From Gordius sp. MW1 (taxonomy: Eukaryota; Nematomorpha; Gordioida; Gordea; Gordiidae), in NCBI GenBank assembly GCA_964036665.1, contig OZ038526.1, forward strand, positions 3,782,001 through 3,846,000: a stretch of 64,000 bases of DNA, given 5' to 3'. The notes below the pieces were generated by a model, which saw only the letters and a list, made by a program, of their open reading frames with translations, made no database searches and was not told where the DNA came from. This document shows, piece by piece, positions 1 to 64,000 of the stretch. The first letter of the stretch is position 1, and each line of letters begins with the position of its first letter. The position numbers and the translations under genes are program-made.

Positions 1-115
1 CCAAATAAAACCTTTTAAAACAATTAGAAACTGTCAACATAATGCTTTATTAACTATGGTTACAGGAAATTCATTTAATAAGAGCTACTGATTGAAAAAT
101 TACAATGCTACTTAC

Positions 116-2278
116 GAGTAATAGTTGTGCAGCAAATTTTTGAGCCATCACCCTTGGTACCCCCATCTTGACTGCTCCATCGGCAAGTGCTTCGATAATT
201 ATAAATACCTAACATACAAATATGTGTATACAAGCATATATTTTGTATGTTACAAATTCTCTTAAATTGTTTTAAATTAAGTCGATATTTAAAAATTTTC
301 CACAAAATTATATTCCAACTATGTTTATTTATCAGATATTTCTTTATGTGACCCTTTAATAATAAAGTGTAGTTAAAATATCTGATTCGTAATAGTTGTT
401 TATAGCGCCACCTATAAATTAATTTAATTTATTAGTGTTTTTTCGATTTCCTGACGACCCCATAGCCATCCCCAAACTTTTTATTTTAGAAATTTGATCT
501 TTGGGCATAGGGGAATTCCCATGGTGAATTTGGTGATTATAGCTGCTGGCGAAGTAGGTTTTTTGGTTTTCCACAAATTCGACCACAAAACTTTAACCAC
601 AAAAGTTTGAGGTTTACATTTTTCTAGAATTTTATAAGGATTAAAATGCACTAAAATTTACGAAGCTAGCACCAATACTTTTGAAATTATGGCAATAAAA
701 GTAAAATTTGTAAAATGCACTCGAGCGTGATTTTGGCCATTTTAGCGTCCATAAACTTAAAAAGTATTGGCCCAAAATGGCTAAAATTTTCAGAAATTAT
801 TATTCCCCATAGGGTCCACATTCTCACAAAAAATAAGCTCGATCTGAGATGGTGGGCCGAAAATCGTCTTTTTTTTGACAAAACGACATGGAATGGCCCG
901 TGTATAAGTTAAATGCAGAATATAAGTTTATACCTTTAAATTCTGAAAATTGCATTGTCCTACATTATGTAGGGGGAAGAATAAATATATTTAATATATA
1001 TATACATAAGTTTTAAACAATACATTTAAAAATTTAACATTTCATAAAATTAAGAAACAAAATTAAGATTACGTAAGCTGGTCCACTACCAAAAAGGCCC
1101 CCATAAGAGTTCATAAGATTTTCAGGAACTTGAGTACACAACCCAACAGCACTCAGGAGGTCTGTAATAAGCTGGTTTTCTGATGCTGTTACTAATTCAT
1201 TTGAAGCAAATGCAGAAATTCCCTGCCTGACCATTATCGGTGTGTTTGTCATAACTCTCACTACACGGGAATTCTCAGGTAAAATCTAATTTAATGGTAA
1301 ATAGTACAAACTTAAAAGGGTATTTCTAAACATTTTTAATTAAACTTATATAATTAATATTAATTCATTATTGGCTTAGATAAATTCTTAAAAATTAATT
1401 ATTATATAAAATTAAATTGAATTTTTTTTTTCACAATGAATAAACACATAAGCACATTAAAACTACTTAAATACATTGATAACCATTTTATTTATAGACA
1501 AAATAGATTGTAGATGTTATTTTGTAAGCTGAAAAGGCAAATTTTGATATTAATAGATATAAATTTATTATGGTTTGCTTCTATGGGCGTAGCCAGGGGG
1601 GGGGCTGTAAATGGCAAAAAAAAATTTCAATGCAAAAACCCTTAAAAATTAAAAAAAATACGTTTTGCCCCCCCCCCAATCCAAAACCTGGCTACGCCCT
1701 TGTTTGCTTCTAATTTCTTATTATTTCAATCAGATTAAGATGTCTACTTACAATAAATATTAAAGTCTGATTAAATTAAAATGATAGACAAGTTTTTGTT
1801 TATTAGGACAAATATATTACTAATATTGCATAATACAAAGCAGACAATTTATTTTAAAACATAATTATTACAATAAGATCAATAAAAGAGTATTTGTAAT
1901 AAACAAAATATACCTTACTAAGCTGGTTTAAATTTATCCCAACAATTATTGATACAATTAAGGGGTTAATGTTGTTATTGATATGGCATTGTTGTATAGC
2001 TAAAGTCAAATATTGTGGCTTAACTGCTAAGATAACAACTTTGCTATTTTGATAAACAATGGCATTATCGGTGGTAGCTTTTATTAAATTTGAAATATTT
2101 TTTCGAAAAGCTTCCCCTCCAGATGGAGAACTGCAACTAACGCTTTCGGCGGCAACTTTACCTAAACATTGTAGTTAAATAAGCAATGGTTGTTGAAAGA
2201 ACCTGTTTGAATAAAGCCACTAGCTAATGACTGTGCCATATTTCCCGCACCAATAAAACCAATGGTTAAAGAGGACAT
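116..2278 (-). CDS. PYCR: Pyrroline-5-carboxylate reductase, 3' partial (four exons visible)
   Basis: Catalyses the last step of proline synthesis, reducing pyrroline-5-carboxylate to proline with NAD(P)H. Exons read on the minus strand are 2203-2278, 1914-2161, 1073-1285 and 116-208, all in consistent phase; the remaining C-terminus lies beyond position 1. Exon 1 starts MSSLTIGFIGAGNMAQS, the N-terminal Rossmann dinucleotide-binding motif (GxGxxx). Exon 2 carries VVILAVKPQY, exon 3 carries RVMTNTPIMV and the substrate-domain motif FGSGPAY, and exon 4 carries EALADGAVKMGVPR; all are family hallmarks. The first intron is only 41 nt. The intron 1286-1913 contains a MITE (1582-1702), and the 209-1072 intron shows nothing else recognisable. 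The start is the ATG directly preceding the Rossmann strand. Which PYCR paralogue this is cannot be told. Confidence 0.93.
1582..1702. mobile_element. hAT-type MITE, CATGGGCGTAGCC family, copy 1
   Basis: A 121-bp non-coding element with inverted ends (ATGGGCGTAGCC at left, GGCTACGCCC at right), flanked by the direct repeat TTTGCTTC (1574-1581 and 1703-1710). The 8-bp duplication points to the hAT superfamily. The inside is a G-run, A/T-rich sequence and a C-run. It sits in a PYCR intron. Confidence 0.85.
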
Positions 2279-3496
2279 TTGAACCACGTTTAAAATTGAA
2301 AATTTAGGGTATGTGCGTATTTGTCTAAATAAAAAAGATCATTATTAGATGTCTAGCCAGTGGCAAGTGATGAAATAGGCACGCCGGGGACGCGCCCTAG
2401 ACACTGCTAATATTATAGTGTGCATAAAAGAGCCAAATTAGACATTTACTGTGGGTATGTTGCAAATCGACGAGTTTCTTTCATAGAGACTCTGATGTGC
2501 CATTAGAAGAATACTTAGGGGGTGTTATGTAGTTGTTGTTAATGTAATAAAGTACCCCCTCCTTCTCCTCATGCCTTATTTGATTCATCAAAAAGAACAA
2601 TATGGCGTTTTTATAAAAATAACAGGGTTGGCCCCATAGTAATTTAATATAAGATTTAGGACCATTGGGAAGGGAATCAGAAGGAACCTTACACTAGGGA
2701 ATATCTCACAGTGAACTCTTATATTGGTGATGGTATTCAGTCTGTTTACTGCTTTTAGCAGCGCTGGTCTTAAATGACGCACTCCAAGTGGCTTAGCTAA
2801 GGTGGGGGCCTAAAACTCCCCCCCCCCTCTTCCCGAAAAATTAGAAAAAGGATTATAAATGAAAAAAATGAAAGTGTATATTGCATAAGGGATAAGACAC
2901 TTATAAATAACTGAAAATTATTTGTATTTTTCATTTTAAATTTAAATTTCGACAAAAAAATTTTAACCCATTGTTTCCCTTTTCCCAAATTCACGTGTAC
3001 ACCTGCCCTGAAAAAAACTCCTTTGAACCTTTTCGCGCAAAAACTATTTGGCCCTCCGAGATTTATTAGATCGCAATTATATGGTTGGTTCTCTTCAGAA
3101 ATCAGGCTATTTGATTTCCCTTTCGTATCTTGATAATCTTTTTAGCTATAGATCCTTACTATGCAATTAGTGTTTCGATCTCGTCTCGGTCTCCAAAGCA
3201 AAATCTCGTCTCGGGTGCCAAAATCTCGATCTTGTCTCGTTGACGGCCCATAAAAGTCTCGGTCACGTCTTTACAAGAAATTTAGTTATGACTCAAAGTT
3301 CAAAAAAAATTATACTAATGAACATTTTTCATGATTTTTTTAAATTATTATACGAATGAAAAAATATAAAAAAAACTAAAATAACAAATTACCTAATATT
3401 TTAACTGTCATTTACATACTGGAACTAGCTGAAGCCCTCATTTAGCAATGTCAAAAATAAGTAACGTCATTAGATAAATAATTTAAAAAAGTTTTA
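2279..3496. other. Non-coding stretch upstream of PYCR
   Basis: No supported gene. A G/C homopolymer patch near 2803-2828 resembles the inside of the CATGGGCGTAGCC MITEs but lacks their ends. From about 3168 the sequence shows repeated CTCGTCTCG motifs that recur at 6660-6800 and 36290-36360 and look like the ends of a degraded DNA transposon. Confidence 0.5.
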
Positions 3497-3504
3497 GCCC
3501 TATG

Positions 3505-4712
3505 CATGGGCGTAGCCAGGTTTTTGATTAGGGGGGGGGGGGCGAAACGTTCAAAAATTCAACTAGGGAGGGGCAAAACATAAATTTATTTAATTTTTAA
3601 GGGTTTTTGCATTGAAATTTTTTTTTGTCATTTAAAGGGGGGCGTCCCCCCCCCCTTGCTTAGAGCCCTGCAAAGTCACTTTTTTTCAACCCGAACCCGA
3701 CCCGACCTGAAAGCATTTAAGTTTTTTTAACCCGAACCCGACTTGACCCGAATGCGTTTGAAATTTTCCAACCCGAACCCGACCCGAAAGTAAAAAAAGT
3801 TAATATTTTAAAATTAATGGTTATAAATGGCAACAAAATATTATCTTCCATAAAAAGGCAAAACGTTATATGTCTATCATTTTTGGGTCGCATGTAAAAA
3901 AGATAGGTATATATACACAATTAAAAATTAAATTAGTCTCTAATAAAAATTGCCTATAAATGGCCCTTATTAGACTATACTTTTAAATTAATTGCGGCAC
4001 TCCTAAATGTGGTTATCATTATCTTCTTCAAAATATTAACAAACCCGCAATGAGTTCGCATATAAATTGCTTATATTCTAATTAAAATGAGTCTGTCTGT
4101 TTTATCAAGCAATTTTGATTTTAAGGCAAGTAACGGTTGTGGCAATAATGTGTGAAAATTAAAGGAGAAAATTTGATTATTTTTTCAAATTTTAATTTTT
4201 TAAATCATGTTTGTAAAATAACGTTTTTTATACATTCCAATCATTCGTTTAATAAATAATCATGATAAATTAATTTTATTCTAGTGAATATGTTAGGCGA
4301 TAAAACAAGATGAGACATTAATATTTAAAAAAGAAAAATGGGAGTTAAGAAAATCATAAGTTTTGTGATATCAATTACATGTTCATCATAATTTATAGCA
4401 TCCATCAAGATATTTTAATTTTCTGAGTTCAAAATTGCCCAATTCCAAAATTCAGATATAACTTAAAAAATTAATTTAAATGAATGTGTGAAATAAATTA
4501 ATCATACATTTCAATATTAATTATAAAATATTATAATAGCATTAATTTAAAATATATGTCTATTATTTAATATAAAATTCATAACCTTAAACCCGACCCG
4601 ACCCGGACTGACCCGAGTGTAAAATTTTTCAACCCAACCCCGACCCAAAAGATTTTTAAAATTTCGGGTCGGGTTTTGACCCGTGCACGGCTCTACCCTG
4701 CCTACGCCCATG
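3505..4712. mobile_element. CATGGGCGTAGCC-family MITE, copy 2, split by a nested hAT element
   Basis: Left end CATGGGCGTAGCCAGG at 3505 and right end CCTACGCCCATG ending 4712. It is flanked by GCCCTATG (3497-3504) and GCCCTATT (4713-4720), a 7-of-8 target duplication. The copy would be about 170 bp but for the 1.0-kb element at 3661-4695 inserted near its right end. Confidence 0.85.
3661..4695. mobile_element. Non-autonomous hAT-like element rich in CCCGAACCCGACC, nested in a MITE
   Basis: The ends are inverted: TAGAGCCCTGCA at left, and the right end reads TAGAGCCGTGCA on the other strand. Both ends lead into CCCGACCCGAACCC-type repeats, with an AT-rich centre and no transposase ORF. The flanking octamers CCCTTGCT and CCCTGCCT each differ by one base from CCCTGGCT, the sequence expected at this point in the host MITE, so they read as a decayed 8-bp target duplication. 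Confidence 0.8.
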
Positions 4713-4720
4713 GCCCTATT

Positions 4721-5603
4721 TTATAACCCTCAACAGTTCGTTCCTAAAGAGTTTATCGCATGTTGATTATTAAAAAAATTTCATAACAGATTTAATTAGT
4801 TACTCCCATTAAAACGTTTTAAAATATTTATAAGAGTGGCATAGTAATGGGAGTGGAAAATTGTAGTTTTGAGGCTTCACCAAGTTACATATATATTACT
4901 TTTGACATATCTTTAACATCTAAAACGCGTTTATTAAAATATAAGACTCCATATTATATAGCAAATTATTTACTTGATCCATTTTTTAAAATAATTTAGC
5001 CATTAAATCGTTTTTCATGGATAAGCATCTGCTAATTTAATTTAGTGTAGTGCAAAATAGCACAGAAAATTCAGTGGGTTAGAGCTCACCTACTCTACAT
5101 TTTTTGAGGGCAATCGTTCGGAAAGCACAGAATTCGCTAGGGGTTCTCCAAAAATCTTTAGCAATTGTCGCCAAATTTGTATAATAGTTTAGACTAATTA
5201 ATTAATTTTTGATTTAAAATATTATCACAACAGACAGGTTGATTGTGCGAACTTTCATTACTTTAGTAATATATTTATACAAATTCATCAGAGCTCATTT
5301 TAAGTCTATAGGCTTATATTTTCATTAATGCTACGGATATAGATATGCACTAAATATAATTAAAAATTTACATGCCCTAAGGGCCACTCGTATTCTTTCA
5401 ACAAGGTTAAATTATTAAAATTTAGAATTTAAGCGGCTACTTGACTGTGTAAATTTCCCATATCAAAAGTATTCCAAACACAACTACTATATTAAAAGTC
5501 GGGCCTTCGGTCCTCGTGGGAAGGGGGAGGGGGGAAGGGGAGGAAGGGAAGGGAAGGGAAGGGGGACCGAAACTCATCTATACTCCGTATAAAAGTAGCA
5601 TAT
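4721..5603. other. AT-rich non-coding stretch ending in a GGGAA-rich simple repeat
   Basis: No gene seen. From 5499 the sequence matches 23946 onward (CGGGCCTTCGG, then CCTCGTGGGAAGG) and runs into GGGAAGGGAAGG purine repeats, forming the left flank shared by the two large TIR elements at 5604 and 24036. Confidence 0.5.
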
Positions 5604-6619
5604 TTGCTATGCAATTTATGGGCGAGAATAGGGGGCTATTATATGCAAAATAATTAGTTAATTATTTACACAAATTTTTCGTCACTTTGGCCAGTGGTGA
5701 TCTTTTCTAATGGTTAGCAGACAGCCAAATAACTAGCCTATAATTATAATCAAGAAAAAAAATCGATTTTAATCTCACTTTGGCCAATGGTCATTTTTTC
5801 ATTGGTCAGTAGCCAGCGTACGGCCAAAAAGTCATATTATCATTGGTATTAACAAGAACAATATATTGATTTTAATAATAAAAAATAAAAAAAATTGCCC
5901 TCGCCGGGATTCGAACCCACATCAGTAGAGGCATAAGCCTTTGTAGGGGCACAGGGACCCATATTAGTAGAGGCACTACGGGAGGGCATAGGGTAATTAT
6001 CAATGTTAACCTAATATACCAATTCAAAAACGAACAAAAAATTTCGTATCACAATTTGGCCAATGGTCATTTTTTCATTGGTCAGTTGCCAGCGGACGGC
6101 CAAAAAGTCATATTATCAATGGTATTAACAAGAACAATATATGAATTTAATTTAAAAGAAAAATAAAAATTTTGCCCTCTCCGGGATTCGAACCAGCAAT
6201 TAAGAATTTGCCCTCGCCGGGATTCGAGCCCACATCAGTAAAGGCATAGGCTTTTGTAGGAGGGGGGGCACAGGGACCCATATCAGTAGAGGCATAGGCC
6301 CTTCTAGGGGAGGGCACAGGGTAATTATCAATGTTAACCTAATATACCAATTCAAAAACGAAAAAAAATTTCGATTTATACTTTGGCCATTGGTCATTTT
6401 TTTCATTGGTCAGTAGCCAGCGGACGGCCAAAAAGTCATATTATCAATGGTTTAACAAAAACAATATATTAATTTAATTTAAAAAAAAATTTGTCCTCTC
6501 CGGGGAACTAGCAAGTCAGAAAGTTGAAAGACGGTGTAAGAACGTTGAGGACGGACGGACGGACGGACGGACAACGGACGGACGGACAACAAAAAGCGAG
6601 CCCATAAATTGCATAGCAA
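5604..6619. mobile_element. TIR element with hairpin minisatellite and tRNA-like segments, copy A
   Basis: Terminal inverted repeats of 20 bp: TTGCTATGCAATTTATGGGC at left and its reverse complement at right. Inside are imperfect tandem units (starting near 5684, 5775, 6050 and 6372) built around TTGGCCAATGGTCA, a T-run, CATTGGTCAG and then GCGGACGGCC; the CCAATGG/CCATTGG pair can fold into a hairpin. Between units lie tRNA-T-arm-like blocks (minus strand). Towards the right end is a GGAC tandem repeat (6550-6580). No transposase is encoded. A second copy is at 24036-25460. Confidence 0.75.
5895..5990 (-). pseudogene. tRNA-like/SINE-like segment
   Basis: Read on the minus strand, this contains a perfect Pol III B-box, GGTTCGAATCC (5907-5917), inside a T-arm with GGG/CCC stem. 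It is followed by the 3' acceptor GAGGGCA and a T-run like a Pol III terminator. A matching TGCCCTC occurs about 90 nt upstream as a possible 5' acceptor strand, with only a weak A-box (CCGTAGTGCC). Partial copies of the T-arm end recur at 6172-6200 and 6208-6232. The tRNA identity cannot be assigned and it is probably not a working tRNA. Confidence 0.5.
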
Positions 6620-8131
6620 TTAATATTTAATTTGGTCAATATAAAAATTTTAAAGTGGAGATCTCGCTGGTAAAATCTCGTGTCGGCTCGTCTCGAAATC
6701 GAAATTCTCGTCACTATATTGGCTCCATTTTTAGCCTCATCTCGTCTCGGTTTAAAAGACAGGACCATCTCGAGATTTTTCTCGGATTTTTCGCATCACT
6801 ACATGTAAACAATTGCAAAATAAATATCTTGACATTCAATAGATGATTCGACTAGCAGATAACATTGCAACTAAATAAAATTTACAAAAAACTGCTGACG
6901 TTGAGGTTGATCAAATTTTAAATAGCAGAGACTAAAGCTGAATTATAAAATTTTGATCCAAAGAATTCTCGATTTGCCTAAGATTTTCTAAGTATTCAAA
7001 TAAATCCATTGAGGTTTATTTTAAATAACGATATTTATTATCTGATTGATTCCTTCATATACACATAATCACAGATTTTTGATAAAAAAACCAATTCTAA
7101 CTAGCTTTAAAATCTTCTATCAGCGAGATCCGATATTTAATGTCCCAGAAACTTAGTAATTTTTGGCCAAATTATGATTCAATGTTTAAAAATTTATGGT
7201 AAAGCTTTGACTCAAACTCGAGATACCTGTACCCTAACATTATAGCCATTGGCTAATATAACCATATTTTTTGTCCACCTATATTTTATACTCAGAATTT
7301 ATATCTTTATCCGAGGTGTGATTTGTTTCGATATTTTTGCTTGATCCCGCGCAAGTCCAATTTTTATTAAATTGCCCGCGCGACTCCCTCTGCTCGGTGA
7401 TACCCGACCCGATTAGAGTTGCTCGGCTTGAAATGACAAGTTTTTCGAACTTTTGGCCACCCTTTGATTTAGAATAACTTAATATTTAATTCTCGAGTAT
7501 TTGGAACTTCTTCTTTCTAAGAAGATATGAACACATTAATAGATATTATACAATCTAATATAAAAGTAACTAAGAATACACGAAAAAAATATAATAATAC
7601 ACTAATTAAGAAACACAATAAATCCGATTTGACCGAGTCTTGTTTAGTGCTCGTCCGAAACTTTAAGTATAAGTTTAGTTGTCCGCCTCGGCCTATAGAC
7701 TGTCTTTTCTAGCCTCTGATTTTTATTAAAGTTATTTTTTCAATATCCCCCCCCCCCTTTTGCGAAAATCCTGGCTACACCCCATTATAAACGATTATTT
7801 ATATATGGAAAAATTTATGAATAAACTGAATAAGATTTAACTTAAATCAAAATTTTTGACCCAGACTTAAATTTGCCTCTATCTTATATTATTCATTTAT
7901 TTTGCTCCCATAGAAAATTGACTCAATGACAAAGCATTTGTAAAAATAGGTTTAAATAAATTAAGATTATCTATAATCTTTCATAACGCTCAATAGAGCT
8001 GTAGGCTAAAATATGTAAATGACATATGCCGCTACTTAATTTAGAAACTCATAATGATTTAGCGATCAATTATCGACAAAAATCAAAGTTCAATTCAAAA
8101 AAATTTTAAATCCTTTATCGACAACATCATC
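6620..8131. other. Non-coding stretch with transposon debris
   Basis: 6655-6801 holds repeated CTCGTCTCG/CTCGAGATT motifs ending CGCATCACTA, probably the right end of a degraded DNA transposon whose left end may be at 3168. A right-end fragment of the CATGGGCGTAGCC MITE lies at about 7745-7787. The remainder is AT-rich with no supported gene. Confidence 0.45.
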
Positions 8132-9393
8132 ATGTTGGTCTTATCAATTTTATTAACCATCGTTACCCTTACAATAGGCCAAAAAAATATTGGTCTCATT
8201 AACATCAAAGATGTAAAGGATACTTGTAGTCCATCTGATTCCGGATATGGTCAGCCATCGTAAGTTCTGACACTATATTTACTAAAAATTGTTAGATATT
8301 GTGGCAAAAAAGGTTTACAAATTTTATTTTTACCAGGGCCGAGACGCTTAAAAAAACGACTCAGTACATGAGATCAGCACCTAAAGCTGAGTTTGGACAA
8401 TGTAACAGGTATATAAATCTATTTTCCAAACACAAAAGCAAGGCAGGGGGGAGGGGCAGAAGGTAGGGACAGCTGCCTCCCCCCTCTCTAATCCAATTTT
8501 TAATATATTTACAAGGATTAATGTCAAAAATTGAAAAAATCTTTTTCGTGTTTGCCGCTTTTAGTTTCAAATAATTTTATGATGAAATATCATTCGTGAA
8601 TGTTAATTTAACAGGTACGACAGTGAAGATTGCAGAGAGGGTCAGGGTAAAAAAGTGGAATGCTTCAAACACAACAACGTGATTTATAATATCGTAAATA
8701 TACCTAAGGTTCATGAAAGGACGGTCAATTATCACGACTGCAAGTTAAATCACATAGAGAATATATTTTCATAGGCGTAGCCAGTGAGGGTGGCAGGGAG
8801 GGGCGGTTGCTCCCTCTAAATCCAAAAATTTATTGAAATTCTTTAAAATTATGGCCAAAATTTCAAAAATGATCATTTTGCCCCTCCTTGAATCAATATT
8901 GCCCCCTTTCTAATCGCAATGCTGGCTACGCCCATGCATATTTTAGTTTAAAATGTTGTAAAAAAAACAAGATTTGACAAAGTTTCTAATGTATTTAACT
9001 CTATAAAAACGTCATCACATTCGTTCATATTTTATTAATCCTCGCCGAAGCTAAATAATTTTGTACAATTCTTATAATACTTCTGTCCTAACCTTTTCAT
9101 GTAAGATAGTTATTTTATTTACTATTAATAATCGATTCGTTAAAAACCCTACTTTTTTGACATTTTTAATAGCTAGGTGCATTTTGTTGATTTTCTAATT
9201 TTGTTGTAGAAAATCAGGAGCCGACGCGAGGCCGGGAGGTCCGGTTGGAACATGCGGTGAAAGAACGTGTAAACAAAAAGGGGTCTTATTATACGTCAAG
9301 CCCAACAATGGGGCCAAGGAGGAAATTGTCATGGCTACTTTGCTCTTACCCTTTTGCTTTTGTCGAGTATTATATTTAGCATCCAATTTTTAA
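8132..9393 (+). CDS. Secreted cystine-knot protein, Spätzle-like, gene A of a tandem pair
   Basis: Four exons: 8132-8259, 8337-8408, 8615-8743 and 9210-9393, joined in consistent phase. The first exon encodes a hydrophobic signal peptide starting MLVLSILLTIVTLTIG. The mature part carries a cysteine array with SEDC, VECF, an IVNIP strand, HDC, GTCGERTC and, near the C-terminus, LPFCFC. This fits the Spätzle/NGF-type cystine-knot layout (a VN strand, spaced Cys, and a C-terminal CxC preceded by Pro), and it aligns exon by exon with gene B at 11900-12834 with the same intron phases. An alternative last splice (after CFCR into 9487 onward) would change the final residues. A MITE (8770-8936) occupies the third intron. 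It may be a Toll-type ligand or a neurotrophin-like factor; the family call rests on spacing only. Confidence 0.6.
8770..8936. mobile_element. CATGGGCGTAGCC-family MITE, copy 4
   Basis: Ends are CATAGGCGTAGCC and GGCTACGCCCATG. Flanks TATATTTT and CATATTTT agree at 7 of 8 positions. The insert lengthens intron 3 of Spätzle-like gene A. Confidence 0.85.
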
Positions 9394-11187
9394 AACTAAA
9401 AATTAAAAAAAATTATTATCTTTAAAAGACCTAATTTAAAAACTAATTTTTAAAAACTTTTTTTCATATTTATAATATCGTTTTAAGGGTGCCAAATGCT
9501 GAAGATTGGTTTGAAGTGAAGATGACACAGGAATGAATTCTAAACGTTGCCTCGATAAATGAATCAATATATCTATAGGTGTTAAATTATTTTCAACGTG
9601 CTTAAAATTGTTACACGGTTATAGAATAAAAACAATTTGTATAAATTTAATTTAAAATTTGCATCTTCAGCCCTGTTATATTGTTAAAAATATGATACAT
9701 AAATTTTATTATAAATTTCGTACATCCCACTACCCTGCAATAATAAAATTTAGAAGGTAGGCGAAAGATGATTGATGAATTATAAATTATTAAAATCTTA
9801 TTGGCTTTAATAGCGTAAATTTAATTCTTAATTAATTCTCTAAAAAACTATCTCGAAACGAGGAAATGCTGATACAAGCCAAATTTTAGTTATAAAGATA
9901 ATTAATCTTTTTATTTTTTATAAGTATTTAATATGGTTATTTAAACTTACATTATTTTCTTGTTTATAGAAATTGCGGGTATACTATTAGAGAAGAGTAT
10001 AATAATAAGATACAAATAGAATTAATACTCAATGTAAATGATAATTTTACAAAGCGTTTTGCACACTTCATTCTTGCATGCTTGATTTTTAAACTTACTT
10101 TAAAATCTAATTTCTTTAGTGCGTGCTAATTCTATTATAAATTAATATTCCTTATGGTTTAGTAAATTCATTATTTTAAGTTTACTTTTCAATGATCATG
10201 ATATAGCTAACTTTTATTTAGTAAATACAGCTGGCACCCCCAAAGCCGGGCATAGACTTTTTGTTAAAATTGCGGGCCGGGCTTGGAGCGTTATGGTAAT
10301 AAAACGGGCTTGGGACCTTCCTAGCTAATAGTAAGTAGGGGCAAAACTTTTTTATTTTAATATATAAAAAATGGTGTTTTTTTATGATAATTAGCAAATT
10401 TTATATTAATTAGCTTTACAATATAATCAGATCCATAAAAATTGTTGTTTGCTATTTATTCATAAAACTTGTGATTTTTAAATAAAGGGATTACAAAAAT
10501 TTTTATTTTTTAATAAGGGGATAGTGAAACATTACCATAAACAGGTATATTTAGTTATATAAAATTAACCTTGCATAGAGTTTCAATTATTATAAATAGT
10601 TTTATGCAGTTTCAAGTGCTACTAGTGAAAATAAAACGGCGCGTTACTTGTTGGAAGAAACAAAAGTCCATTTGAGACTGATATATATTTAACATGATTG
10701 TATAAATAAATGATTATTATTAATTAGTATTGGCAAAAAGGCTGCAGAAAATATAGGAATTATTTTTCGGGACGGGTATAGGCCGGGACCGTGCTTTGCA
10801 AAAAAATTTCGTGGCGGGCTCAGGCCTATAGTTTCATTTCAACGTTCCCGAGCCGGGACAGTTTTTGGTACTGGTGGGCAAAATAAGCATAAAAGGCCCG
10901 TGCATGTGATTAGTTTAAACAATGCCCCTACTTAGCAAAAACATAAAAATTGGAACAAGCTCCTGGCAATTAGCGTCCTTAAAGATATTATTAATGCATT
11001 TTTAACCCAAAACTTAATCTAATACAATCTTAATCCATGGCTCGATGCCAGCTCATTAATTTAATATATTATAGCATACAACATACATAATTATTTGGGA
11101 ATAAACTTCTATTGGTTTATCTTAGATATTAATTTTAATTGTTATATAATTTCAACTTATTTTTATTTAATCGAAATCTTCAGACCA
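9394..11187. other. AT-rich intergenic stretch between the two Spätzle-like genes
   Basis: No gene seen. A possible alternative terminal exon of gene A lies near 9487-9536. Within 10236-10902 are two G/C-rich patches (GGGCCGGGCTTGG, GAGCCGGGACAG) around an AT-rich core, resembling a diverged DNA transposon, but I could not define clean inverted ends or a target duplication. Confidence 0.4.
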
Positions 11188-11195
11188 ATTTTAAC

Positions 11196-11614
11196 TAGAG
11201 ATGCACCGATACCAAGTATCGGCATGGTATCGGCGCCGATACCTTGCCAAAAGAATCGGCCCGATACTTTGCTAGTATCGGCAATTACCAAGCCGATACC
11301 TTTTTCAATATGAAACTCAAAAAACAATATTTATAGTATCTCCTACCATTAAAAAATAGAGGACTTTTTAAATTTTTTGAAAATTGTTTCATTTGATTGG
11401 CTATAAATATTTCTTTACAATTGTTTTATCGTCAAAATTCTGATCTACCAAAATTTGGATGTGACTTAATTTATAATATTTAATTTGCATATATTTTTTA
11501 GTATAAAAATTTTTTTTATTATAAGTATCGGCATGGTATCGGTATCGGCAAAAAAATCTTAAGTATCGGCTGGTATCGGTATCGGCATAAAATAGTGGTA
11601 TCGGTGCATCTCTA
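11196..11614. mobile_element. hAT MITE with TAGAGATGCACCGATA ends
   Basis: A 419-bp non-coding element. The left end TAGAGATGCACCGATA is matched by the inverted right end TATCGGTGCATCTCTA. It has a perfect 8-bp target duplication, ATTTTAAC, at 11188-11195 and 11615-11622. Subterminal TATCGG/CCGATA motifs recur on both sides, as in hAT elements. Confidence 0.93.
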
Positions 11615-11899
11615 ATTTTAACCCCACCCCCTCCCCTCCCCCCTTAATTGGGTAATCTATATATAATCTAAATAATTTTTCAATAAATAGTATTATATAA
11701 TTCGTTTGAAAACCTCCCCGATTAGGCAATCCTCCCTGTTTATGATATTATTTTAGCGGCATCGTGCACTAAATATTCAGCTTGAGGCCATCGATTCCCT
11801 ACCTAAACGCTTAAATATTAACTTCAAATATGCCCCAAACTCAATTTAAAACTTGTCACTCTTTTATTGCAATTAACTTTTCCACCGCCATTTTCAACT

Positions 11900-12834
11900 A
11901 TGACAAGCCAAATTTTCATAGACATTGGCACCCTATTCTTTCTACTGTGTTCCATCGCCACGGTGGAATGTCAAGGCGGCACGGTGACAAATTTGGGGAC
12001 ATTCAAGTTGGATTCGGACGACGACAACCTGGCTCAAGTTAGAGCCGCGCCCGCCGGCCCAGCTATGTTTAGATCGGCCTCGAGAGGACAAAATGCGGGC
12101 GAATGTCAGGGCATGCTAGGCCGAAGCGCGACACGATCTCAACAACCACAAACTGCAGAGTAATTAAAATGATACCTTGTTGAAATATCTCATGCATGAT
12201 GACTGTTTAGATTTCAGGCGTTGGGGAAAGGCAGTTTAGGGAGATCCGCCACACCGCAAATATTTCAACAAGCCCAAGGCGAATTTTTCCGAACGTGTCA
12301 AAAGTAAGTTATTTTTTCCCATGAGAAATGTATAAGCAAATTTAAATTTAAATAATATTGGGAAAAACATTATAACAGGGGAAGTCAAAGACAGAGTGAA
12401 GATTGCCAAAGGAATTATCGATATTTGGAATGTTTCAACGTGGAGCCGCACGGTGATTTGTATGTGGTCAATATCCCGGGTATTTACGAACAGAGAATAC
12501 GTATCAATACTTGTAGGTCAGTTTTTATGGCAGACCCTTGTTATAAAAATTTAAATTGTTTATCAATATTAAAAATAGTTTCACAATTAATAAATTTTTT
12601 AACTAATTTTCAAAATAAATGAAATTAATATAGGATTTATACTGTTTATATAGGAACAACGTGAAAGACTGTTGCAAAATAGGAAATAAAAAGACCGGTC
12701 ATTGCAAAAAACGATTTTGCAAAAACGAAGTGCTTTTGTTCAAGCCCCCCAACAATTATTTCGAATGTGAATTGGAATTGCCATTTTGCAGTTGCACAGT
12801 AAACATAGGGAATTATATACTTTTTAAAATCTAA
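11900..12834 (+). CDS. Secreted cystine-knot protein, Spätzle-like, gene B of a tandem pair
   Basis: Four exons: 11900-12159, 12211-12303, 12379-12516 and 12654-12834. The chosen ATG at 11900 begins a signal peptide (MTSQIFIDIGTLFFLLCS) cleaved near ATVECQ; an upstream in-frame ATG (11867) would bury it. A low-complexity, Ala/Arg/Gln-rich pro-region follows. The C-terminal half has SEDC, YLECF, the strand VVNIPGIYEQRIRINTC, then CC, GHCKKRFC and the final LPFCSC. The VN...Q.IR...C strand and the Pro-x-CxC end resemble the Spätzle cystine knot. Cysteines, exon borders and phases match gene A, so the two are tandem duplicates. Gene B has a longer pro-region and more G/C-rich coding sequence in exon 1. 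Function inferred: secreted dimeric ligand after proteolytic activation. Confidence 0.65.
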
Positions 12835-13403
12835 TTTGATTTATTAAATGAGCTTCCAACTTCTTCAAACATTTGATAAATATGAACATGGGGGTAGTTG
12901 GGGCTAAACAGTGAACGGCAACAGATATTCCTAAATTTGACAATTTTGCTTAGATTTTGTAAAAACTTTGAGAATTCTTCTTGGCCCTCACTAAATAAAT
13001 ATTAATAGTATACTGCCCTCTAATCTTAAACCTAGCCCATGAATGTGATCTAGTGATGTAAGGTAAGCTGTTATTTTATTTATACCTTAAATTAAATAAA
13101 GTTTGCGACAGAATATTAGGTAAATAGGTTTTGTTACTACAATATTAATTAGTATGTTAAAAGATAGGACGAGAAAAATGCTGTCGAAATTAATAACTTT
13201 ATACCAATTTGCTGTATATTCATTCCGGACGTTTTCTAAAAAACTATAAATACCATAAAAAGATTTTCAGAAATAGCATTTTAGCTCTTAATGACTTTGA
13301 TAAAAATTGATATTAGGTACACATTGAAACATAGTTTAACAAATAACATAAATCAATTTATAACTGTAATATTTCGTATTTATAAAGGTTTAATATCTAA
13401 ATG
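12835..13403. other. AT-rich intergenic stretch
   Basis: Downstream flank of Spätzle-like gene B. I see no coding signal or structured repeat. Confidence 0.4.
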
Positions 13404-13566
13404 CATGGGCGTAGCCAAAAAGGGGGGGGGGCCCCCCCCCCCCCAATTTACAAGAGAAAAAAAAATTTCGATTTGAAAAATTAAAATTTTTTATGTTTTG
13501 CCCTCTCTAATTGAACTTTGAAACGTTTTGCCCCCCCCCCCAAACAAAATCCTGGCTACGCCCATG
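13404..13566. mobile_element. CATGGGCGTAGCC-family MITE, copy 5
   Basis: Perfect inverted ends CATGGGCGTAGCC / GGCTACGCCCATG and a perfect 8-bp target duplication TCTAAATG (13396-13403 and 13567-13574). The inside has G- and C-homopolymers. This is the cleanest copy for defining the family ends. Confidence 0.95.
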
Positions 13567-14397
13567 TCTAAATGGAAACAGTAAAATAATTAAAATTTCA
13601 TGAGCAATGTTAATTCTATTCGTTACACCCTATTCTTATCTATAAATGTAAAAAGCAATGATTTTTGTGTGGGATAACCCGCCCGAGAGAATTAATAACA
13701 TTTTGCCATTGAACCAGACTTTTTATGAATTTCATTTTTGCTTTATTAACTCATATTTTCTTAAAAGGATAAACCGCAGAGCCCATATTGCTATCATAAA
13801 ACCACTACGCCACCGTGTAGCTTTTGCGGGGACGGTCCCATTAGGATTCGAAACTAGTTTTTCAAATTTTCTTCATGTTCAATCAATTTTACTATTCTTT
13901 GATTATTGAAATTTCAAATTTTTTGTTAGAGACGGTTTAAACCTGTTGTTATTATGAATAATAAATTATAAATTTGTCTAAGGAATATTAATAAATTGTT
14001 TATATATATAGAAGAATCTAGTTTCAAAACTTATGAAATTAGTACTTCTAATGAAATTCGAAATTTGTGACACCAAAATAACACAGGTCTACAAATATTA
14101 ACATTGTGATTCCATCCCGCAACCAGACCAATAATTCTGATAGAGAATTTTGCGCTGAATAATTAATCAGTTTTTAGTTTTTTCCAAAACTTTCAGCTTT
14201 TTAGATAAGCTATGTTAAAGGTGCAAAAAATACTCATTTTAACCTTTTTTGAGGCTATGTTGCCATGGCATTTTTTATTATTACTGAAAAATATTGATAC
14301 ATCTCTAGATTAAAGTTTCAGCTATAAGTCCATTGTTTTTTTTGTTTCGCCTCTATATTTAGCAAATTTATTCGCGTTTGCGTGAACCCCTTTCTTT
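13567..14397. other. AT-rich non-coding stretch
   Basis: No gene supported. On the minus strand 13812-13767 contains a good Pol III A-box (TGGCGTAGTGG) but only a weak B-box, so a decayed SINE is possible. Confidence 0.35.
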
Positions 14398-14402
14398 TAT
14401 TA

Positions 14403-14706
14403 ATGCACCCCCACTCACATTTACTTATTATAAGCTACGATGTTTATTACTCAAAATTATCGATTTTTTATGTACACTGCGTTAGTGATGATTTAGCGAT
14501 CATTAATTATTTTACTTCTGAAAGTAGAAAATAAAAGAGAAACAAAAAAATGTAACGTATTGTAAAACCTAGAACGATAATAACTTTCGCGCGCGTATAT
14601 GTTAATAAACTAGTTGATTTGGAATTCGAAATTCAGTAGTTTAATAAACTTAAATAAATAAATAAACTCGATAAGTTCTCCATGATTATTATTATTCGAA
14701 AGAATT
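14403..14706 (+). repeat. 5' LTR of TRIM-like element
   Basis: Starts ATGCACCCCCACTCAC and ends TCGAAAGAATT. It contains a conserved GCGCGCG patch and TTAATAAACTAG near its 3' half. Paired with 15588-15891. Confidence 0.7.
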
Positions 14707-15587
14707 TGGTGTCAGACCAAAGGAAATTATACTCGGGTTAAGAAAAACAATTTGGTAAAAGAGCATATACCCATCCACAATTAAACCCATGAATTATTCA
14801 ACAAAAGGAAAGTTCTTGAAATTAAAATTGCGTTAATTTCACCCGACGAAGCATGAGAAAATTCCTCAATATTCCATAGACAATTCAGATAAAAATACTA
14901 ATTATCCAAAATCAGTCCTTAGGAATTCTAAAGTCAAAATTCTTCATGTCTGGTAAAATTAAATTCTAACACACTGGAAGTACTCACATACAATAAATTA
15001 AAAAAATGTTATTTAACCCCTCATCGCGTTTTCTGTTACTATAATTTAACGGTTTGCGTATGATTTTGATAAAATTAGGAAGGGTTGGCGAGAATAATGG
15101 ATGATAAAATGTAAAATGATGATAAAATGTAAAATGGCAAGTTACAGTATAGGAATCAACTTAAAGTTGATAATTGTAAATTGTATTGTATTAATTGAAA
15201 TGCCAGAAATTTTTTAAAAAATTGACATTACCAAACCGGGTAATAAGGTAATGGTTTCTAGAAAAGAGCCTAAAACCTTGGTTTTTGGGGCACTGAACTC
15301 AGTTAATAAGTCAACCTCGGGTTTATGAGGAACGGGATTTTATTAAAAAACCCGTATCCTTGATTTCGGTAAGTGGTGTCGATGTCGATAGGCATAAATT
15401 TGAAGTATGGCATATTAAAAGTCATTTTGATGCCAATGCCGAATTTATCTTGCCGAATTAAATTTATCTTCCTTAATATTAAATTCTATTTTCGTACTAA
15501 CCAACAACAAACATGTATCATCAATTACGAAGAAGATAGGTTACTTTTCCAACCACTATACGTTATTTATAATGTGATGTTATATTC

Positions 15588-15891
15588 ATGCACCCCCACT
15601 CACATTTACTTATTATACGTTACGATATTTATTACTCATAATTATCGATTTTTTATGTACACTTCGTTAGTGATGATTTAGCGATCATTAATTATTTTAC
15701 CTCTGAAAGTAGAAAATAAAAGGGAAACAAAAAAATGTAACGTATTATGAAACCCAGAACGATAATAACTTTCGCGCGCGTATATATTTATTAATAAACT
15801 AGTTGATTTGGAATTCGAAATTCAGTAGTTTAATAAACTTAAATAAATAAATTCGATAAATTCTCCATGATTATTATTATTCGAAAGAATT
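15588..15891 (+). repeat. 3' LTR of TRIM-like element
   Basis: Same start and end motifs as 14403-14706, differing by scattered substitutions and small compensating indels. It is followed by the TATTA duplication. Confidence 0.7.
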
Positions 15892-16204
15892 TATTATTAT
15901 CGGAAATGACATTAAATTTAATGATTGATGGAAGTGATAAATTAAATTTTATGATGTGAGGTACCGAAAATCAAATTTCATTTCCCTTTACAACATGCGT
16001 ATCTATGACATGTGATATATTGTTTACTTCTACCCTTGCACTGCACTTCCCCAAAGTTTGGATTTTTTTTTGCCATAACCGTAAATATTTAATCTTGGCG
16101 ATAATGGTGATTTCCCAATGCTAAGCTACGTAGGTTCTTCAATGACTGTGCTACTTGTACCAGTATCGAATTGAAAAGTGAACGGTCTCTGATTGATTAA
16201 AACG

Positions 16205-17536
16205 TCGATCTTAGTTTTCGTTACTCAGATATAGTTCTTGACGGCGGATTTGACCAGCAATCGCGAGCCAGGTGTTTGGTCTACCACACCTATAATATAC
16301 TATTTTCTTGTTGTTCCTAAAGGTGCTAAGATTAGGAACATTTTTTGAAAAAGTCTTAAAGTTATTAGTCAAATTCATAGTTGGATATTTTTTATCCCTA
16401 TGTAATTTATTTATGTCCAAATCGTTAGAGGTTTCGCCTTTAATTGATGAAAGAGCAAGAGCCAAATTACTATTTCGTCAAATGTTATATTGTCCTTGGG
16501 GTATTTAGTTCTTATTTCAACATTTAATCTAGGTAATTTTACTCCTAGGATAAAAATATCTCTTAAAATTTCATCAATGGGTAATTTATATTGGCAGCGA
16601 TTGATAATATTTTTTAGCTTAATCGAATAATCAATTATAGGTTCATTAGTTCTCTCGTACCGAAATAACATTTCCCTGTAATAATAAATCGAATTTTTAT
16701 CAGAATCATAGACTTGATAGACTGCTCATGGCATATGTTGCTTATGGTTAATCGTGTGTCAAATTTTCCTCCATTTGAAGAGGGCAACTGGTGTATTTTA
16801 ACCATGTAATTTTGCCCTATAACAGTCAATTTTCCTCACTAGTTTATAAATTAAAACGAACGTCAATAAATTAATATTATACAAAATAGCAATTAATACT
16901 GATGGCGCTATATTATTAAACAAACTATAATAGCATTTTTTACATTTTTAATTTTTATGTATTTTTTAAATGATATTTATTTTAAAATGCTGTTTTTGAT
17001 ATCTACAAAATTCAATTTTTTTTATTTACCTTATAAAGATTATTTAATTTGCGAAAATTACGAATTTCTATATGATCACCACTTTACAATGTGCCTTTCA
17101 AAATGGTGGAAAAAAGGTACACATTATGTGCGTTGATGAGCAGTCTATCAAGTCTATGATCAGAATATATCCGTATTAAAGATTTCTTAACCTCCTTGTA
17201 AGTTACATTATCAACATCCTTCGGATAAATCTCACTTCTTAGTTTACTTAGATGAGAGGTGCTTATGTAAGCTAATAAAATAATTTTTCTCAAATCTCCG
17301 ATAATATTTCTAAGACGAAAGATTAATTCCAAATGATATAAATAATCTTCAATACTTTTAGTTGAATCATATGGTATAATATCTCTAACCCTATCAAGAG
17401 AATTTACGGAATATGATTCGTAATTTTGAATCCATATCGGGCTTCTTCTTGGTCATCCTGATTAACAAAGGCTAGCAGCACTCATTATGGAATATTTTTT
17501 GGGTTTAGAAGTTTTTCCTCGTCGCCAAATGTAGTG
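16205..17536 (-). pseudogene. Decayed LTR-retrotransposon gag
   Basis: Read on the minus strand, a PBS-like TGGCGACGAGG (near 17520) follows the candidate LTR. Gag-like segments come next: 17084-17400 (SIEDYLYHLELIFRLRNI...), 16411-16671 (NEPIIDYSIKLKNIINRC, then LRDIFILGVK) and 16211-16465 ending in a CxxCG zinc-knuckle half (YYRCGRPNTW). Frames are broken and about 250 bp of AT-rich sequence separates the first two segments. No protease or polymerase follows towards 16200, so the copy is truncated. Confidence 0.6.
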
Positions 17537-17800
17537 AAGTGGCAAACCAAACAAACAAATCTTTATTTCAATAACCGCGAGTAATTATAAGCAGACGATA
17601 AATTCATATATACAAAATAGGTAATTTGCATAAGGTGTATTTTCAAGTGTTACAAATAACGAGGCGTATAATTAAATAACAAAACCGTCACTACAGAAAT
17701 AAAAAAATCAAATTATTTCACTGCAGGCTTCACGTTAAACACCTCAAAATTGAACTTTGTTTTTGATTTTACATATGCCATAATTCTATAAGTTTAACAG
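17531..17800 (-). repeat. Candidate LTR of the decayed gag element
   Basis: On the minus strand it would run from TGTTAAACTTATAG to CACTTCACTACA, carrying AATAAAG, and end just before the PBS-like TGGCGACGAGG. No second copy is visible in the window, so the borders are inferred from the TG...CA rule only. Confidence 0.35.
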
Positions 17801-18237
17801 AACTGAATATACATATACCTAGTAAAGTTGACTTTTAGAATAGTGCTCATTTAATCCACTAATAGGCAAAGATATTTTGCGTCATAAACCGCTGTTAGAT
17901 TTTAAGATAGTTATACAGGGGTAACTTAGGCCAAAAAGCCCTCATTTGCAAACCCTATTTTCATGTTAATGTAATGGCGAAATCTTCCTTTGATAGTTCT
18001 ACACATATCATTTTGAAACTCGGTAGTGACCATTGTTTTTACAATCCTAAATTGCAGTTTATATTAATTTCCATACTTGGAATACGCAATTAAATCAAGT
18101 CACATTTAAATCACATAAAACTACGTGACATTGATAAGACTTAGCTATTAATTAGAGACCTAAGAGTATGAAAAAAACTAAAATCAGCTGATATTTAAGG
18201 ACATTTGGATTTTAAGGATCTCTACTAAGTGTATAAT

Positions 18238-20138
18238 ATGTCTCAAAATATGAGCAATGTTACCAATCCTTCGGTTCCAAATTCTTCACCATCCTTAATA
18301 TCGCCTACGAATAACCCATTACTATTAAAAGGGGTCCCAAACTTAGATGGTATAAATCAGGCATCAAAGCAGCAACCATCATTTTTATCGAATGTTAATA
18401 ATCCTCTGTTATTGAGAGGTGCACCAAATTTAGGAGGGGTTAATCAAACTCAGTCTGGAGAAGTAGGTGGTTTGCCTTATCAAAATTTTAATGCTAACAA
18501 TAACAACAACAACATTAACAATGAAAGTAAGAATATTTAGATTAATAAGCAATTTTCAAGCTTTAGCTGGTAATGTTCAAAATCAAAATAATTCAAACGA
18601 TTCAACAAATATTAAATTGTATCAAACGAGTGCTGTTGAGTAATAATAATATTTATTTTTTAACATTGATAGTCCTGTACACATTTCATTGGATGTACCT
18701 GTTAGTGATCTTTCTAAGCAGAATTTAGTCAATGACAATAATAATGTATGGGATTGGATCCACAAATCTGGATCAAGCCTTATGAATAAAGTTATTGAAA
18801 AAACTAAAGTATTTAATATATAAAATTATGCCTTTTACTAGTTTTACCTATAGAGTTTTTTTACAATTTAAACTTTTTAATTTTTTCATATCCTTAAAAT
18901 TGGTTATTTAATCATTCTTTAGGATTCTGTTGACACAGTAATTACAACCTTTGATCCACAGATGAAGAACTATTTGAGTAAACAATATTTTTAATGACAT
19001 TTTCATTATTAATTTTTAGAACCATTTAAAAAAATCAATCTTTTCATTGGCACAAGAGATCTTTCAAAGCAAAAAATTATCAAAAATGCTTTTCAAAAAG
19101 CATTTGGGCCAATCAATATTCAAAACACACATATGGATCATACTTTATTTCCAAACATTGCTGCGCAAATTGTAGGTTTTTCTGTAGCTTTCCATGCTTG
19201 CGAGCAAATAGCAGAAAAAATTAAAAATTCTTCATCCATCTTAATTGGTACTTCTAGCAATGATGGTCAGGAAAGTGTAAATTTGGCTTTTATTATTGAG
19301 CCTTTTATAGTGGAAATAACTCCATCAAAGTAATTTAAAACTTATTATTTATATTTTACAAAACTACACTATTTTTAAGTACATATTAAAGTAACATCTT
19401 TTTGAATTCTATTGCTGTATTCAGATTTTAGGTTGATCATTTTTATTTAATGGCTATGCTCTAGGTGTTAACAAATGATTCTAACAACTTTTCCCATTCA
19501 GCTAGACATTTTATCTTAAAAAAGTATATGCTAATGGCTTAAAAATGTTTTAATTTGGAAATAATGTGATATCTAGAGTTCTTCAAAATGTTTTTTGATA
19601 CCCTTATTATCACCTAATTTAAATTGTTTTACAAAATGTAAGCCAAATTCCACCCTAATTATTAACTTGACTCATGCAAGACTTTAAATTTATCCCAGGT
19701 TTTATTCCCTTTTAAGCCTAAATCCTATTTTGGTTATAATTCTATCATTCCACTACAAGCACCACACCACTAATTGTTACCTGATATTTATTACTCGAAC
19801 CCTATAGTTGGTACCACAGCTATTGCATGTACCTAATCGAGATATGTAATGGGGGTCCGAAGCCCTTGCAGATATACACGGATACCATACCCCTACCCAA
19901 CGAACTAGTGGAATACATGAAGGGGCAAACGCCACCCAATTACCCAAACAAATCATCCGGCCTGCCAGTTACCCTGCAACAGGCCCTAGCTAAAGTGAAA
20001 AACGGCGACCACGTCGGCTCTGCCACCCTGGATTGGGCTCATGCTATAGCCGGCCGACCAACTGAAGAGCTATTGACCGGACCGCTGGACACTTTGATTC
20101 AAATGTACAAGTTGAAAAACCAAGTCACCACAAATTAA
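18238..20138 (+). CDS. PRRC1: PRRC1 (proline-rich coiled-coil 1) homologue
   Basis: Six exons: 18238-18526, 18561-18639, 18673-18808, 18923-18977, 19020-19329 and 19808-20138, all phase-consistent. The first exons encode a low-complexity Asn/Ser/Pro/Gln-rich region with a duplicated NPLLL(K/R)G segment. Then comes the conserved core: SSLMNKVIEKTK, DSVDTVITTFDPQMK, an NTPase-fold-like stretch with FIGTRDLSKQKIIKNAF, IVGFSVAFHACEQIAEKIK and the C-terminal ETF-like block LQIYTDTIPLPNELVEYMK followed by DWAHAIAGR. In animals PRRC1 acts at ER exit sites and in PKA regulation. Introns are 33-114 nt except the last (478 nt). The last exon is clearly more G/C-rich than the others. It lies tail-to-tail with ASL. 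Confidence 0.92.
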
Positions 20139-20935
20139 CGTTAAAACAACAACGCCCCTTCCCATTTATTATACATCGACGTTATTTTTATGTTATGGGT
20201 TTTAAGTTGTTAATTTTTTTTTATAAATTAAAATAATTCATTAATGCTTTATCTAAGTAGAAATATAAAATTGAATAATCATATATATAATTAAACTGTA
20301 CGTTTTATTCAAATTAATTAATAAAAGTATCACATGGGTAAAATACATTGGTAAATAAAATACTACAAAAAAAACGCGTTAAAAACTAATTGGATGGCAT
20401 TGATTCGTGTATGGAAATCGTGTTGGATTTGACCATTTCCATAGTGATCTTTTGCCTGACGTAGAAGAATACCTTAGGTTCTACAATAGTTATTAATTTA
20501 TTTCGTTCACGTTCAAGTGTGCACACACCTTTTGGGTTCCCCTTCTCGGGGTTCATTTGTTTCAGAGCATACATATTAATGTTTAGATATAGAAATTTAA
20601 AGTCACGTTACTTTACTACATATCCACTATGTAGTGGACATAATATTTTGTTAATTACGAAAAATAAACTTATTTCAATATACAACCTAAAGATTTTATC
20701 TTATTAAACAAGGCATATTTATTATTGAATCTATCATAAAAAGCGTTCTTCTTCATACAACTCTTACCTTTTATAAAAATCTCTTCGGATATCGAAATTC
20801 GACGACTTTAAGCAATAATTTATTGTAACCAATAACAAAAGTCACACATTGACTGGCATAATAAAAGACACGAAAGGTCAATAAAACCACGATTGAATCA
20901 ATAAAAAATCGTTTTTTGTAAAGATGGAACACCGA
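20139..20935. other. AT-rich region between convergent PRRC1 and ASL
   Basis: Contains the 3' flanks of both genes. A short open frame at 20392-20574 (minus) could be split by a 48-nt intron-like segment, but it matches nothing I recognise, so I do not call a gene. Confidence 0.4.
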
Positions 20936-23900
20936 TCATTGGGGGTCGGGATTTTTATTTTGGTCATTGACGAAGGCTTGCAGCAGTTTGATTTGTCGCA
21001 AAACGCTGGCCGTACTAGTGCCCCCCGTGCAGGAGTACTGCTCTATGCTCTTCTGGTAATCCCACATCTCACCTATGTCTTCCTCGAAAAGGTCGCTATT
21101 AGTAAATTATTAAATGCAGGGCTCGTTTTTATAACACCCGTCCCCCCATCCCAGATTGTAAAATGTTATGTAGAAAATTTCTTAAGTTTAAAAAAGTCGG
21201 TCATGCAATCGATAATAATGAAACTAACTTTTCCACTCTCGTTTAGAGTTATGGTTGCCAAAACAACTACAATAACCTCAAAGATCAAGAACACAAAATT
21301 TAAAGAAGGGATAAAATATTTTATAAAAATTATACGGACAAGCCACCTAACAATTACATGTTAAATATTTAAAAATATTAATTAAGCATTTTAAAAATTT
21401 GTTTTCCTTTTTCATAGCCATATGTTGGGGTCGAAAGCAGGGGCGTAGCCAGATTTGGAATTTAACGAGGGCAATAATGATTGAGAGAGGGGCAAATGAT
21501 AACGTTTTGAAATTCTCGCCATAATTTTATTAAATTTTAAATGATTTCTGGATTTAGAGGGGGGCAGCCGTCCCTCCCTGCCACTTTAACCGTGCAATAT
21601 GACTTTTACATTAAATATCTCCGAATAATCCAAACACCTAGTTTTACCTAATCTTTTTGAGCTCCTCCACGGTCAACTTATTAAGGGTGGTACCTTTATC
21701 TTCGGCCAATTTAACCATACTCCCTACTACGTGGTGAGCTTCTCTGAAAGCCATCTATTTTGAAAATACATTACTATATGCTAATCCAATTATAAAATTT
21801 TAGGGTCAGCATCTACAAGTAAACAAGTTTAAAGGTGTATCTTTAACAAAAAATTTACAAATATATTACTAAAATTTATATAATTTACACACAAAAAAAA
21901 TGCGAAATTACCCCTTTTTTCACGAGATAATAGGCTACATCGGTGGCCAGCATATCCGGCGACAGGGCAGCCTTGAGGTTGGCCGCGTTTACCTGTGGTA
22001 AGAATGATAGTAACGGTAAAATTTTTTGAATCGTCGGAAAAGACATTTGCGAGCCCACCGATTAAACTCTAAATATTAATTTTTGCTCCATTTTACGAGC
22101 AAAAACCATCAGCATTGACGACCAGTCTTACCATTTAGAAAGCCTTAGCGATGACTTAGGCGCTCGACCAAATAACTGGGGTCTCGATTAATAAAACTTG
22201 CTCGATCCTTGGTAATAACCAAAAAAAGTTTACTTGGAAAGTGGCCACGACGCCGGACATGATGGCAAGCATGGCCGAGAGGGCGTCCATGGAATCGAAC
22301 AAAATGGCTTTGTCTTCTTGCAAATCCTTGTTATAGGAGGAGGGCAAGCCCTTGAGCACGGTTAAAAATGTCGTCAGGTTACCGATCAGGCGTCCGCTCT
22401 TGCCCCGGATAAGTTCCAAGCTATCCGCGTTCTTCTTTTGCGGCATCAAACTGCTCCCCGTCCTAAAGTTTTTTACAAGCATTTAAGGCTCAAATTAAAG
22501 TTGTGGCACATCAATTTGAATATAGTCAGAAATAATCAATCCATTAATATAAATCCCACGAGACCATTAATAAAACACCCTTGATCTTTTTTAATGCAGT
22601 CAAGTTATATTTGATATGAAATACGAGTATCGTACGTATAAGCGTCGGATAGTTTGATGAACCCGAATTCTTTGGTAGAATACAAGATTAGATCTTCGGC
22701 CATTTTGCTTAGGTGGATACCGACTATGGCGGCCCATTGCAACAAATCCACTACAAATAAACCCCGTAATATAGTATAAAGCGAAAGCTTCGCGAAAAAG
22801 AGGCAATGTTTCCTGAGCTAAACAAGTCAAAGTAGCGTGAGCCTGACCGGGGGTTTTAAAGACAGGAGCGAAATTTTAACACGTAAAACCTCGTAAGTTA
22901 AATTTTTTGGTGACATTTTAATATCGATTTATAAACGAGCTAGCTTCGCGTCCCTTTTTTAATTTTGGATATTATAATTTATGTAATGACTGCAAAAATT
23001 TTCCGGTTCTCGTAATGAACCTTTATGTAATGAGTTTTGCGAACTTTTGAAAAAATATCACAGACAAATTAAAAGTGTATTAAATTAAAAATTATTAAAT
23101 TGCAGTGTTTTTAGCGAGTCAGACCGAACAAGATTACGACAGTAATACATTTATTAATCTTTATGATTACCGACAAAGTCTCGATTGGCGGTGGCGTCCA
23201 AGCTATTTTGCGACACGTGGTCAAAACCCAGGCGAGCGGCCAAAGTCTCCCTATCGAACCCGGCTAACGGGTTCCCAGCCAAGGCCCCGCTACCAAGAGT
23301 AAGTACGTTGATGTCGTGTTCTTCCAGCTGAATCGCGCTAACCAATTTACGAAGGTCCCTGTTGAAGGCCCAACCGTAACTCAAGAGCCAGTGGCTGAAG
23401 GCTATGGGCTGAGCCCTCTGCATGTGCGTGTAACCGGGAAAAATGAGCGTTTCTGTGGAGCCGTTTTGGTCCGAGTCCTAACAAAAAAGCGATATTTTAA
23501 AACCTTCTTCAATCTAAATTGATAGGTGTTAACTTCCACAATTTAGCTTTTCGTTGTCAGAGGCCGTTTAGGGGTTTTTAATAAACTCTTAAAACTACTA
23601 ACAACTAAAAAGAGCAATTTACGCATTGATGGTAAAATATTAGGCGAACAAAGTTTAAAAGGGTAATGCTTTTAAATAACCAAGATATCAAAATAAGTAA
23701 GGTTCAACACGTCCTTGATATATGTTGAAATTGAAATATGTAGGGCTTTCCAGCGTACCTATTGGTGCCAAATAAAATGTAATTGTGCCTTTCGAGTTCG
23801 ACTAAGTCGCGATCAGATACTGTCAACACCCGCAAAGTCACTTTCTCAACCCGAACCACCCCTAAAGTGGGGGAAAAGCGGTGTGCTAAACTGCCTAAAT

Positions 23901-26900
23901 AAACCAAACGTCGCAATATCAGCGAACCTAAAGAGCTACTAAAAAACTCGGGCCTTCGGCCCTCGTGGGAAGGGGGAGAAGGGAAGGAAGGGAAGGGGGG
24001 ACGACTCATCTATACTCCGTATAAATGTATCATATTTGCTATGCAATTTATGGGCGAGAAAGGAGGGAAGGGGCGAGAATGCCTATAGGGGGGTATTAAA
24101 TGCCTAATGATTACTTAATTATTTATACAAATTTTCCATTTATAGGCAAAATTTAATATAGGCAAAATGTAATAGAGGCAAGGGTTAGGGTTAGATTTAG
24201 TGTTTGCATCTAGTTGCATATTACATTAGTTTTTATGTTAGTGATTATGGGTCTAACAAACATTATATTATAAAACATCACAATGTTAAGAATTTGCAAA
24301 ATTGTTGGGTGAAATTTTTTGTTGAATTTGAACAATTTTTAATTAAAAAAATCAAAAATTTAGCCAATGGTCATTTTTTCTCCATTGGTCAGTACCAACA
24401 GATACTCTATAAGTCAATGATAGCCAAAAAAACGGAAAAAAAAATTTTGATGCTCACTTTGGCCAATGGTCATTTTTTTGCATTGGTCAGCAGCCAGCAC
24501 ACGGTAAAAGTGGATATATATTCATAAGAGTAAAAAAAACGAAAAAAAAAATTTCGAAACACATTTTGGCCAATGGTCATTTTTTTCCATTGGTCAGCAG
24601 CCAGGACACGGTAAAAGTGGATATAAATTCATAATAGTCAAAAAAAAACGAAAAAAAAATTTTCGAATCACATTTTGGCCAATGGTCATTTATTCCATTG
24701 GTCAGCAGCCAGCGGACGGCCAAAAAGTCATAATAGCAATGGTAGGAACAGGAACAATCATAATAGTCAAAAAAAACGAAAAAAAATTTTCGAATCACAT
24801 TTTGGCCAATGGTCATTTTTTCCATCGGTCAGGAGCCAGCGGACGGCCAAAAATTCTTATTATCAATGATAGTAACAAGAACAATCATAAGAGTCAAAAA
24901 AACTCCGGGATTCTAACAAAAAAACTAGTTAAATTGCATAGCAATTAAAAGTAAACAACTTTTATTTATGTTTATTATATAAAATTGGTCAGCAGCCAGC
25001 GGACGGCCAAAAAGTCATAATAGCAATGGTAGGAACAGGAACAATCATAATAGTCAAAAAAAAACGAAAAAAATAATTTCGAATCACATTTTGGCCAATG
25101 GTCATTTTTTCCATCGGTCAGGAGCCAGCGGACGGCCAAAAATTCTTATTATCAATGATAGTAACAAGAACAATCATAAGAGTCAAAAAAAACTCCGGGA
25201 TTCTAACAAAAAAACTAGTTAAATTGCATAGCAATTAAAAGTAAACTTATTTATGTTTATTATATAATAGATTTTCTAACAAATCTTATATATAACACAC
25301 CGAGGGAGATAGAGATGAGGGGTGGGGCACCTCTTTCTCATGCATTAATTTAAAAAATCGATAACCTAATATACCCAATGCAAATAGATAGGGAGGGTAG
25401 ACAACGGACAACGGACGGACGACGGACAACCAAAAAACGAGCCCATAAATTGCATAGCAATTAATATCAAATTCCATTATATACAAGGAAGTAATAAAGT
25501 TGAAAAGACATAAATAAATGAGCCCGGATGAGTGCTAATTTAATGCAAAAACTTTTTATCGACACCAGAGAACCAGTCACAAAATTATCCATTAAATGAC
25601 GTATTCGTCATCATAATCTACTTTTAATTTTTAATAACGAATTAGTAAAAACTAGATTAAATTTTAGGGTTAGATGCTGAAAAAAAATTGCAAGACTCTG
25701 CCATATTATTTCACATTCCTGCGGGTTAGGGTTAGGGGGTGGGGGTTTGACCTAGAAAATCGACATTGCAATACTCTGCTTTTGTCCCCAAAGAAATGCG
25801 AATTATAGCCTAGACAACTACTACATACAATTTAGTCAGGTAGGATTAAGTGATCGTTATCAAAGAGAAAAAGTTGTAAATAAAAAATTGGGGAACTGGT
25901 TTTATCAAATTTTGATTGAAGAGACAGACTTTAGTGCAAAATATGTGTTTGCTTAATTAATTTCAACTAATCAGGCTAAAAATCAAATATTTTATTCCTA
26001 CAAATTAATGAACTAGTAACAAATGAAACATTAAATTATGTGGCTATAGCTAATCTTTCCCCCCTCCTTCAATTTTGTGGGTGCTCAAAATTTATTAGTC
26101 AGTTTCACTAACCAATTATGAAATTAACGTATACTTGATAAAAGATTTTCACCCATAAAATTTTTAAAACGGCAAGGGGAGAATTACCCCTGTGGAGCTT
26201 TCAAAGTAAGCCTTTAGACTTAAAAAAATTTTAACGCGTCATTATATTGAAAGTCTAAATGTATATTCTTTTTTTATATTACGAGATACTTCATTATTAA
26301 GTAAATTGTATTTATAGGGATTAATAATAGTATAGTTATAAACCTGGATGCTATATATCCAGTAAAACTAAATGCGTGTTATTTTAAAATATTTCAATAT
26401 CTGTTAAATTATATGGATTAAAAGTAAATTGAGGTGTTCAAAAACTAATAAAGTGGTGAGGGTTGAAATCAATCTGTATTTAAATTTAGTTGAATTAATA
26501 AATTTGAAATTTATAGAATTTTAATCAAAATCAGTTTAAAAAAAATAACCTTATCCACAACATATTGCTGAGATTTGACAACTATCACTTCTAACAAAGT
26601 TAGCAACTTATTTTTTAATTCAGGATACATGTATTTGCGAATATACAATCGAAAATCAGTAGACACTTGATCATTTCTGCTTCTACCAGTGTGAAGCTTT
26701 CCAGATATAGGTCCTATGATTTCCTAAAAATATATATTTAAGGATTTAATGTACAAGTCCGTTTTGATATAATTTTTGAGCTACCTGTCAAATTTTTTAA
26801 AAAATAAGATTAACTAATGATTAAATAATTGGTTATATTTATAAACTAATATTACATGTAGTCAATCAGAGAATTTATTAATAAAAAATAAAACTTTTTA

Positions 26901-27225
26901 ACCTTTAACATTCTTTCATTTGCTGTGTGAATATCTTCATCAGATTCTAGTATGTTAAATTTATTATTCTGCCATATTATTTGCACTTGAAATAATCCAT
27001 CTACAATTTTTTTACATTCTGCCTCATTTAAAATTCCAATATCTTTCAATGCTAAGGCATATGCGACACTACCCTTTAAAATAGCCTAATGATGGTATAC
27101 AGAAGACATACTTCGATATCAGCTTTCCAAAAAACTTTATCAACTTCAATTGACGAATTAAATTTCTCCAGCACAGGATCCACTGGCTGACTAAAACGTC
27201 CGCCCCAAAGTTTACTAGCTTTCAT
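20936..27225 (-). CDS. ASL: Argininosuccinate lyase
   Basis: Cleaves argininosuccinate to arginine and fumarate (urea cycle / arginine synthesis), a cytosolic homotetramer of the fumarase/aspartase fold. Nine exons in order: 27112-27225, 26903-27073, 26550-26723, 23171-23477, 22636-22750, 22234-22462, 21912-21992, 21648-21754, 20936-21095. They are phase-consistent and sum to 485 codons, close to the usual ~465. Landmarks: KLWGGRF at the N-terminus, [23 protein letters not shown] (substrate binding), [20 protein letters not shown], the mobile signature loop [34 protein letters not shown] and [14 protein letters not shown]. The signature loop is followed by Ala-Asp where Pro-Asp is usual. Intron 1 is 38 nt, while intron 3 is 3.07 kb because a large repeat sits in it. 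Catalytic Ser and His residues are present, so it is probably functional. Confidence 0.96.
21438..21600. mobile_element. CATGGGCGTAGCC-family MITE, copy 6, right end lost
   Basis: Left end CAGGGGCGTAGCCAG at 21438, followed by the family's typical inside (AGGGGCAAATGA, then GGGGGGCAGCCG, then CCCTGCCAC), but no GGCTACGCCC end. It lies in the last ASL intron. Confidence 0.65.
23478..26549. other. Large ASL intron filled with repeats
   Basis: The intron runs from donor GTTATT (minus, at 26549) to acceptor TTGTTAG (ending 23478). It holds the second hairpin-minisatellite TIR element, the shared GGCCTTCGG/GGGAAGG flank, and two short (TTAGGG)2-like patches near 24182 and 25726. The rest is AT-rich. 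Confidence 0.7.
24036..25460. mobile_element. TIR element with hairpin minisatellite, copy B
   Basis: Inverted ends TTGCTATGCAATTTATGGGC (24036) and its reverse complement (ending 25460), as in copy A at 5604-6619. It holds six or more tandem units with TTGGCCAATGGTCA, a T-run, CCATTGGTCAG and GCGGACGGCC (near 24352, 24452, 24560, 24672, 24797 and 25088). The segment at about 24665-24960 is itself repeated at 24985-25245. A worn T-arm-like ACTCCGGGATTCTAAC appears at 24901 and 25191, and GGACGGACGACGGAC at 25400. Confidence 0.75.
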
Positions 27226-27414
27226 GTGAAAAATTTAAAAATATAAATGGCTTTCAAATCGTCACAACATATGGTAATGGTTGCGATAAAATTCCAAAAC
27301 TCGCAGGTCTTTTCCACATACTTTTCCTACGTATATTTATAAAAAACTTCAGATTGTACAAGTTTTGTAGCAACATTTTGAGATTAATTTTGTTATATTA
27401 GTTTATTATAATAA

Positions 27415-27715
27415 TGTGTTGTGTTGGTGTGGAGAAACACGATATATAAAAGCTGAAGACAACACACTCAGATTCACTTATCACTTATCCATTTTGATCT
27501 CATTATATATAACTCTCTCCCACTCGTCAACTTACTTACACCCTCTCCTCATTTTGCACCAATTTAAACGTAGCCATTTTCGCATTTAATACTTCCATAA
27601 CTTTTGTCATTTAATTGTAAATTACTTCGTGTAAACTTTCTGTTATCCTTGGAAATTATGTAAGCACTGATTACTTACAATTTAATAATCTATAAAAACA
27701 TATTTGTATATTACA
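27415..27715 (+). repeat. 5' LTR of gypsy element 1
   Basis: Starts TGTGTTGTGTTGGTGTGG and ends TATTACA. CACGATATATAAAAG near its start is a plausible TATA box. The next base begins the first ORF, leaving no room for a conventional TGG-type primer-binding site. Confidence 0.93.
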
Positions 27716-28051
27716 ATGAGTTTTAATGATGGTAACGTGAATAGGGATAATTACGGTGATGCTCCAGTTAGATGGAATAGGTTTAACGATAGGAACGTGG
27801 ATAATAGTTTTTATGGCAACGCTTCATCTAGGTTTGATAGATTTGATAATAGAAACGTTAATACCAGTAATGTTGGCAGTGTGCCATCCAGGTTTAATGG
27901 GTTTGAAAATAATAATTTTAATGCTCCGGTAGCGAGAGGTTTTAATGGTAGTTGTGTACATGCCGCGGAGGCAGTGGCGAATAGAAATAATGATTTAATG
28001 TGCGTGTGTGGCTTGTCCGCGCAGGCTAGTTCGGGGAGTGGAGGACGTTGA
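27716..28051 (+). CDS. ORF1 of gypsy element 1: short ~20-aa-repeat protein in the gag position
   Basis: A 111-residue ORF whose ATG is the very first base after the 5' LTR. It consists of about three imperfect repeats of ~20 residues with the theme (D/N)RNV...G...SRF(D/N)RF(D/E): DRNVDNSFYGNASSRFDRFD and NRNVNTSNVGSVPSRFNGFE are two of them. A short tail has C-x-C. Residues are mostly Asn, Arg, Phe, Gly and Ser. I see no capsid fold signature or CCHC knuckle, and it is far shorter than a gag. It may be a replaced, truncated or novel structural protein. Confidence 0.55.
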   Translation: MSFNDGNVNRDNYGDAPVRWNRFNDRNVDNSFYGNASSRFDRFDNRNVNTSNVGSVPSRFNGFENNNFNAPVARGFNGSCVHAAEAVANRNNDLMCVCGLSAQASSGSGGR

Positions 28052-28099
28052 CTGAGTGTTGACGTTCTCAATTCAAATAATTCAACCATCAATTTTAAT

Positions 28100-30992
28100 T
28101 TGACAAGCTCCATTCCCCAATTATTGTTTGGTACGCGACTGCCCACGGCGAAGGTGTGGGTAGACGGTACGTTAATTAAGTTTATTTTAGACTCTGGAGC
28201 TTGTGTAAGTTTAATGTCCATTTTACAATTTAATAATCTTTGGCCTGGTAAAAAAGCTTCCCGACCTTTTTTTAATGCCCGCCAATTAGATGGCGCGGCG
28301 GTGGAGTTAGTGGGCAAAGCCTGGAGGTGGCGGCTGGCGGCGCGCGTTGGACATTGATATTATATTTAACAGCCACTAAAATCGATCCTTTAATGGGTTG
28401 GGATTGGCTGCAGGTGATAGGCCCGCATGTTAGATGGTTTGGTCTCTGTGACTCATTGATAGAAACAACCCCTAGTTGTTGGGTAGCTCCTAGTGTGAAA
28501 TCTTGCCCGGGTGGGGTTGCGATGATATGTAATATTGAGCTCCCGAGTGGTGCCGAAGTTACGACTTTAGTCGTGAAACCTCTTTCGACGTTAATCGTCG
28601 GTACACCTACGGGTGTGACGCCTACGGGTGTGACGTCTACGGACGTGTTGAGTGGATTCGGCGACCTGGGCAGGTGGCAATTGAATTTGCGTAATATAGT
28701 TAGGAGCTACGATTTAGTTTTTGCTGAAGGTTTAGGGTGTTTGAAAGGTTATGAATATGAGGTGAGACTCAAACGTGGGGCCTATCCCAAATTTTGTCCA
28801 AGTAGGCGCATCCCGTTCATATGGCGGGACGAGGTAAATGCGGTTCTGCGGGACTGAACGGAACAGGGGATAATTACGCCCGTTGATTATAGTGAGTGGG
28901 CGACTCCTCTGGTTCCAGTTAAGAAAGTCGACGGGTCTTTGCGGCTTTGTATTGATTTTGGGGTTACGCTTAATCCGTGGTTGTTGGAAATTAAGTACCC
29001 AATGCCGCGGGTGGAGGAAATTTTAGCGAATCTAAATAATGCATGTTTCTTTACAAAGCTGGATCTAAGGTCGGCATATTTACAAATTAAATTAAGTGCT
29101 CGTTCGGCGCGGTTGATGACGATAAATACTCCTTTGGGGTTGTTTTCGTTTAATCGCTTGCCGTTTGGGTTGAGTATTTCTGCGGCGGTGTTCCAGAAAA
29201 CTATGGCCTCCGTTTTTCAGGGTTTGGACGGTGTATTCTTTTACCTGGATGATGTGCTGATTGTTGGCACTACAATGCAAGAACACGATTCGCGTTTAGA
29301 GTCAGTTCTTAAGCGCATCCAGGAGAGGGGATTACGTCTAACTATGAAAAAATGCATGATCGGAGTGACAGAAGTGACATTCTTAGGGCACGTTATTGCA
29401 TGTGGGAAAATACGCCCTCTGGGTAGTAATGTGGCTGCGATTTTAAAGATACGAGCCCCAACTAACAAGAAGGAAGTCTTGTCTTTCATGGGGTCTGTGA
29501 ATTATTATCGCAAGTTTAAACCGCATTGCTCGGAGGTAGCAGCTCCCTTGCATAGGTTAACTAAAGACAACGTGCGTTTTGTTTGGTCCGATAGAGAACA
29601 GGTAGCTTTCGAGAAGTTGAAAAACTTGTTGGGAAGCGACCCAGTTCTGGTGTGTTTTAATCATAACCTTCCCATAGGGTTGGCGGTTGACGCATCGAAG
29701 AGTGGTATAGGTGGCATGCTCTTTCATGTTATTAAAGGAATAGAGCGGCCGATACTATTTTTTTCACGTAAATTGACGGCGGCAGAGCTTAATTATTCTG
29801 TAATAGAAAAAGAGGCTTTAGCTGTAGTGTTTGCGTTAAATAAATGTCGTGAATATCTTATTGGTCGTAAGTTTAAAATCTTTACTGACCATAAACCACT
29901 AGTTCCTCTTTTTGCGAAGTGTAATGGTAGTTTGTTGCTAAGCCCTAGGTTACAAAAATGGTTGTTGTTCTTAGGTAACTTTGACGTGACCTTGGAGTAC
30001 AAAAAGGGCGCAACGAACTATGTTCCAGATACATTATCGCGCTTAGGTGAGAGCGATGAAGCGGTACCTAAGGAGGAACTAGAGGGTGAGAATTATTTGA
30101 TTAATGTTGTAACTCAAGCTTTTCCGTCAGTTAACCTTAAGGAGGAGGTGGACAAGGACGAGGAGTTGCATGGGGTTACTAAATACTTGAATGGTCAGGC
30201 GACAATCGAGGAGGTCGCTAGGTGTTATCGTGGCGTGTTTAACGAACTCTATCTGGACAATGGGGTTGTACTACGTGGCGAACGCATAGTGATTCCACGG
30301 GCGTTGCGATCACAAGTGTTGGAATTATTGCATGCTGGACATAACGGCGCGTCTAAAATGAAAGCAATGGCGCGTAATTATGTTTGGTGGCCTAAAATGG
30401 GCGCTGATATTGGCATGTATGGGCGTAAATGTACTGCGTGTAGTAAAAATGCGTGCATGCCCAAGCATGATAAACAAGCTAGGTGGCCGCGGGCTCGAAA
30501 CGTTTGGGACCGGGTACATCTAGACTTTTTCGACTTTGATTCGAAACAATATCTTTTACTGGTGGACGCAGCTTCGAGTTGGGTTGAATTTCAACGCATC
30601 ACGAAGCTGTCTACTGGGGTTTTTTAAAGAATTTAATGGGCGCTTATGGTATCCCGAGGTATATAGTATCCGATAACGGTACTGCTTTTACTAGCGCCGA
30701 GTTTAAGGTGTTTTGCGGTAAATGGGGTATACTGCATTTATTAACACCTCCATATCACCCAAGTTCTAACGGGTTGGCGGAGCGACATGTTGCGATCGTT
30801 AAGAAATGTTTGAAAAATGAGAAGGTAGAGAAGGACGGCATATGGATGTATAGACTATTACATAATGCGTCCCCTCGCTTTCCGTGTCGCGCCCCGGTTA
30901 GTAAAATATTTTTAAATAGATTACCTCGCGTGCCGATCGATGTGTGGGTGGACTCCGGTTTAACAACTAGCGAGTCCGCTCCCAGTCTGTAG
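28100..30992 (+). pseudogene. Gypsy pol (protease, RT, RNase H, integrase) with three breaks
   Basis: Protease: ILDSGACVSLMS (28184 onward). Its end, PLMGWDWL, lies in another frame after a break near 28330. RT begins around the in-frame TGA at 28855-28857; SEWATPLVPVKK, FTKLDLRSAYLQIKL, NRLPFGLS and the active site FFYLDDVLI follow. RNase H: LAVDASKSGIGG and TDHKPLVPLF. Integrase: an HHCC zinc-binding region (LLHAGHNGASKMK...CTACSK), core Asp in HLDFFDF/LLLVDAASSWVE and, after a T-run frameshift near 30625, YIVSDNGTAF and NGLAERHV completing the DDE triad. Downstream residues 31020-31152 continue a plausible integrase C-terminus in another frame. Few lesions and intact motifs fit the youth indicated by the LTRs. 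Confidence 0.93.
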
Positions 30993-31152
30993 AAGTTGGT
31001 AATTTAGTATAAGCTCGCGTGTATCGTGGAACCGAGCGGTGGTTGGAAGCTGTGGTGAAATCCCACGTGGGCTCAAAAGCCTACGAGGTTGAGTTTACGG
31101 GCTCTAATAACCGCACGGTTAGACACGAGGAGCAATTACGGTTGCGATGTTA

Positions 31153-32067
31153 ATGGGTTATCTTTGATATGCGATAATATGTATATTTATTATTGTGCAT
31201 TAAATGGACATTATCGCATCATGGTGCCGGTTCAGGGTGGAAGTGGAAGTGATTGATCCGCTTTACGCCCCGACGGACCTTTACGTATCGTTCGTGGTGG
31301 GACAGGACGGTGTCCCGCATATGGTCAATTTCCACGAACGAAGATATTCCCAGGGCGGTGCCCCGCAGCCCGGGAGTAGAGAACGAGGTGGTAGAATCAG
31401 TTGAGGAGGACGCGCTGGGGGCAGCGGTACCTCGACTGCTGGGGTTCTGAGGGATCCCAGAGAAGTCCTTCCGCCGGTTCGCCTGGTCCGAGGGGGCACG
31501 GTGATTGCCCCGACGGCGGCGCGCGGAGGGCGACGCAGGGCTGCCCGAAGGTGGTGTAGTTTGTGCCTACGCCGGCATCGGAGGGCCGCGTGTGGAGGCA
31601 CAACGGTAACACCGCCGGGGGCGCCTAGTGTCTCGTCGATAGGGTCTGTAAACGCCGGCGTGGGTGAGGCTGCTGTCAGTGTAGCGATGCACCTTGACCC
31701 ACCCGAGGTCGTGAATACGGACGCGGTACTGGCGCCAATGGCGACGGTAACGCTGTTAGAATACGATCTAGCGGTTCGAGAATTAAAGCGAGGGGGTCAG
31801 CCAGACGGCAATAATGGGTAGCAAGTGCGGACCCAATGACGTCTATCGAGGAGGCCGTTCCCGTACCTGACGGCCCGCTACATTTTTTTTTGACTCCCCG
31901 CTCCCGTCCTCTTTGGGGTCTTTCTTAAAGGGGATGGTGTGGTAATCGCCGTACGTCTATCTATTCAGTTACTGGTGCGCGTTACACGTCAATCACGTCA
32001 GATCATTTACTGGTGCGCGTTATACGTCAATGGGGGAGTTATCAATATTGTTGTTTTGAAGTTGTGG
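31153..32067 (+). other. GC-rich 3' region of gypsy element 1
   Basis: Between the integrase end and the 3' LTR the composition turns strongly G/C- and CpG-rich (31204-31900). Open frames occur (31204-31404, 31501-31821) but overlap on both strands and match nothing I recognise. Before the LTR, a 25-bp unit containing TACTGGTGCGCGTTA is repeated (31969 and 32009), followed by TGGGGGAG. Confidence 0.45.
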
Positions 32068-32369
32068 TGTGTTGTGTTGGTGTGGAGAAACACGATATAT
32101 AAAAGCTGAAGACAACACACTCAGATTCACTTATCACTTATCCATTTTGATCTCATTATATATAACTCTCTCCCACTCGTCAACGTACTTACACCCTCTC
32201 CTCATTTTTGCACCAATTTAAACGTAGCCATTTTCGCATTTAATACTTCCATAACTTTTGTCATTTAATTGTAAATTATTTCGTGTAAACTTTCTGTTAT
32301 CCTTGGAAATTATGTAAGCACTGATTACTTACAATTTAATAATCTATAAAAACATATTCGTATATTACA
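32068..32369 (+). repeat. 3' LTR of gypsy element 1
   Basis: Near-identical to 27415-27715, with one extra T and about three substitutions; ends TATTACA, followed by AATAA. Confidence 0.95.
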
Positions 32370-32639
32370 AATAATTAATAAACTATTAGAGGTTTTGATA
32401 AAAGTTACAGCGTGGATTCTGGATACACGTAAATGATATGCAATATGTAGTAGTTTACTTAATATATCTATAAAATTTTAAGGGTATATTTTATAATAAA
32501 CCCCCTGAAAACTTTAAAGTCTAACCGCAAAATAAATAGTAGGTAAATTACATAAAAATACTCAGTTTTGAACAGTTTGTGGTATTTTCTTCACCACTTT
32601 AGTAATGTTTAAACTATTGAGTTAGGAGAGTATGAATTT

Positions 32640-33235
32640 ATTATAACAACAGGGAATCAAACAAACATATAAGCGAAACGCGAGCGAACGTTAATAATAT
32701 GAACCAAGGAAATTGGAGGAAGATAAAAACATATGTGTTTCGTCGACTTGCTACATTCTCGATGTTCATGTCGCTACAGATATTGTCCCCTAGATTGTTT
32801 GGAGTAACACTAAACGATCGATTAGGTGGACACCATCTCGCCTGTGTATCACTTGTATTGGCAAAGTCTTTTGGGCCAATAGACATGTCTGCCACTGCGA
32901 GTGGTTTTGACTGGTTGTTGTTCCTGCTCTGGTTCTTGTGAAATAGGTATCTTGAGGGAGGTTTCTTGATTATGTACCTGTTTCTTGCTTTCTACATGAG
33001 CGGGCTTCAATCGGTCGATTGATATGGAGTCCTTTTTTCCATTTTTCTCGATTATAAAGTACTTTGGTCTACGAAGTAAGACTTTGAAGGGCCCATCGTA
33101 GGGTGGGGTGAGTGGTTTGCGTACGTATCATTTCTGACAAACACTTGCGGTGTTTCCCACAGGTATCGATTTACCTGTTCATTTGTTTCTCCATGGTGGT
33201 GTGGCACGGGGTACGGCGACGCCATATCGCTTCTC
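32640..33235 (-). pseudogene. 3' end of gypsy element 2 polyprotein, frame-broken
   Basis: Past the stop at 33236 the minus strand still encodes, in shifted frames, the usual gypsy integrase C-terminus: PYDGPFKVLLRRPKYFII, then SISIDRLKPAHVESK and TTRSGRHVYWPKRL. Frameshifts near 33235 and 33130 separate it from the long ORF. I could not identify an LTR beyond it. Confidence 0.75.
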
Positions 33236-36016
33236 TCAACTTCTCGACGAATTGATGTACTTGTTCTGCTGATTGTTGCATTGTTCTTGTGAGAAATAAT
33301 CTCCTGGGAGACTTAAGTTAGTCTCGTATAGCACTTCCGCCTGCGTGCGACCAATGTCTTCCTTGATGGTTGTGCGGATACTTAATAGGACAAAGGGCAG
33401 AACTTCACTCCATTTTGTGTTTCCTGAGGCTTTTAACGAAGCCTTTAACTGCCGGTGGAAACGTTCGACTACCCCGTTCGCGGACAGGTGGTAAGCTGTA
33501 GTTTTGATGTGTTCGCATCCTAAAATATTCGCGAACTCTCTAAAAAGCTGTGACTGAAACTGGGATCCCCTATCTGTGGTAACTGTACTCGGAACCCCAT
33601 AATTTGCCACCCAGTTCTTGATAAATTTGTCCGCGATAACTTCGGCGGATGTTTCTTTAAGTGGTATGGCCATGGGCCATCTCGAGAAACGGTCAACTGC
33701 CGTTAGCATGTGAGTGAACCCGTTGGAGGGTGGTAATGGTCCTACTACATCCAAGTGGACATGAGCGAATCTGGCATCGGGTTGTTTAAAAGTACCTGGT
33801 TTCGTAATGGTGTGTCGGTGTACTTTACAACGTTGACATCTTAGGCATGTTCTTGCCCAGTTAGTGACGTCCTTGTTGATAGATGGCCAGACTACGCGAC
33901 TAGTGATGAGCTTTAAGGTGGTTCGAACTCCTGGGTGTGATAACGAGTGAAAATGGTCAAAAACTGTTCTCCTCAGTGCGTCAGGTATGACCGGTCGAGG
34001 TTTAGTAGTCGACAAATCGCAAAGGATTTTGTTATCTGACCCTGGGATGGGTAATACTTGTAGTTTTAATGAAGTAGTATCTTCTAAACCTTCCAAAGAC
34101 TTGTCGTTTTTCTGGTGCTTGCTAATGTCGTCTAATTCTGGCATTTTTGGAAGATTTACCGCGTCTACTCCTATCCGAGTTAGAGCATCTGCTACTGTGT
34201 TTCCTTCGCCTTTAATGAAGCGAATGTCAGTGGTATATTGTGAAATTAGGTCGAACTGTCGTATCTCTCTCGGAGAGTACTTATCAGGCTTAGCGTCAAA
34301 GGCGTATATGAGTGGTTTGTGGTCGGTGTACACGGTAAATATTCGGCCTTCCAGGATATGTCGAAAATGCTTGATTGCTAGGTAAATGGCGAGAAGCTCA
34401 CGACCAAATGTACTGTATCGAGATTGTGTTGGCTGAAGTTTAGTAGAGAAAAACGCTATTGGTGTAGCCTCTCCGGCCATTGTTTGTTGTAATACCGCAC
34501 CGACTGCTGAATTAGAGGCGTCTGTTGTTAGTGTAATTTGGGTTTCTGGACTGGTATTCAAAAAATTTAGCTTGGTAAAATTGATTAGAGCGGATTTTGC
34601 TGTGTCGAAAGCTTCTTCCTGAAGTTTGTTGAACGCTATGGATTTTTGCGGATTCTTTAGTATGTCTGTCAACGGATTTAGGGTTTTAGCAATATTGGGC
34701 AGAAATCTTCGATAGAAGTTGATTATGCCTAAGAATCTTCGGAGTTGTTTACATGAAACTGGCGTTGCAAAGTTTTTAATAGCCTCAATCTTCTCTGGTA
34801 AAGGAATAATACCTGCGGCCGAAACTTTGTGACCCAGGAACTCTAATTCTCGCACTCCAAATTGACATTTTGCAGGGTTGATCCTGAGGTCGTACTTTTG
34901 GAGTCGTTGCAAGACGGTCTTTAGATGTACCTCGTGTTCCCCTTCTGAGCCGCTTGCTATAAGTACATCGTCGATGTACGCGTAGGCGTAATTCAGTCCT
35001 CGCAAAACTTCGTCTATGAATCTTTGGAACGTTTGGGCTGCATTTTTTAGACCAAACGGCATCCTCGTGAATTCGTAAAGACCGAATGGTGTCGTCACGG
35101 CTGTTTTACAGATGTTGTCCGGCGCTACGATGTGATGGTAGGCTCTAACTAAATCCAGCTTGGAAAAAATTGCTTTTCCGTGAAGGTTAGCTGTGAAGTC
35201 GTGAATGTGAGGAATTGGGTAACTGTCTGGTACGGTGACTTTGTTCAAGGCTCTATAATCTCCACACGGACGCCAGTCACCTGATTTTTTAGCAGCCAAA
35301 TGTATTGGTGCCGCCCAGTTGCTTTTAGATTTCCTTATGATTCCCAGTTCCAACATATATTCAAATTCTTTCTTAGCAACATTAAGTTTTTCAGCAGTAA
35401 GTCGCCTTGGACGTGCGTATTGTGCCGGCCCTTTTGTTGCTATGTGGTGAAAGATGTCGTTGGTTGAAATTTGTTGGGTAAAATTTAAAGGAGTTAGGAG
35501 TGATGGAAAGTTGTTGATCACAGATTTTAACTTAGAGTCCTGACTCGAAAGAGCTATGCGGATTCCTAACGTTTGATGATGGGTGGAAATTCCTTTTGAA
35601 GTTACGTGAGTCAGACCATCAATTAATCGCTGGTTTTTGACATCTACGATGATGTTGTATTGGTGCAAGAGGTCGGCTCCAATGATAGGGGTGTGTACCT
35701 CGGCGATCAGAAACAACCACTGTATTGGGCGTCTCAGACCTAGATTGATGGACAACATCTTTTGTCCATAGGTAGAGATACTGCTTTTATTGGCCGCCTG
35801 CAATACTGGACCATTTGGTACCTTAGGTGAATTGACGGGTCTTGGAATGATGGACACGTCAGCTCCTGTATCAATCAAAAATTTATGTCCTGACGTACGA
35901 TCAATGATGTAGAATAGGCGACTTGGTTTATGACCGTTTCCGGAAGTCGCCTGAATGGAAAGGTCAGTTAGTTTTTTGACTGGGAGTTTGGGGTAAATGC
36001 ACATGGTTGTGTGCAT
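33236..36016 (-). CDS. Gypsy element 2 pol polyprotein (protease-RT-RNase H-integrase)
   Basis: A single open frame of 926 codons. Order: protease ([15 protein letters not shown], residues about 48-62), RT ([42 protein letters not shown], active site [11 protein letters not shown]), RNase H ([31 protein letters not shown]), and integrase with an HHCC region ([11 protein letters not shown]...CLRCQRC), core Asp in [12 protein letters not shown], Asp in [10 protein letters not shown] and Glu in NGVVERFH. The long intact frame suggests a fairly recent copy, but no gag ORF or LTR is seen upstream (36017-36150), so the 5' part is missing. It lies on the opposite strand right beside element 1 and is a different lineage (DTGA/YIDD versus DSGA/YLDD). 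Confidence 0.95.
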
Positions 36017-38129
36017 TTTTGAGCGTTACCCTTGAACTTGTGGTGATACCAACAAATTTCTTCCCGACGGTGTCTTGAGATTATATAAGTGTTATACTAT
36101 TGTTTTGTATTGAACATATACACACTTACTTGATTAAATGTAGGTGTAAGACCCTCATTATTTTGATTTTAAGATGCAAGATATGTTTATTCTAATACTT
36201 CCTTAATTTTAGAATTTTAGCTTGCCTGCATCCGCTTTTAAATTTTTAAGAATTTGAAAAAAAATACTACTTTGTGATGTTATAATCTCATCTTGCCAAG
36301 GTCTCGAAGAAAAATATCGTCTCATCTCGGGAGCTATGAGATACTAAAAATCGTCACGTATCGAATAATATAACTATTATTGCATTAAGAACATAGGAGT
36401 TAGACACCATTTTATACATAAAATCATTTGCCTAATCCATTTTATAATAATTTTGCATAACAAAATTATTTACTTATTTTATTAAAGAAATGCTAAGTCG
36501 TGGAATTAATTTTTCTAAGGTAGGAATTACTGTATTATAATTTTATTCGGACTTTTTGGAGATGTAGCAATATACCAATAATTGGATTGGTATATTCTTA
36601 AAATATATAATTTTTGGACAGCATCTATTAATAAAAGGGGGAGAGGGTTTCAATTTTTTGTAGATGATATGGATATATGTTTGTATTTATTTTTCCAGGG
36701 AATTCTATTTTTAATTGAGTTTTGGAGTTTTGTCCAACTCACCGACGTTCTCCTTGAGTAGCTTGCTCCATCTCAGTATGAACAATACAACGGGTCTATT
36801 GAAATAAGTGGAGGGGGGATATTAATATATATATATTCTGTGTTTGGATCAATCTTTAACATGGATTTTTATTTTTTTTTGGGGGGGGGGGGATTTAGTA
36901 CATAGAATTGATGCTAAGAAATGACTAATGATCGCCACAGCGAGCGAGTTTTGGTAAAACCCCAGAACCTGTAAATAAAACCTATTCAATAATGACCCCA
37001 ATGATAATTATCAACTTTAATTAAAATCGAATGTTTAAATTCTGTTGAGAGAAAAGGAATTTTCGGAGTCATAGATCGCCATAGAGTGTTATCTCTAGAA
37101 CCCTGCAAAATTGATCTTCATAGCCCCAAACCCATAGTTCTAGAATTTAATTTGTCTGAACCCAAATGAGCTCAAATTTTTTTTTATTTTTGACCCACCC
37201 GAGCTTCACTTTTTTAAATCGCAATGGGCACATTTTTAACATAAAATATATTTAACCTTATAACTAATGAATTAGTTGAAGAATTAGGCATAATATTTAT
37301 CTTGCAAATTTTTCAATTATTATTTTTTGAATTATTTTATACGTTTGAAGTTTAAAAAATTGCTGTCAACAAGTGATGTTTGTAATTTTATCTCCAGCTC
37401 TAAATATAGAGATCAGTTTCTCCTACTCTTTATAAATCCATCCTTAACACTCTTTAGCAACAAATATAATTGATTGATAGTATATTATTCTATTTATTCC
37501 AATAGCTATATAATTAAAATTAAGAATAACTAATTACAATCGTTAGGAGGGGAATATTAACTCATGAGCAGCGTAAGAGCTTTTTAATTCTTATAAGGTT
37601 GGATTAAATTAAAACATATTTAAAATAATATATGACCTAGGGGTTGCTTTGGGCCGCGCTCAGGCCAAGTTGGGCCGCCCGTGGAGGCGTAATTATCGCT
37701 TCATTTCTAAATCAAAGATCTTATCCAATCTTAGTGGTTTAAAGTCATTTGTTATATTTTTACTGTCAATCCTTAATAATATATATCTTTGTATAAAACT
37801 GTGGGGTTGGATTGATAGTACTTCGTTTTAGATATGCGGTGGAAATCATTTGATGTATTTTGTTGGATAAAAGCGGTGGGGTTGGTTCATAGACTAATAA
37901 AACCATATACTGCCGAACAGCTGATTTTTACTATTAAAATTATTCAGACACTAAAATAGCTGCCATTTTGTAGGAAAAACTCAACAACAGGTATATTTAT
38001 ACTTCTCCACGATATAATATTGAAAAAAATAAATAAGATTAAAAGCTTAATTTATAAATTAAAAAAAATGAGTAAATTAGAACAGTAAATTATGCTGAAT
38101 ACTATCTTTTGGCTACAATTTCCCACAAA
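36017..38129. other. AT-rich non-coding stretch
   Basis: No supported gene. 36290-36360 carries CTCGTCTCG-like transposon motifs shared with 3168 and 6660-6800. 37650-37690 is a short G/C-rich patch (GGGCCGC...GGGCCGCCC) of unknown origin. Confidence 0.4.
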
Positions 38130-38249
38130 ATGGCGCTTGCTAGATTTGCTGAAAAATTATCAGCTATTCGGCAGCGGGCAGTCTATGGTTTTATTTTGTA
38201 CCCATACGCTGCTTATATGCGTGTATTTTATCACGTCGACTTATCTTAA
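38130..38249 (+). CDS. Small ORF (39 aa) immediately upstream of BET1
   Basis: An ATG frame of 39 codons, MALARFAEKLSAIRQRAV... with a hydrophobic, Tyr-rich middle (YGFILYPYAAYMRVF), ending only 5 nt before the BET1 start codon. It may be an upstream ORF, a separate small membrane protein, or the first part of a spliced product. I recognise no family and the call is tentative. Confidence 0.35.
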   Translation: MALARFAEKLSAIRQRAVYGFILYPYAAYMRVFYHVDLS

Positions 38250-38254
38250 ATTGT

Positions 38255-38681
38255 ATGAGAAGATCCAGATTAGGTAAATTTTAATTTATCATCATAATTT
38301 TGTAGATCAATTTAATAATAACCAGGTGAGTCATGAGCAAATTAATGATGATTTATCTGAAGAGCTAAGTAACAAGGTTTCGGCTTTAAAATCTGTAAAT
38401 TTAAAAAATGTTTTATATACAATTTTATCAAAGCTTTCAATCGAAATTGGTTCAGAGCTCAAATATCAAAATTCGTTAATTCCGGACATGGTATTTATTT
38501 TAACATCGATTTTATTTTAAATTAGCACAATACTTTTGAATCATCAACTGGATTTTTACAATCATCAATGAAACGTTTAAGCAACATTTCTAAAATGGGT
38601 TCTCACAAATTTATTTTGTACTTAATTTTATATTGTTTTATAATACTATTTATTTTATATTTATATATAAAATTAAAATAA
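38255..38681 (+). CDS. BET1: BET1 Qc-type SNARE of ER-Golgi transport
   Basis: Four tiny exons: 38255-38273, 38306-38394, 38434-38490 and 38526-38681, with introns of 32, 39 and 35 nt. The protein begins MRRSRLDQF (animal BET1 proteins commonly begin MRR). The SNARE helix contains INDDLSEELSNKVSALKS and LSIEIGSELKYQN, then the hallmark STGFLQSSMKRL and a C-terminal membrane anchor (FILYLILYCFIILFILYLYI) ending KLK. The total of 106 residues is close to the usual ~118. It is expected to sit on ER-Golgi vesicles in the complex with syntaxin 5, membrin and Sec22. The start was chosen because only the MRR exon gives the correct phase into exon 2. Confidence 0.93.
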
Positions 38682-39857
38682 ATTATTCTACTAAATGGCT
38701 TCTTGTATTATTAGTATTAAATTTTTAACTACCTTCAACTTTTTGAGTGGCCAAGTAATTTAAATATAGTTTTGTTTAATAAAATTTAAATTGCATTTAA
38801 AATTATAAATCATGTATTAATATTAAATATAAGTTAATATATGATTGTGACTACATGTGTTAACAAAATTTTGTATTTAATATGCTTAAGTGCAATAAAT
38901 AAAATAAACTCGTGAGTGTATATTATTATTAAGTAACTTTATCTCTTTATTGTAAATTTTACATAGTAGGGAATACTTAAAATTATTTTTGAATCAACAT
39001 GCCAATTTTTAATGATCTATGGAAATTTTAAATAAGGCATCAACCAAGCTTAAATTTTTAAATGAAAAAAATTCAAATTTTTTTTTTAATTATGTCAACT
39101 AAATTCCTAGTAAAATGAGCACAAGTTAATTTTTTAATATAAGATAAATCAAGTTTTTAGACTTTATGAAATTGCAAGAGATATATAGCTTTGCAATATT
39201 TGTAAATATAGCAGGGCATTAATTTAACAATTGTATGAACATTTTTTTGATTAAAAAACATTTTTTTAATCTTGAATTTGTAAAATTCAATGGATTTTAC
39301 AATTAATTTACAGTAAATTTAAAAGTTATCTAGAAAGTTTAATGATGTCTTTGAAAATTTATAAGGGCTGCAAAGCAAGTTTCTTGTTTAAATCTATAAA
39401 TGAAAAAATAAAGTAAACTAAGTTGGGTAAAGCAATAAATGCCTAATTTTGTAGGATCAAATAACGAATTGCTTTTTAGCAGATGGCCTTAGTAAATTCC
39501 TAATATTAATTTAAAAAGGGGCGGGGGGCAGGGGTAATTGTGTACATACTTAAAGATTAAAAAAAAATTATCTAGATTTACAAATACAAAAGTTACGGCT
39601 TAGTACATATTTAAAATTTTATTACATGAAATTGTGAAGAACTCTCAAGTTTAAATTTGTATACAAATATTGTAATTTTCTTAGGCAAGTTGTGACCTTT
39701 TTTGCTTCAAGCTTTTAAAACTAAGCGCGTCGTAGTTATAATTCTGGGTCCTTTTGAAGTTATTTTTTATATAATATATTCCGCTATATAAAATCCATGA
39801 TCTTACCAAACGGCTTAAATATAATAAAGTTTTTCCACATTCCTTTAATAAATCGGT
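38682..39857. other. Very AT-rich non-coding stretch
   Basis: Downstream of BET1. No coding or repeat signal seen beyond A/T runs and a small G-run near 39520. Confidence 0.45.
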
Positions 39858-40640
39858 TTGGTTACGACGTTTTTAAGCAATCGAATTACATATTGTCTTA
39901 ATTGTCTCATTTTTTGTCGTTTAATTGTCTTTTCCTTATACTCATTTCGATTTATTGTAAATGCAATTATTGTAAAAAATCCGGATATTGGAACGTCCAC
40001 CCTATGTCTGTTTGTCGCACTTGGTGGTCATACCCAGGGGTTTGTCCCGAACCCGAACCGGGTAAAACCCAATGTTTTAGAGCGAACCCAAACCCGAACC
40101 CATTTTTAAAAATACCCTCAAAACCCGAACCCGATAACAAAAAAGGGTTCGGGTTCGGGTTTTTAATTCAAAAATATATTGTGAATTGATTATCTCAGTT
40201 TTCTCTACCATGACAATGTAACGAGAAGCATACGATTGTAATTTCAACATTTTTATGTTTCCGGCATTTTTCATTCATTAATCGATACTAATTATCTCAA
40301 GAATTATTTGTAAGTATTATATATATAAATGATACAATACAATTTCTTGAACCCGAACCCGAACCCAATTCCTTAAACCGAACACGAACCCGATTTTATT
40401 TTGGGCGGGTTCAAACCCCTGGTCATACCCTCTAGGTGATTAGTTGAGGTGGTAACATTCGGCTTTATAGTCTTGATAGCCATGTTGACGGTATTGTGTA
40501 TTTTCTATCCGTTTGAAAGAGATCGCCGTTTCATTATAAAAACAATTGCACTGTTTTCTTCATTTATGTCTGTGATGCCTAAATATTTTGCTGAAAATGT
40601 ATCGGCTGCTGAATATCGCGTTGCGGAATCTACATTTTAA
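39858..40640 (+). CDS. Probable membrane-protein exons interrupted by a MITE-bearing intron (uncertain)
   Basis: Two open segments in compatible phase. 39858 to about 40005 is hydrophobic (FCRLIVFSLYSFRFIVNAII). 40444-40640 encodes another membrane segment (FGFIVLIAMLTVLCIFYPF) followed by RRFIIKTIALFSSFMSVMPK and a stop. The tail distantly recalls ORMDL-type proteins (…TVSLMSVLIPK) but not enough to name it. The intron between them holds the 387-bp MITE. The 5' end of the gene is not resolved. Confidence 0.4.
40035..40421. mobile_element. hAT MITE with CAGGGGTTTG ends
   Basis: Perfect inverted ends CAGGGGTTTG...CAAACCCCTG and a perfect 8-bp duplication GTCATACC (40027-40034, 40422-40429). 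Subterminal ACCCGAACCCGAACC repeats occur on both sides of an AT-rich core, similar in style to the element at 3661-4695. No ORF. Confidence 0.95.
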
Positions 40641-41106
40641 TGTATTTCGCCCTTTTAGAATGAACATTGTTGCTTTCTCAATATCTTATCCATCTTTTAT
40701 ATTAAATAAAATTATTTCGAATTTTAAAATTTGTTATTAGAGCAAGAAACACAATATAAAATTTATAACGTGAACTAATAAATAATAATCCAGGCACCCA
40801 AGACCGCGCTAAACGTAGCTGAATAATGCGCTGAGCGGGAAGGGATTATATCAAAGGATGATTCAGGTCAAAAGTATAATATCTTCCCCCTAAAAAGTTT
40901 TATGCTCAAAACAAAATTTTGTGCGAGGTTTTGTAAGAGGCAAATGCTTTTTGGGCTCATGACGAAGAGCTTTTTTGAATCTTTATAATGTTCATATCAC
41001 AACTCACAGCCAATGTTGTTGAATTGTTTAATGTCAAAACAAAAATATGATTGTGTCTATTCTTATTTAATAGTCCTTGATCTTCTTCTTTATCAATTAT
41101 CTGGTG
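40641..41106. other. Non-coding stretch
   Basis: No gene or defined repeat seen between the membrane-protein exon and the next MITE. Confidence 0.4.
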
Positions 41107-41273
41107 CAAGGGGGTAGCCAGGTTTAGGATTAGGGGGGGGGGAGCAAAACGTTTAAAAGTTCAATTAGAGGGGGGCAAAACATAAAATTTTTTAATTTTT
41201 CAAAGTTTTTGCATTGAAAATTTTTTTGCGTTATTTGGGGGGGGGGAAGCCGCCCCCCCTGGCTACGCCCATA
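41107..41273. mobile_element. CATGGGCGTAGCC-family MITE, copy 7
   Basis: Ends CAAGGGGGTAGCCAGG and CTGGCTACGCCCATA. Flanks ATCTGGTG and ATCTGGTC agree at 7 of 8 bases. Inside are the G-run, AGAGGGGGGCAAAACATAAA and C-run typical of the family. Confidence 0.88.
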
Positions 41274-41339
41274 ATCTGGTCTCACAGTCATGGGGTTTGT
41301 TTTGATTAATGAGTTCTTTCATCTTAATCGGTTACGTGC

Positions 41340-44300
41340 CATATCATGATTTAACTTTTTAGTTTTCATAACTTTGTACACTTGTCCTTTCCACGTGAAT
41401 CGAGGTCGCTTCCTCTCTTCCACGGTACCTCCATGTCCAGTACTTTTCGATTTACATCATTCGTCTCCTTTTTTAGTATATGCCCATACCACTTTAGCTG
41501 ATTTTCGTTAAGCAAGTCCGCCATAGGTTGAACATCCCTTTTTGATCTGAAAAAGTGATTAGTGGTAGGGTCGAGCTTAATATACACAAAACTTCACAGT
41601 ATTATTATCATCTTTTGGCTTGTAATAGCTTTCCTTCAGTGGTGTTTAATGCCCATGTCACTTCCATAGAATAACACCGTCTTACGATGGATTTGTTGAC
41701 TTTGCTCATATATTCGCAATTTCTTGTGGCACATTTCACCGGATATATTTTGCTATTTGAGCCATCCTTTTTAAATTCGAGCATTAACTTCTGTTGCGCA
41801 ACCTCCCTCTTGATAATTTGAAGAAGATAATAAATACCCCATTGAGGAGTGCCGCGATGTAGCATCGAGCCGAGGTATGTAAACATGTCTACTTTTGAAT
41901 ACTTTAGATGGTTATCTAGCGATGAAGTCTCTGTAACGCTCATCTCCATTTATATCGTTTATCGATCGTTGATCTTTAAACCATATCCAGCTAAGCGCCT
42001 GTCCATTTTTCGGCTTCTTCAAATATTTTTCCATTTGTCTCGTCGCATAGTATTATATCAGCGGCATAAAGCATACGTCAGGGCAGCAGCTTCTGAATGT
42101 CTCTCGTTATCGTGCCCATAATTATATTATATAAAAGGGCTTAGATCAGATCTCCAATTTTAAACCGAAAAGGTTTAAACAGTCTCAAACTGTCGCCCTA
42201 ATACACGAATTTGAGGCATCCTAAATATTTTTCATTAGCCCTATATATGCGTCAGGGATATTTTGCTTTCTAGAGCACATCATTTGTCTTAGTGCTAAGA
42301 TTGGGTCGATAGTGGATATGCCTGCCACTCCGAATTGGTTAACCGATATTTCCACCTCATTTTTCAGCCTTGTTCCTAACATTTCTTCTATAAGCTTTAA
42401 GCAGTGGCAAGTAAGCTTGATGCATCTGTAATTGCCACACTCTCGAGGCTCTCATTTGCTTTTATATAAGGGTCTAATCGTGCATAATTTCCATTGATTA
42501 GGAATTCGCTCTTCTACCAATATCTTGTTAAAGAGGCTCGTCATGGCCGTGATTCCTTCTTCACGGCTTCCGAGCAATCCTTCCATAAATAGTTCGGGCC
42601 ATTAGCTTTGCCTTTTGCATTTAATTTATTTTTGTCCTAACTTCATTCTTCCTGAAAGAGTTCCACCAATGTTTGGCTCAATATTGGGAAGGGAATCTTT
42701 GTCATTTGCAATATTCATAAGTTCCTTAAAATATCCTTTCCATCACTTCCTTCGGCTTGAATAAGGTTTGACCCTTCTCGTTTTTGACTATTTTAAGAAA
42801 TCCCTCATTACGACCTTTTTCTTCCATATCTTGGCCAATTTATTAAGCCTATCGTCCCCTTTAAGGTCCAATTTGCTTGCCATCTCCTGTGTACGCGGCC
42901 TTCGCTATTGCAACGGTTTTTTCCGCGGCTCTCTTTGCCTCCCTATACTCTTGATAATCCGCCGACTATTTTGATTTATGCCACCGCCTTTATAGATTTT
43001 TGTTCCTTTTGATGAAATCCCTAACCGATTGATCCCACCACCATAGTTCCCTATTCATAGATTTGCCACCTTTGGTCTATCCTTGAACCCGAATCCTGTT
43101 TCCTTTATGTCCTTAATTAGCGTCTCTCAATCTTCGTCTATGTACCTTTGCAAGTTCCTTGATCCAAGAGTGAGAAGGCGTTTTGATGGTATTTTCGTTC
43201 GTCTACGTATCCCCTAGAATTTAGTAGAATTCGAAACCTTTTTATTTCGAAATACTTTTTCAAAATCCATCACAAGTAGGTGATGTTATCTGGCGCTTTC
43301 TTCTCCCGAAATTACTTTGAAATCCTCGATACTTCCTAAGTCCTTTCGCCGAATGAGCATATAGTCAATTTGACTAAAATTCTTCCCATATCTAGAAATC
43401 ATACTATGATCTTCGCATTTTTGATTAGAGTTAGCGACAGCCATGTCATATGCTTGGGATACTTGAGAAGTTTTTGCCCTTCTTTGTTCTTCATACCATG
43501 CCCATAGCCTCCATGATTGCATTCATAACCGAGGCAATCTTTCCCTAAGTGAGCGTTGAAATCCGCCCCAATAATTAGCATTTCTTCCTGTCCTATTCCT
43601 TGTATTTCCTTTCCCAATTATCGTATCCCTTGATACGTGGATATTCCCCATGTTCCCTTAACCCCTCGTAAAACAGTGTATCTCAGTCGATTAATTACAA
43701 CATTTATTGTTAGATTTCTTAACATTTTCGGATCTTTTGATCTTATATCTTATACGAGAAGTACATCTGCCTATCAGAGGCATATTCACTAAGTAACCCC
43801 TTTTCCTGTAACCTGAAGTTTATAGTAATACTTTTACTTTCTATTTAATTTCAATACGTGTGTTACTTTACCCCCCCCCCACACGCGCTTATACGTATTT
43901 GTTATTTCTTCTCCATTGATCAACTTGAATACGCATCATTGAACTTGATAACGCGTTTCGATTTCTTTTTTAATTCTTGTGTGATTTAATTCATTATTTT
44001 AAATCTCGGATTTGATTATGAATAAAATATATATAAAGGATCTAAAGAAAGAATTAAATAGTCCCCCTTTGAGAGGGGGACATGGTTTATCCCTTTACGG
44101 CCCAATATAGTTTATCCTTTTAGGGCCCAATATATCCCCCTATCTTTCCTTTCAATTCGCCCAAATATTTATTCCTATTCTTCATATCTTAAACCCCATT
44201 CTGAACAAATATAATAGGAATTTCATCATCTTATTTAAAAATAGAAAACCAATGAAGCGAAGAATTTGTCTTTCTTAGATTCCATACATCCAATTTTGCA

Positions 44301-44830
44301 AGCATAGGCGTACATAACGGTGAAGAGGCCTCCTTGATTAATCTTCATCCACATTAACCTGTCTGCTTGACTTCCACCACCTTGTCCTTGAACAATTCCC
44401 ATGGAACAATACCGACCCCGTTTATACAATATGGTAATTCACTATCGAATAGCTAGTATCCTTCTCCTAACACCCAGGCTATGGTTCCATTACACCTCGT
44501 CTCGTGTAGGCAGGCGATGTGTACCTTTTTATTTTAGCATTTGCGCGACCTCGATGCTCTTTCCCGTCAACGTTCCCACATTCCAACACGTTATTCGCAT
44601 TTTCTTCACAGATAATTTCCCTAACCGCCTTTGTTGTAAATCAGGGAATAACCCTAGTGACCTATTCACATTGCATGGACCGGACATGCATTGCGCGCCG
44701 TTTGTGGAAGATGCCTTAGCTTTCTATTACAAATTTTGTTTAGATACTATAATGATTTTGGAGTTGGTTTTTACAGCCGATTTCCGACCTGACGCCAGCA
44801 CTTTTTGCACACGGACTTGGGGCCGTATAT
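41340..44830 (-). mobile_element. Degenerate RTE-like non-LTR retrotransposon
   Basis: Fragments in order on the minus strand: an endonuclease start with WNVGTLTGKS (about 44590), endonuclease body with IIGADFNAHLG (43560) and QIDYMLIRRKDLG (43360), scattered RT remains through 42-43 kb, the RT thumb-type block FTYLGSMLHRG (41880), and the C-terminal LKWYGHILKK...DMEVPWKRG (41500-41400). These are the landmarks of RTE-type LINEs with an apurinic-like endonuclease. Many stops and frameshifts mean it is an old, dead copy of nearly full length. Confidence 0.8.
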
Positions 44831-45314
44831 AATATTATTTATATTATCCTATAGACCATCTGTTAATCTACAAGATCATAATTTTTTTGTTTCACTTCTA
44901 CTTTTAGTCTTATGCACATTTATCTGATCCCCCTCCACGCTTCAAGAATCCTCTGAGTAAATCTAGGAAAGTACACTCTCTTTATCATTTACTTTTCTAT
45001 CTTTCTCTTTCTCCTTCCCTTTTACTCCAGTTCCAATATGTAGCCAAGCACGCTGAAGGGGTGTGAGTGGAGGAGATTGAGAGATAGTAAGGGGATGGAG
45101 GGGGTAAACCTCACTTATCACAAAATCAGGACAACCAAGGAAAAAAATTCATATTATTATTAAGCCAAAATTTTATTAGAAATATTAATTTGATTGGGGG
45201 ATGTATTTCTTGTAGACTTGTGTTAATATTTCAAAGTGGCTCTTGTTTGTACTATTAAGTCTTGTAGCGATATCATCCACTATCGCGTTATCACACGTTT
45301 CGATAAATTTAAAA
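44831..45314. other. Upstream region of SSR4
   Basis: Contains a pyrimidine-rich stretch (44985-45030) and a purine-rich stretch (45055-45105). No gene or defined promoter motif can be supported. Confidence 0.35.
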
Positions 45315-46003
45315 ATGAAATTTTTTGCGTTAGCAATAATCTTCAACTTATTTTATGTATGTCAAAATGTCGATGGTAAAATATTCTTTATGTGACTAAT
45401 ATAGATTTATTTAGTTAAAAAATGTATTGATCCCCAATTTAAGCATAAGATTTATTCGAACTCAGATGGTACCTTAGCAGGACATTCTGTAATAATTATG
45501 GAGTTTATTGCAAAATGCAAAAATGGAATTAGGGTTTTTATTCACCACAATGCTTATAATATTTTTAGGAATTAAATTTATTTGCCCAAATTGATGATGA
45601 GCTAAAACCTATATCTAAATCCCTTGATGGTTCAAAATATGAAGTATTATATTAAATTTAATTTTTAACATTGTCCATAGGTTAGTTGGTTAACTCACTC
45701 TGAGGAACCAAAAAAGGGCAGCTATGCTATAAAGATTTTTTATGAAGAGGATCTTTCTAAATTCAAAAAAGTAACTAAATTGATTTTTATTTTTTCATTT
45801 TTAGGGCAATAAAGAATTAATTAAGGATATTAAGCCATTATATTTGCTTGATTATAAGCATAAGGTAAATTTTTAAAAAGATTTATCATATTTGTTAGGG
45901 AATATACACTGGTCCAGTTGTTAAGCCACAAATGCTTCTGATCGTAATTAGCCTACTTATATGGTATTTTGCCTATTCAACAAAAACAAAGATCATGAAC
46001 TAA
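45315..46003 (+). CDS. SSR4: Translocon-associated protein subunit delta (TRAP-delta)
   Basis: Six exons: 45315-45375, 45415-45533, 45569-45643, 45681-45770, 45805-45864 and 45899-46003, with introns of 39, 35, 37, 34 and 34 nt. A signal peptide (MKFFALAIIFNLFYVCQ) is followed by a lumenal β-domain with the Cys pair KKCIDPQF / IAKCKNG, then the conserved VSWLTH, GSYAIKIFYEEDL, HKGIYTGPVV and a single C-terminal membrane segment (MLLIVISLLIWYFAYS) with a short cytosolic KTKIMN tail. In other animals TRAP-delta belongs to the TRAP complex beside Sec61 in the ER membrane and assists protein translocation. All exon joins keep frame, and length (169 aa) matches the family (~173). Confidence 0.93.
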
Positions 46004-47314
46004 AATGTTTAGTTTGAATATACATATTAATAAATCATTTTTTAAATTATTTTAATAAAATCTTGTATATTACAGCTCCTAGAGGTTAGGTGAATTCTTA
46101 ATAATAAATTATTTTTGAATTTATTAAAATATTAAATATATCTAGTTTTGATGGCATTTATAAACTTATATGGAAAATATTTTATAAAATTGAAATTGAG
46201 ATAATCTTAGAAAGCTATATAATTATGCGAATATATTTTATTTTAACTAACAAATATTATCTTTATATGTATTGTAAAAGTACATTATTTTATAATGTAA
46301 TTGTCTCCAGTGGTTTGGCATAGAGGAGGGGGTGGCTACCAAATAAAAAAAAATTTATGGAAAACTTATAAATAGGTGATATTGTCAGTGTTGGGTTGAA
46401 ATTAAAATATTAAAGCAAGCAAATTTTTCTTCTTTAAATTAAATTTTTGCCGGAAAGTTTATAAGTCTGTTTGAATGTTGCGATTTTTGATTTTGAAGGC
46501 CGTTTTATAATGTTTTTGCATTCTTATGAGTGTTTTTAAATTGTGATATTATTATATCTATACTTTAATTCCACTCAACCTTAACTTTAAAACATTGGAA
46601 ATACATCTTTTTCTGTCCACCTCATTTAAATAAACCGAATAGATTATGATTTATTAGCACAACATTTAGAAACATGTTTAAATAACTGTTAACCCTTTAA
46701 AACATTTAATAGAATAGACAATTCATTTTAAATAAAATGTCCATCAAAAAATAAAAAGCCTTTAAAAATAAAATTGGTAAAGAAGTCAATATCTGTATTT
46801 TGATACCCAAAAGATATAAAATATTTATTTTTATAAGTTATAAAAATAAAGTTTAAATAATGAGCCCTTGATAAATATTTGTTGTATCTTATCAATTATT
46901 TATTAAAATGCACAAAAATTTCCACAAAAGATTTATGGGGAATTTTGGTAATTTATTGAAAATTAAACTTAATACTTTATGTAAAAACGGGGTGTTAATT
47001 AATGGACAGTGAAAAATTCCATAATGTTCAGTAATTTGTGCTCAATTTTATATTCATTGTATTCAAATTTTTTAGTAAAAATATTCAGTCTTTTTACGTT
47101 AAAATTTTAATTATAAAGTCCTCAGTTTTTTTCAAAGAAACATTTTTTTTAAATATGAATGGTTTTTTAAAATATTTTATTTTTTGTTTTAAAAATAGTT
47201 TTTTTTAGAATTTATTAAGTTTATGTAATTGTTTAAAAGGCTCTCCTAATTTTATTCCTTTCCATGTAAGGACAATCTTTTTCTTTGTAATTCCATTTTT
47301 CTTCTTCGTTTGAT
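46004..47314. other. Very AT-rich non-coding stretch
   Basis: No gene seen. Sequence is dominated by A/T runs; there is a short GGAGGGGG patch at 46326. Confidence 0.45.
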
Positions 47315-48755
47315 TACGCCTCTGGATTTCGAATCGAATATTTTTGGTATTCGATTCGGATTCGAATTTTTTTCCAAAAAAATATTCGATTCGAGATTCG
47401 TCGAATATTAAATCAAGATTCGAATTCGATTCGAAAAAAATTTAAGATTCGAAATCGATTAGAATATATATTAAGTTTTTTTTATTAAAAACACATTAAA
47501 AAGGCTACTATGATTTTTAATTTGCATATACATTTGAAAAATTTATTTGAAATATATTTTAAAAAATACACACATTGAAAATAAAAATATTAAAGGCGAA
47601 CATATAAATATGGCGATATGTGTAAATCAACCGTTTTTAGCCAACTTTTAAGGCAAATTATTTTCCTAACACTTTCTTCCTTAAACGATTGCTTGTGTTT
47701 GACCAATAAATTGGTTCCGATTGAAAACATTGCTCGGGGTAAATTTTGCAGGTATAGAGAGAAGATTTTTTGCCAATTTTTATGGCTGGTAAATGACGTT
47801 GATTCGATTTCCACCATTGTAAAGGCTCAACATTGGAGGTCACGCGTTGTTTGTCAAAAATGTCTCCAATGGAGACTTCGCCTTGCCGCTCTTAATTGAC
47901 GATCCAGTGTTGTAACCTCGCTAGTTGATTCAATCGGGCTGACTTCCTATAGCAGTTTCCAATACATCTTTAATTTCTCTATAGGGTATACCATGTACTC
48001 GTGATAAACACTTAAATTTTCAGCCATAAATCGACGACACTCGCTAATAAGGCTATCTTATTATTGAATGCCATATATCTTCAATTTTCTGTTTGGCCAT
48101 TTTGACAGCATGATCTTCTATGCTTTGTTGATAATATATCGGTAATACCAAGTTCATTGTGGGATTTTCCCCCGGATATTAAATTAGTTGCACTGTAATA
48201 GGGAAAAGTATGAATTTAACCTTTTCAATTTGTTCCCATTCAATGTTGGATAGTAATTCCTCCTATGAGGAATTTAAAAGCTAAATCCAATGCTGTCTTA
48301 CTAAAATAGCCTTTTTTATCATTACATAGGTGGTGTTCCACTTGACTATCATGGCTTTACCTTTATGTAATTAATTGGTGGGTCAAATTCTTTATAATAT
48401 AGCCTTTAATAGTGAAATATTTTTGGGCTGTCTTGCAATTTTTATCAACGCCCATAATTTAATTTAATTGTGATCCTCGTTCTACATAACTTATGTAAGC
48501 TTAAAAAATTTTAAATTAAACTTTTTCAAATTGTAGCAGGAATAATAACTAAAATGCCGGAAGATAAAAATAGCTAAATATTTGAGTCTCAAATATTTAA
48601 ATTAAACTTAAAAAAATAAAATTCGATTTTAAGGATTCGATTCGGATTTTCGAATCTTAGCAGCATAAATATTCGATTCGAAACTTTCACATATGGATTC
48701 GATTCGAAATTTCGAATCGATTCCGAATTCGAATCTCGAATCGAACAGAGGCGTA
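47315..48755 (-). mobile_element. hAT transposon relic with ATTCGAATC-rich ends
   Basis: Inverted ends TACGCCTCTG...CAGAGGCGTA, flanked by TTTGAT on both sides (47309-47314, 48756-48761). Both subterminal regions (47325-47460 and 48615-48750) are built of iterated GATTCGAAT. Minus-strand 47658-47843 encodes a decayed hAT C-terminal dimerisation domain: EPLQWWKSNQRHLPAIKIGK, then ...SNRLRKKVLGK. The rest of the transposase is unreadable, so the copy is inactive. Confidence 0.75.
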
Positions 48756-48761
48756 TTTGAT

Positions 48762-49877
48762 ATGTAAGCTGATAAATTCTAAGCGGGATATTTAAAACAA
48801 TAGATAGAAAATATTTGGTGTGCATCTATATTCTATATATAAGTATTAAGTGTCAAAATCTATTTTGAAGTTTAGACACTTCCAAACCTGGTACTTTCAA
48901 ATCTGCTAGCTAACAATTTTTATTTAAAGCTTTATTTTGCATAAAAACGCTTTGCAAGTGTAAATAATTTTCTGAATAAGTAATTTAAGATCTGAACATT
49001 TAATTTAACATTTAATGAAAAACTTGGAAAATTGCAAAAAAAAACTTTGCAAAATAATTTGTAGTCTTAAAAATGTCTTGTGTCCTATCGACCCCCAATT
49101 GAGAGTTAAAAGTGATGCAGATGGCGTATACCATATAAGGAAAAAATTTTTAATATAGTGACCTTGCAAGCAAAACCACTGATGCATTTAGGTCACAAAA
49201 ATTAACAGCCCTATTACATTTTCTTGTTACAAACATAAAATTGAAATGTATATATTTGTCTAACATCAAAATATCATATGCATGAAGTTGATATATTAAA
49301 CTAACTTGTAATTAAATTTTGTTCATATTATTTTTGAATATTTTTTTAATCAAATATAACATGCCCCCCCCCCAGGCTCTTGATTGTCTCTATTAGGTTT
49401 TGCTTACAAATGAAACTTTCGAGTTTGCCTTTTTGTTTAATAATTTTTATATTCTGAATCTGAAGGCTATTTTATTTTTTGTTTTAAAATTTTTTTTACC
49501 ATAACCATACCTATAAATCAGTGCTTAAATCATTGGTGGCCCACTTGATATTTTGTATATATTTTGATATAGCATTATGCGAGAGCATTGAAAATTAATG
49601 TTTTCTCAAATACAAGATATGGACTATTATTTATATCATTTAAGCAGAGTTAGCAATTGAAGCTCATGAATTAATTATTTAACCTATCAAATTTGGCATA
49701 CAGAACAATTGCTTTTTAATGTATATAACCAATATTAAAGCCATTTTTTTATGATATGCGGTCACTTGCAATAAGTGTAATGATTATCCGCCATTTCCAA
49801 TCTAAATACTATTACAAAATGTAAGTGTTTTTAATTATTTATTCTTTAACATAAAATTTGGTGAAACATAACACTGC
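48762..49877. other. AT-rich non-coding stretch
   Basis: No supported gene; a lone C-run at 49364-49374 recalls MITE interiors without their ends. Confidence 0.4.
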
Positions 49878-50485
49878 TCAATAAAAGAAGCAAGTTCTCT
49901 TCAAATATACAATCAGCAAAATTATGGCAAATTCAATGACAGATATATAGAACCACCACCCAATTCCCCGAACCTTTCCAGGTTCACGCACATATGCGTC
50001 AAGTGCCCTTTCAACAAATTCTCTTTCCATGGGCGTTGCTGCCCTAACAGGCCTTGTTACTACACCTCTATTCTTCACTTGATTTTTTCGTTTCACACTT
50101 TTTGCAACCACTTGATTGCAATCTTTCGAGCTTTGGCCTCCTCCCCCACGGCTTTCGACACTTCTCTCTTTCACTTTTTTCGGGGTTTTGGTAGCAATCT
50201 TGCTCGTAGATGGCTCTCCACCCTCAACCCCATTACTTTTAATCACGTGTTGGGGCGTTTTGGTGGCAAGCTTGCTGGTAGATGGCTCCCCAGCCTCAAC
50301 CCCATTACTTTTACCCACTTTTTTGGGGGTTTTCCCTTTCGTTTCTTTCTTTACTTTTTTCTCAATTTCCCCATAGTTGATAGCTGCCTTTCTTTCTCTC
50401 AAACGGTCTCTAATGTTTTTTTTGTAATATAGAGGTTTACATAGTTTGACAATTACATGTTAGGAATATTAAGTAATAAAGGCAT
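49878..50485 (-). CDS. Putative tail-anchored basic repeat protein
   Basis: The main exon 49878-50409 is open, and an upstream exon 50457-50485 (MPLLLNIPN) joins in frame over a 47-nt intron. The protein is Lys/Ser/Thr-rich with a duplicated ~28-residue unit: K(S)NGVEAGEPSTSKLATKTP and K(S)NGVEGGEPSTSKIATKTP. It ends in one strongly hydrophobic segment, GWWFYISVIEFAIILLIVYL, followed by KRTCFFY, i.e. a C-terminal membrane anchor. This resembles the layout of tail-anchored inner-nuclear-membrane or ER proteins, but I recognise no domain (no LEM fold seen). The upstream exon is tentative. Confidence 0.5.
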
Positions 50486-52270
50486 CTAAAAAACTATTTA
50501 TTTGTGACTTTGTTTAATGAAATAAAATAGGGGCAAAATTTCACTTTTCAAAAATCGTTTAAGCGTTGGATTCATAAGCGAAAAAAGGTAGACTTTTTTT
50601 CTACGTTTGTTTTATCGAAAGAAAATATAATAATAAATTATGTTAGTTATTACATGGATTGGATTTAAGCTTACTTTCATAATTTTTTAACTATATTTGT
50701 TGTAATTTAATTTTCGGGAAACCTATGCCTATTTGTGGGACTAGGTTTAATAATATACTAATTAAAAAACTTTTGGTAAACATCAATTTCTCAACGCGCA
50801 TTTCACATTGATATTTAACATCATTTTTCAACGCGCATATCACATTGATAAGTTTTAATTAGAAACTATATATAGACGAGGTCCTTCCCAAACATACCCT
50901 TTAAAAATCTATAAACATTAGAGTTTTTACATGATTATTAATAAAAATTTTAACATATATAATATATATTGTTATTTCAATAAAAAAATTGAATTCGAAA
51001 AGAGGCAAAATAAAATTTTCTGGTGTTGTAAAAGATTAGCGGGCCAGGCCTATCATTTTGGATTTGAGTTCGGTTCCTAGCTTTTAAATATTTGTAACGG
51101 GCGGGCCGATTGGCATTGTATGTCTTTAACTTCGCTTGCTTATGTTGTAAGTCGAAGGTAAACAAAAGAGGGGAAATGTAAGATTTGGTAACCTAATAAT
51201 GATATGGTTTAAACGAATTTTGAAAGAGTATATAAGGGAGTGGCTGACTATCGAGATTGACAAATGGATATGAGAAAAAAATTCAATTGCCATTCACCCC
51301 TTTACACTTGTGTAAAATTTAAGTTAGCCCCCCCCCCCACACTCCAAGGGAAAAACCTAGCTACGCCACTGCTTACACAACACATACTGGGCCGCAACGA
51401 CCCAAGGTGTTAGCATGTCATGCTTCTAAAGCAACTTAGATGACAAAATTAATTTAAGAAATAAATTTCCCATATTGAATTCTTAAGCTTATCCTAAGTG
51501 ATAATGCAGTAATTATTAAATCAATACAATATGTCTAGAAGAAAATTAAATTTATTAATGGGCATATTAATTTGTTCTCATATATTATAATAAAATGTTT
51601 TTTATTAGTAAAATTCATAAATCAAGAAAAATCTTGTTAATAGGGGGTTAGATTACATTATCAATGTTCAATAATAATATTTAAATATATTGTAAAGGTT
51701 ATTAAGTTATATAAAATAGCTTACTCCATATTTTGTTTCGAGAATGTGAAATATAGTTTCTAGAATGCTAATAAGGATAGAACCTTAACCGTGTATCTTA
51801 TTCTTAAAAAGTGGCTTGTTATAGGTGCTCCCCAAATAAAGTTCGAATTGAAAAATGTATAAACGGAATTTTGAAATTTTCTAGAACCCTACACTAATAA
51901 GTTGCTTTTGGTATTTAAATAAAGCACTTTTTTATTAATTTAAGTTTCTATAGAAAAACTAATTATTCTGCTTTAAGGGGGAAGTAAGGCCTAACCAAAT
52001 TCATACAAATATATTTTTTGACTTATTTGTGGTTTTAGAAAGTTTTGTTTGCCAATGACTAAGAAAAGACGAGAAATCATTGTGTTTCTAAAAATATTTT
52101 GTTTTAATTTTTTTTTTTTTATGATATCTTTAATTAAATGAAACTATATATACTATAAAAATTATATGCGAGGTAAACATTCAAAAATTGCGATCGCGTT
52201 TAAATGACAAATTATAATTCCGATTTTCTGTTTTAAAAAAAAAGTTTCCCTTTTGTCAAGGGTATTGGCA
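50486..52270. other. AT-rich non-coding stretch with a MITE fragment
   Basis: A right-end fragment of the CATGGGCGTAGCC family (AACCTAGCTACGCC, preceded by a C-run) lies at about 51326-51371. 50790-50860 contains a short direct repeat (CAACGCGCAT then TCACATTGATA). No gene supported. Confidence 0.45.
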
Positions 52271-55036
52271 GCTATACGGCGCCCCCATTCTTTCAGGAGG
52301 GCTTGGGTTTTAGGCCCTATTGTTGTAAGGGTAGTGGTCACTAGGGCAGAAAAGGAGTGAGGAATTAAGTTCTGCGTATTTAGCTGACTTTATTCTTTCA
52401 GAGTCGACAAGGGGGTATTTGTTATGGTTTGAGGGTGCAAAGGCATCCGGACAAGTGTAGTCCCATGCTAGGCATAGCCCTTTTGCCCATGGGATGAGGG
52501 TCTGTCCATCGGGTCTCTTCTTGTCGCTAAGGCAAAGACCATTAGGCTCCAATTGGGAGGGTAAGCCAGCCTTATTGAATGTCTTCTGTAGAAGTGCATT
52601 AACAGATGTGTGCTAAAAATCTGGCCTTATTAAATTTGCAATGTAGGCCGTGATGACCTTTTGTACCTACAGATGAGCCACATAAGTTGCATTGATGGGG
52701 GGGGGGCAACTATATCACAACCTAGGCGGAGCCCTGTTGCGATCCTGAACTCGTTGTTGGAGAGTTGAAGGTCATGGGTCCGACTTGGGATGGCCTCCAA
52801 CCACTCGTGGCCGGACCTTGATGCAAAACTTCTTAAAGCTGGTAACTCCTCCAACGAAGCGCCCGATGTAAGAGTTTTAAGGGCATGGTCGTAGAGAGGA
52901 GTGTTCCAACTTTTTTGAGAGTTTATGGTAGGGAATGGAGTGTTAGGGTCTGACAAAGAGCTCCACATGTCGAGAGCGATTTGGGTAAAGGGATCTGGTT
53001 GATCGATTATTTTGTCGATGATTGGTTTGGCTGAAAGTCGGCTCGAGATGAAGGCCGACAAAGCTACTAGAGGGGGTGATCTCAGGCCCAAACCACCATA
53101 TTTTGTGGGGAGACACGCTTGTTTCCATTGGGACCCTGTAAAAGAAAGGTTTGTGATTTCCTCGACTACACCTTTGAGTTTTTGGTCGAATATAGATAGA
53201 GCACTAGGATTTAAAAATGAGGTGGATGACCTGAAGATATGATTTATCTTAGGTAAAGAATAGCAGTTTTTAATTAAAAAGAAAGCCTGGTGGGCTGGCA
53301 AGTAAGAAAGGAGGGGTTTGATTTCTACTAGTTTTTGTATTGTCTCTGTTAATGACTTATTACAAGGGTGTAAGCCACCTACGGGAGATCCTAAGTGCGT
53401 TAGTTCGTTAGGGTGAATATGTTTGAAAGCGTCAAAGTATGGGTCTAGGCTTAAAGAGTCAGTATTGTTTTTGCAAACCTCGGTCTTGCTATGATTTAGA
53501 TGGAGACCAATTTTTGAAGCCTCGACTTCTAGATAAGAGAGGGCTTCTTTGACGTCTTCGGCATTTCCCTTGATGGTACCATCGTCTAGGTACCACAAGT
53601 TGAGTGATAGATTATATTTAGAGGCTAGGTCTTCAGTCAGGGACTTTATACCTAGGCAGAATAGAAGGGGGCCTAGCGGGTCTCCTTGTTGAATGCCGTC
53701 ACTCGATGCAATTATTTTGGAATTAAAGTTGAGCATGGAAGTAGGAGCGTAGCACGCGTTAAGGAAAATGGAGTACTCGGGAAGAGATTTGTAAGCCTCG
53801 GTTAAGAAGTGTGACCTGTAGATCGTGTTAAATGCGTTTTTGAAGTCAATCTTTGCTAGGATCGAATGGTCGGGATGGGCTAGGGCTATGCGAACAGCGT
53901 GAGAGGCGATTTCACAACCACCCTTGGTTCCGAAACCTAGTTAAAAAGGAGCTAATTGATCTGTAATGTCGGATTTTACTCGTGCAATGATAAGTTTGCA
54001 GCATATGCGTCTAAAAATTGAACCCATGGCAATTGGACGAAGGCCACCATCAGGTTTGGTAAGAGATATTAAGGTGGCCCCAAAAAAATAGGGAGAGATC
54101 GCGTCAGGTACTAAGCCTTTAATAACCTGGTTAAGGAAGGTTGCTAGGGTGGATGTGAAGTGGCCAGACCTGTCAATGTGAGGTCTTGTTAATTCTATTA
54201 AATGTGAAGCACGGAAGCCGTCTAAACCAGAACCTACTGAGGATTTTTTAAAAGAACCGATAGCCTCGAGAATTTCGGGCGATGTGAAGTCCTTGAAGGG
54301 GGAGTTGATTGTAGGGGGAAATTGGGAGCCATTTCTTTCAGGGTGTTTAGTTTGTAAAGATTCGAAGGTTTCTTGAGTGTCTGGGGAAATTTTGCAGTCT
54401 GAATTGGCCAGGCGAAGGGCACCCTGTATGTCAAAGTGGTTGAGTTTTGAGGAAACCCGTTTGGCTCTTTGTTGAACTGATGTAATCTTATGGATGTGTG
54501 GCTCGTAGATAATGGGGGGTGATGAAACGTCCCATTTTGCTGAGTTTTGTTTAACCCAATTCGAGAGGGTACCTTTGTAATTTGATGGTGGTATTGAAAG
54601 GACACGGGAAGTAAATTGAAAAAGGTTGGCCCAATGGAGGGTGCTGCTTGGGCGTTTAGAGAGGTTTGAGATGGCATCAGTAAGGGCAATTAGAACTTGA
54701 TGTCTGGCACCTTTAGGGATGTTTTTTAGAATCCTGTTAACAGGAGAATGAGGAATGTCTGAATATGTATTGGTGGTGGTGGTTTCGAGCGGGGAGTAGG
54801 TATTATGCAATAAATGGTTGTGAGTAGAGGTAGACCTCTTGGGGACTGTACTGCTGGATTCCAGAGCCTGGGCACCTCTGTTTTAATGGACCGTGAACGT
54901 AAATCAAATTAGAGAGGGTAATTGAAGCTAACCTGTAGCAGACTGGGCAGATTCCGGTTTGGGTTGTGGAGTTTGTGTTCATGTATAGAAGGATTATGGA
55001 TATTTGGGATAAACCTGTAGTAGAGTAAAATGGCAA
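52271..55036 (-). mobile_element. Non-LTR retrotransposon with C-terminal restriction-like endonuclease
   Basis: Read on the minus strand: an N-terminal zinc-finger-like ICPVCYRL...HGPLKQRCPG (about 54955-54870); RT from 54810 with SSVGSGLDGFRASHL, PYFFGATLISLTKPDGGLRP and LGFGTKGGC; then FKNAFNTIYR, IQQGDPLGPLLFCLGI and the active site LWYLDDGTIKG (53590). A CxxC...H...C knuckle (CNLCGSSVGTKGHHGLHC, near 52670) is followed by a restriction-like-endonuclease motif: KRPDGQTLIPWAKGLCLAWD. The domain order (RT, CCHC, RLE) fits early-branching non-LTR elements. Breaks: a stop at 53941, frameshifts in the G-run near 52700 and between 52570 and 52630, and a change of frame at 54805. Confidence 0.8.
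52630..54810 (-). pseudogene. RT ORF of the RLE-type element, broken by one stop
   Basis: 54810-53941 and 53736-52630 lie in the same frame, separated by a TAA at 53941-53943 just before LGFGTKGGC, where a Gln codon is the likely ancestor. Palm, fingers and thumb regions are otherwise continuous for about 700 residues, so the copy is comparatively young. Confidence 0.8.
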
Positions 55037-56414
55037 CTATTTTGATGTTTGGTATTCAACAGTTGGATTGTCATGAAAATAACTGTTAGGAGATATTGTT
55101 AAATGGTTTTTTTTTTGCCTCTGATAGGCGTAAAAACTTGGTAAAGGTTAGAAAAAATAAACCCTTTGCCCGCTGCTTGCTTTAAATTTACTATTTATTC
55201 TTTAGCGACATTAACGCATTCTCGAACATAATTTTAATTATATCTCTGGTTGCAATTAATAACTTGGGCCAAGTGTGGCTTCTTAACCAACACTGCATGG
55301 TAAATGTTAGAACAATTTAATTTCATATTGTAATATTGGTTATTTCATAATTTAAAAAACATCTATTTGAAAAATAATACCAAATTTTCATAAATTTTAA
55401 GTTAATTTCAAGACCACGTATAAAACATTAATTCTATACAAACGCCTTTATTTTTTAAAATGGCAAAATTATGAGAGATTTAGCGCCTTCAAACATCACT
55501 TCACAACAGATCCATGGAAGCTATTTAAAACGACCATAGCTTGTTTCAAAACAAACACAAAGTTGTAAAAATACATATTATTTACAATTAAAACATTTCG
55601 TAAAGCATTGGGGGGGGGGGGGGGGAAGGCTGGTCGTACAGTGAAAACATTAAGCGCTTCGTGTGGCGAATATAATTATTAAAACATTCGTTAAAAGTCA
55701 GGGGAGGGGGTATTGCGATTTTGTACATAAATTATGCTTTTAAATATTGGTCGTCATTATTAGGTCGATATACATGAGTATGGGGCGCAGCGCAGTAGTG
55801 TGCTGCGCAAATGGTATGCATATAATATGCGCAATAGGTATTCTCATACTTGATTTATAAAAACACAAAAAAAAACATTTGAATATTTAATATGTATGTT
55901 ATATGCGATTCTAATGTATGGTGACAGCGTTGAATCCATTAAATACTATTTAAAACTAAGCAACATTTGGGTGGGTGGGGGGGGGGGGGGGGTGAGAAAG
56001 AAAGTTCGAGAAAATAAATACTAACACGGCTTTGCCTAAAATGTCGGAATAAATGCACACGTACACAGTTTGCATGCAGTTCGAGGGCGTTTTAAAAATG
56101 GGAAATACGGAGGTAAAGAGTTTCGTGATGCGAAATATGCTGGAAAATTCATGATAACCATGGGTAGAAAATCTCTTCTTTTCCCCTGCACCCTCCTTCA
56201 AGTGTAAATTCTAATTTTCCTAAAATGAGGCCAAAAAAGCCGGTGGTTGGTGTGCGATGTTTATACGCTGGCGTTACTATGGATGGATATATTTAAATTA
56301 ATATGGGTAGTAGCGTCGTTGGAATGTGTCGAAATGTCGTTACTACGAACTAAGGGTGTGGTGAGGGTGTATATATAAAGAGCAGGCTATTCGGCGCCTT
56401 CCGTTGTGGTTCGT
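55037..56414. other. Non-coding stretch downstream of NUMB
   Basis: G-homopolymers at 55611-55625 and 55974-55992. No gene or structured element recognised. It becomes G/C-richer towards NUMB. Confidence 0.4.
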
Positions 56415-59400
56415 TCAAAGGTAGGAAAGATTGGGGTGCTGTGCGATGGAATTTAAAAAAGGGTTCGTGTTGCGTTTCGTCAAAGCTTCATGAGTCTTGT
56501 TGGTAAAGTCCGTCGAAGTTCGAGGCCCGGGGTTGGAGTCGCCGCGAGAGAGCGGTGCTTGGGAGCTGGAGCAGTTGTTGGGTGATTGTTGGCTAACGCT
56601 GGGCGATTTTAGGTATGGATGGACCATGGCCGTTCGCCCGTCCAAGCGTATCGGAGTGGAGGGATTGGCGTTAGTGCTGCTGTTGTCACCAGTGTACCCT
56701 AAGAGATGCCCTAAATGAGGGGCGTTGCGTTGAATATGTTAAAGGTAAGAATTATTTTTCCCAAACTAGCTGAATTAATTCGTTGGTCTCCGATTAATAA
56801 AGAGTAGTAAACCTTTAAGGCTAAAGTAATAAAAATATGGTTTTGCTAAATTTGAGTAGCAACTAGAAAATTTTGGTAACTATCGATAAATACGGCATTA
56901 AAAAGAAGATACAAAAATATTATCTATTGTTTCGCTTGAAATGTTAAAACTTACCACGATAGGAGAGGTGATAATTATATGGGTAGGCGTGGGCAGGCCC
57001 ATTCATCATACCCAACCCGGGCAAGATGTTGTGAGATTCTAGGAAGGGATTCGTAATTTTGGTGGCGTCACCGTTCGCGAGATTATCCATTTTGAAACCT
57101 AGCGATATGATTACAAGCATACACATATATTTGTCCAAAAGCTCTTCCACAAACTAAAACACAAGTGTACCACGTAGGGGCCCGTCTTAATACGCGATTT
57201 TGAATCTAGATTAAAAAAGCGAATGCACGTTAAAACATAGCCGCGTCTTAATACGAGCGTCACGTCATTTTTGTCCTGTTTTTGCTCATAAAAACAAATA
57301 TTTATCCTTTAATTACGCTTATTAATGCATATTCATATGGTAACTAAACTAAAATTGTTGATTCCACGACATGTACATCGCGTATTTAGGTAAACAAAAA
57401 TATGGCGCTTTCAAGTTGAATCATATATTAATAAAATGTATATACTACCATTTAAGGCGTGATAACTATCCCCGTTGCTCAAACCGTTGAAGAGGGTGGA
57501 AGACGAGGTGCTGGGAGCCAAGGAGCAGGCCGGGGCAAAATCTTGCGTTATTTGTCGACACAAACGTTTAATACTGTCACCGCCGTCGGACGACGCGAAA
57601 TCGAGAAACCCGCTAGCCGTCGCCCCCGCGACTTGACAACCGTTGACGTTGTTAGGGTGCGGTGTGACGGGGTGATAACCGTTGGGGACACCTTCGTGTC
57701 CGGATGATATCACGTTGGTGAGGGGTAGGGCATGGTTGGGCACGAATGCTGATATTGTGGCTACTTTATGCGCGTCGCTCGAGCTCGACTTGTCACCACC
57801 TTTCGAGACATTGCGAAAAGAAGATGCTCATTATTTGTTTTAAGTATTACAATTTACCATAATTTGGATTCCGTTGCGATCGCCTAAATTGTAATACAAC
57901 CAACACCTCAGCGCGCATTGACTTCGCCACAAAATAGGTTGAGTAAAGCCATTACTATTGCTTAGCATTAAAAATAGACGCGAGAATGACAAATTATACA
58001 AATTCAAAGGGAAGAGCAACCATATTACACTGCCTGCCTTAATAGCATGAAGACTTACGAGTCGAACCTTATTTGTTATGATGATAAAAAAGGAGGGCAC
58101 CACCCTAATCTAACGGATAACGTTTTGTAGAACATTTTCGTGCTTTAGGTCATACTTCTGAAGACGGCGGAGGGGTCGTTAGACAGATAGTCATCTTTGG
58201 AGGTGTACTCCTCGCGCCTTTGCAGCGTGGAAGGCAACTCCATGAGGCGCAAAGATAGTTGCTTTTTGAAGGGCGAGAATGATTTGCTGGTGAGTTGGGG
58301 GCCTCGAAACGAGGCCTGCCTCAACAAATCCAATTTTACCGTCGGCCTTTCCCTCGCGGTGATAGGCAATTCACGAGGCTTATCGACGATGGAGATTTCT
58401 AGTGGATGAAACGAGAAAAATTAGTTACTTAATAATCGAAACATATTAAAGTTGCTGTGCCAACACTTGTGGTAACTTCTAAATACCGGCGCGTATCGAA
58501 ATCTCGTCTTAACGCAAAATATCACGCAAATAAAAATCATGTGTTAATGCTTGAAAACTTAGAGATCAAAACTTCTACCGGGTCAAATAAGGCTAAGGGG
58601 ACAAAGGGATAGATATCTCGCACAAGGCTCGCGACTAAGGACGTCAAAACATAACGGGAACAATGGTCAGGAATGTCGAGGATTGTAAAAATGAGCGTCA
58701 ACGCCATAATATTAAATTCGGCAAAGATATGTGGCGCGCAAAAACCTGAAAAGTTTGGGCGGACATTCTCCTGCCCATCAACCAATTTATCGGTGAGCGT
58801 TCCGGTTTTGAACGAACCGAATCGGGTAAACGAAGTTTGGTTGTTGCCGTCGAATTTTATAGCTACGCCGCACTCCTTGTCGCGCGCCTGTTTGCGCTCC
58901 AGGCAGGCCGCGAACGCGCACCCAACGGCGTGGCTCAGGCGTTCGCCCTAAAACATCGCGATGCCATTTATTTAAATTTACACATAGTTTCGGGCATGAA
59001 TTTTGAACGAGCGCTCCCAAAATCCTTAAATTCATATAATGGCAACTCTTTTTCGAAATCCAACCTGATGTTATTTAACTAGCTTGTAATGATTTGGGAA
59101 CGCTCCCTCATGGAGTAATATCGTATAAAATTTTTTGCAACGAAGCTGCTGAAATGATACGCGAAACGTAAGCCATAAATGAGCACAAACATAATATTCA
59201 TTTGATAGTAAAGATTCAATTATAATTTTTAATAAAATTTTTTATTATCCAAATACTATTACTACAATGTTCAACGATCACTGCGCATAAAATAAATATA
59301 ATAGAAAGTATGTGACGCTAGCGGCAAGTAACGTGTACGCGTTTTAGCAAAGGGAAAGCCATGGCAAAGTATGTGAAAGTAGTGAAATGGTGGCGCCGTA

Positions 59401-62182
59401 TGCAGAGGTAAGGAAGTAAAGCGAGTCAATAATGCGACCCAAACGATGCTGCTCAGACCGATAACTTTGGCAAAATGATTACATTCCTCACAGGCGAGTA
59501 GCCATGGCCGAAATTTAAATTTCTTTCTTATTAATAACTAATTTAAATGGGTTTAATTATTATTATAAAAAGGCGAGAGTAAATGCTCTGATTGCTATGC
59601 TAAAGAGAAGGGATTTTTCCAAATAGAGCGCCATGAAGTTTCGCATATCTTCTACGCCAAGTTTATTTTTGTTGCATTATAAATAAAGTGTCGAAATATT
59701 TTTTGAATTTTTCCTCCCCCTTGAGAAAATCCTGGCTACGCGCCTGATTCCTCATTAAAAATTCCAAACTTCACGGTGAAAGTGTCACGTGTTCTTTATG
59801 TTATGCTTTGAGTGTGCTAAAACACCCCCAAAAGTGGAATCACAAAATTATTTACTTAAAGGGTTCTTATATTAGTTATGAGCCAAAGGTCTCGGTCTAA
59901 GTGCACGAATGGGGGTGCGAAAGGAGCGTAGGCAGCAGAAGAAACGCAATGGAGTCGAGAGGGGGGGGGAGGGGGCAAACGGGGACTTCTTACTCACCTT
60001 GACGACATCGTGCTTCTTGAACAACGACATTTTCTGGCGTACGCGCGCGTGCGACGGGTAAAAGAAGATGTAACATCACGCATGTAAGTTTGAATGGCAA
60101 CAAAAATAAACACTACACTCACAAAACATGTCAAGCGCAATCGTATAACATGGAACGTGACGAGAGTTATTTAAAAAAAACTAAATTTAACCAACTGTCA
60201 CATGATAAGAGACTTTACAGAAAGAGTTGCCAATTAGGCCTGGAGGGGAAAAGGTGAGTTACGAGGCGGGAAAAACTATATTTAAAAGCGCACTGATTCG
60301 TCTGTCGTTCATGCAAGGTGAAAGGGGGGAGACAGAGAGGATGCCAATTTTCTATTAACACAGTCAGAGGAGGTTCAAGGTTAGTTGTCTTTTCAAATTA
60401 ACCAGGCTTTTAAATATAATTTTAGTGCCAAAAACTTAATTTTCGTCCATATTTACCTAGGAAATTATATTAAAAAATGGCATGGTTGATGATTAAATAT
60501 AAATCATTCTATAGATATTGCCTTGCCATTTTATTTAAGGTTCATACTGCACCGATGATGACACTAAAAAGTAATTTGTTCATGCTGAGGAGCCTATAAA
60601 AACTGGTTTGCAATATGGCTGTAAAGAGGTGATTTAATCTCTGGACTCTCTTTAATATTCTAATAAAAAACTCCGATAATGACGTTAACAAATTTGTAAA
60701 ATCAACCAACAAATAATTTACACTAAAATCGTGCGAAAGGAGAAAAGTTATGGCCAGCGTTGTGTTACGACTTACGGAAAATTTAACGGCCAAAAAGCCG
60801 TGGCACATCCACCTCCGGGTCGCGCCGTCGCGGCAAATGTAGGAGAATCCGCGATCGTAATTACGGTCCGGGGCGCAAAACGAGACCTTCTCTATCGTTT
60901 GATCCACGATCAGGCCCTACGTGTTGCGTTAAATAAACCCCAATCATTTTTTTACTAATCAATTAAATAGTTATATCGATTTTCGTGCGTAGAGCATTAT
61001 AGTACGACAAAGTGCACGAGACGAATATATATTTATATAGAGCATGCGACAAAGGGCAAAACAAAATGGAAGCATGCTCGGGGTGCAAGTTTTGGGTCGA
61101 TAAGGTGCATGAACGAGAGAGGTATCTAACAGGCTCAGGAATACAACGAGGAGGAGCGTCATGCTAAATGCAATTTTAAGTATCAGTCCGTTATTGTCGA
61201 ACAAATCTTGGTTGCACGAGACATAAACGACACAGGCACTAAGGAGACATATATACAAAGTCCAAACTCCGGAGACCGACGTTAAGCGCGACTCTACCTG
61301 GGTCGCAACGTCTATGACTTGGATGCTGGTCGTCGATATTTTCAGCAACGCGAACGTCGGGATCGATTTTCTCACAGTCTGCGCGTGTCACCGCACGTTG
61401 GTGGTATAATAAATGGAAGCGTATACAATTAAGTGGTACTGGTCAATTTTAACTTTGAACGGCCTACCCTATAACTCTACGCCTAACAACTCTCGCGCGT
61501 GTGACAAGTGTCGCGCCAATCACCAACCTCCCCTAAAAAGTCACACCTATATTGCCGGACAAGCGTGGCGAAATGTGTAGTAGTGTTATAAAAACGGGTG
61601 GGTTTTGTTAGGTCGCCCTTTGGTTTTAGTCGACTAAACATAGACAAACCCAAGAGCCGTTTTTACAACACTAATACGTAGCAATTCCGGCAACAGGGCA
61701 GACAGTTCAGGGAAGTTTTAAAGAAGGGGGGGGGGGGAAGGGAGCGGGTAAGGGGATATGTAAGTTTCGAGAAAGGGTAAAGCGCCCACAAAAAGTACTT
61801 TGGAATCCTTGTCTACGACCCTCAGGGCTTCGCCGCTAACATGCAAAACGGCTCTCATCGGTTTCCTCTTATACCTCTATGAAATGGATCAAACATTTAA
61901 CGTGATTAACGTGTATAATTCTAATTAAGTTCAAACGCTAAAGATTTTTTATAAAATAAAATTAAAACTTTGTGAAAAAAACTTATTCGTTAAAGTAAAA
62001 TTAATTCACGTTAAAATTCAATATAAATTAAAAGGAGTCACCCTTATATGCATTATCATGAACTGACGATGAAGGTTAAAAGAGGGGAGAGGGGATGTGA
62101 AACGACTTACCTTGAGGACCTTGAAGGCTTCTTCGCAAACCTGCATGCCCCGGGATTCGAAAACCTCCGTACAACCCAAATA
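56415..62182 (-). CDS. NUMB: Numb endocytic adaptor / cell-fate determinant, 5' partial
   Basis: Exons on the minus strand: 62111-62182, 61799-61876, 60776-60916, 58746-58947, 58156-58398, 57449-57799, 56955-57098 and 56415-56698; every phase agrees. The PTB domain is nearly complete: [75 protein letters not shown] and [19 protein letters not shown]. The Numb-specific block follows: [26 protein letters not shown], and [11 protein letters not shown]. The C-terminus has two NPF motifs (TNPFLES, TNPFLNS), which bind EH-domain proteins. The PTB lacks the vertebrate insert after the VLK helix, like insect Numb. The first exon(s), expected to end in CSFxVK, lie right of 62182 and were not found. 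Function from the family: asymmetric inhibitor of Notch via α-adaptin and EHD/Eps15. Confidence 0.96.
59706..59745. repeat. MITE right-end fragment within NUMB intron
   Basis: TTTTTCCTCCCCC, then AAAATCCTGGCTACGCGCC: the right end of the CATGGGCGTAGCC family without a left partner. It lies in the intron between the fourth-last PTB exon and GERLSH exon. Confidence 0.55.
59998..60030 (-). CDS. Possible alternative first exon within NUMB
   Basis: An 11-codon ATG segment ([11 protein letters not shown]) ends at a strong donor, AAG|GTGAGT, in phase 0. The next NUMB exon (GERLSHAVG) also begins in phase 0. If used, it would give a Numb isoform lacking most of the PTB domain. It may equally be chance or belong to an unrelated transcript. 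Confidence 0.3.
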
Positions 62183-62355
62183 CTAAGCGGAAAAAGCATA
62201 CAAACACAATTAAGCATACACGGCTAATATCATTAAGACACGCGAAATAGAATAAGCGTCTACTTTCAGAAATGCTTGACACAAAAACAATAGTAAAGAA
62301 ACAAATTAAAAATCTTTACGAAATTCGTGTATGAGCTAACTCATTTGGTCGGGTC

Positions 62356-62522
62356 CATGGGCGTAGCTATGATTTGGATTTAGAGGGGGGGGGGCAAAAA
62401 TGAATTAGGAAGGGGCAAAATGAATTTGAAATTGTAGCCATAAATTATTTTAAATTTTAAAATATTTTTGGATTTAAAGGGGGGCGGCCGCCCTTCCCTG
62501 CCACGCCCTGGCTCCGCCCATG
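62356..62522. mobile_element. CATGGGCGTAGCC-family MITE, copy 11
   Basis: Ends CATGGGCGTAGCT and GGCTCCGCCCATG, with a perfect 8-bp duplication GTCGGGTC (62348-62355, 62523-62530). It lies upstream of the first visible NUMB exon. Confidence 0.93.
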
Positions 62523-62530
62523 GTCGGGTC

Positions 62531-63138
62531 TACCTACAATAAGGAGAATGGTTTACATTCTAATAATATTTGTGTTACTTCAAACTACTAAAGCTCATTT
62601 AATGTAATTATACACATTTACACATATGTCACCCCAAGCCCAAACATGACATAAACCTAATTATAAATTTTTACAGTTATGAGCTCTACTTCAGCAAAGC
62701 AGATCACGAAATCTGGTTGATGTTGCAAGCAACATTATTGAGGTACCCTTATCACTTAAAATCCTTAGCCGTTTATGGGGTCGGACCCGGGTTAAAAAAA
62801 TATTTTTCCAAAGTGCCGACAGCATATAAAATTATGCAAAAAATAATCTCGTTCAACCCAGCATTAACGTGATGGAAGGAGGGGTTAAGGCTGTGTACCC
62901 TTAAAAAGCTTACTGAGAAGCGTCGTCGAAAGCATTGATTAAGTAAATGTCTGTTTATACAGCTGGCACGCGTACGGGGCTCGAGCCAACCGTTCAGAAC
63001 TAAGGCTAATTGATCGATTCAAAGGTATAATTAGCCCCCCCTCCCTGGAAATAATAAGTGTTTTAACCTTGACATATGGGGACGCGGTGATTGTTTTAGC
63101 GTCGTAATTAAGTGTCTAATCGTATGGGGATTGTTATG
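62531..63138. other. Non-coding stretch upstream of visible NUMB exons
   Basis: Probably a long NUMB intron or 5' region. I searched the minus strand for the missing PTB start (a CSFxVK-like block with a donor) and did not find it. Confidence 0.35.
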
Positions 63139-63146
63139 CGGTAATT

Positions 63147-63323
63147 CATTGAGTAGCCTAGCCAGCATTGGAATTAGAAGGGGGCAAAAATGATATGGGG
63201 GGGGGGGGGAGGCAAAATGAACATTTTCTGAAATTTTAGCCATAATTTTTATAAGTTTTAACAAATTTTTGGATTTATAGGGAGGCAGCCGCCCATCCCT
63301 GCCCCCCCCCGGCTACGCACATG
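63147..63323. mobile_element. CATGGGCGTAGCC-family MITE, copy 12
   Basis: Ends CATTGAGTAGCC (mutated) and GGCTACGCACATG, with a perfect 8-bp duplication CGGTAATT (63139-63146, 63324-63331). Inside: the family G-run, GGCAAAATGA and C-run. Confidence 0.9.
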
Positions 63324-63480
63324 CGGTAATTAAAAAGCTAGGATTGGTAGGGGGAAGGACGGGCGAGTCGCGATGGCGTTATCACTCTTGAAACAAACGG
63401 AGATTCGCGACGATAACGAGACAGGCGGTGGGTGGTGGGGAGCTGATTAATGTTGAGCCAGCCTAATACATATTCCCACC

Positions 63481-63616
63481 CTTGGGCGTAGCCAGGATTT
63501 GAATGGGGGGAGGAGATGGTAATAACTTAAGGGGAGGGGCAAAAAGATGTTTTGTTTAAAAATTGGGGGGGGGGGGGGGCAGCTGCCCATTCCTGTCCCC
63601 CCTGACTACGCCCATG
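63481..63616. mobile_element. CATGGGCGTAGCC-family MITE, copy 13
   Basis: Ends CTTGGGCGTAGCCAGG and GACTACGCCCATG, only about 160 bp from copy 12. Flanks TTCCCACC and TTACCATC match at 6 of 8, so the target duplication has decayed. Confidence 0.78.
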
Positions 63617-64000
63617 TTACCATCTATGGTACATCTCATGCCAAATCGATGAAATGTTCAACTCCTACATCTACTTATTTAAAAAAATGAAGCTAAATGT
63701 TAATACTTTTCAAGCTAATAACACAAAGCGCTCGAGAATTATTGTACATATTTAAGGTACCCTAGTAATTTAAGAAAGTGCCAAATAATGGCATTTCTAA
63801 ACCATAATTCCGTCTATCCCTGCGCCCACCAACACTACGGGTGCCTTTCAAAGGTGAAGCCAACGGGCATGTAAATGGTACCATTCGCATTTAAAAATAA
63901 CGACGTGTAATTAGAACGACGTGTAAAACAGCCTTAAACCGCGCACGCACTCACCCACCCTAAAAACACCCGAGTAAAACCAAAAAACGTTTTGGATTTA

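Follow-up and report, generated by a model that had tools for sequence, protein, structure and literature searches.

Neurotrophins of the NGF type would share, judged by Cys spacing, the fold class and knot register of the proteins described here, and coagulogen has a fold related to that of Spätzle, the activator of Toll receptors in insects. In Daphnia, Spätzle is already known to have undergone lineage expansions. The crustacean Spz7 and Spz8, retrieved by tBLASTN with Spz2, are described as having undergone lineage-specific multiplication with tandem copies, and Spz7 as carrying an extra domain Cys between Cys IV and V (PMC2772990). In Aedes the Spätzle dimer bond is reported at Cys-94 (PMC9427763), which, mapped from the chain numbering, is the position directly before Cys V.

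The window analysed, a 64,000-nucleotide stretch of the genome of the horsehair worm Gordius sp. MW1, contains two plus-strand genes (A and B) with open frames and GT-AG introns at the position given by an earlier note (Table 1). The splice sites of these and of the six further genes discussed below were hand-picked to make the frames join. The note's claim of four exons with identical intron phases holds in that exons 1–4 of A and B keep the frame when joined and each of the three junctions is of phase 2, but gene B has a fifth exon that the note lacked. The end assigned to gene B at 12834 is therefore wrong, as exon 5 follows a phase-0 GT donor (12799) just 3′ of the CxC motif; it matches the fifth exon of paralogue C with 50% identity (E = 4e-7). 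For gene B exon 2 the acceptor at 12211 was adopted; that at 12218 did not serve. In gene A, reading exon 4 through past its donor leads to a stop at 9391–9393, and the pro-region, which the note had put at almost nothing, comprises about 50 residues. Both genes encode a hydrophobic N-terminus (Kyte-Doolittle), and the other members appear similar by eye.

Table 1. Predicted parts of genes A and B, in positions of the window
Feature	Position	Strand	Content
Gene A, whole predicted model	8132 to about 9366	+	sequence-derived
Gene A exon 1	8132..8259	+	start codon, putative signal peptide, NIG motif
Gene A exon 2	8337..8408	+	pro-region; both flanking junctions phase 2
Gene A exon 3	8615..8743	+	SEDC, knot Cys I and II, IVN strand
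Gene A exon 4	9210..9366	+	knot Cys IV, V and VI, without Cys III; phase-0 donor 3′ of LPFCFCR
Gene B, whole predicted model	11900-13857	+	sequence-derived, five exons
Gene B exon 1	11900..12159	+	start codon, putative signal peptide, TNLGTFKL motif, low-complexity pro-region
Gene B exon 2	12211..12303	+	pro-region, first N-terminal Cys
Gene B exon 3	12379..12516	+	SEDC, knot Cys I and II, VVN strand
Gene B exon 4	12654..12798	+	knot Cys III, IV, V and VI, extra Cys; phase-0 donor 3′ of LPFCSCT
Gene B exon 5	13768..13857	+	Cys-containing tail DKPQSPYC...PPCSFCGDGPIRIRN, stop

BLASTP of gene A against gene B, run as a one-sequence search, aligned the two with 40 identical residues of 122 (33%, E = 7e-11); judged on this alignment, their homology exceeds chance and they are paralogues. 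The expectation that one might escape a plain search with the other thus applies to the exon-wise genome search, which does miss, but not to BLASTP, which pairs them readily. Their supposed common cysteine array proved partial: the (I/V)VN strand and the LPFCxC end are present in both, but the third knot Cys is missing from gene A. A wrongly chosen splice site was rejected as the cause of this loss, since the AGs nearest exon 4, inspected by eye, break the frame or run into a stop. Despite the loss, gene A is not an obvious pseudogene: the frame is open, the splice sites are GT-AG, and pN lies below pS (0.46–0.48 versus 0.70–0.78 in the two A pairs computed).

Genes A and B do adjoin, as the description of a tandem pair implied, but the lineage-specific ligand pair proposed earlier should be a family of at least eight genes, six further paralogues (C–H) having been found in the genome. 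These have the same design and lie on another contig, where four of the six form two tandem pairs. A recent tandem duplication giving rise to A and B was rejected, the B domain being 69% identical to that of C, on the other contig, versus 36% to that of A. With the hand-chosen splice sites, phase 2 recurs at three junctions in all eight genes, and in all eight a phase-0 GT lies within one codon of the CxC motif. An N-[LI]-G motif opens a short, variable pro-region in most members. The Cys-containing tail exon is present in B and C and, by splice pattern only, in D; for A, E, F, G and H the search for exon 5 gave unconvincing candidates only.

In the C-terminal domain, Cys columns I, II, V and VI occur at Spätzle/NGF knot spacing in 8/8 genes and columns III and IV in 7/8 each, so that all six are in register in B, C, D, E, F and G, with III missing from A and IV from H. 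Five residues past Cys IV every member carries an additional Cys, and seven of the eight have another N-terminal to Cys I. In the nine pairs computed pN was always below pS (e.g. 0.32 versus 0.86 for B–C), with pS near or at saturation. In the tree the eight family genes part from four Spätzles with support of 98/96, the program warning of long branches and leaving most inner forks unresolved. Scans of IMG/VR and GTDB with the gene B domain returned pattern matches and no relatives. Structure prediction for gene B exon 4 alone gave two strands (mean pLDDT 46).

Spaetzle (PF16077, curated Pfam cut-off 27 bits) was the sole Pfam family to match gene A (E = 0.018, 16 bits) and gene B (E = 0.026, 15.6 bits), and the sole match of the isolated domains, four of which gave one (best E = 8.2e-4). 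The gene B domain alone scored 19.5 bits and full-length paralogue F 20.9 bits (E = 5.6e-4); none of the bit scores listed for A, B, F or the B domain reaches the cut-off. Full-length C, D, E, G and H gave no PF16077 match, and chance-level matches were to Crisp for D (E = 4.5) and DUF7630 for F (E = 1.6). No NGF or IL-17 match was listed for A–G (E limit 10), full-length H (limit 1) or the eight domains (limit 10), HMMER's filters dropping most matches above about 0.1. This sets every member apart from the neurotrophins, and NGF, IL-17 and other knot families were ruled out on the lack of a listed Pfam match. The proposed comparison with Spätzle, NGF and IL-17 profiles thus supports an affinity with the first, through PF16077 only and below its cut-off, but not with the other two.

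Compared with four Spätzles, the family profile outperformed 300/300 full column shuffles and 299/300 shuffles that preserved the Cys columns. With an HMM built from the four Spätzles, five of the eight members outscored all 200 of their own shuffles; the number of own shuffles reaching the member was 115/200 for G, 5/200 for F and 4/200 for H. Direct hhalign comparison of family and Spätzle gave a probability of 4.9%, and neither gene B nor the family profile matched any PDB chain up to E = 10. An unrelated family of Cys-rich secreted proteins, with a convergent CxC end and VN strand, would fit this hhalign value, the sub-threshold scores, the lack of a PDB match and the behaviour of G, which scores like its shuffles; we regard it as distinctly unlikely in view of the shuffle controls, the ranking of Spaetzle first among the Pfam matches of A, B and F, and the phase-2 intron after Cys II common to two above-threshold Spätzles. 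The Spätzle affinity of the family is supported by knot-Cys spacing, by these controls and by that intron.

The genome itself contains the two above-threshold Spätzle genes, S5 and S7, which score 50.5 and 52.6 bits against PF16077. Their phase-2 intron follows knot Cys II by one or two codons, and in the family it likewise lies within two codons of this residue. The genome also holds a single-frame Toll-type gene at C8:20.03 Mb, with LRR above and TIR below the cut-off. Its telomere repeat is TTAGGG, and it has no match to the arthropod cuticle (PF00379), nematode collagen or tektin families, features that suggest a horsehair worm rather than an arthropod or a nematode. Drosophila Spz, Aedes Spz1C, S5 and S7 resemble the family in the spacing of knot Cys I–VI, the P-x-CxC end, a hydrophobic strand nine residues after Cys IV, and a hydrophobic N-terminus with a pro-region; the VN...C strand is shared with most members. 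In contrast to Spätzle, the family scores below the Pfam cut-off and has no Trp before the VN strand, and it differs further in its extra Cys, in the tail exon of B and C, and in the Cys missing from A and H. By their description, crustacean Spz7 and Spz8 are similar in lineage-specific multiplication, tandem copies and an extra domain Cys (PMC2772990), but they are crustacean proteins, whereas the present family falls below the Pfam cut-off and comes from a genome without PF00379.

A further difference from Spätzle concerns the Cys directly before Cys V, the mapped site of the dimer bond (PMC9427763), which is present in none of the eight members. Proteins lacking it might bind Toll or canonical Spätzles without cross-linking and act as antagonists or decoys. 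However, S5 and S7 (SHCQC, SGCYC) also lack this residue, so its absence is no mark of antagonists here, and the dimer bond could come from other free Cys; we consider such a role very unlikely. The extra Cys, the Cys tail and the loss of Cys III in A and Cys IV in H suggest relaxed ligand constraints, which would suit Cys-rich secreted proteins that derive their fold from Spätzle, have ceased to signal via Toll and instead serve antimicrobial, clotting (coagulogen-like) or structural roles. The kinship of coagulogen with the Spätzle fold and the weak Coagulin match of S5 (E = 0.0076) point the same way. Against this, A–H match no Coagulin or antimicrobial family in the Pfam searches, the other secreted-protein match being the chance-level Crisp match of D, and the VN...C strand is retained in most members; this interpretation is unlikely.

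We therefore favour, as reasonably likely, the reading that A and B belong to a lineage-specific family of at least eight genes for small secreted proteins that either derive from Spätzle or have a common ancestor with it, and are probable Toll ligands; the sequence data are best read as describing a Cys-enriched sister group of Spätzle. Each member would consist of a signal peptide, a variable pro-region and, at the C-terminus, a cystine-knot domain of the neurotrophin type carrying additional Cys. The pro-form would be secreted, and its C-terminal domain, folded around I–IV, II–V and III–VI disulfides, may be freed or exposed by proteolysis, dimerise and bind the leucine-rich ectodomain of a Toll receptor that this genome encodes. 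The direct observations are the sequence-based gene structures, paralogy, Cys spacing, the shared intron and the presence of a Toll-type gene; secretion, disulfide pairing, processing, dimerisation and Toll binding are inferred.

In the dataset of a 2020 survey of Ecdysozoa, Spätzle homologues came from panarthropods only, with none in one nematomorph; it proposed a panarthropod origin of Spätzle-driven Toll activation and acknowledged that search stringency could account for the absence elsewhere (PMC7056985). From a mollusc, a Spätzle homologue was reported in 2015, as cited in PMC8637286. Since two above-threshold Spätzles occur in a nematomorph genome together with a Toll-type receptor and eight or more Spätzle-like genes, the ligand-receptor pair would predate Panarthropoda. 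That the parasitic horsehair worm releases a multiplied, Cys-fortified, Spätzle-derived family into its arthropod host, as agonist or decoy at host Toll receptors that tunes immunity or behaviour, is a highly improbable extension. A parasite lineage would also have elaborated the Spätzle-Toll ligand-receptor pair, and the family illustrates how far a knot of the Spätzle type may diverge with its gene structure intact.

The four-exon joins proposed earlier for the neighbouring genes A and B, which encode predicted secreted cysteine-rich proteins, are right on sequence grounds; the frames join, every intron has GT-AG borders, and the GC content is 0.42 (A) and 0.46 (B) in the coding parts versus 0.18–0.34 in the introns. 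Both genes have phase 2 at junctions 1–3, although this equality is not a blind result, since splice sites were hand-picked for frame joining, guided by protein similarity on either side. The end of gene B as first given was wrong; a match to exon 5 of gene C, a paralogue on another contig, identifies a fifth exon. The C protein as query found the corresponding stretch in the window (E = 0.29), and the two exons are 50% identical (E = 4e-7, search of fetched sequence). Each lies behind an AG, starts in phase 0, and is preceded by a GT donor directly after CxC, the C-terminal motif holding knot cysteines V and VI; a phase-0 GT lies within one codon of CxC in 8/8 family genes. The tail contributes three cysteines in B and likewise in C. 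A tail exon was looked for in gene A and not found, and read-through past its exon 4 yields eight more residues, then a stop (9391–9393). A possible tail exon of paralogue F lies on the minus strand of its fetched locus (L018), ~425 bases past the CxC donor; its PPMNECDTC bears a faint likeness to PPCSFC in exon 5 of B.

The window spans positions 3782001-3846000 of contig C8. Genes A and B do not stand alone there as a pair. Exon-by-exon searching of the assembly (211.8 Mb, 12 contigs) with B, F, G, and C as queries, plus tblastn on fetched loci, recovered six further paralogues (C–H); A as query matched only itself. Because only the best candidates were scored and five of the eight genes (A, B, C, F, and G) served as queries, the family size of at least eight is a lower bound. 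Junctions 1–3 are phase 2 in 8/8 genes, each model being built by hand. Domain identity to B is 69% for C, 42% for D, 40% for E and F, and 36% for A; with B nearer to C than to A, a recent tandem duplication giving rise to A and B is ruled out. pN is below pS in 9/9 pairs computed, with pS near or at saturation, which indicates protein-level constraint.

Locations of the Spätzle-like family, comparison genes, and knot cysteines
Feature	Location	Strand	Remarks
Gene A exons	8132-8259, 8337-8408, 8615-8743, 9210-9366	+	
Gene B exons	11900-12159, 12211-12303, 12379-12516, 12654-12798, 13768-13857	+	
C and D	C2:15.52 Mb		tandem
E and F	C2:25.53 Mb		tandem
G	C2:7.64 Mb		
H	C2:4.17 Mb		first match E=0.94, later down to 1.1e-4
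S7	L021:4498-5857; C7:14.61 Mb		Spätzle above threshold, 50.5 bits
S5	L022:5190-5591; C5:10.59 Mb		Spätzle above threshold, 52.6 bits
Toll-type receptor gene	L041:5391-9800; G000:C8 ~20.03 Mb	minus	single frame; LRR, hydrophobic stretch, TIR-like domain
Knot Cys (B numbering)	I=C136, II=C163, III=C170, IV=C181, V=C209, VI=C211		

Knot cysteines I, II, V, and VI are present in 8/8 members; III and IV occur in 7/8 each, A lacking III and H lacking IV. By column counts, the cysteine array claimed to be common to A and B holds for I, II, IV, V, and VI, but not for III. Cys IV was assigned by its nine-residue spacing to the next hydrophobic strand, an identity resting on the same spacing in alignments of Drosophila, Aedes, and S7 Spätzle. 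We assume the predicted pairings I-IV, II-V, and III-VI, transferred from NGF/Spätzle. Additional cysteines lie five residues past IV (C186, 8/8 members), ahead of I (C127, 7/8), and between IV and V (C202, 4/8). Passages of PMC8637286 describe one of seven Spätzle cysteines as the dimer cysteine, and PMC9427763, in its part on the dimer bond, places it at Aedes Cys-94, conserved in Drosophila. Mapped from chain numbering, this residue would correspond to the position just before Cys V, where 0/8 members have a cysteine; S5 and S7 likewise lack one.

Against Pfam-A, A and B match a single family, PF16077 (Spaetzle; E = 0.018 and 0.026), both times below the family's cut-off. Among C–G only F matches PF16077 (5.6e-4), and full-length H does not; matches to Crisp for D (4.5) and DUF7630 for F (1.6) are at chance level. 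Searched as isolated domains, 4/8 members match PF16077 (best 8.2e-4) and none of the eight matches any other Pfam family. HHalign of the family (8 rows) with four Spätzles (S5, S7, Drosophila, and Aedes) scored 19.9 (P = 0.008, probability 4.9%), a score reached by 0/300 column shuffles and 1/300 shuffles with cysteine columns kept. Scored with an HMM built from the same four Spätzles, A–E each outscore all 200 of their own shuffles, H 196/200, and F 195/200; G is at chance level, 115/200 of its shuffles reaching its score. A PDB search with the family profile, at an E limit of 10, gave no match, and structure prediction for exon 4 of B alone (two strands, mean pLDDT 46) carries little weight.

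Evidence independent of sequence score is provided by a shared phase-2 intron after knot Cys II, positioned one codon past it in the family and in S7 and two in S5 (S5 and S7, both above the Pfam cut-off, were modelled for the last two exons only, the S5 acceptor being picked to preserve frame). Besides Spaetzle, S5 weakly matches Coagulin.

A TIR search of the genome gave no match with the limit set at E = 0.001; relaxing the limit to 10 brought up a single weak site (E = 0.67). This site sits in a 1578-residue open frame, which measures 1469 residues when counted from the first ATG/GTG/TTG. The frame contains leucine-rich repeats (LRR_8, E = 6.7e-21) and a stretch judged hydrophobic by eye, and it ends in a TIR-like region whose matches (E = 0.021 and 0.033) miss both Pfam TIR cut-offs. 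Judged by the order of its parts, the frame is Toll-type, and to our reading its cysteine clusters look like those of Drosophila Toll. Sections of PMC7056985, the only paper joining Spätzle with a nematomorph among the matches listed, describe a Toll receptor with several cysteine clusters in the nematomorph Paragordius varius and confine Spätzle homologues to the tardigrade and onychophoran samples of that survey.

The TTAGGG telomere repeat was seen at 5/7 contig ends inspected. Exon-wise genome searches, run without a eukaryotic positive control such that no match does not equal absence, found no match to PF00379 (arthropod cuticle), PF01484 (nematode cuticle collagen), or PF03148 (tektin). 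Ciliary genes were reportedly lost in nematomorphs, according to Cunha and colleagues in 2023. These signs are suggestive and, with moderate confidence, favour Nematomorpha as the most probable group; the 12 large contigs count against it, being unlike the published nematomorph assemblies.

Elsewhere in the window, a Numb-like gene on the minus strand comprises a stretch at 60542-60916 with a PTB/PID match (E = 1.6e-8) and an ORF at 58537-58947 that has no Pfam match and whose sequence we take to resemble Numb. Two LTR-retrotransposon-type polyprotein frames (28858-30627, plus; 33236-36025, minus) carry reverse transcriptase, RNase H, and integrase-type domains, and a reverse transcriptase frame (52630-53940, minus; PF00078), with a neighbouring frame reaching 54882, is probably non-LTR. 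The short element at 11197-11614, between A and B, shows terminal inverted repeats (TAGAGATGCACCGATAC...) on inspection by eye and resembles a non-autonomous DNA transposon. The GGGCGTAGCC motif or its complement occurs at 1585, 1690, 3508, 8924 (A intron 3), 13407 and 13554 (both B intron 4), 21441, 41261, and 63484.

Knot spacing and gene structure agree with Spätzle, but the proteins fall below the Pfam cut-off and lack the dimer cysteine; on these sequence grounds the family is best named Spätzle-like, not Spätzle. The evidence in hand comprises sequence-derived gene structures, paralogy, constraint, cysteine spacing, the common intron, and a Toll-type gene in the genome. The proteins would be secreted and undergo a proteolytic-type processing step, their domain cysteines would pair as a knot, and they may dimerise and bind Toll. 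Expansion of Spätzle within a single lineage has a precedent in Daphnia (PMC2772990), whose Spz7 and Spz8 genes number at least 14, include tandem copies, and encode domains with additional cysteines; a Spätzle from a mollusc is also on record (Yu et al., 2015, cited in PMC8637286). What seems new here is the extent of divergence, the added cysteines, and the tail exon, and probably also the phylum for such a family.
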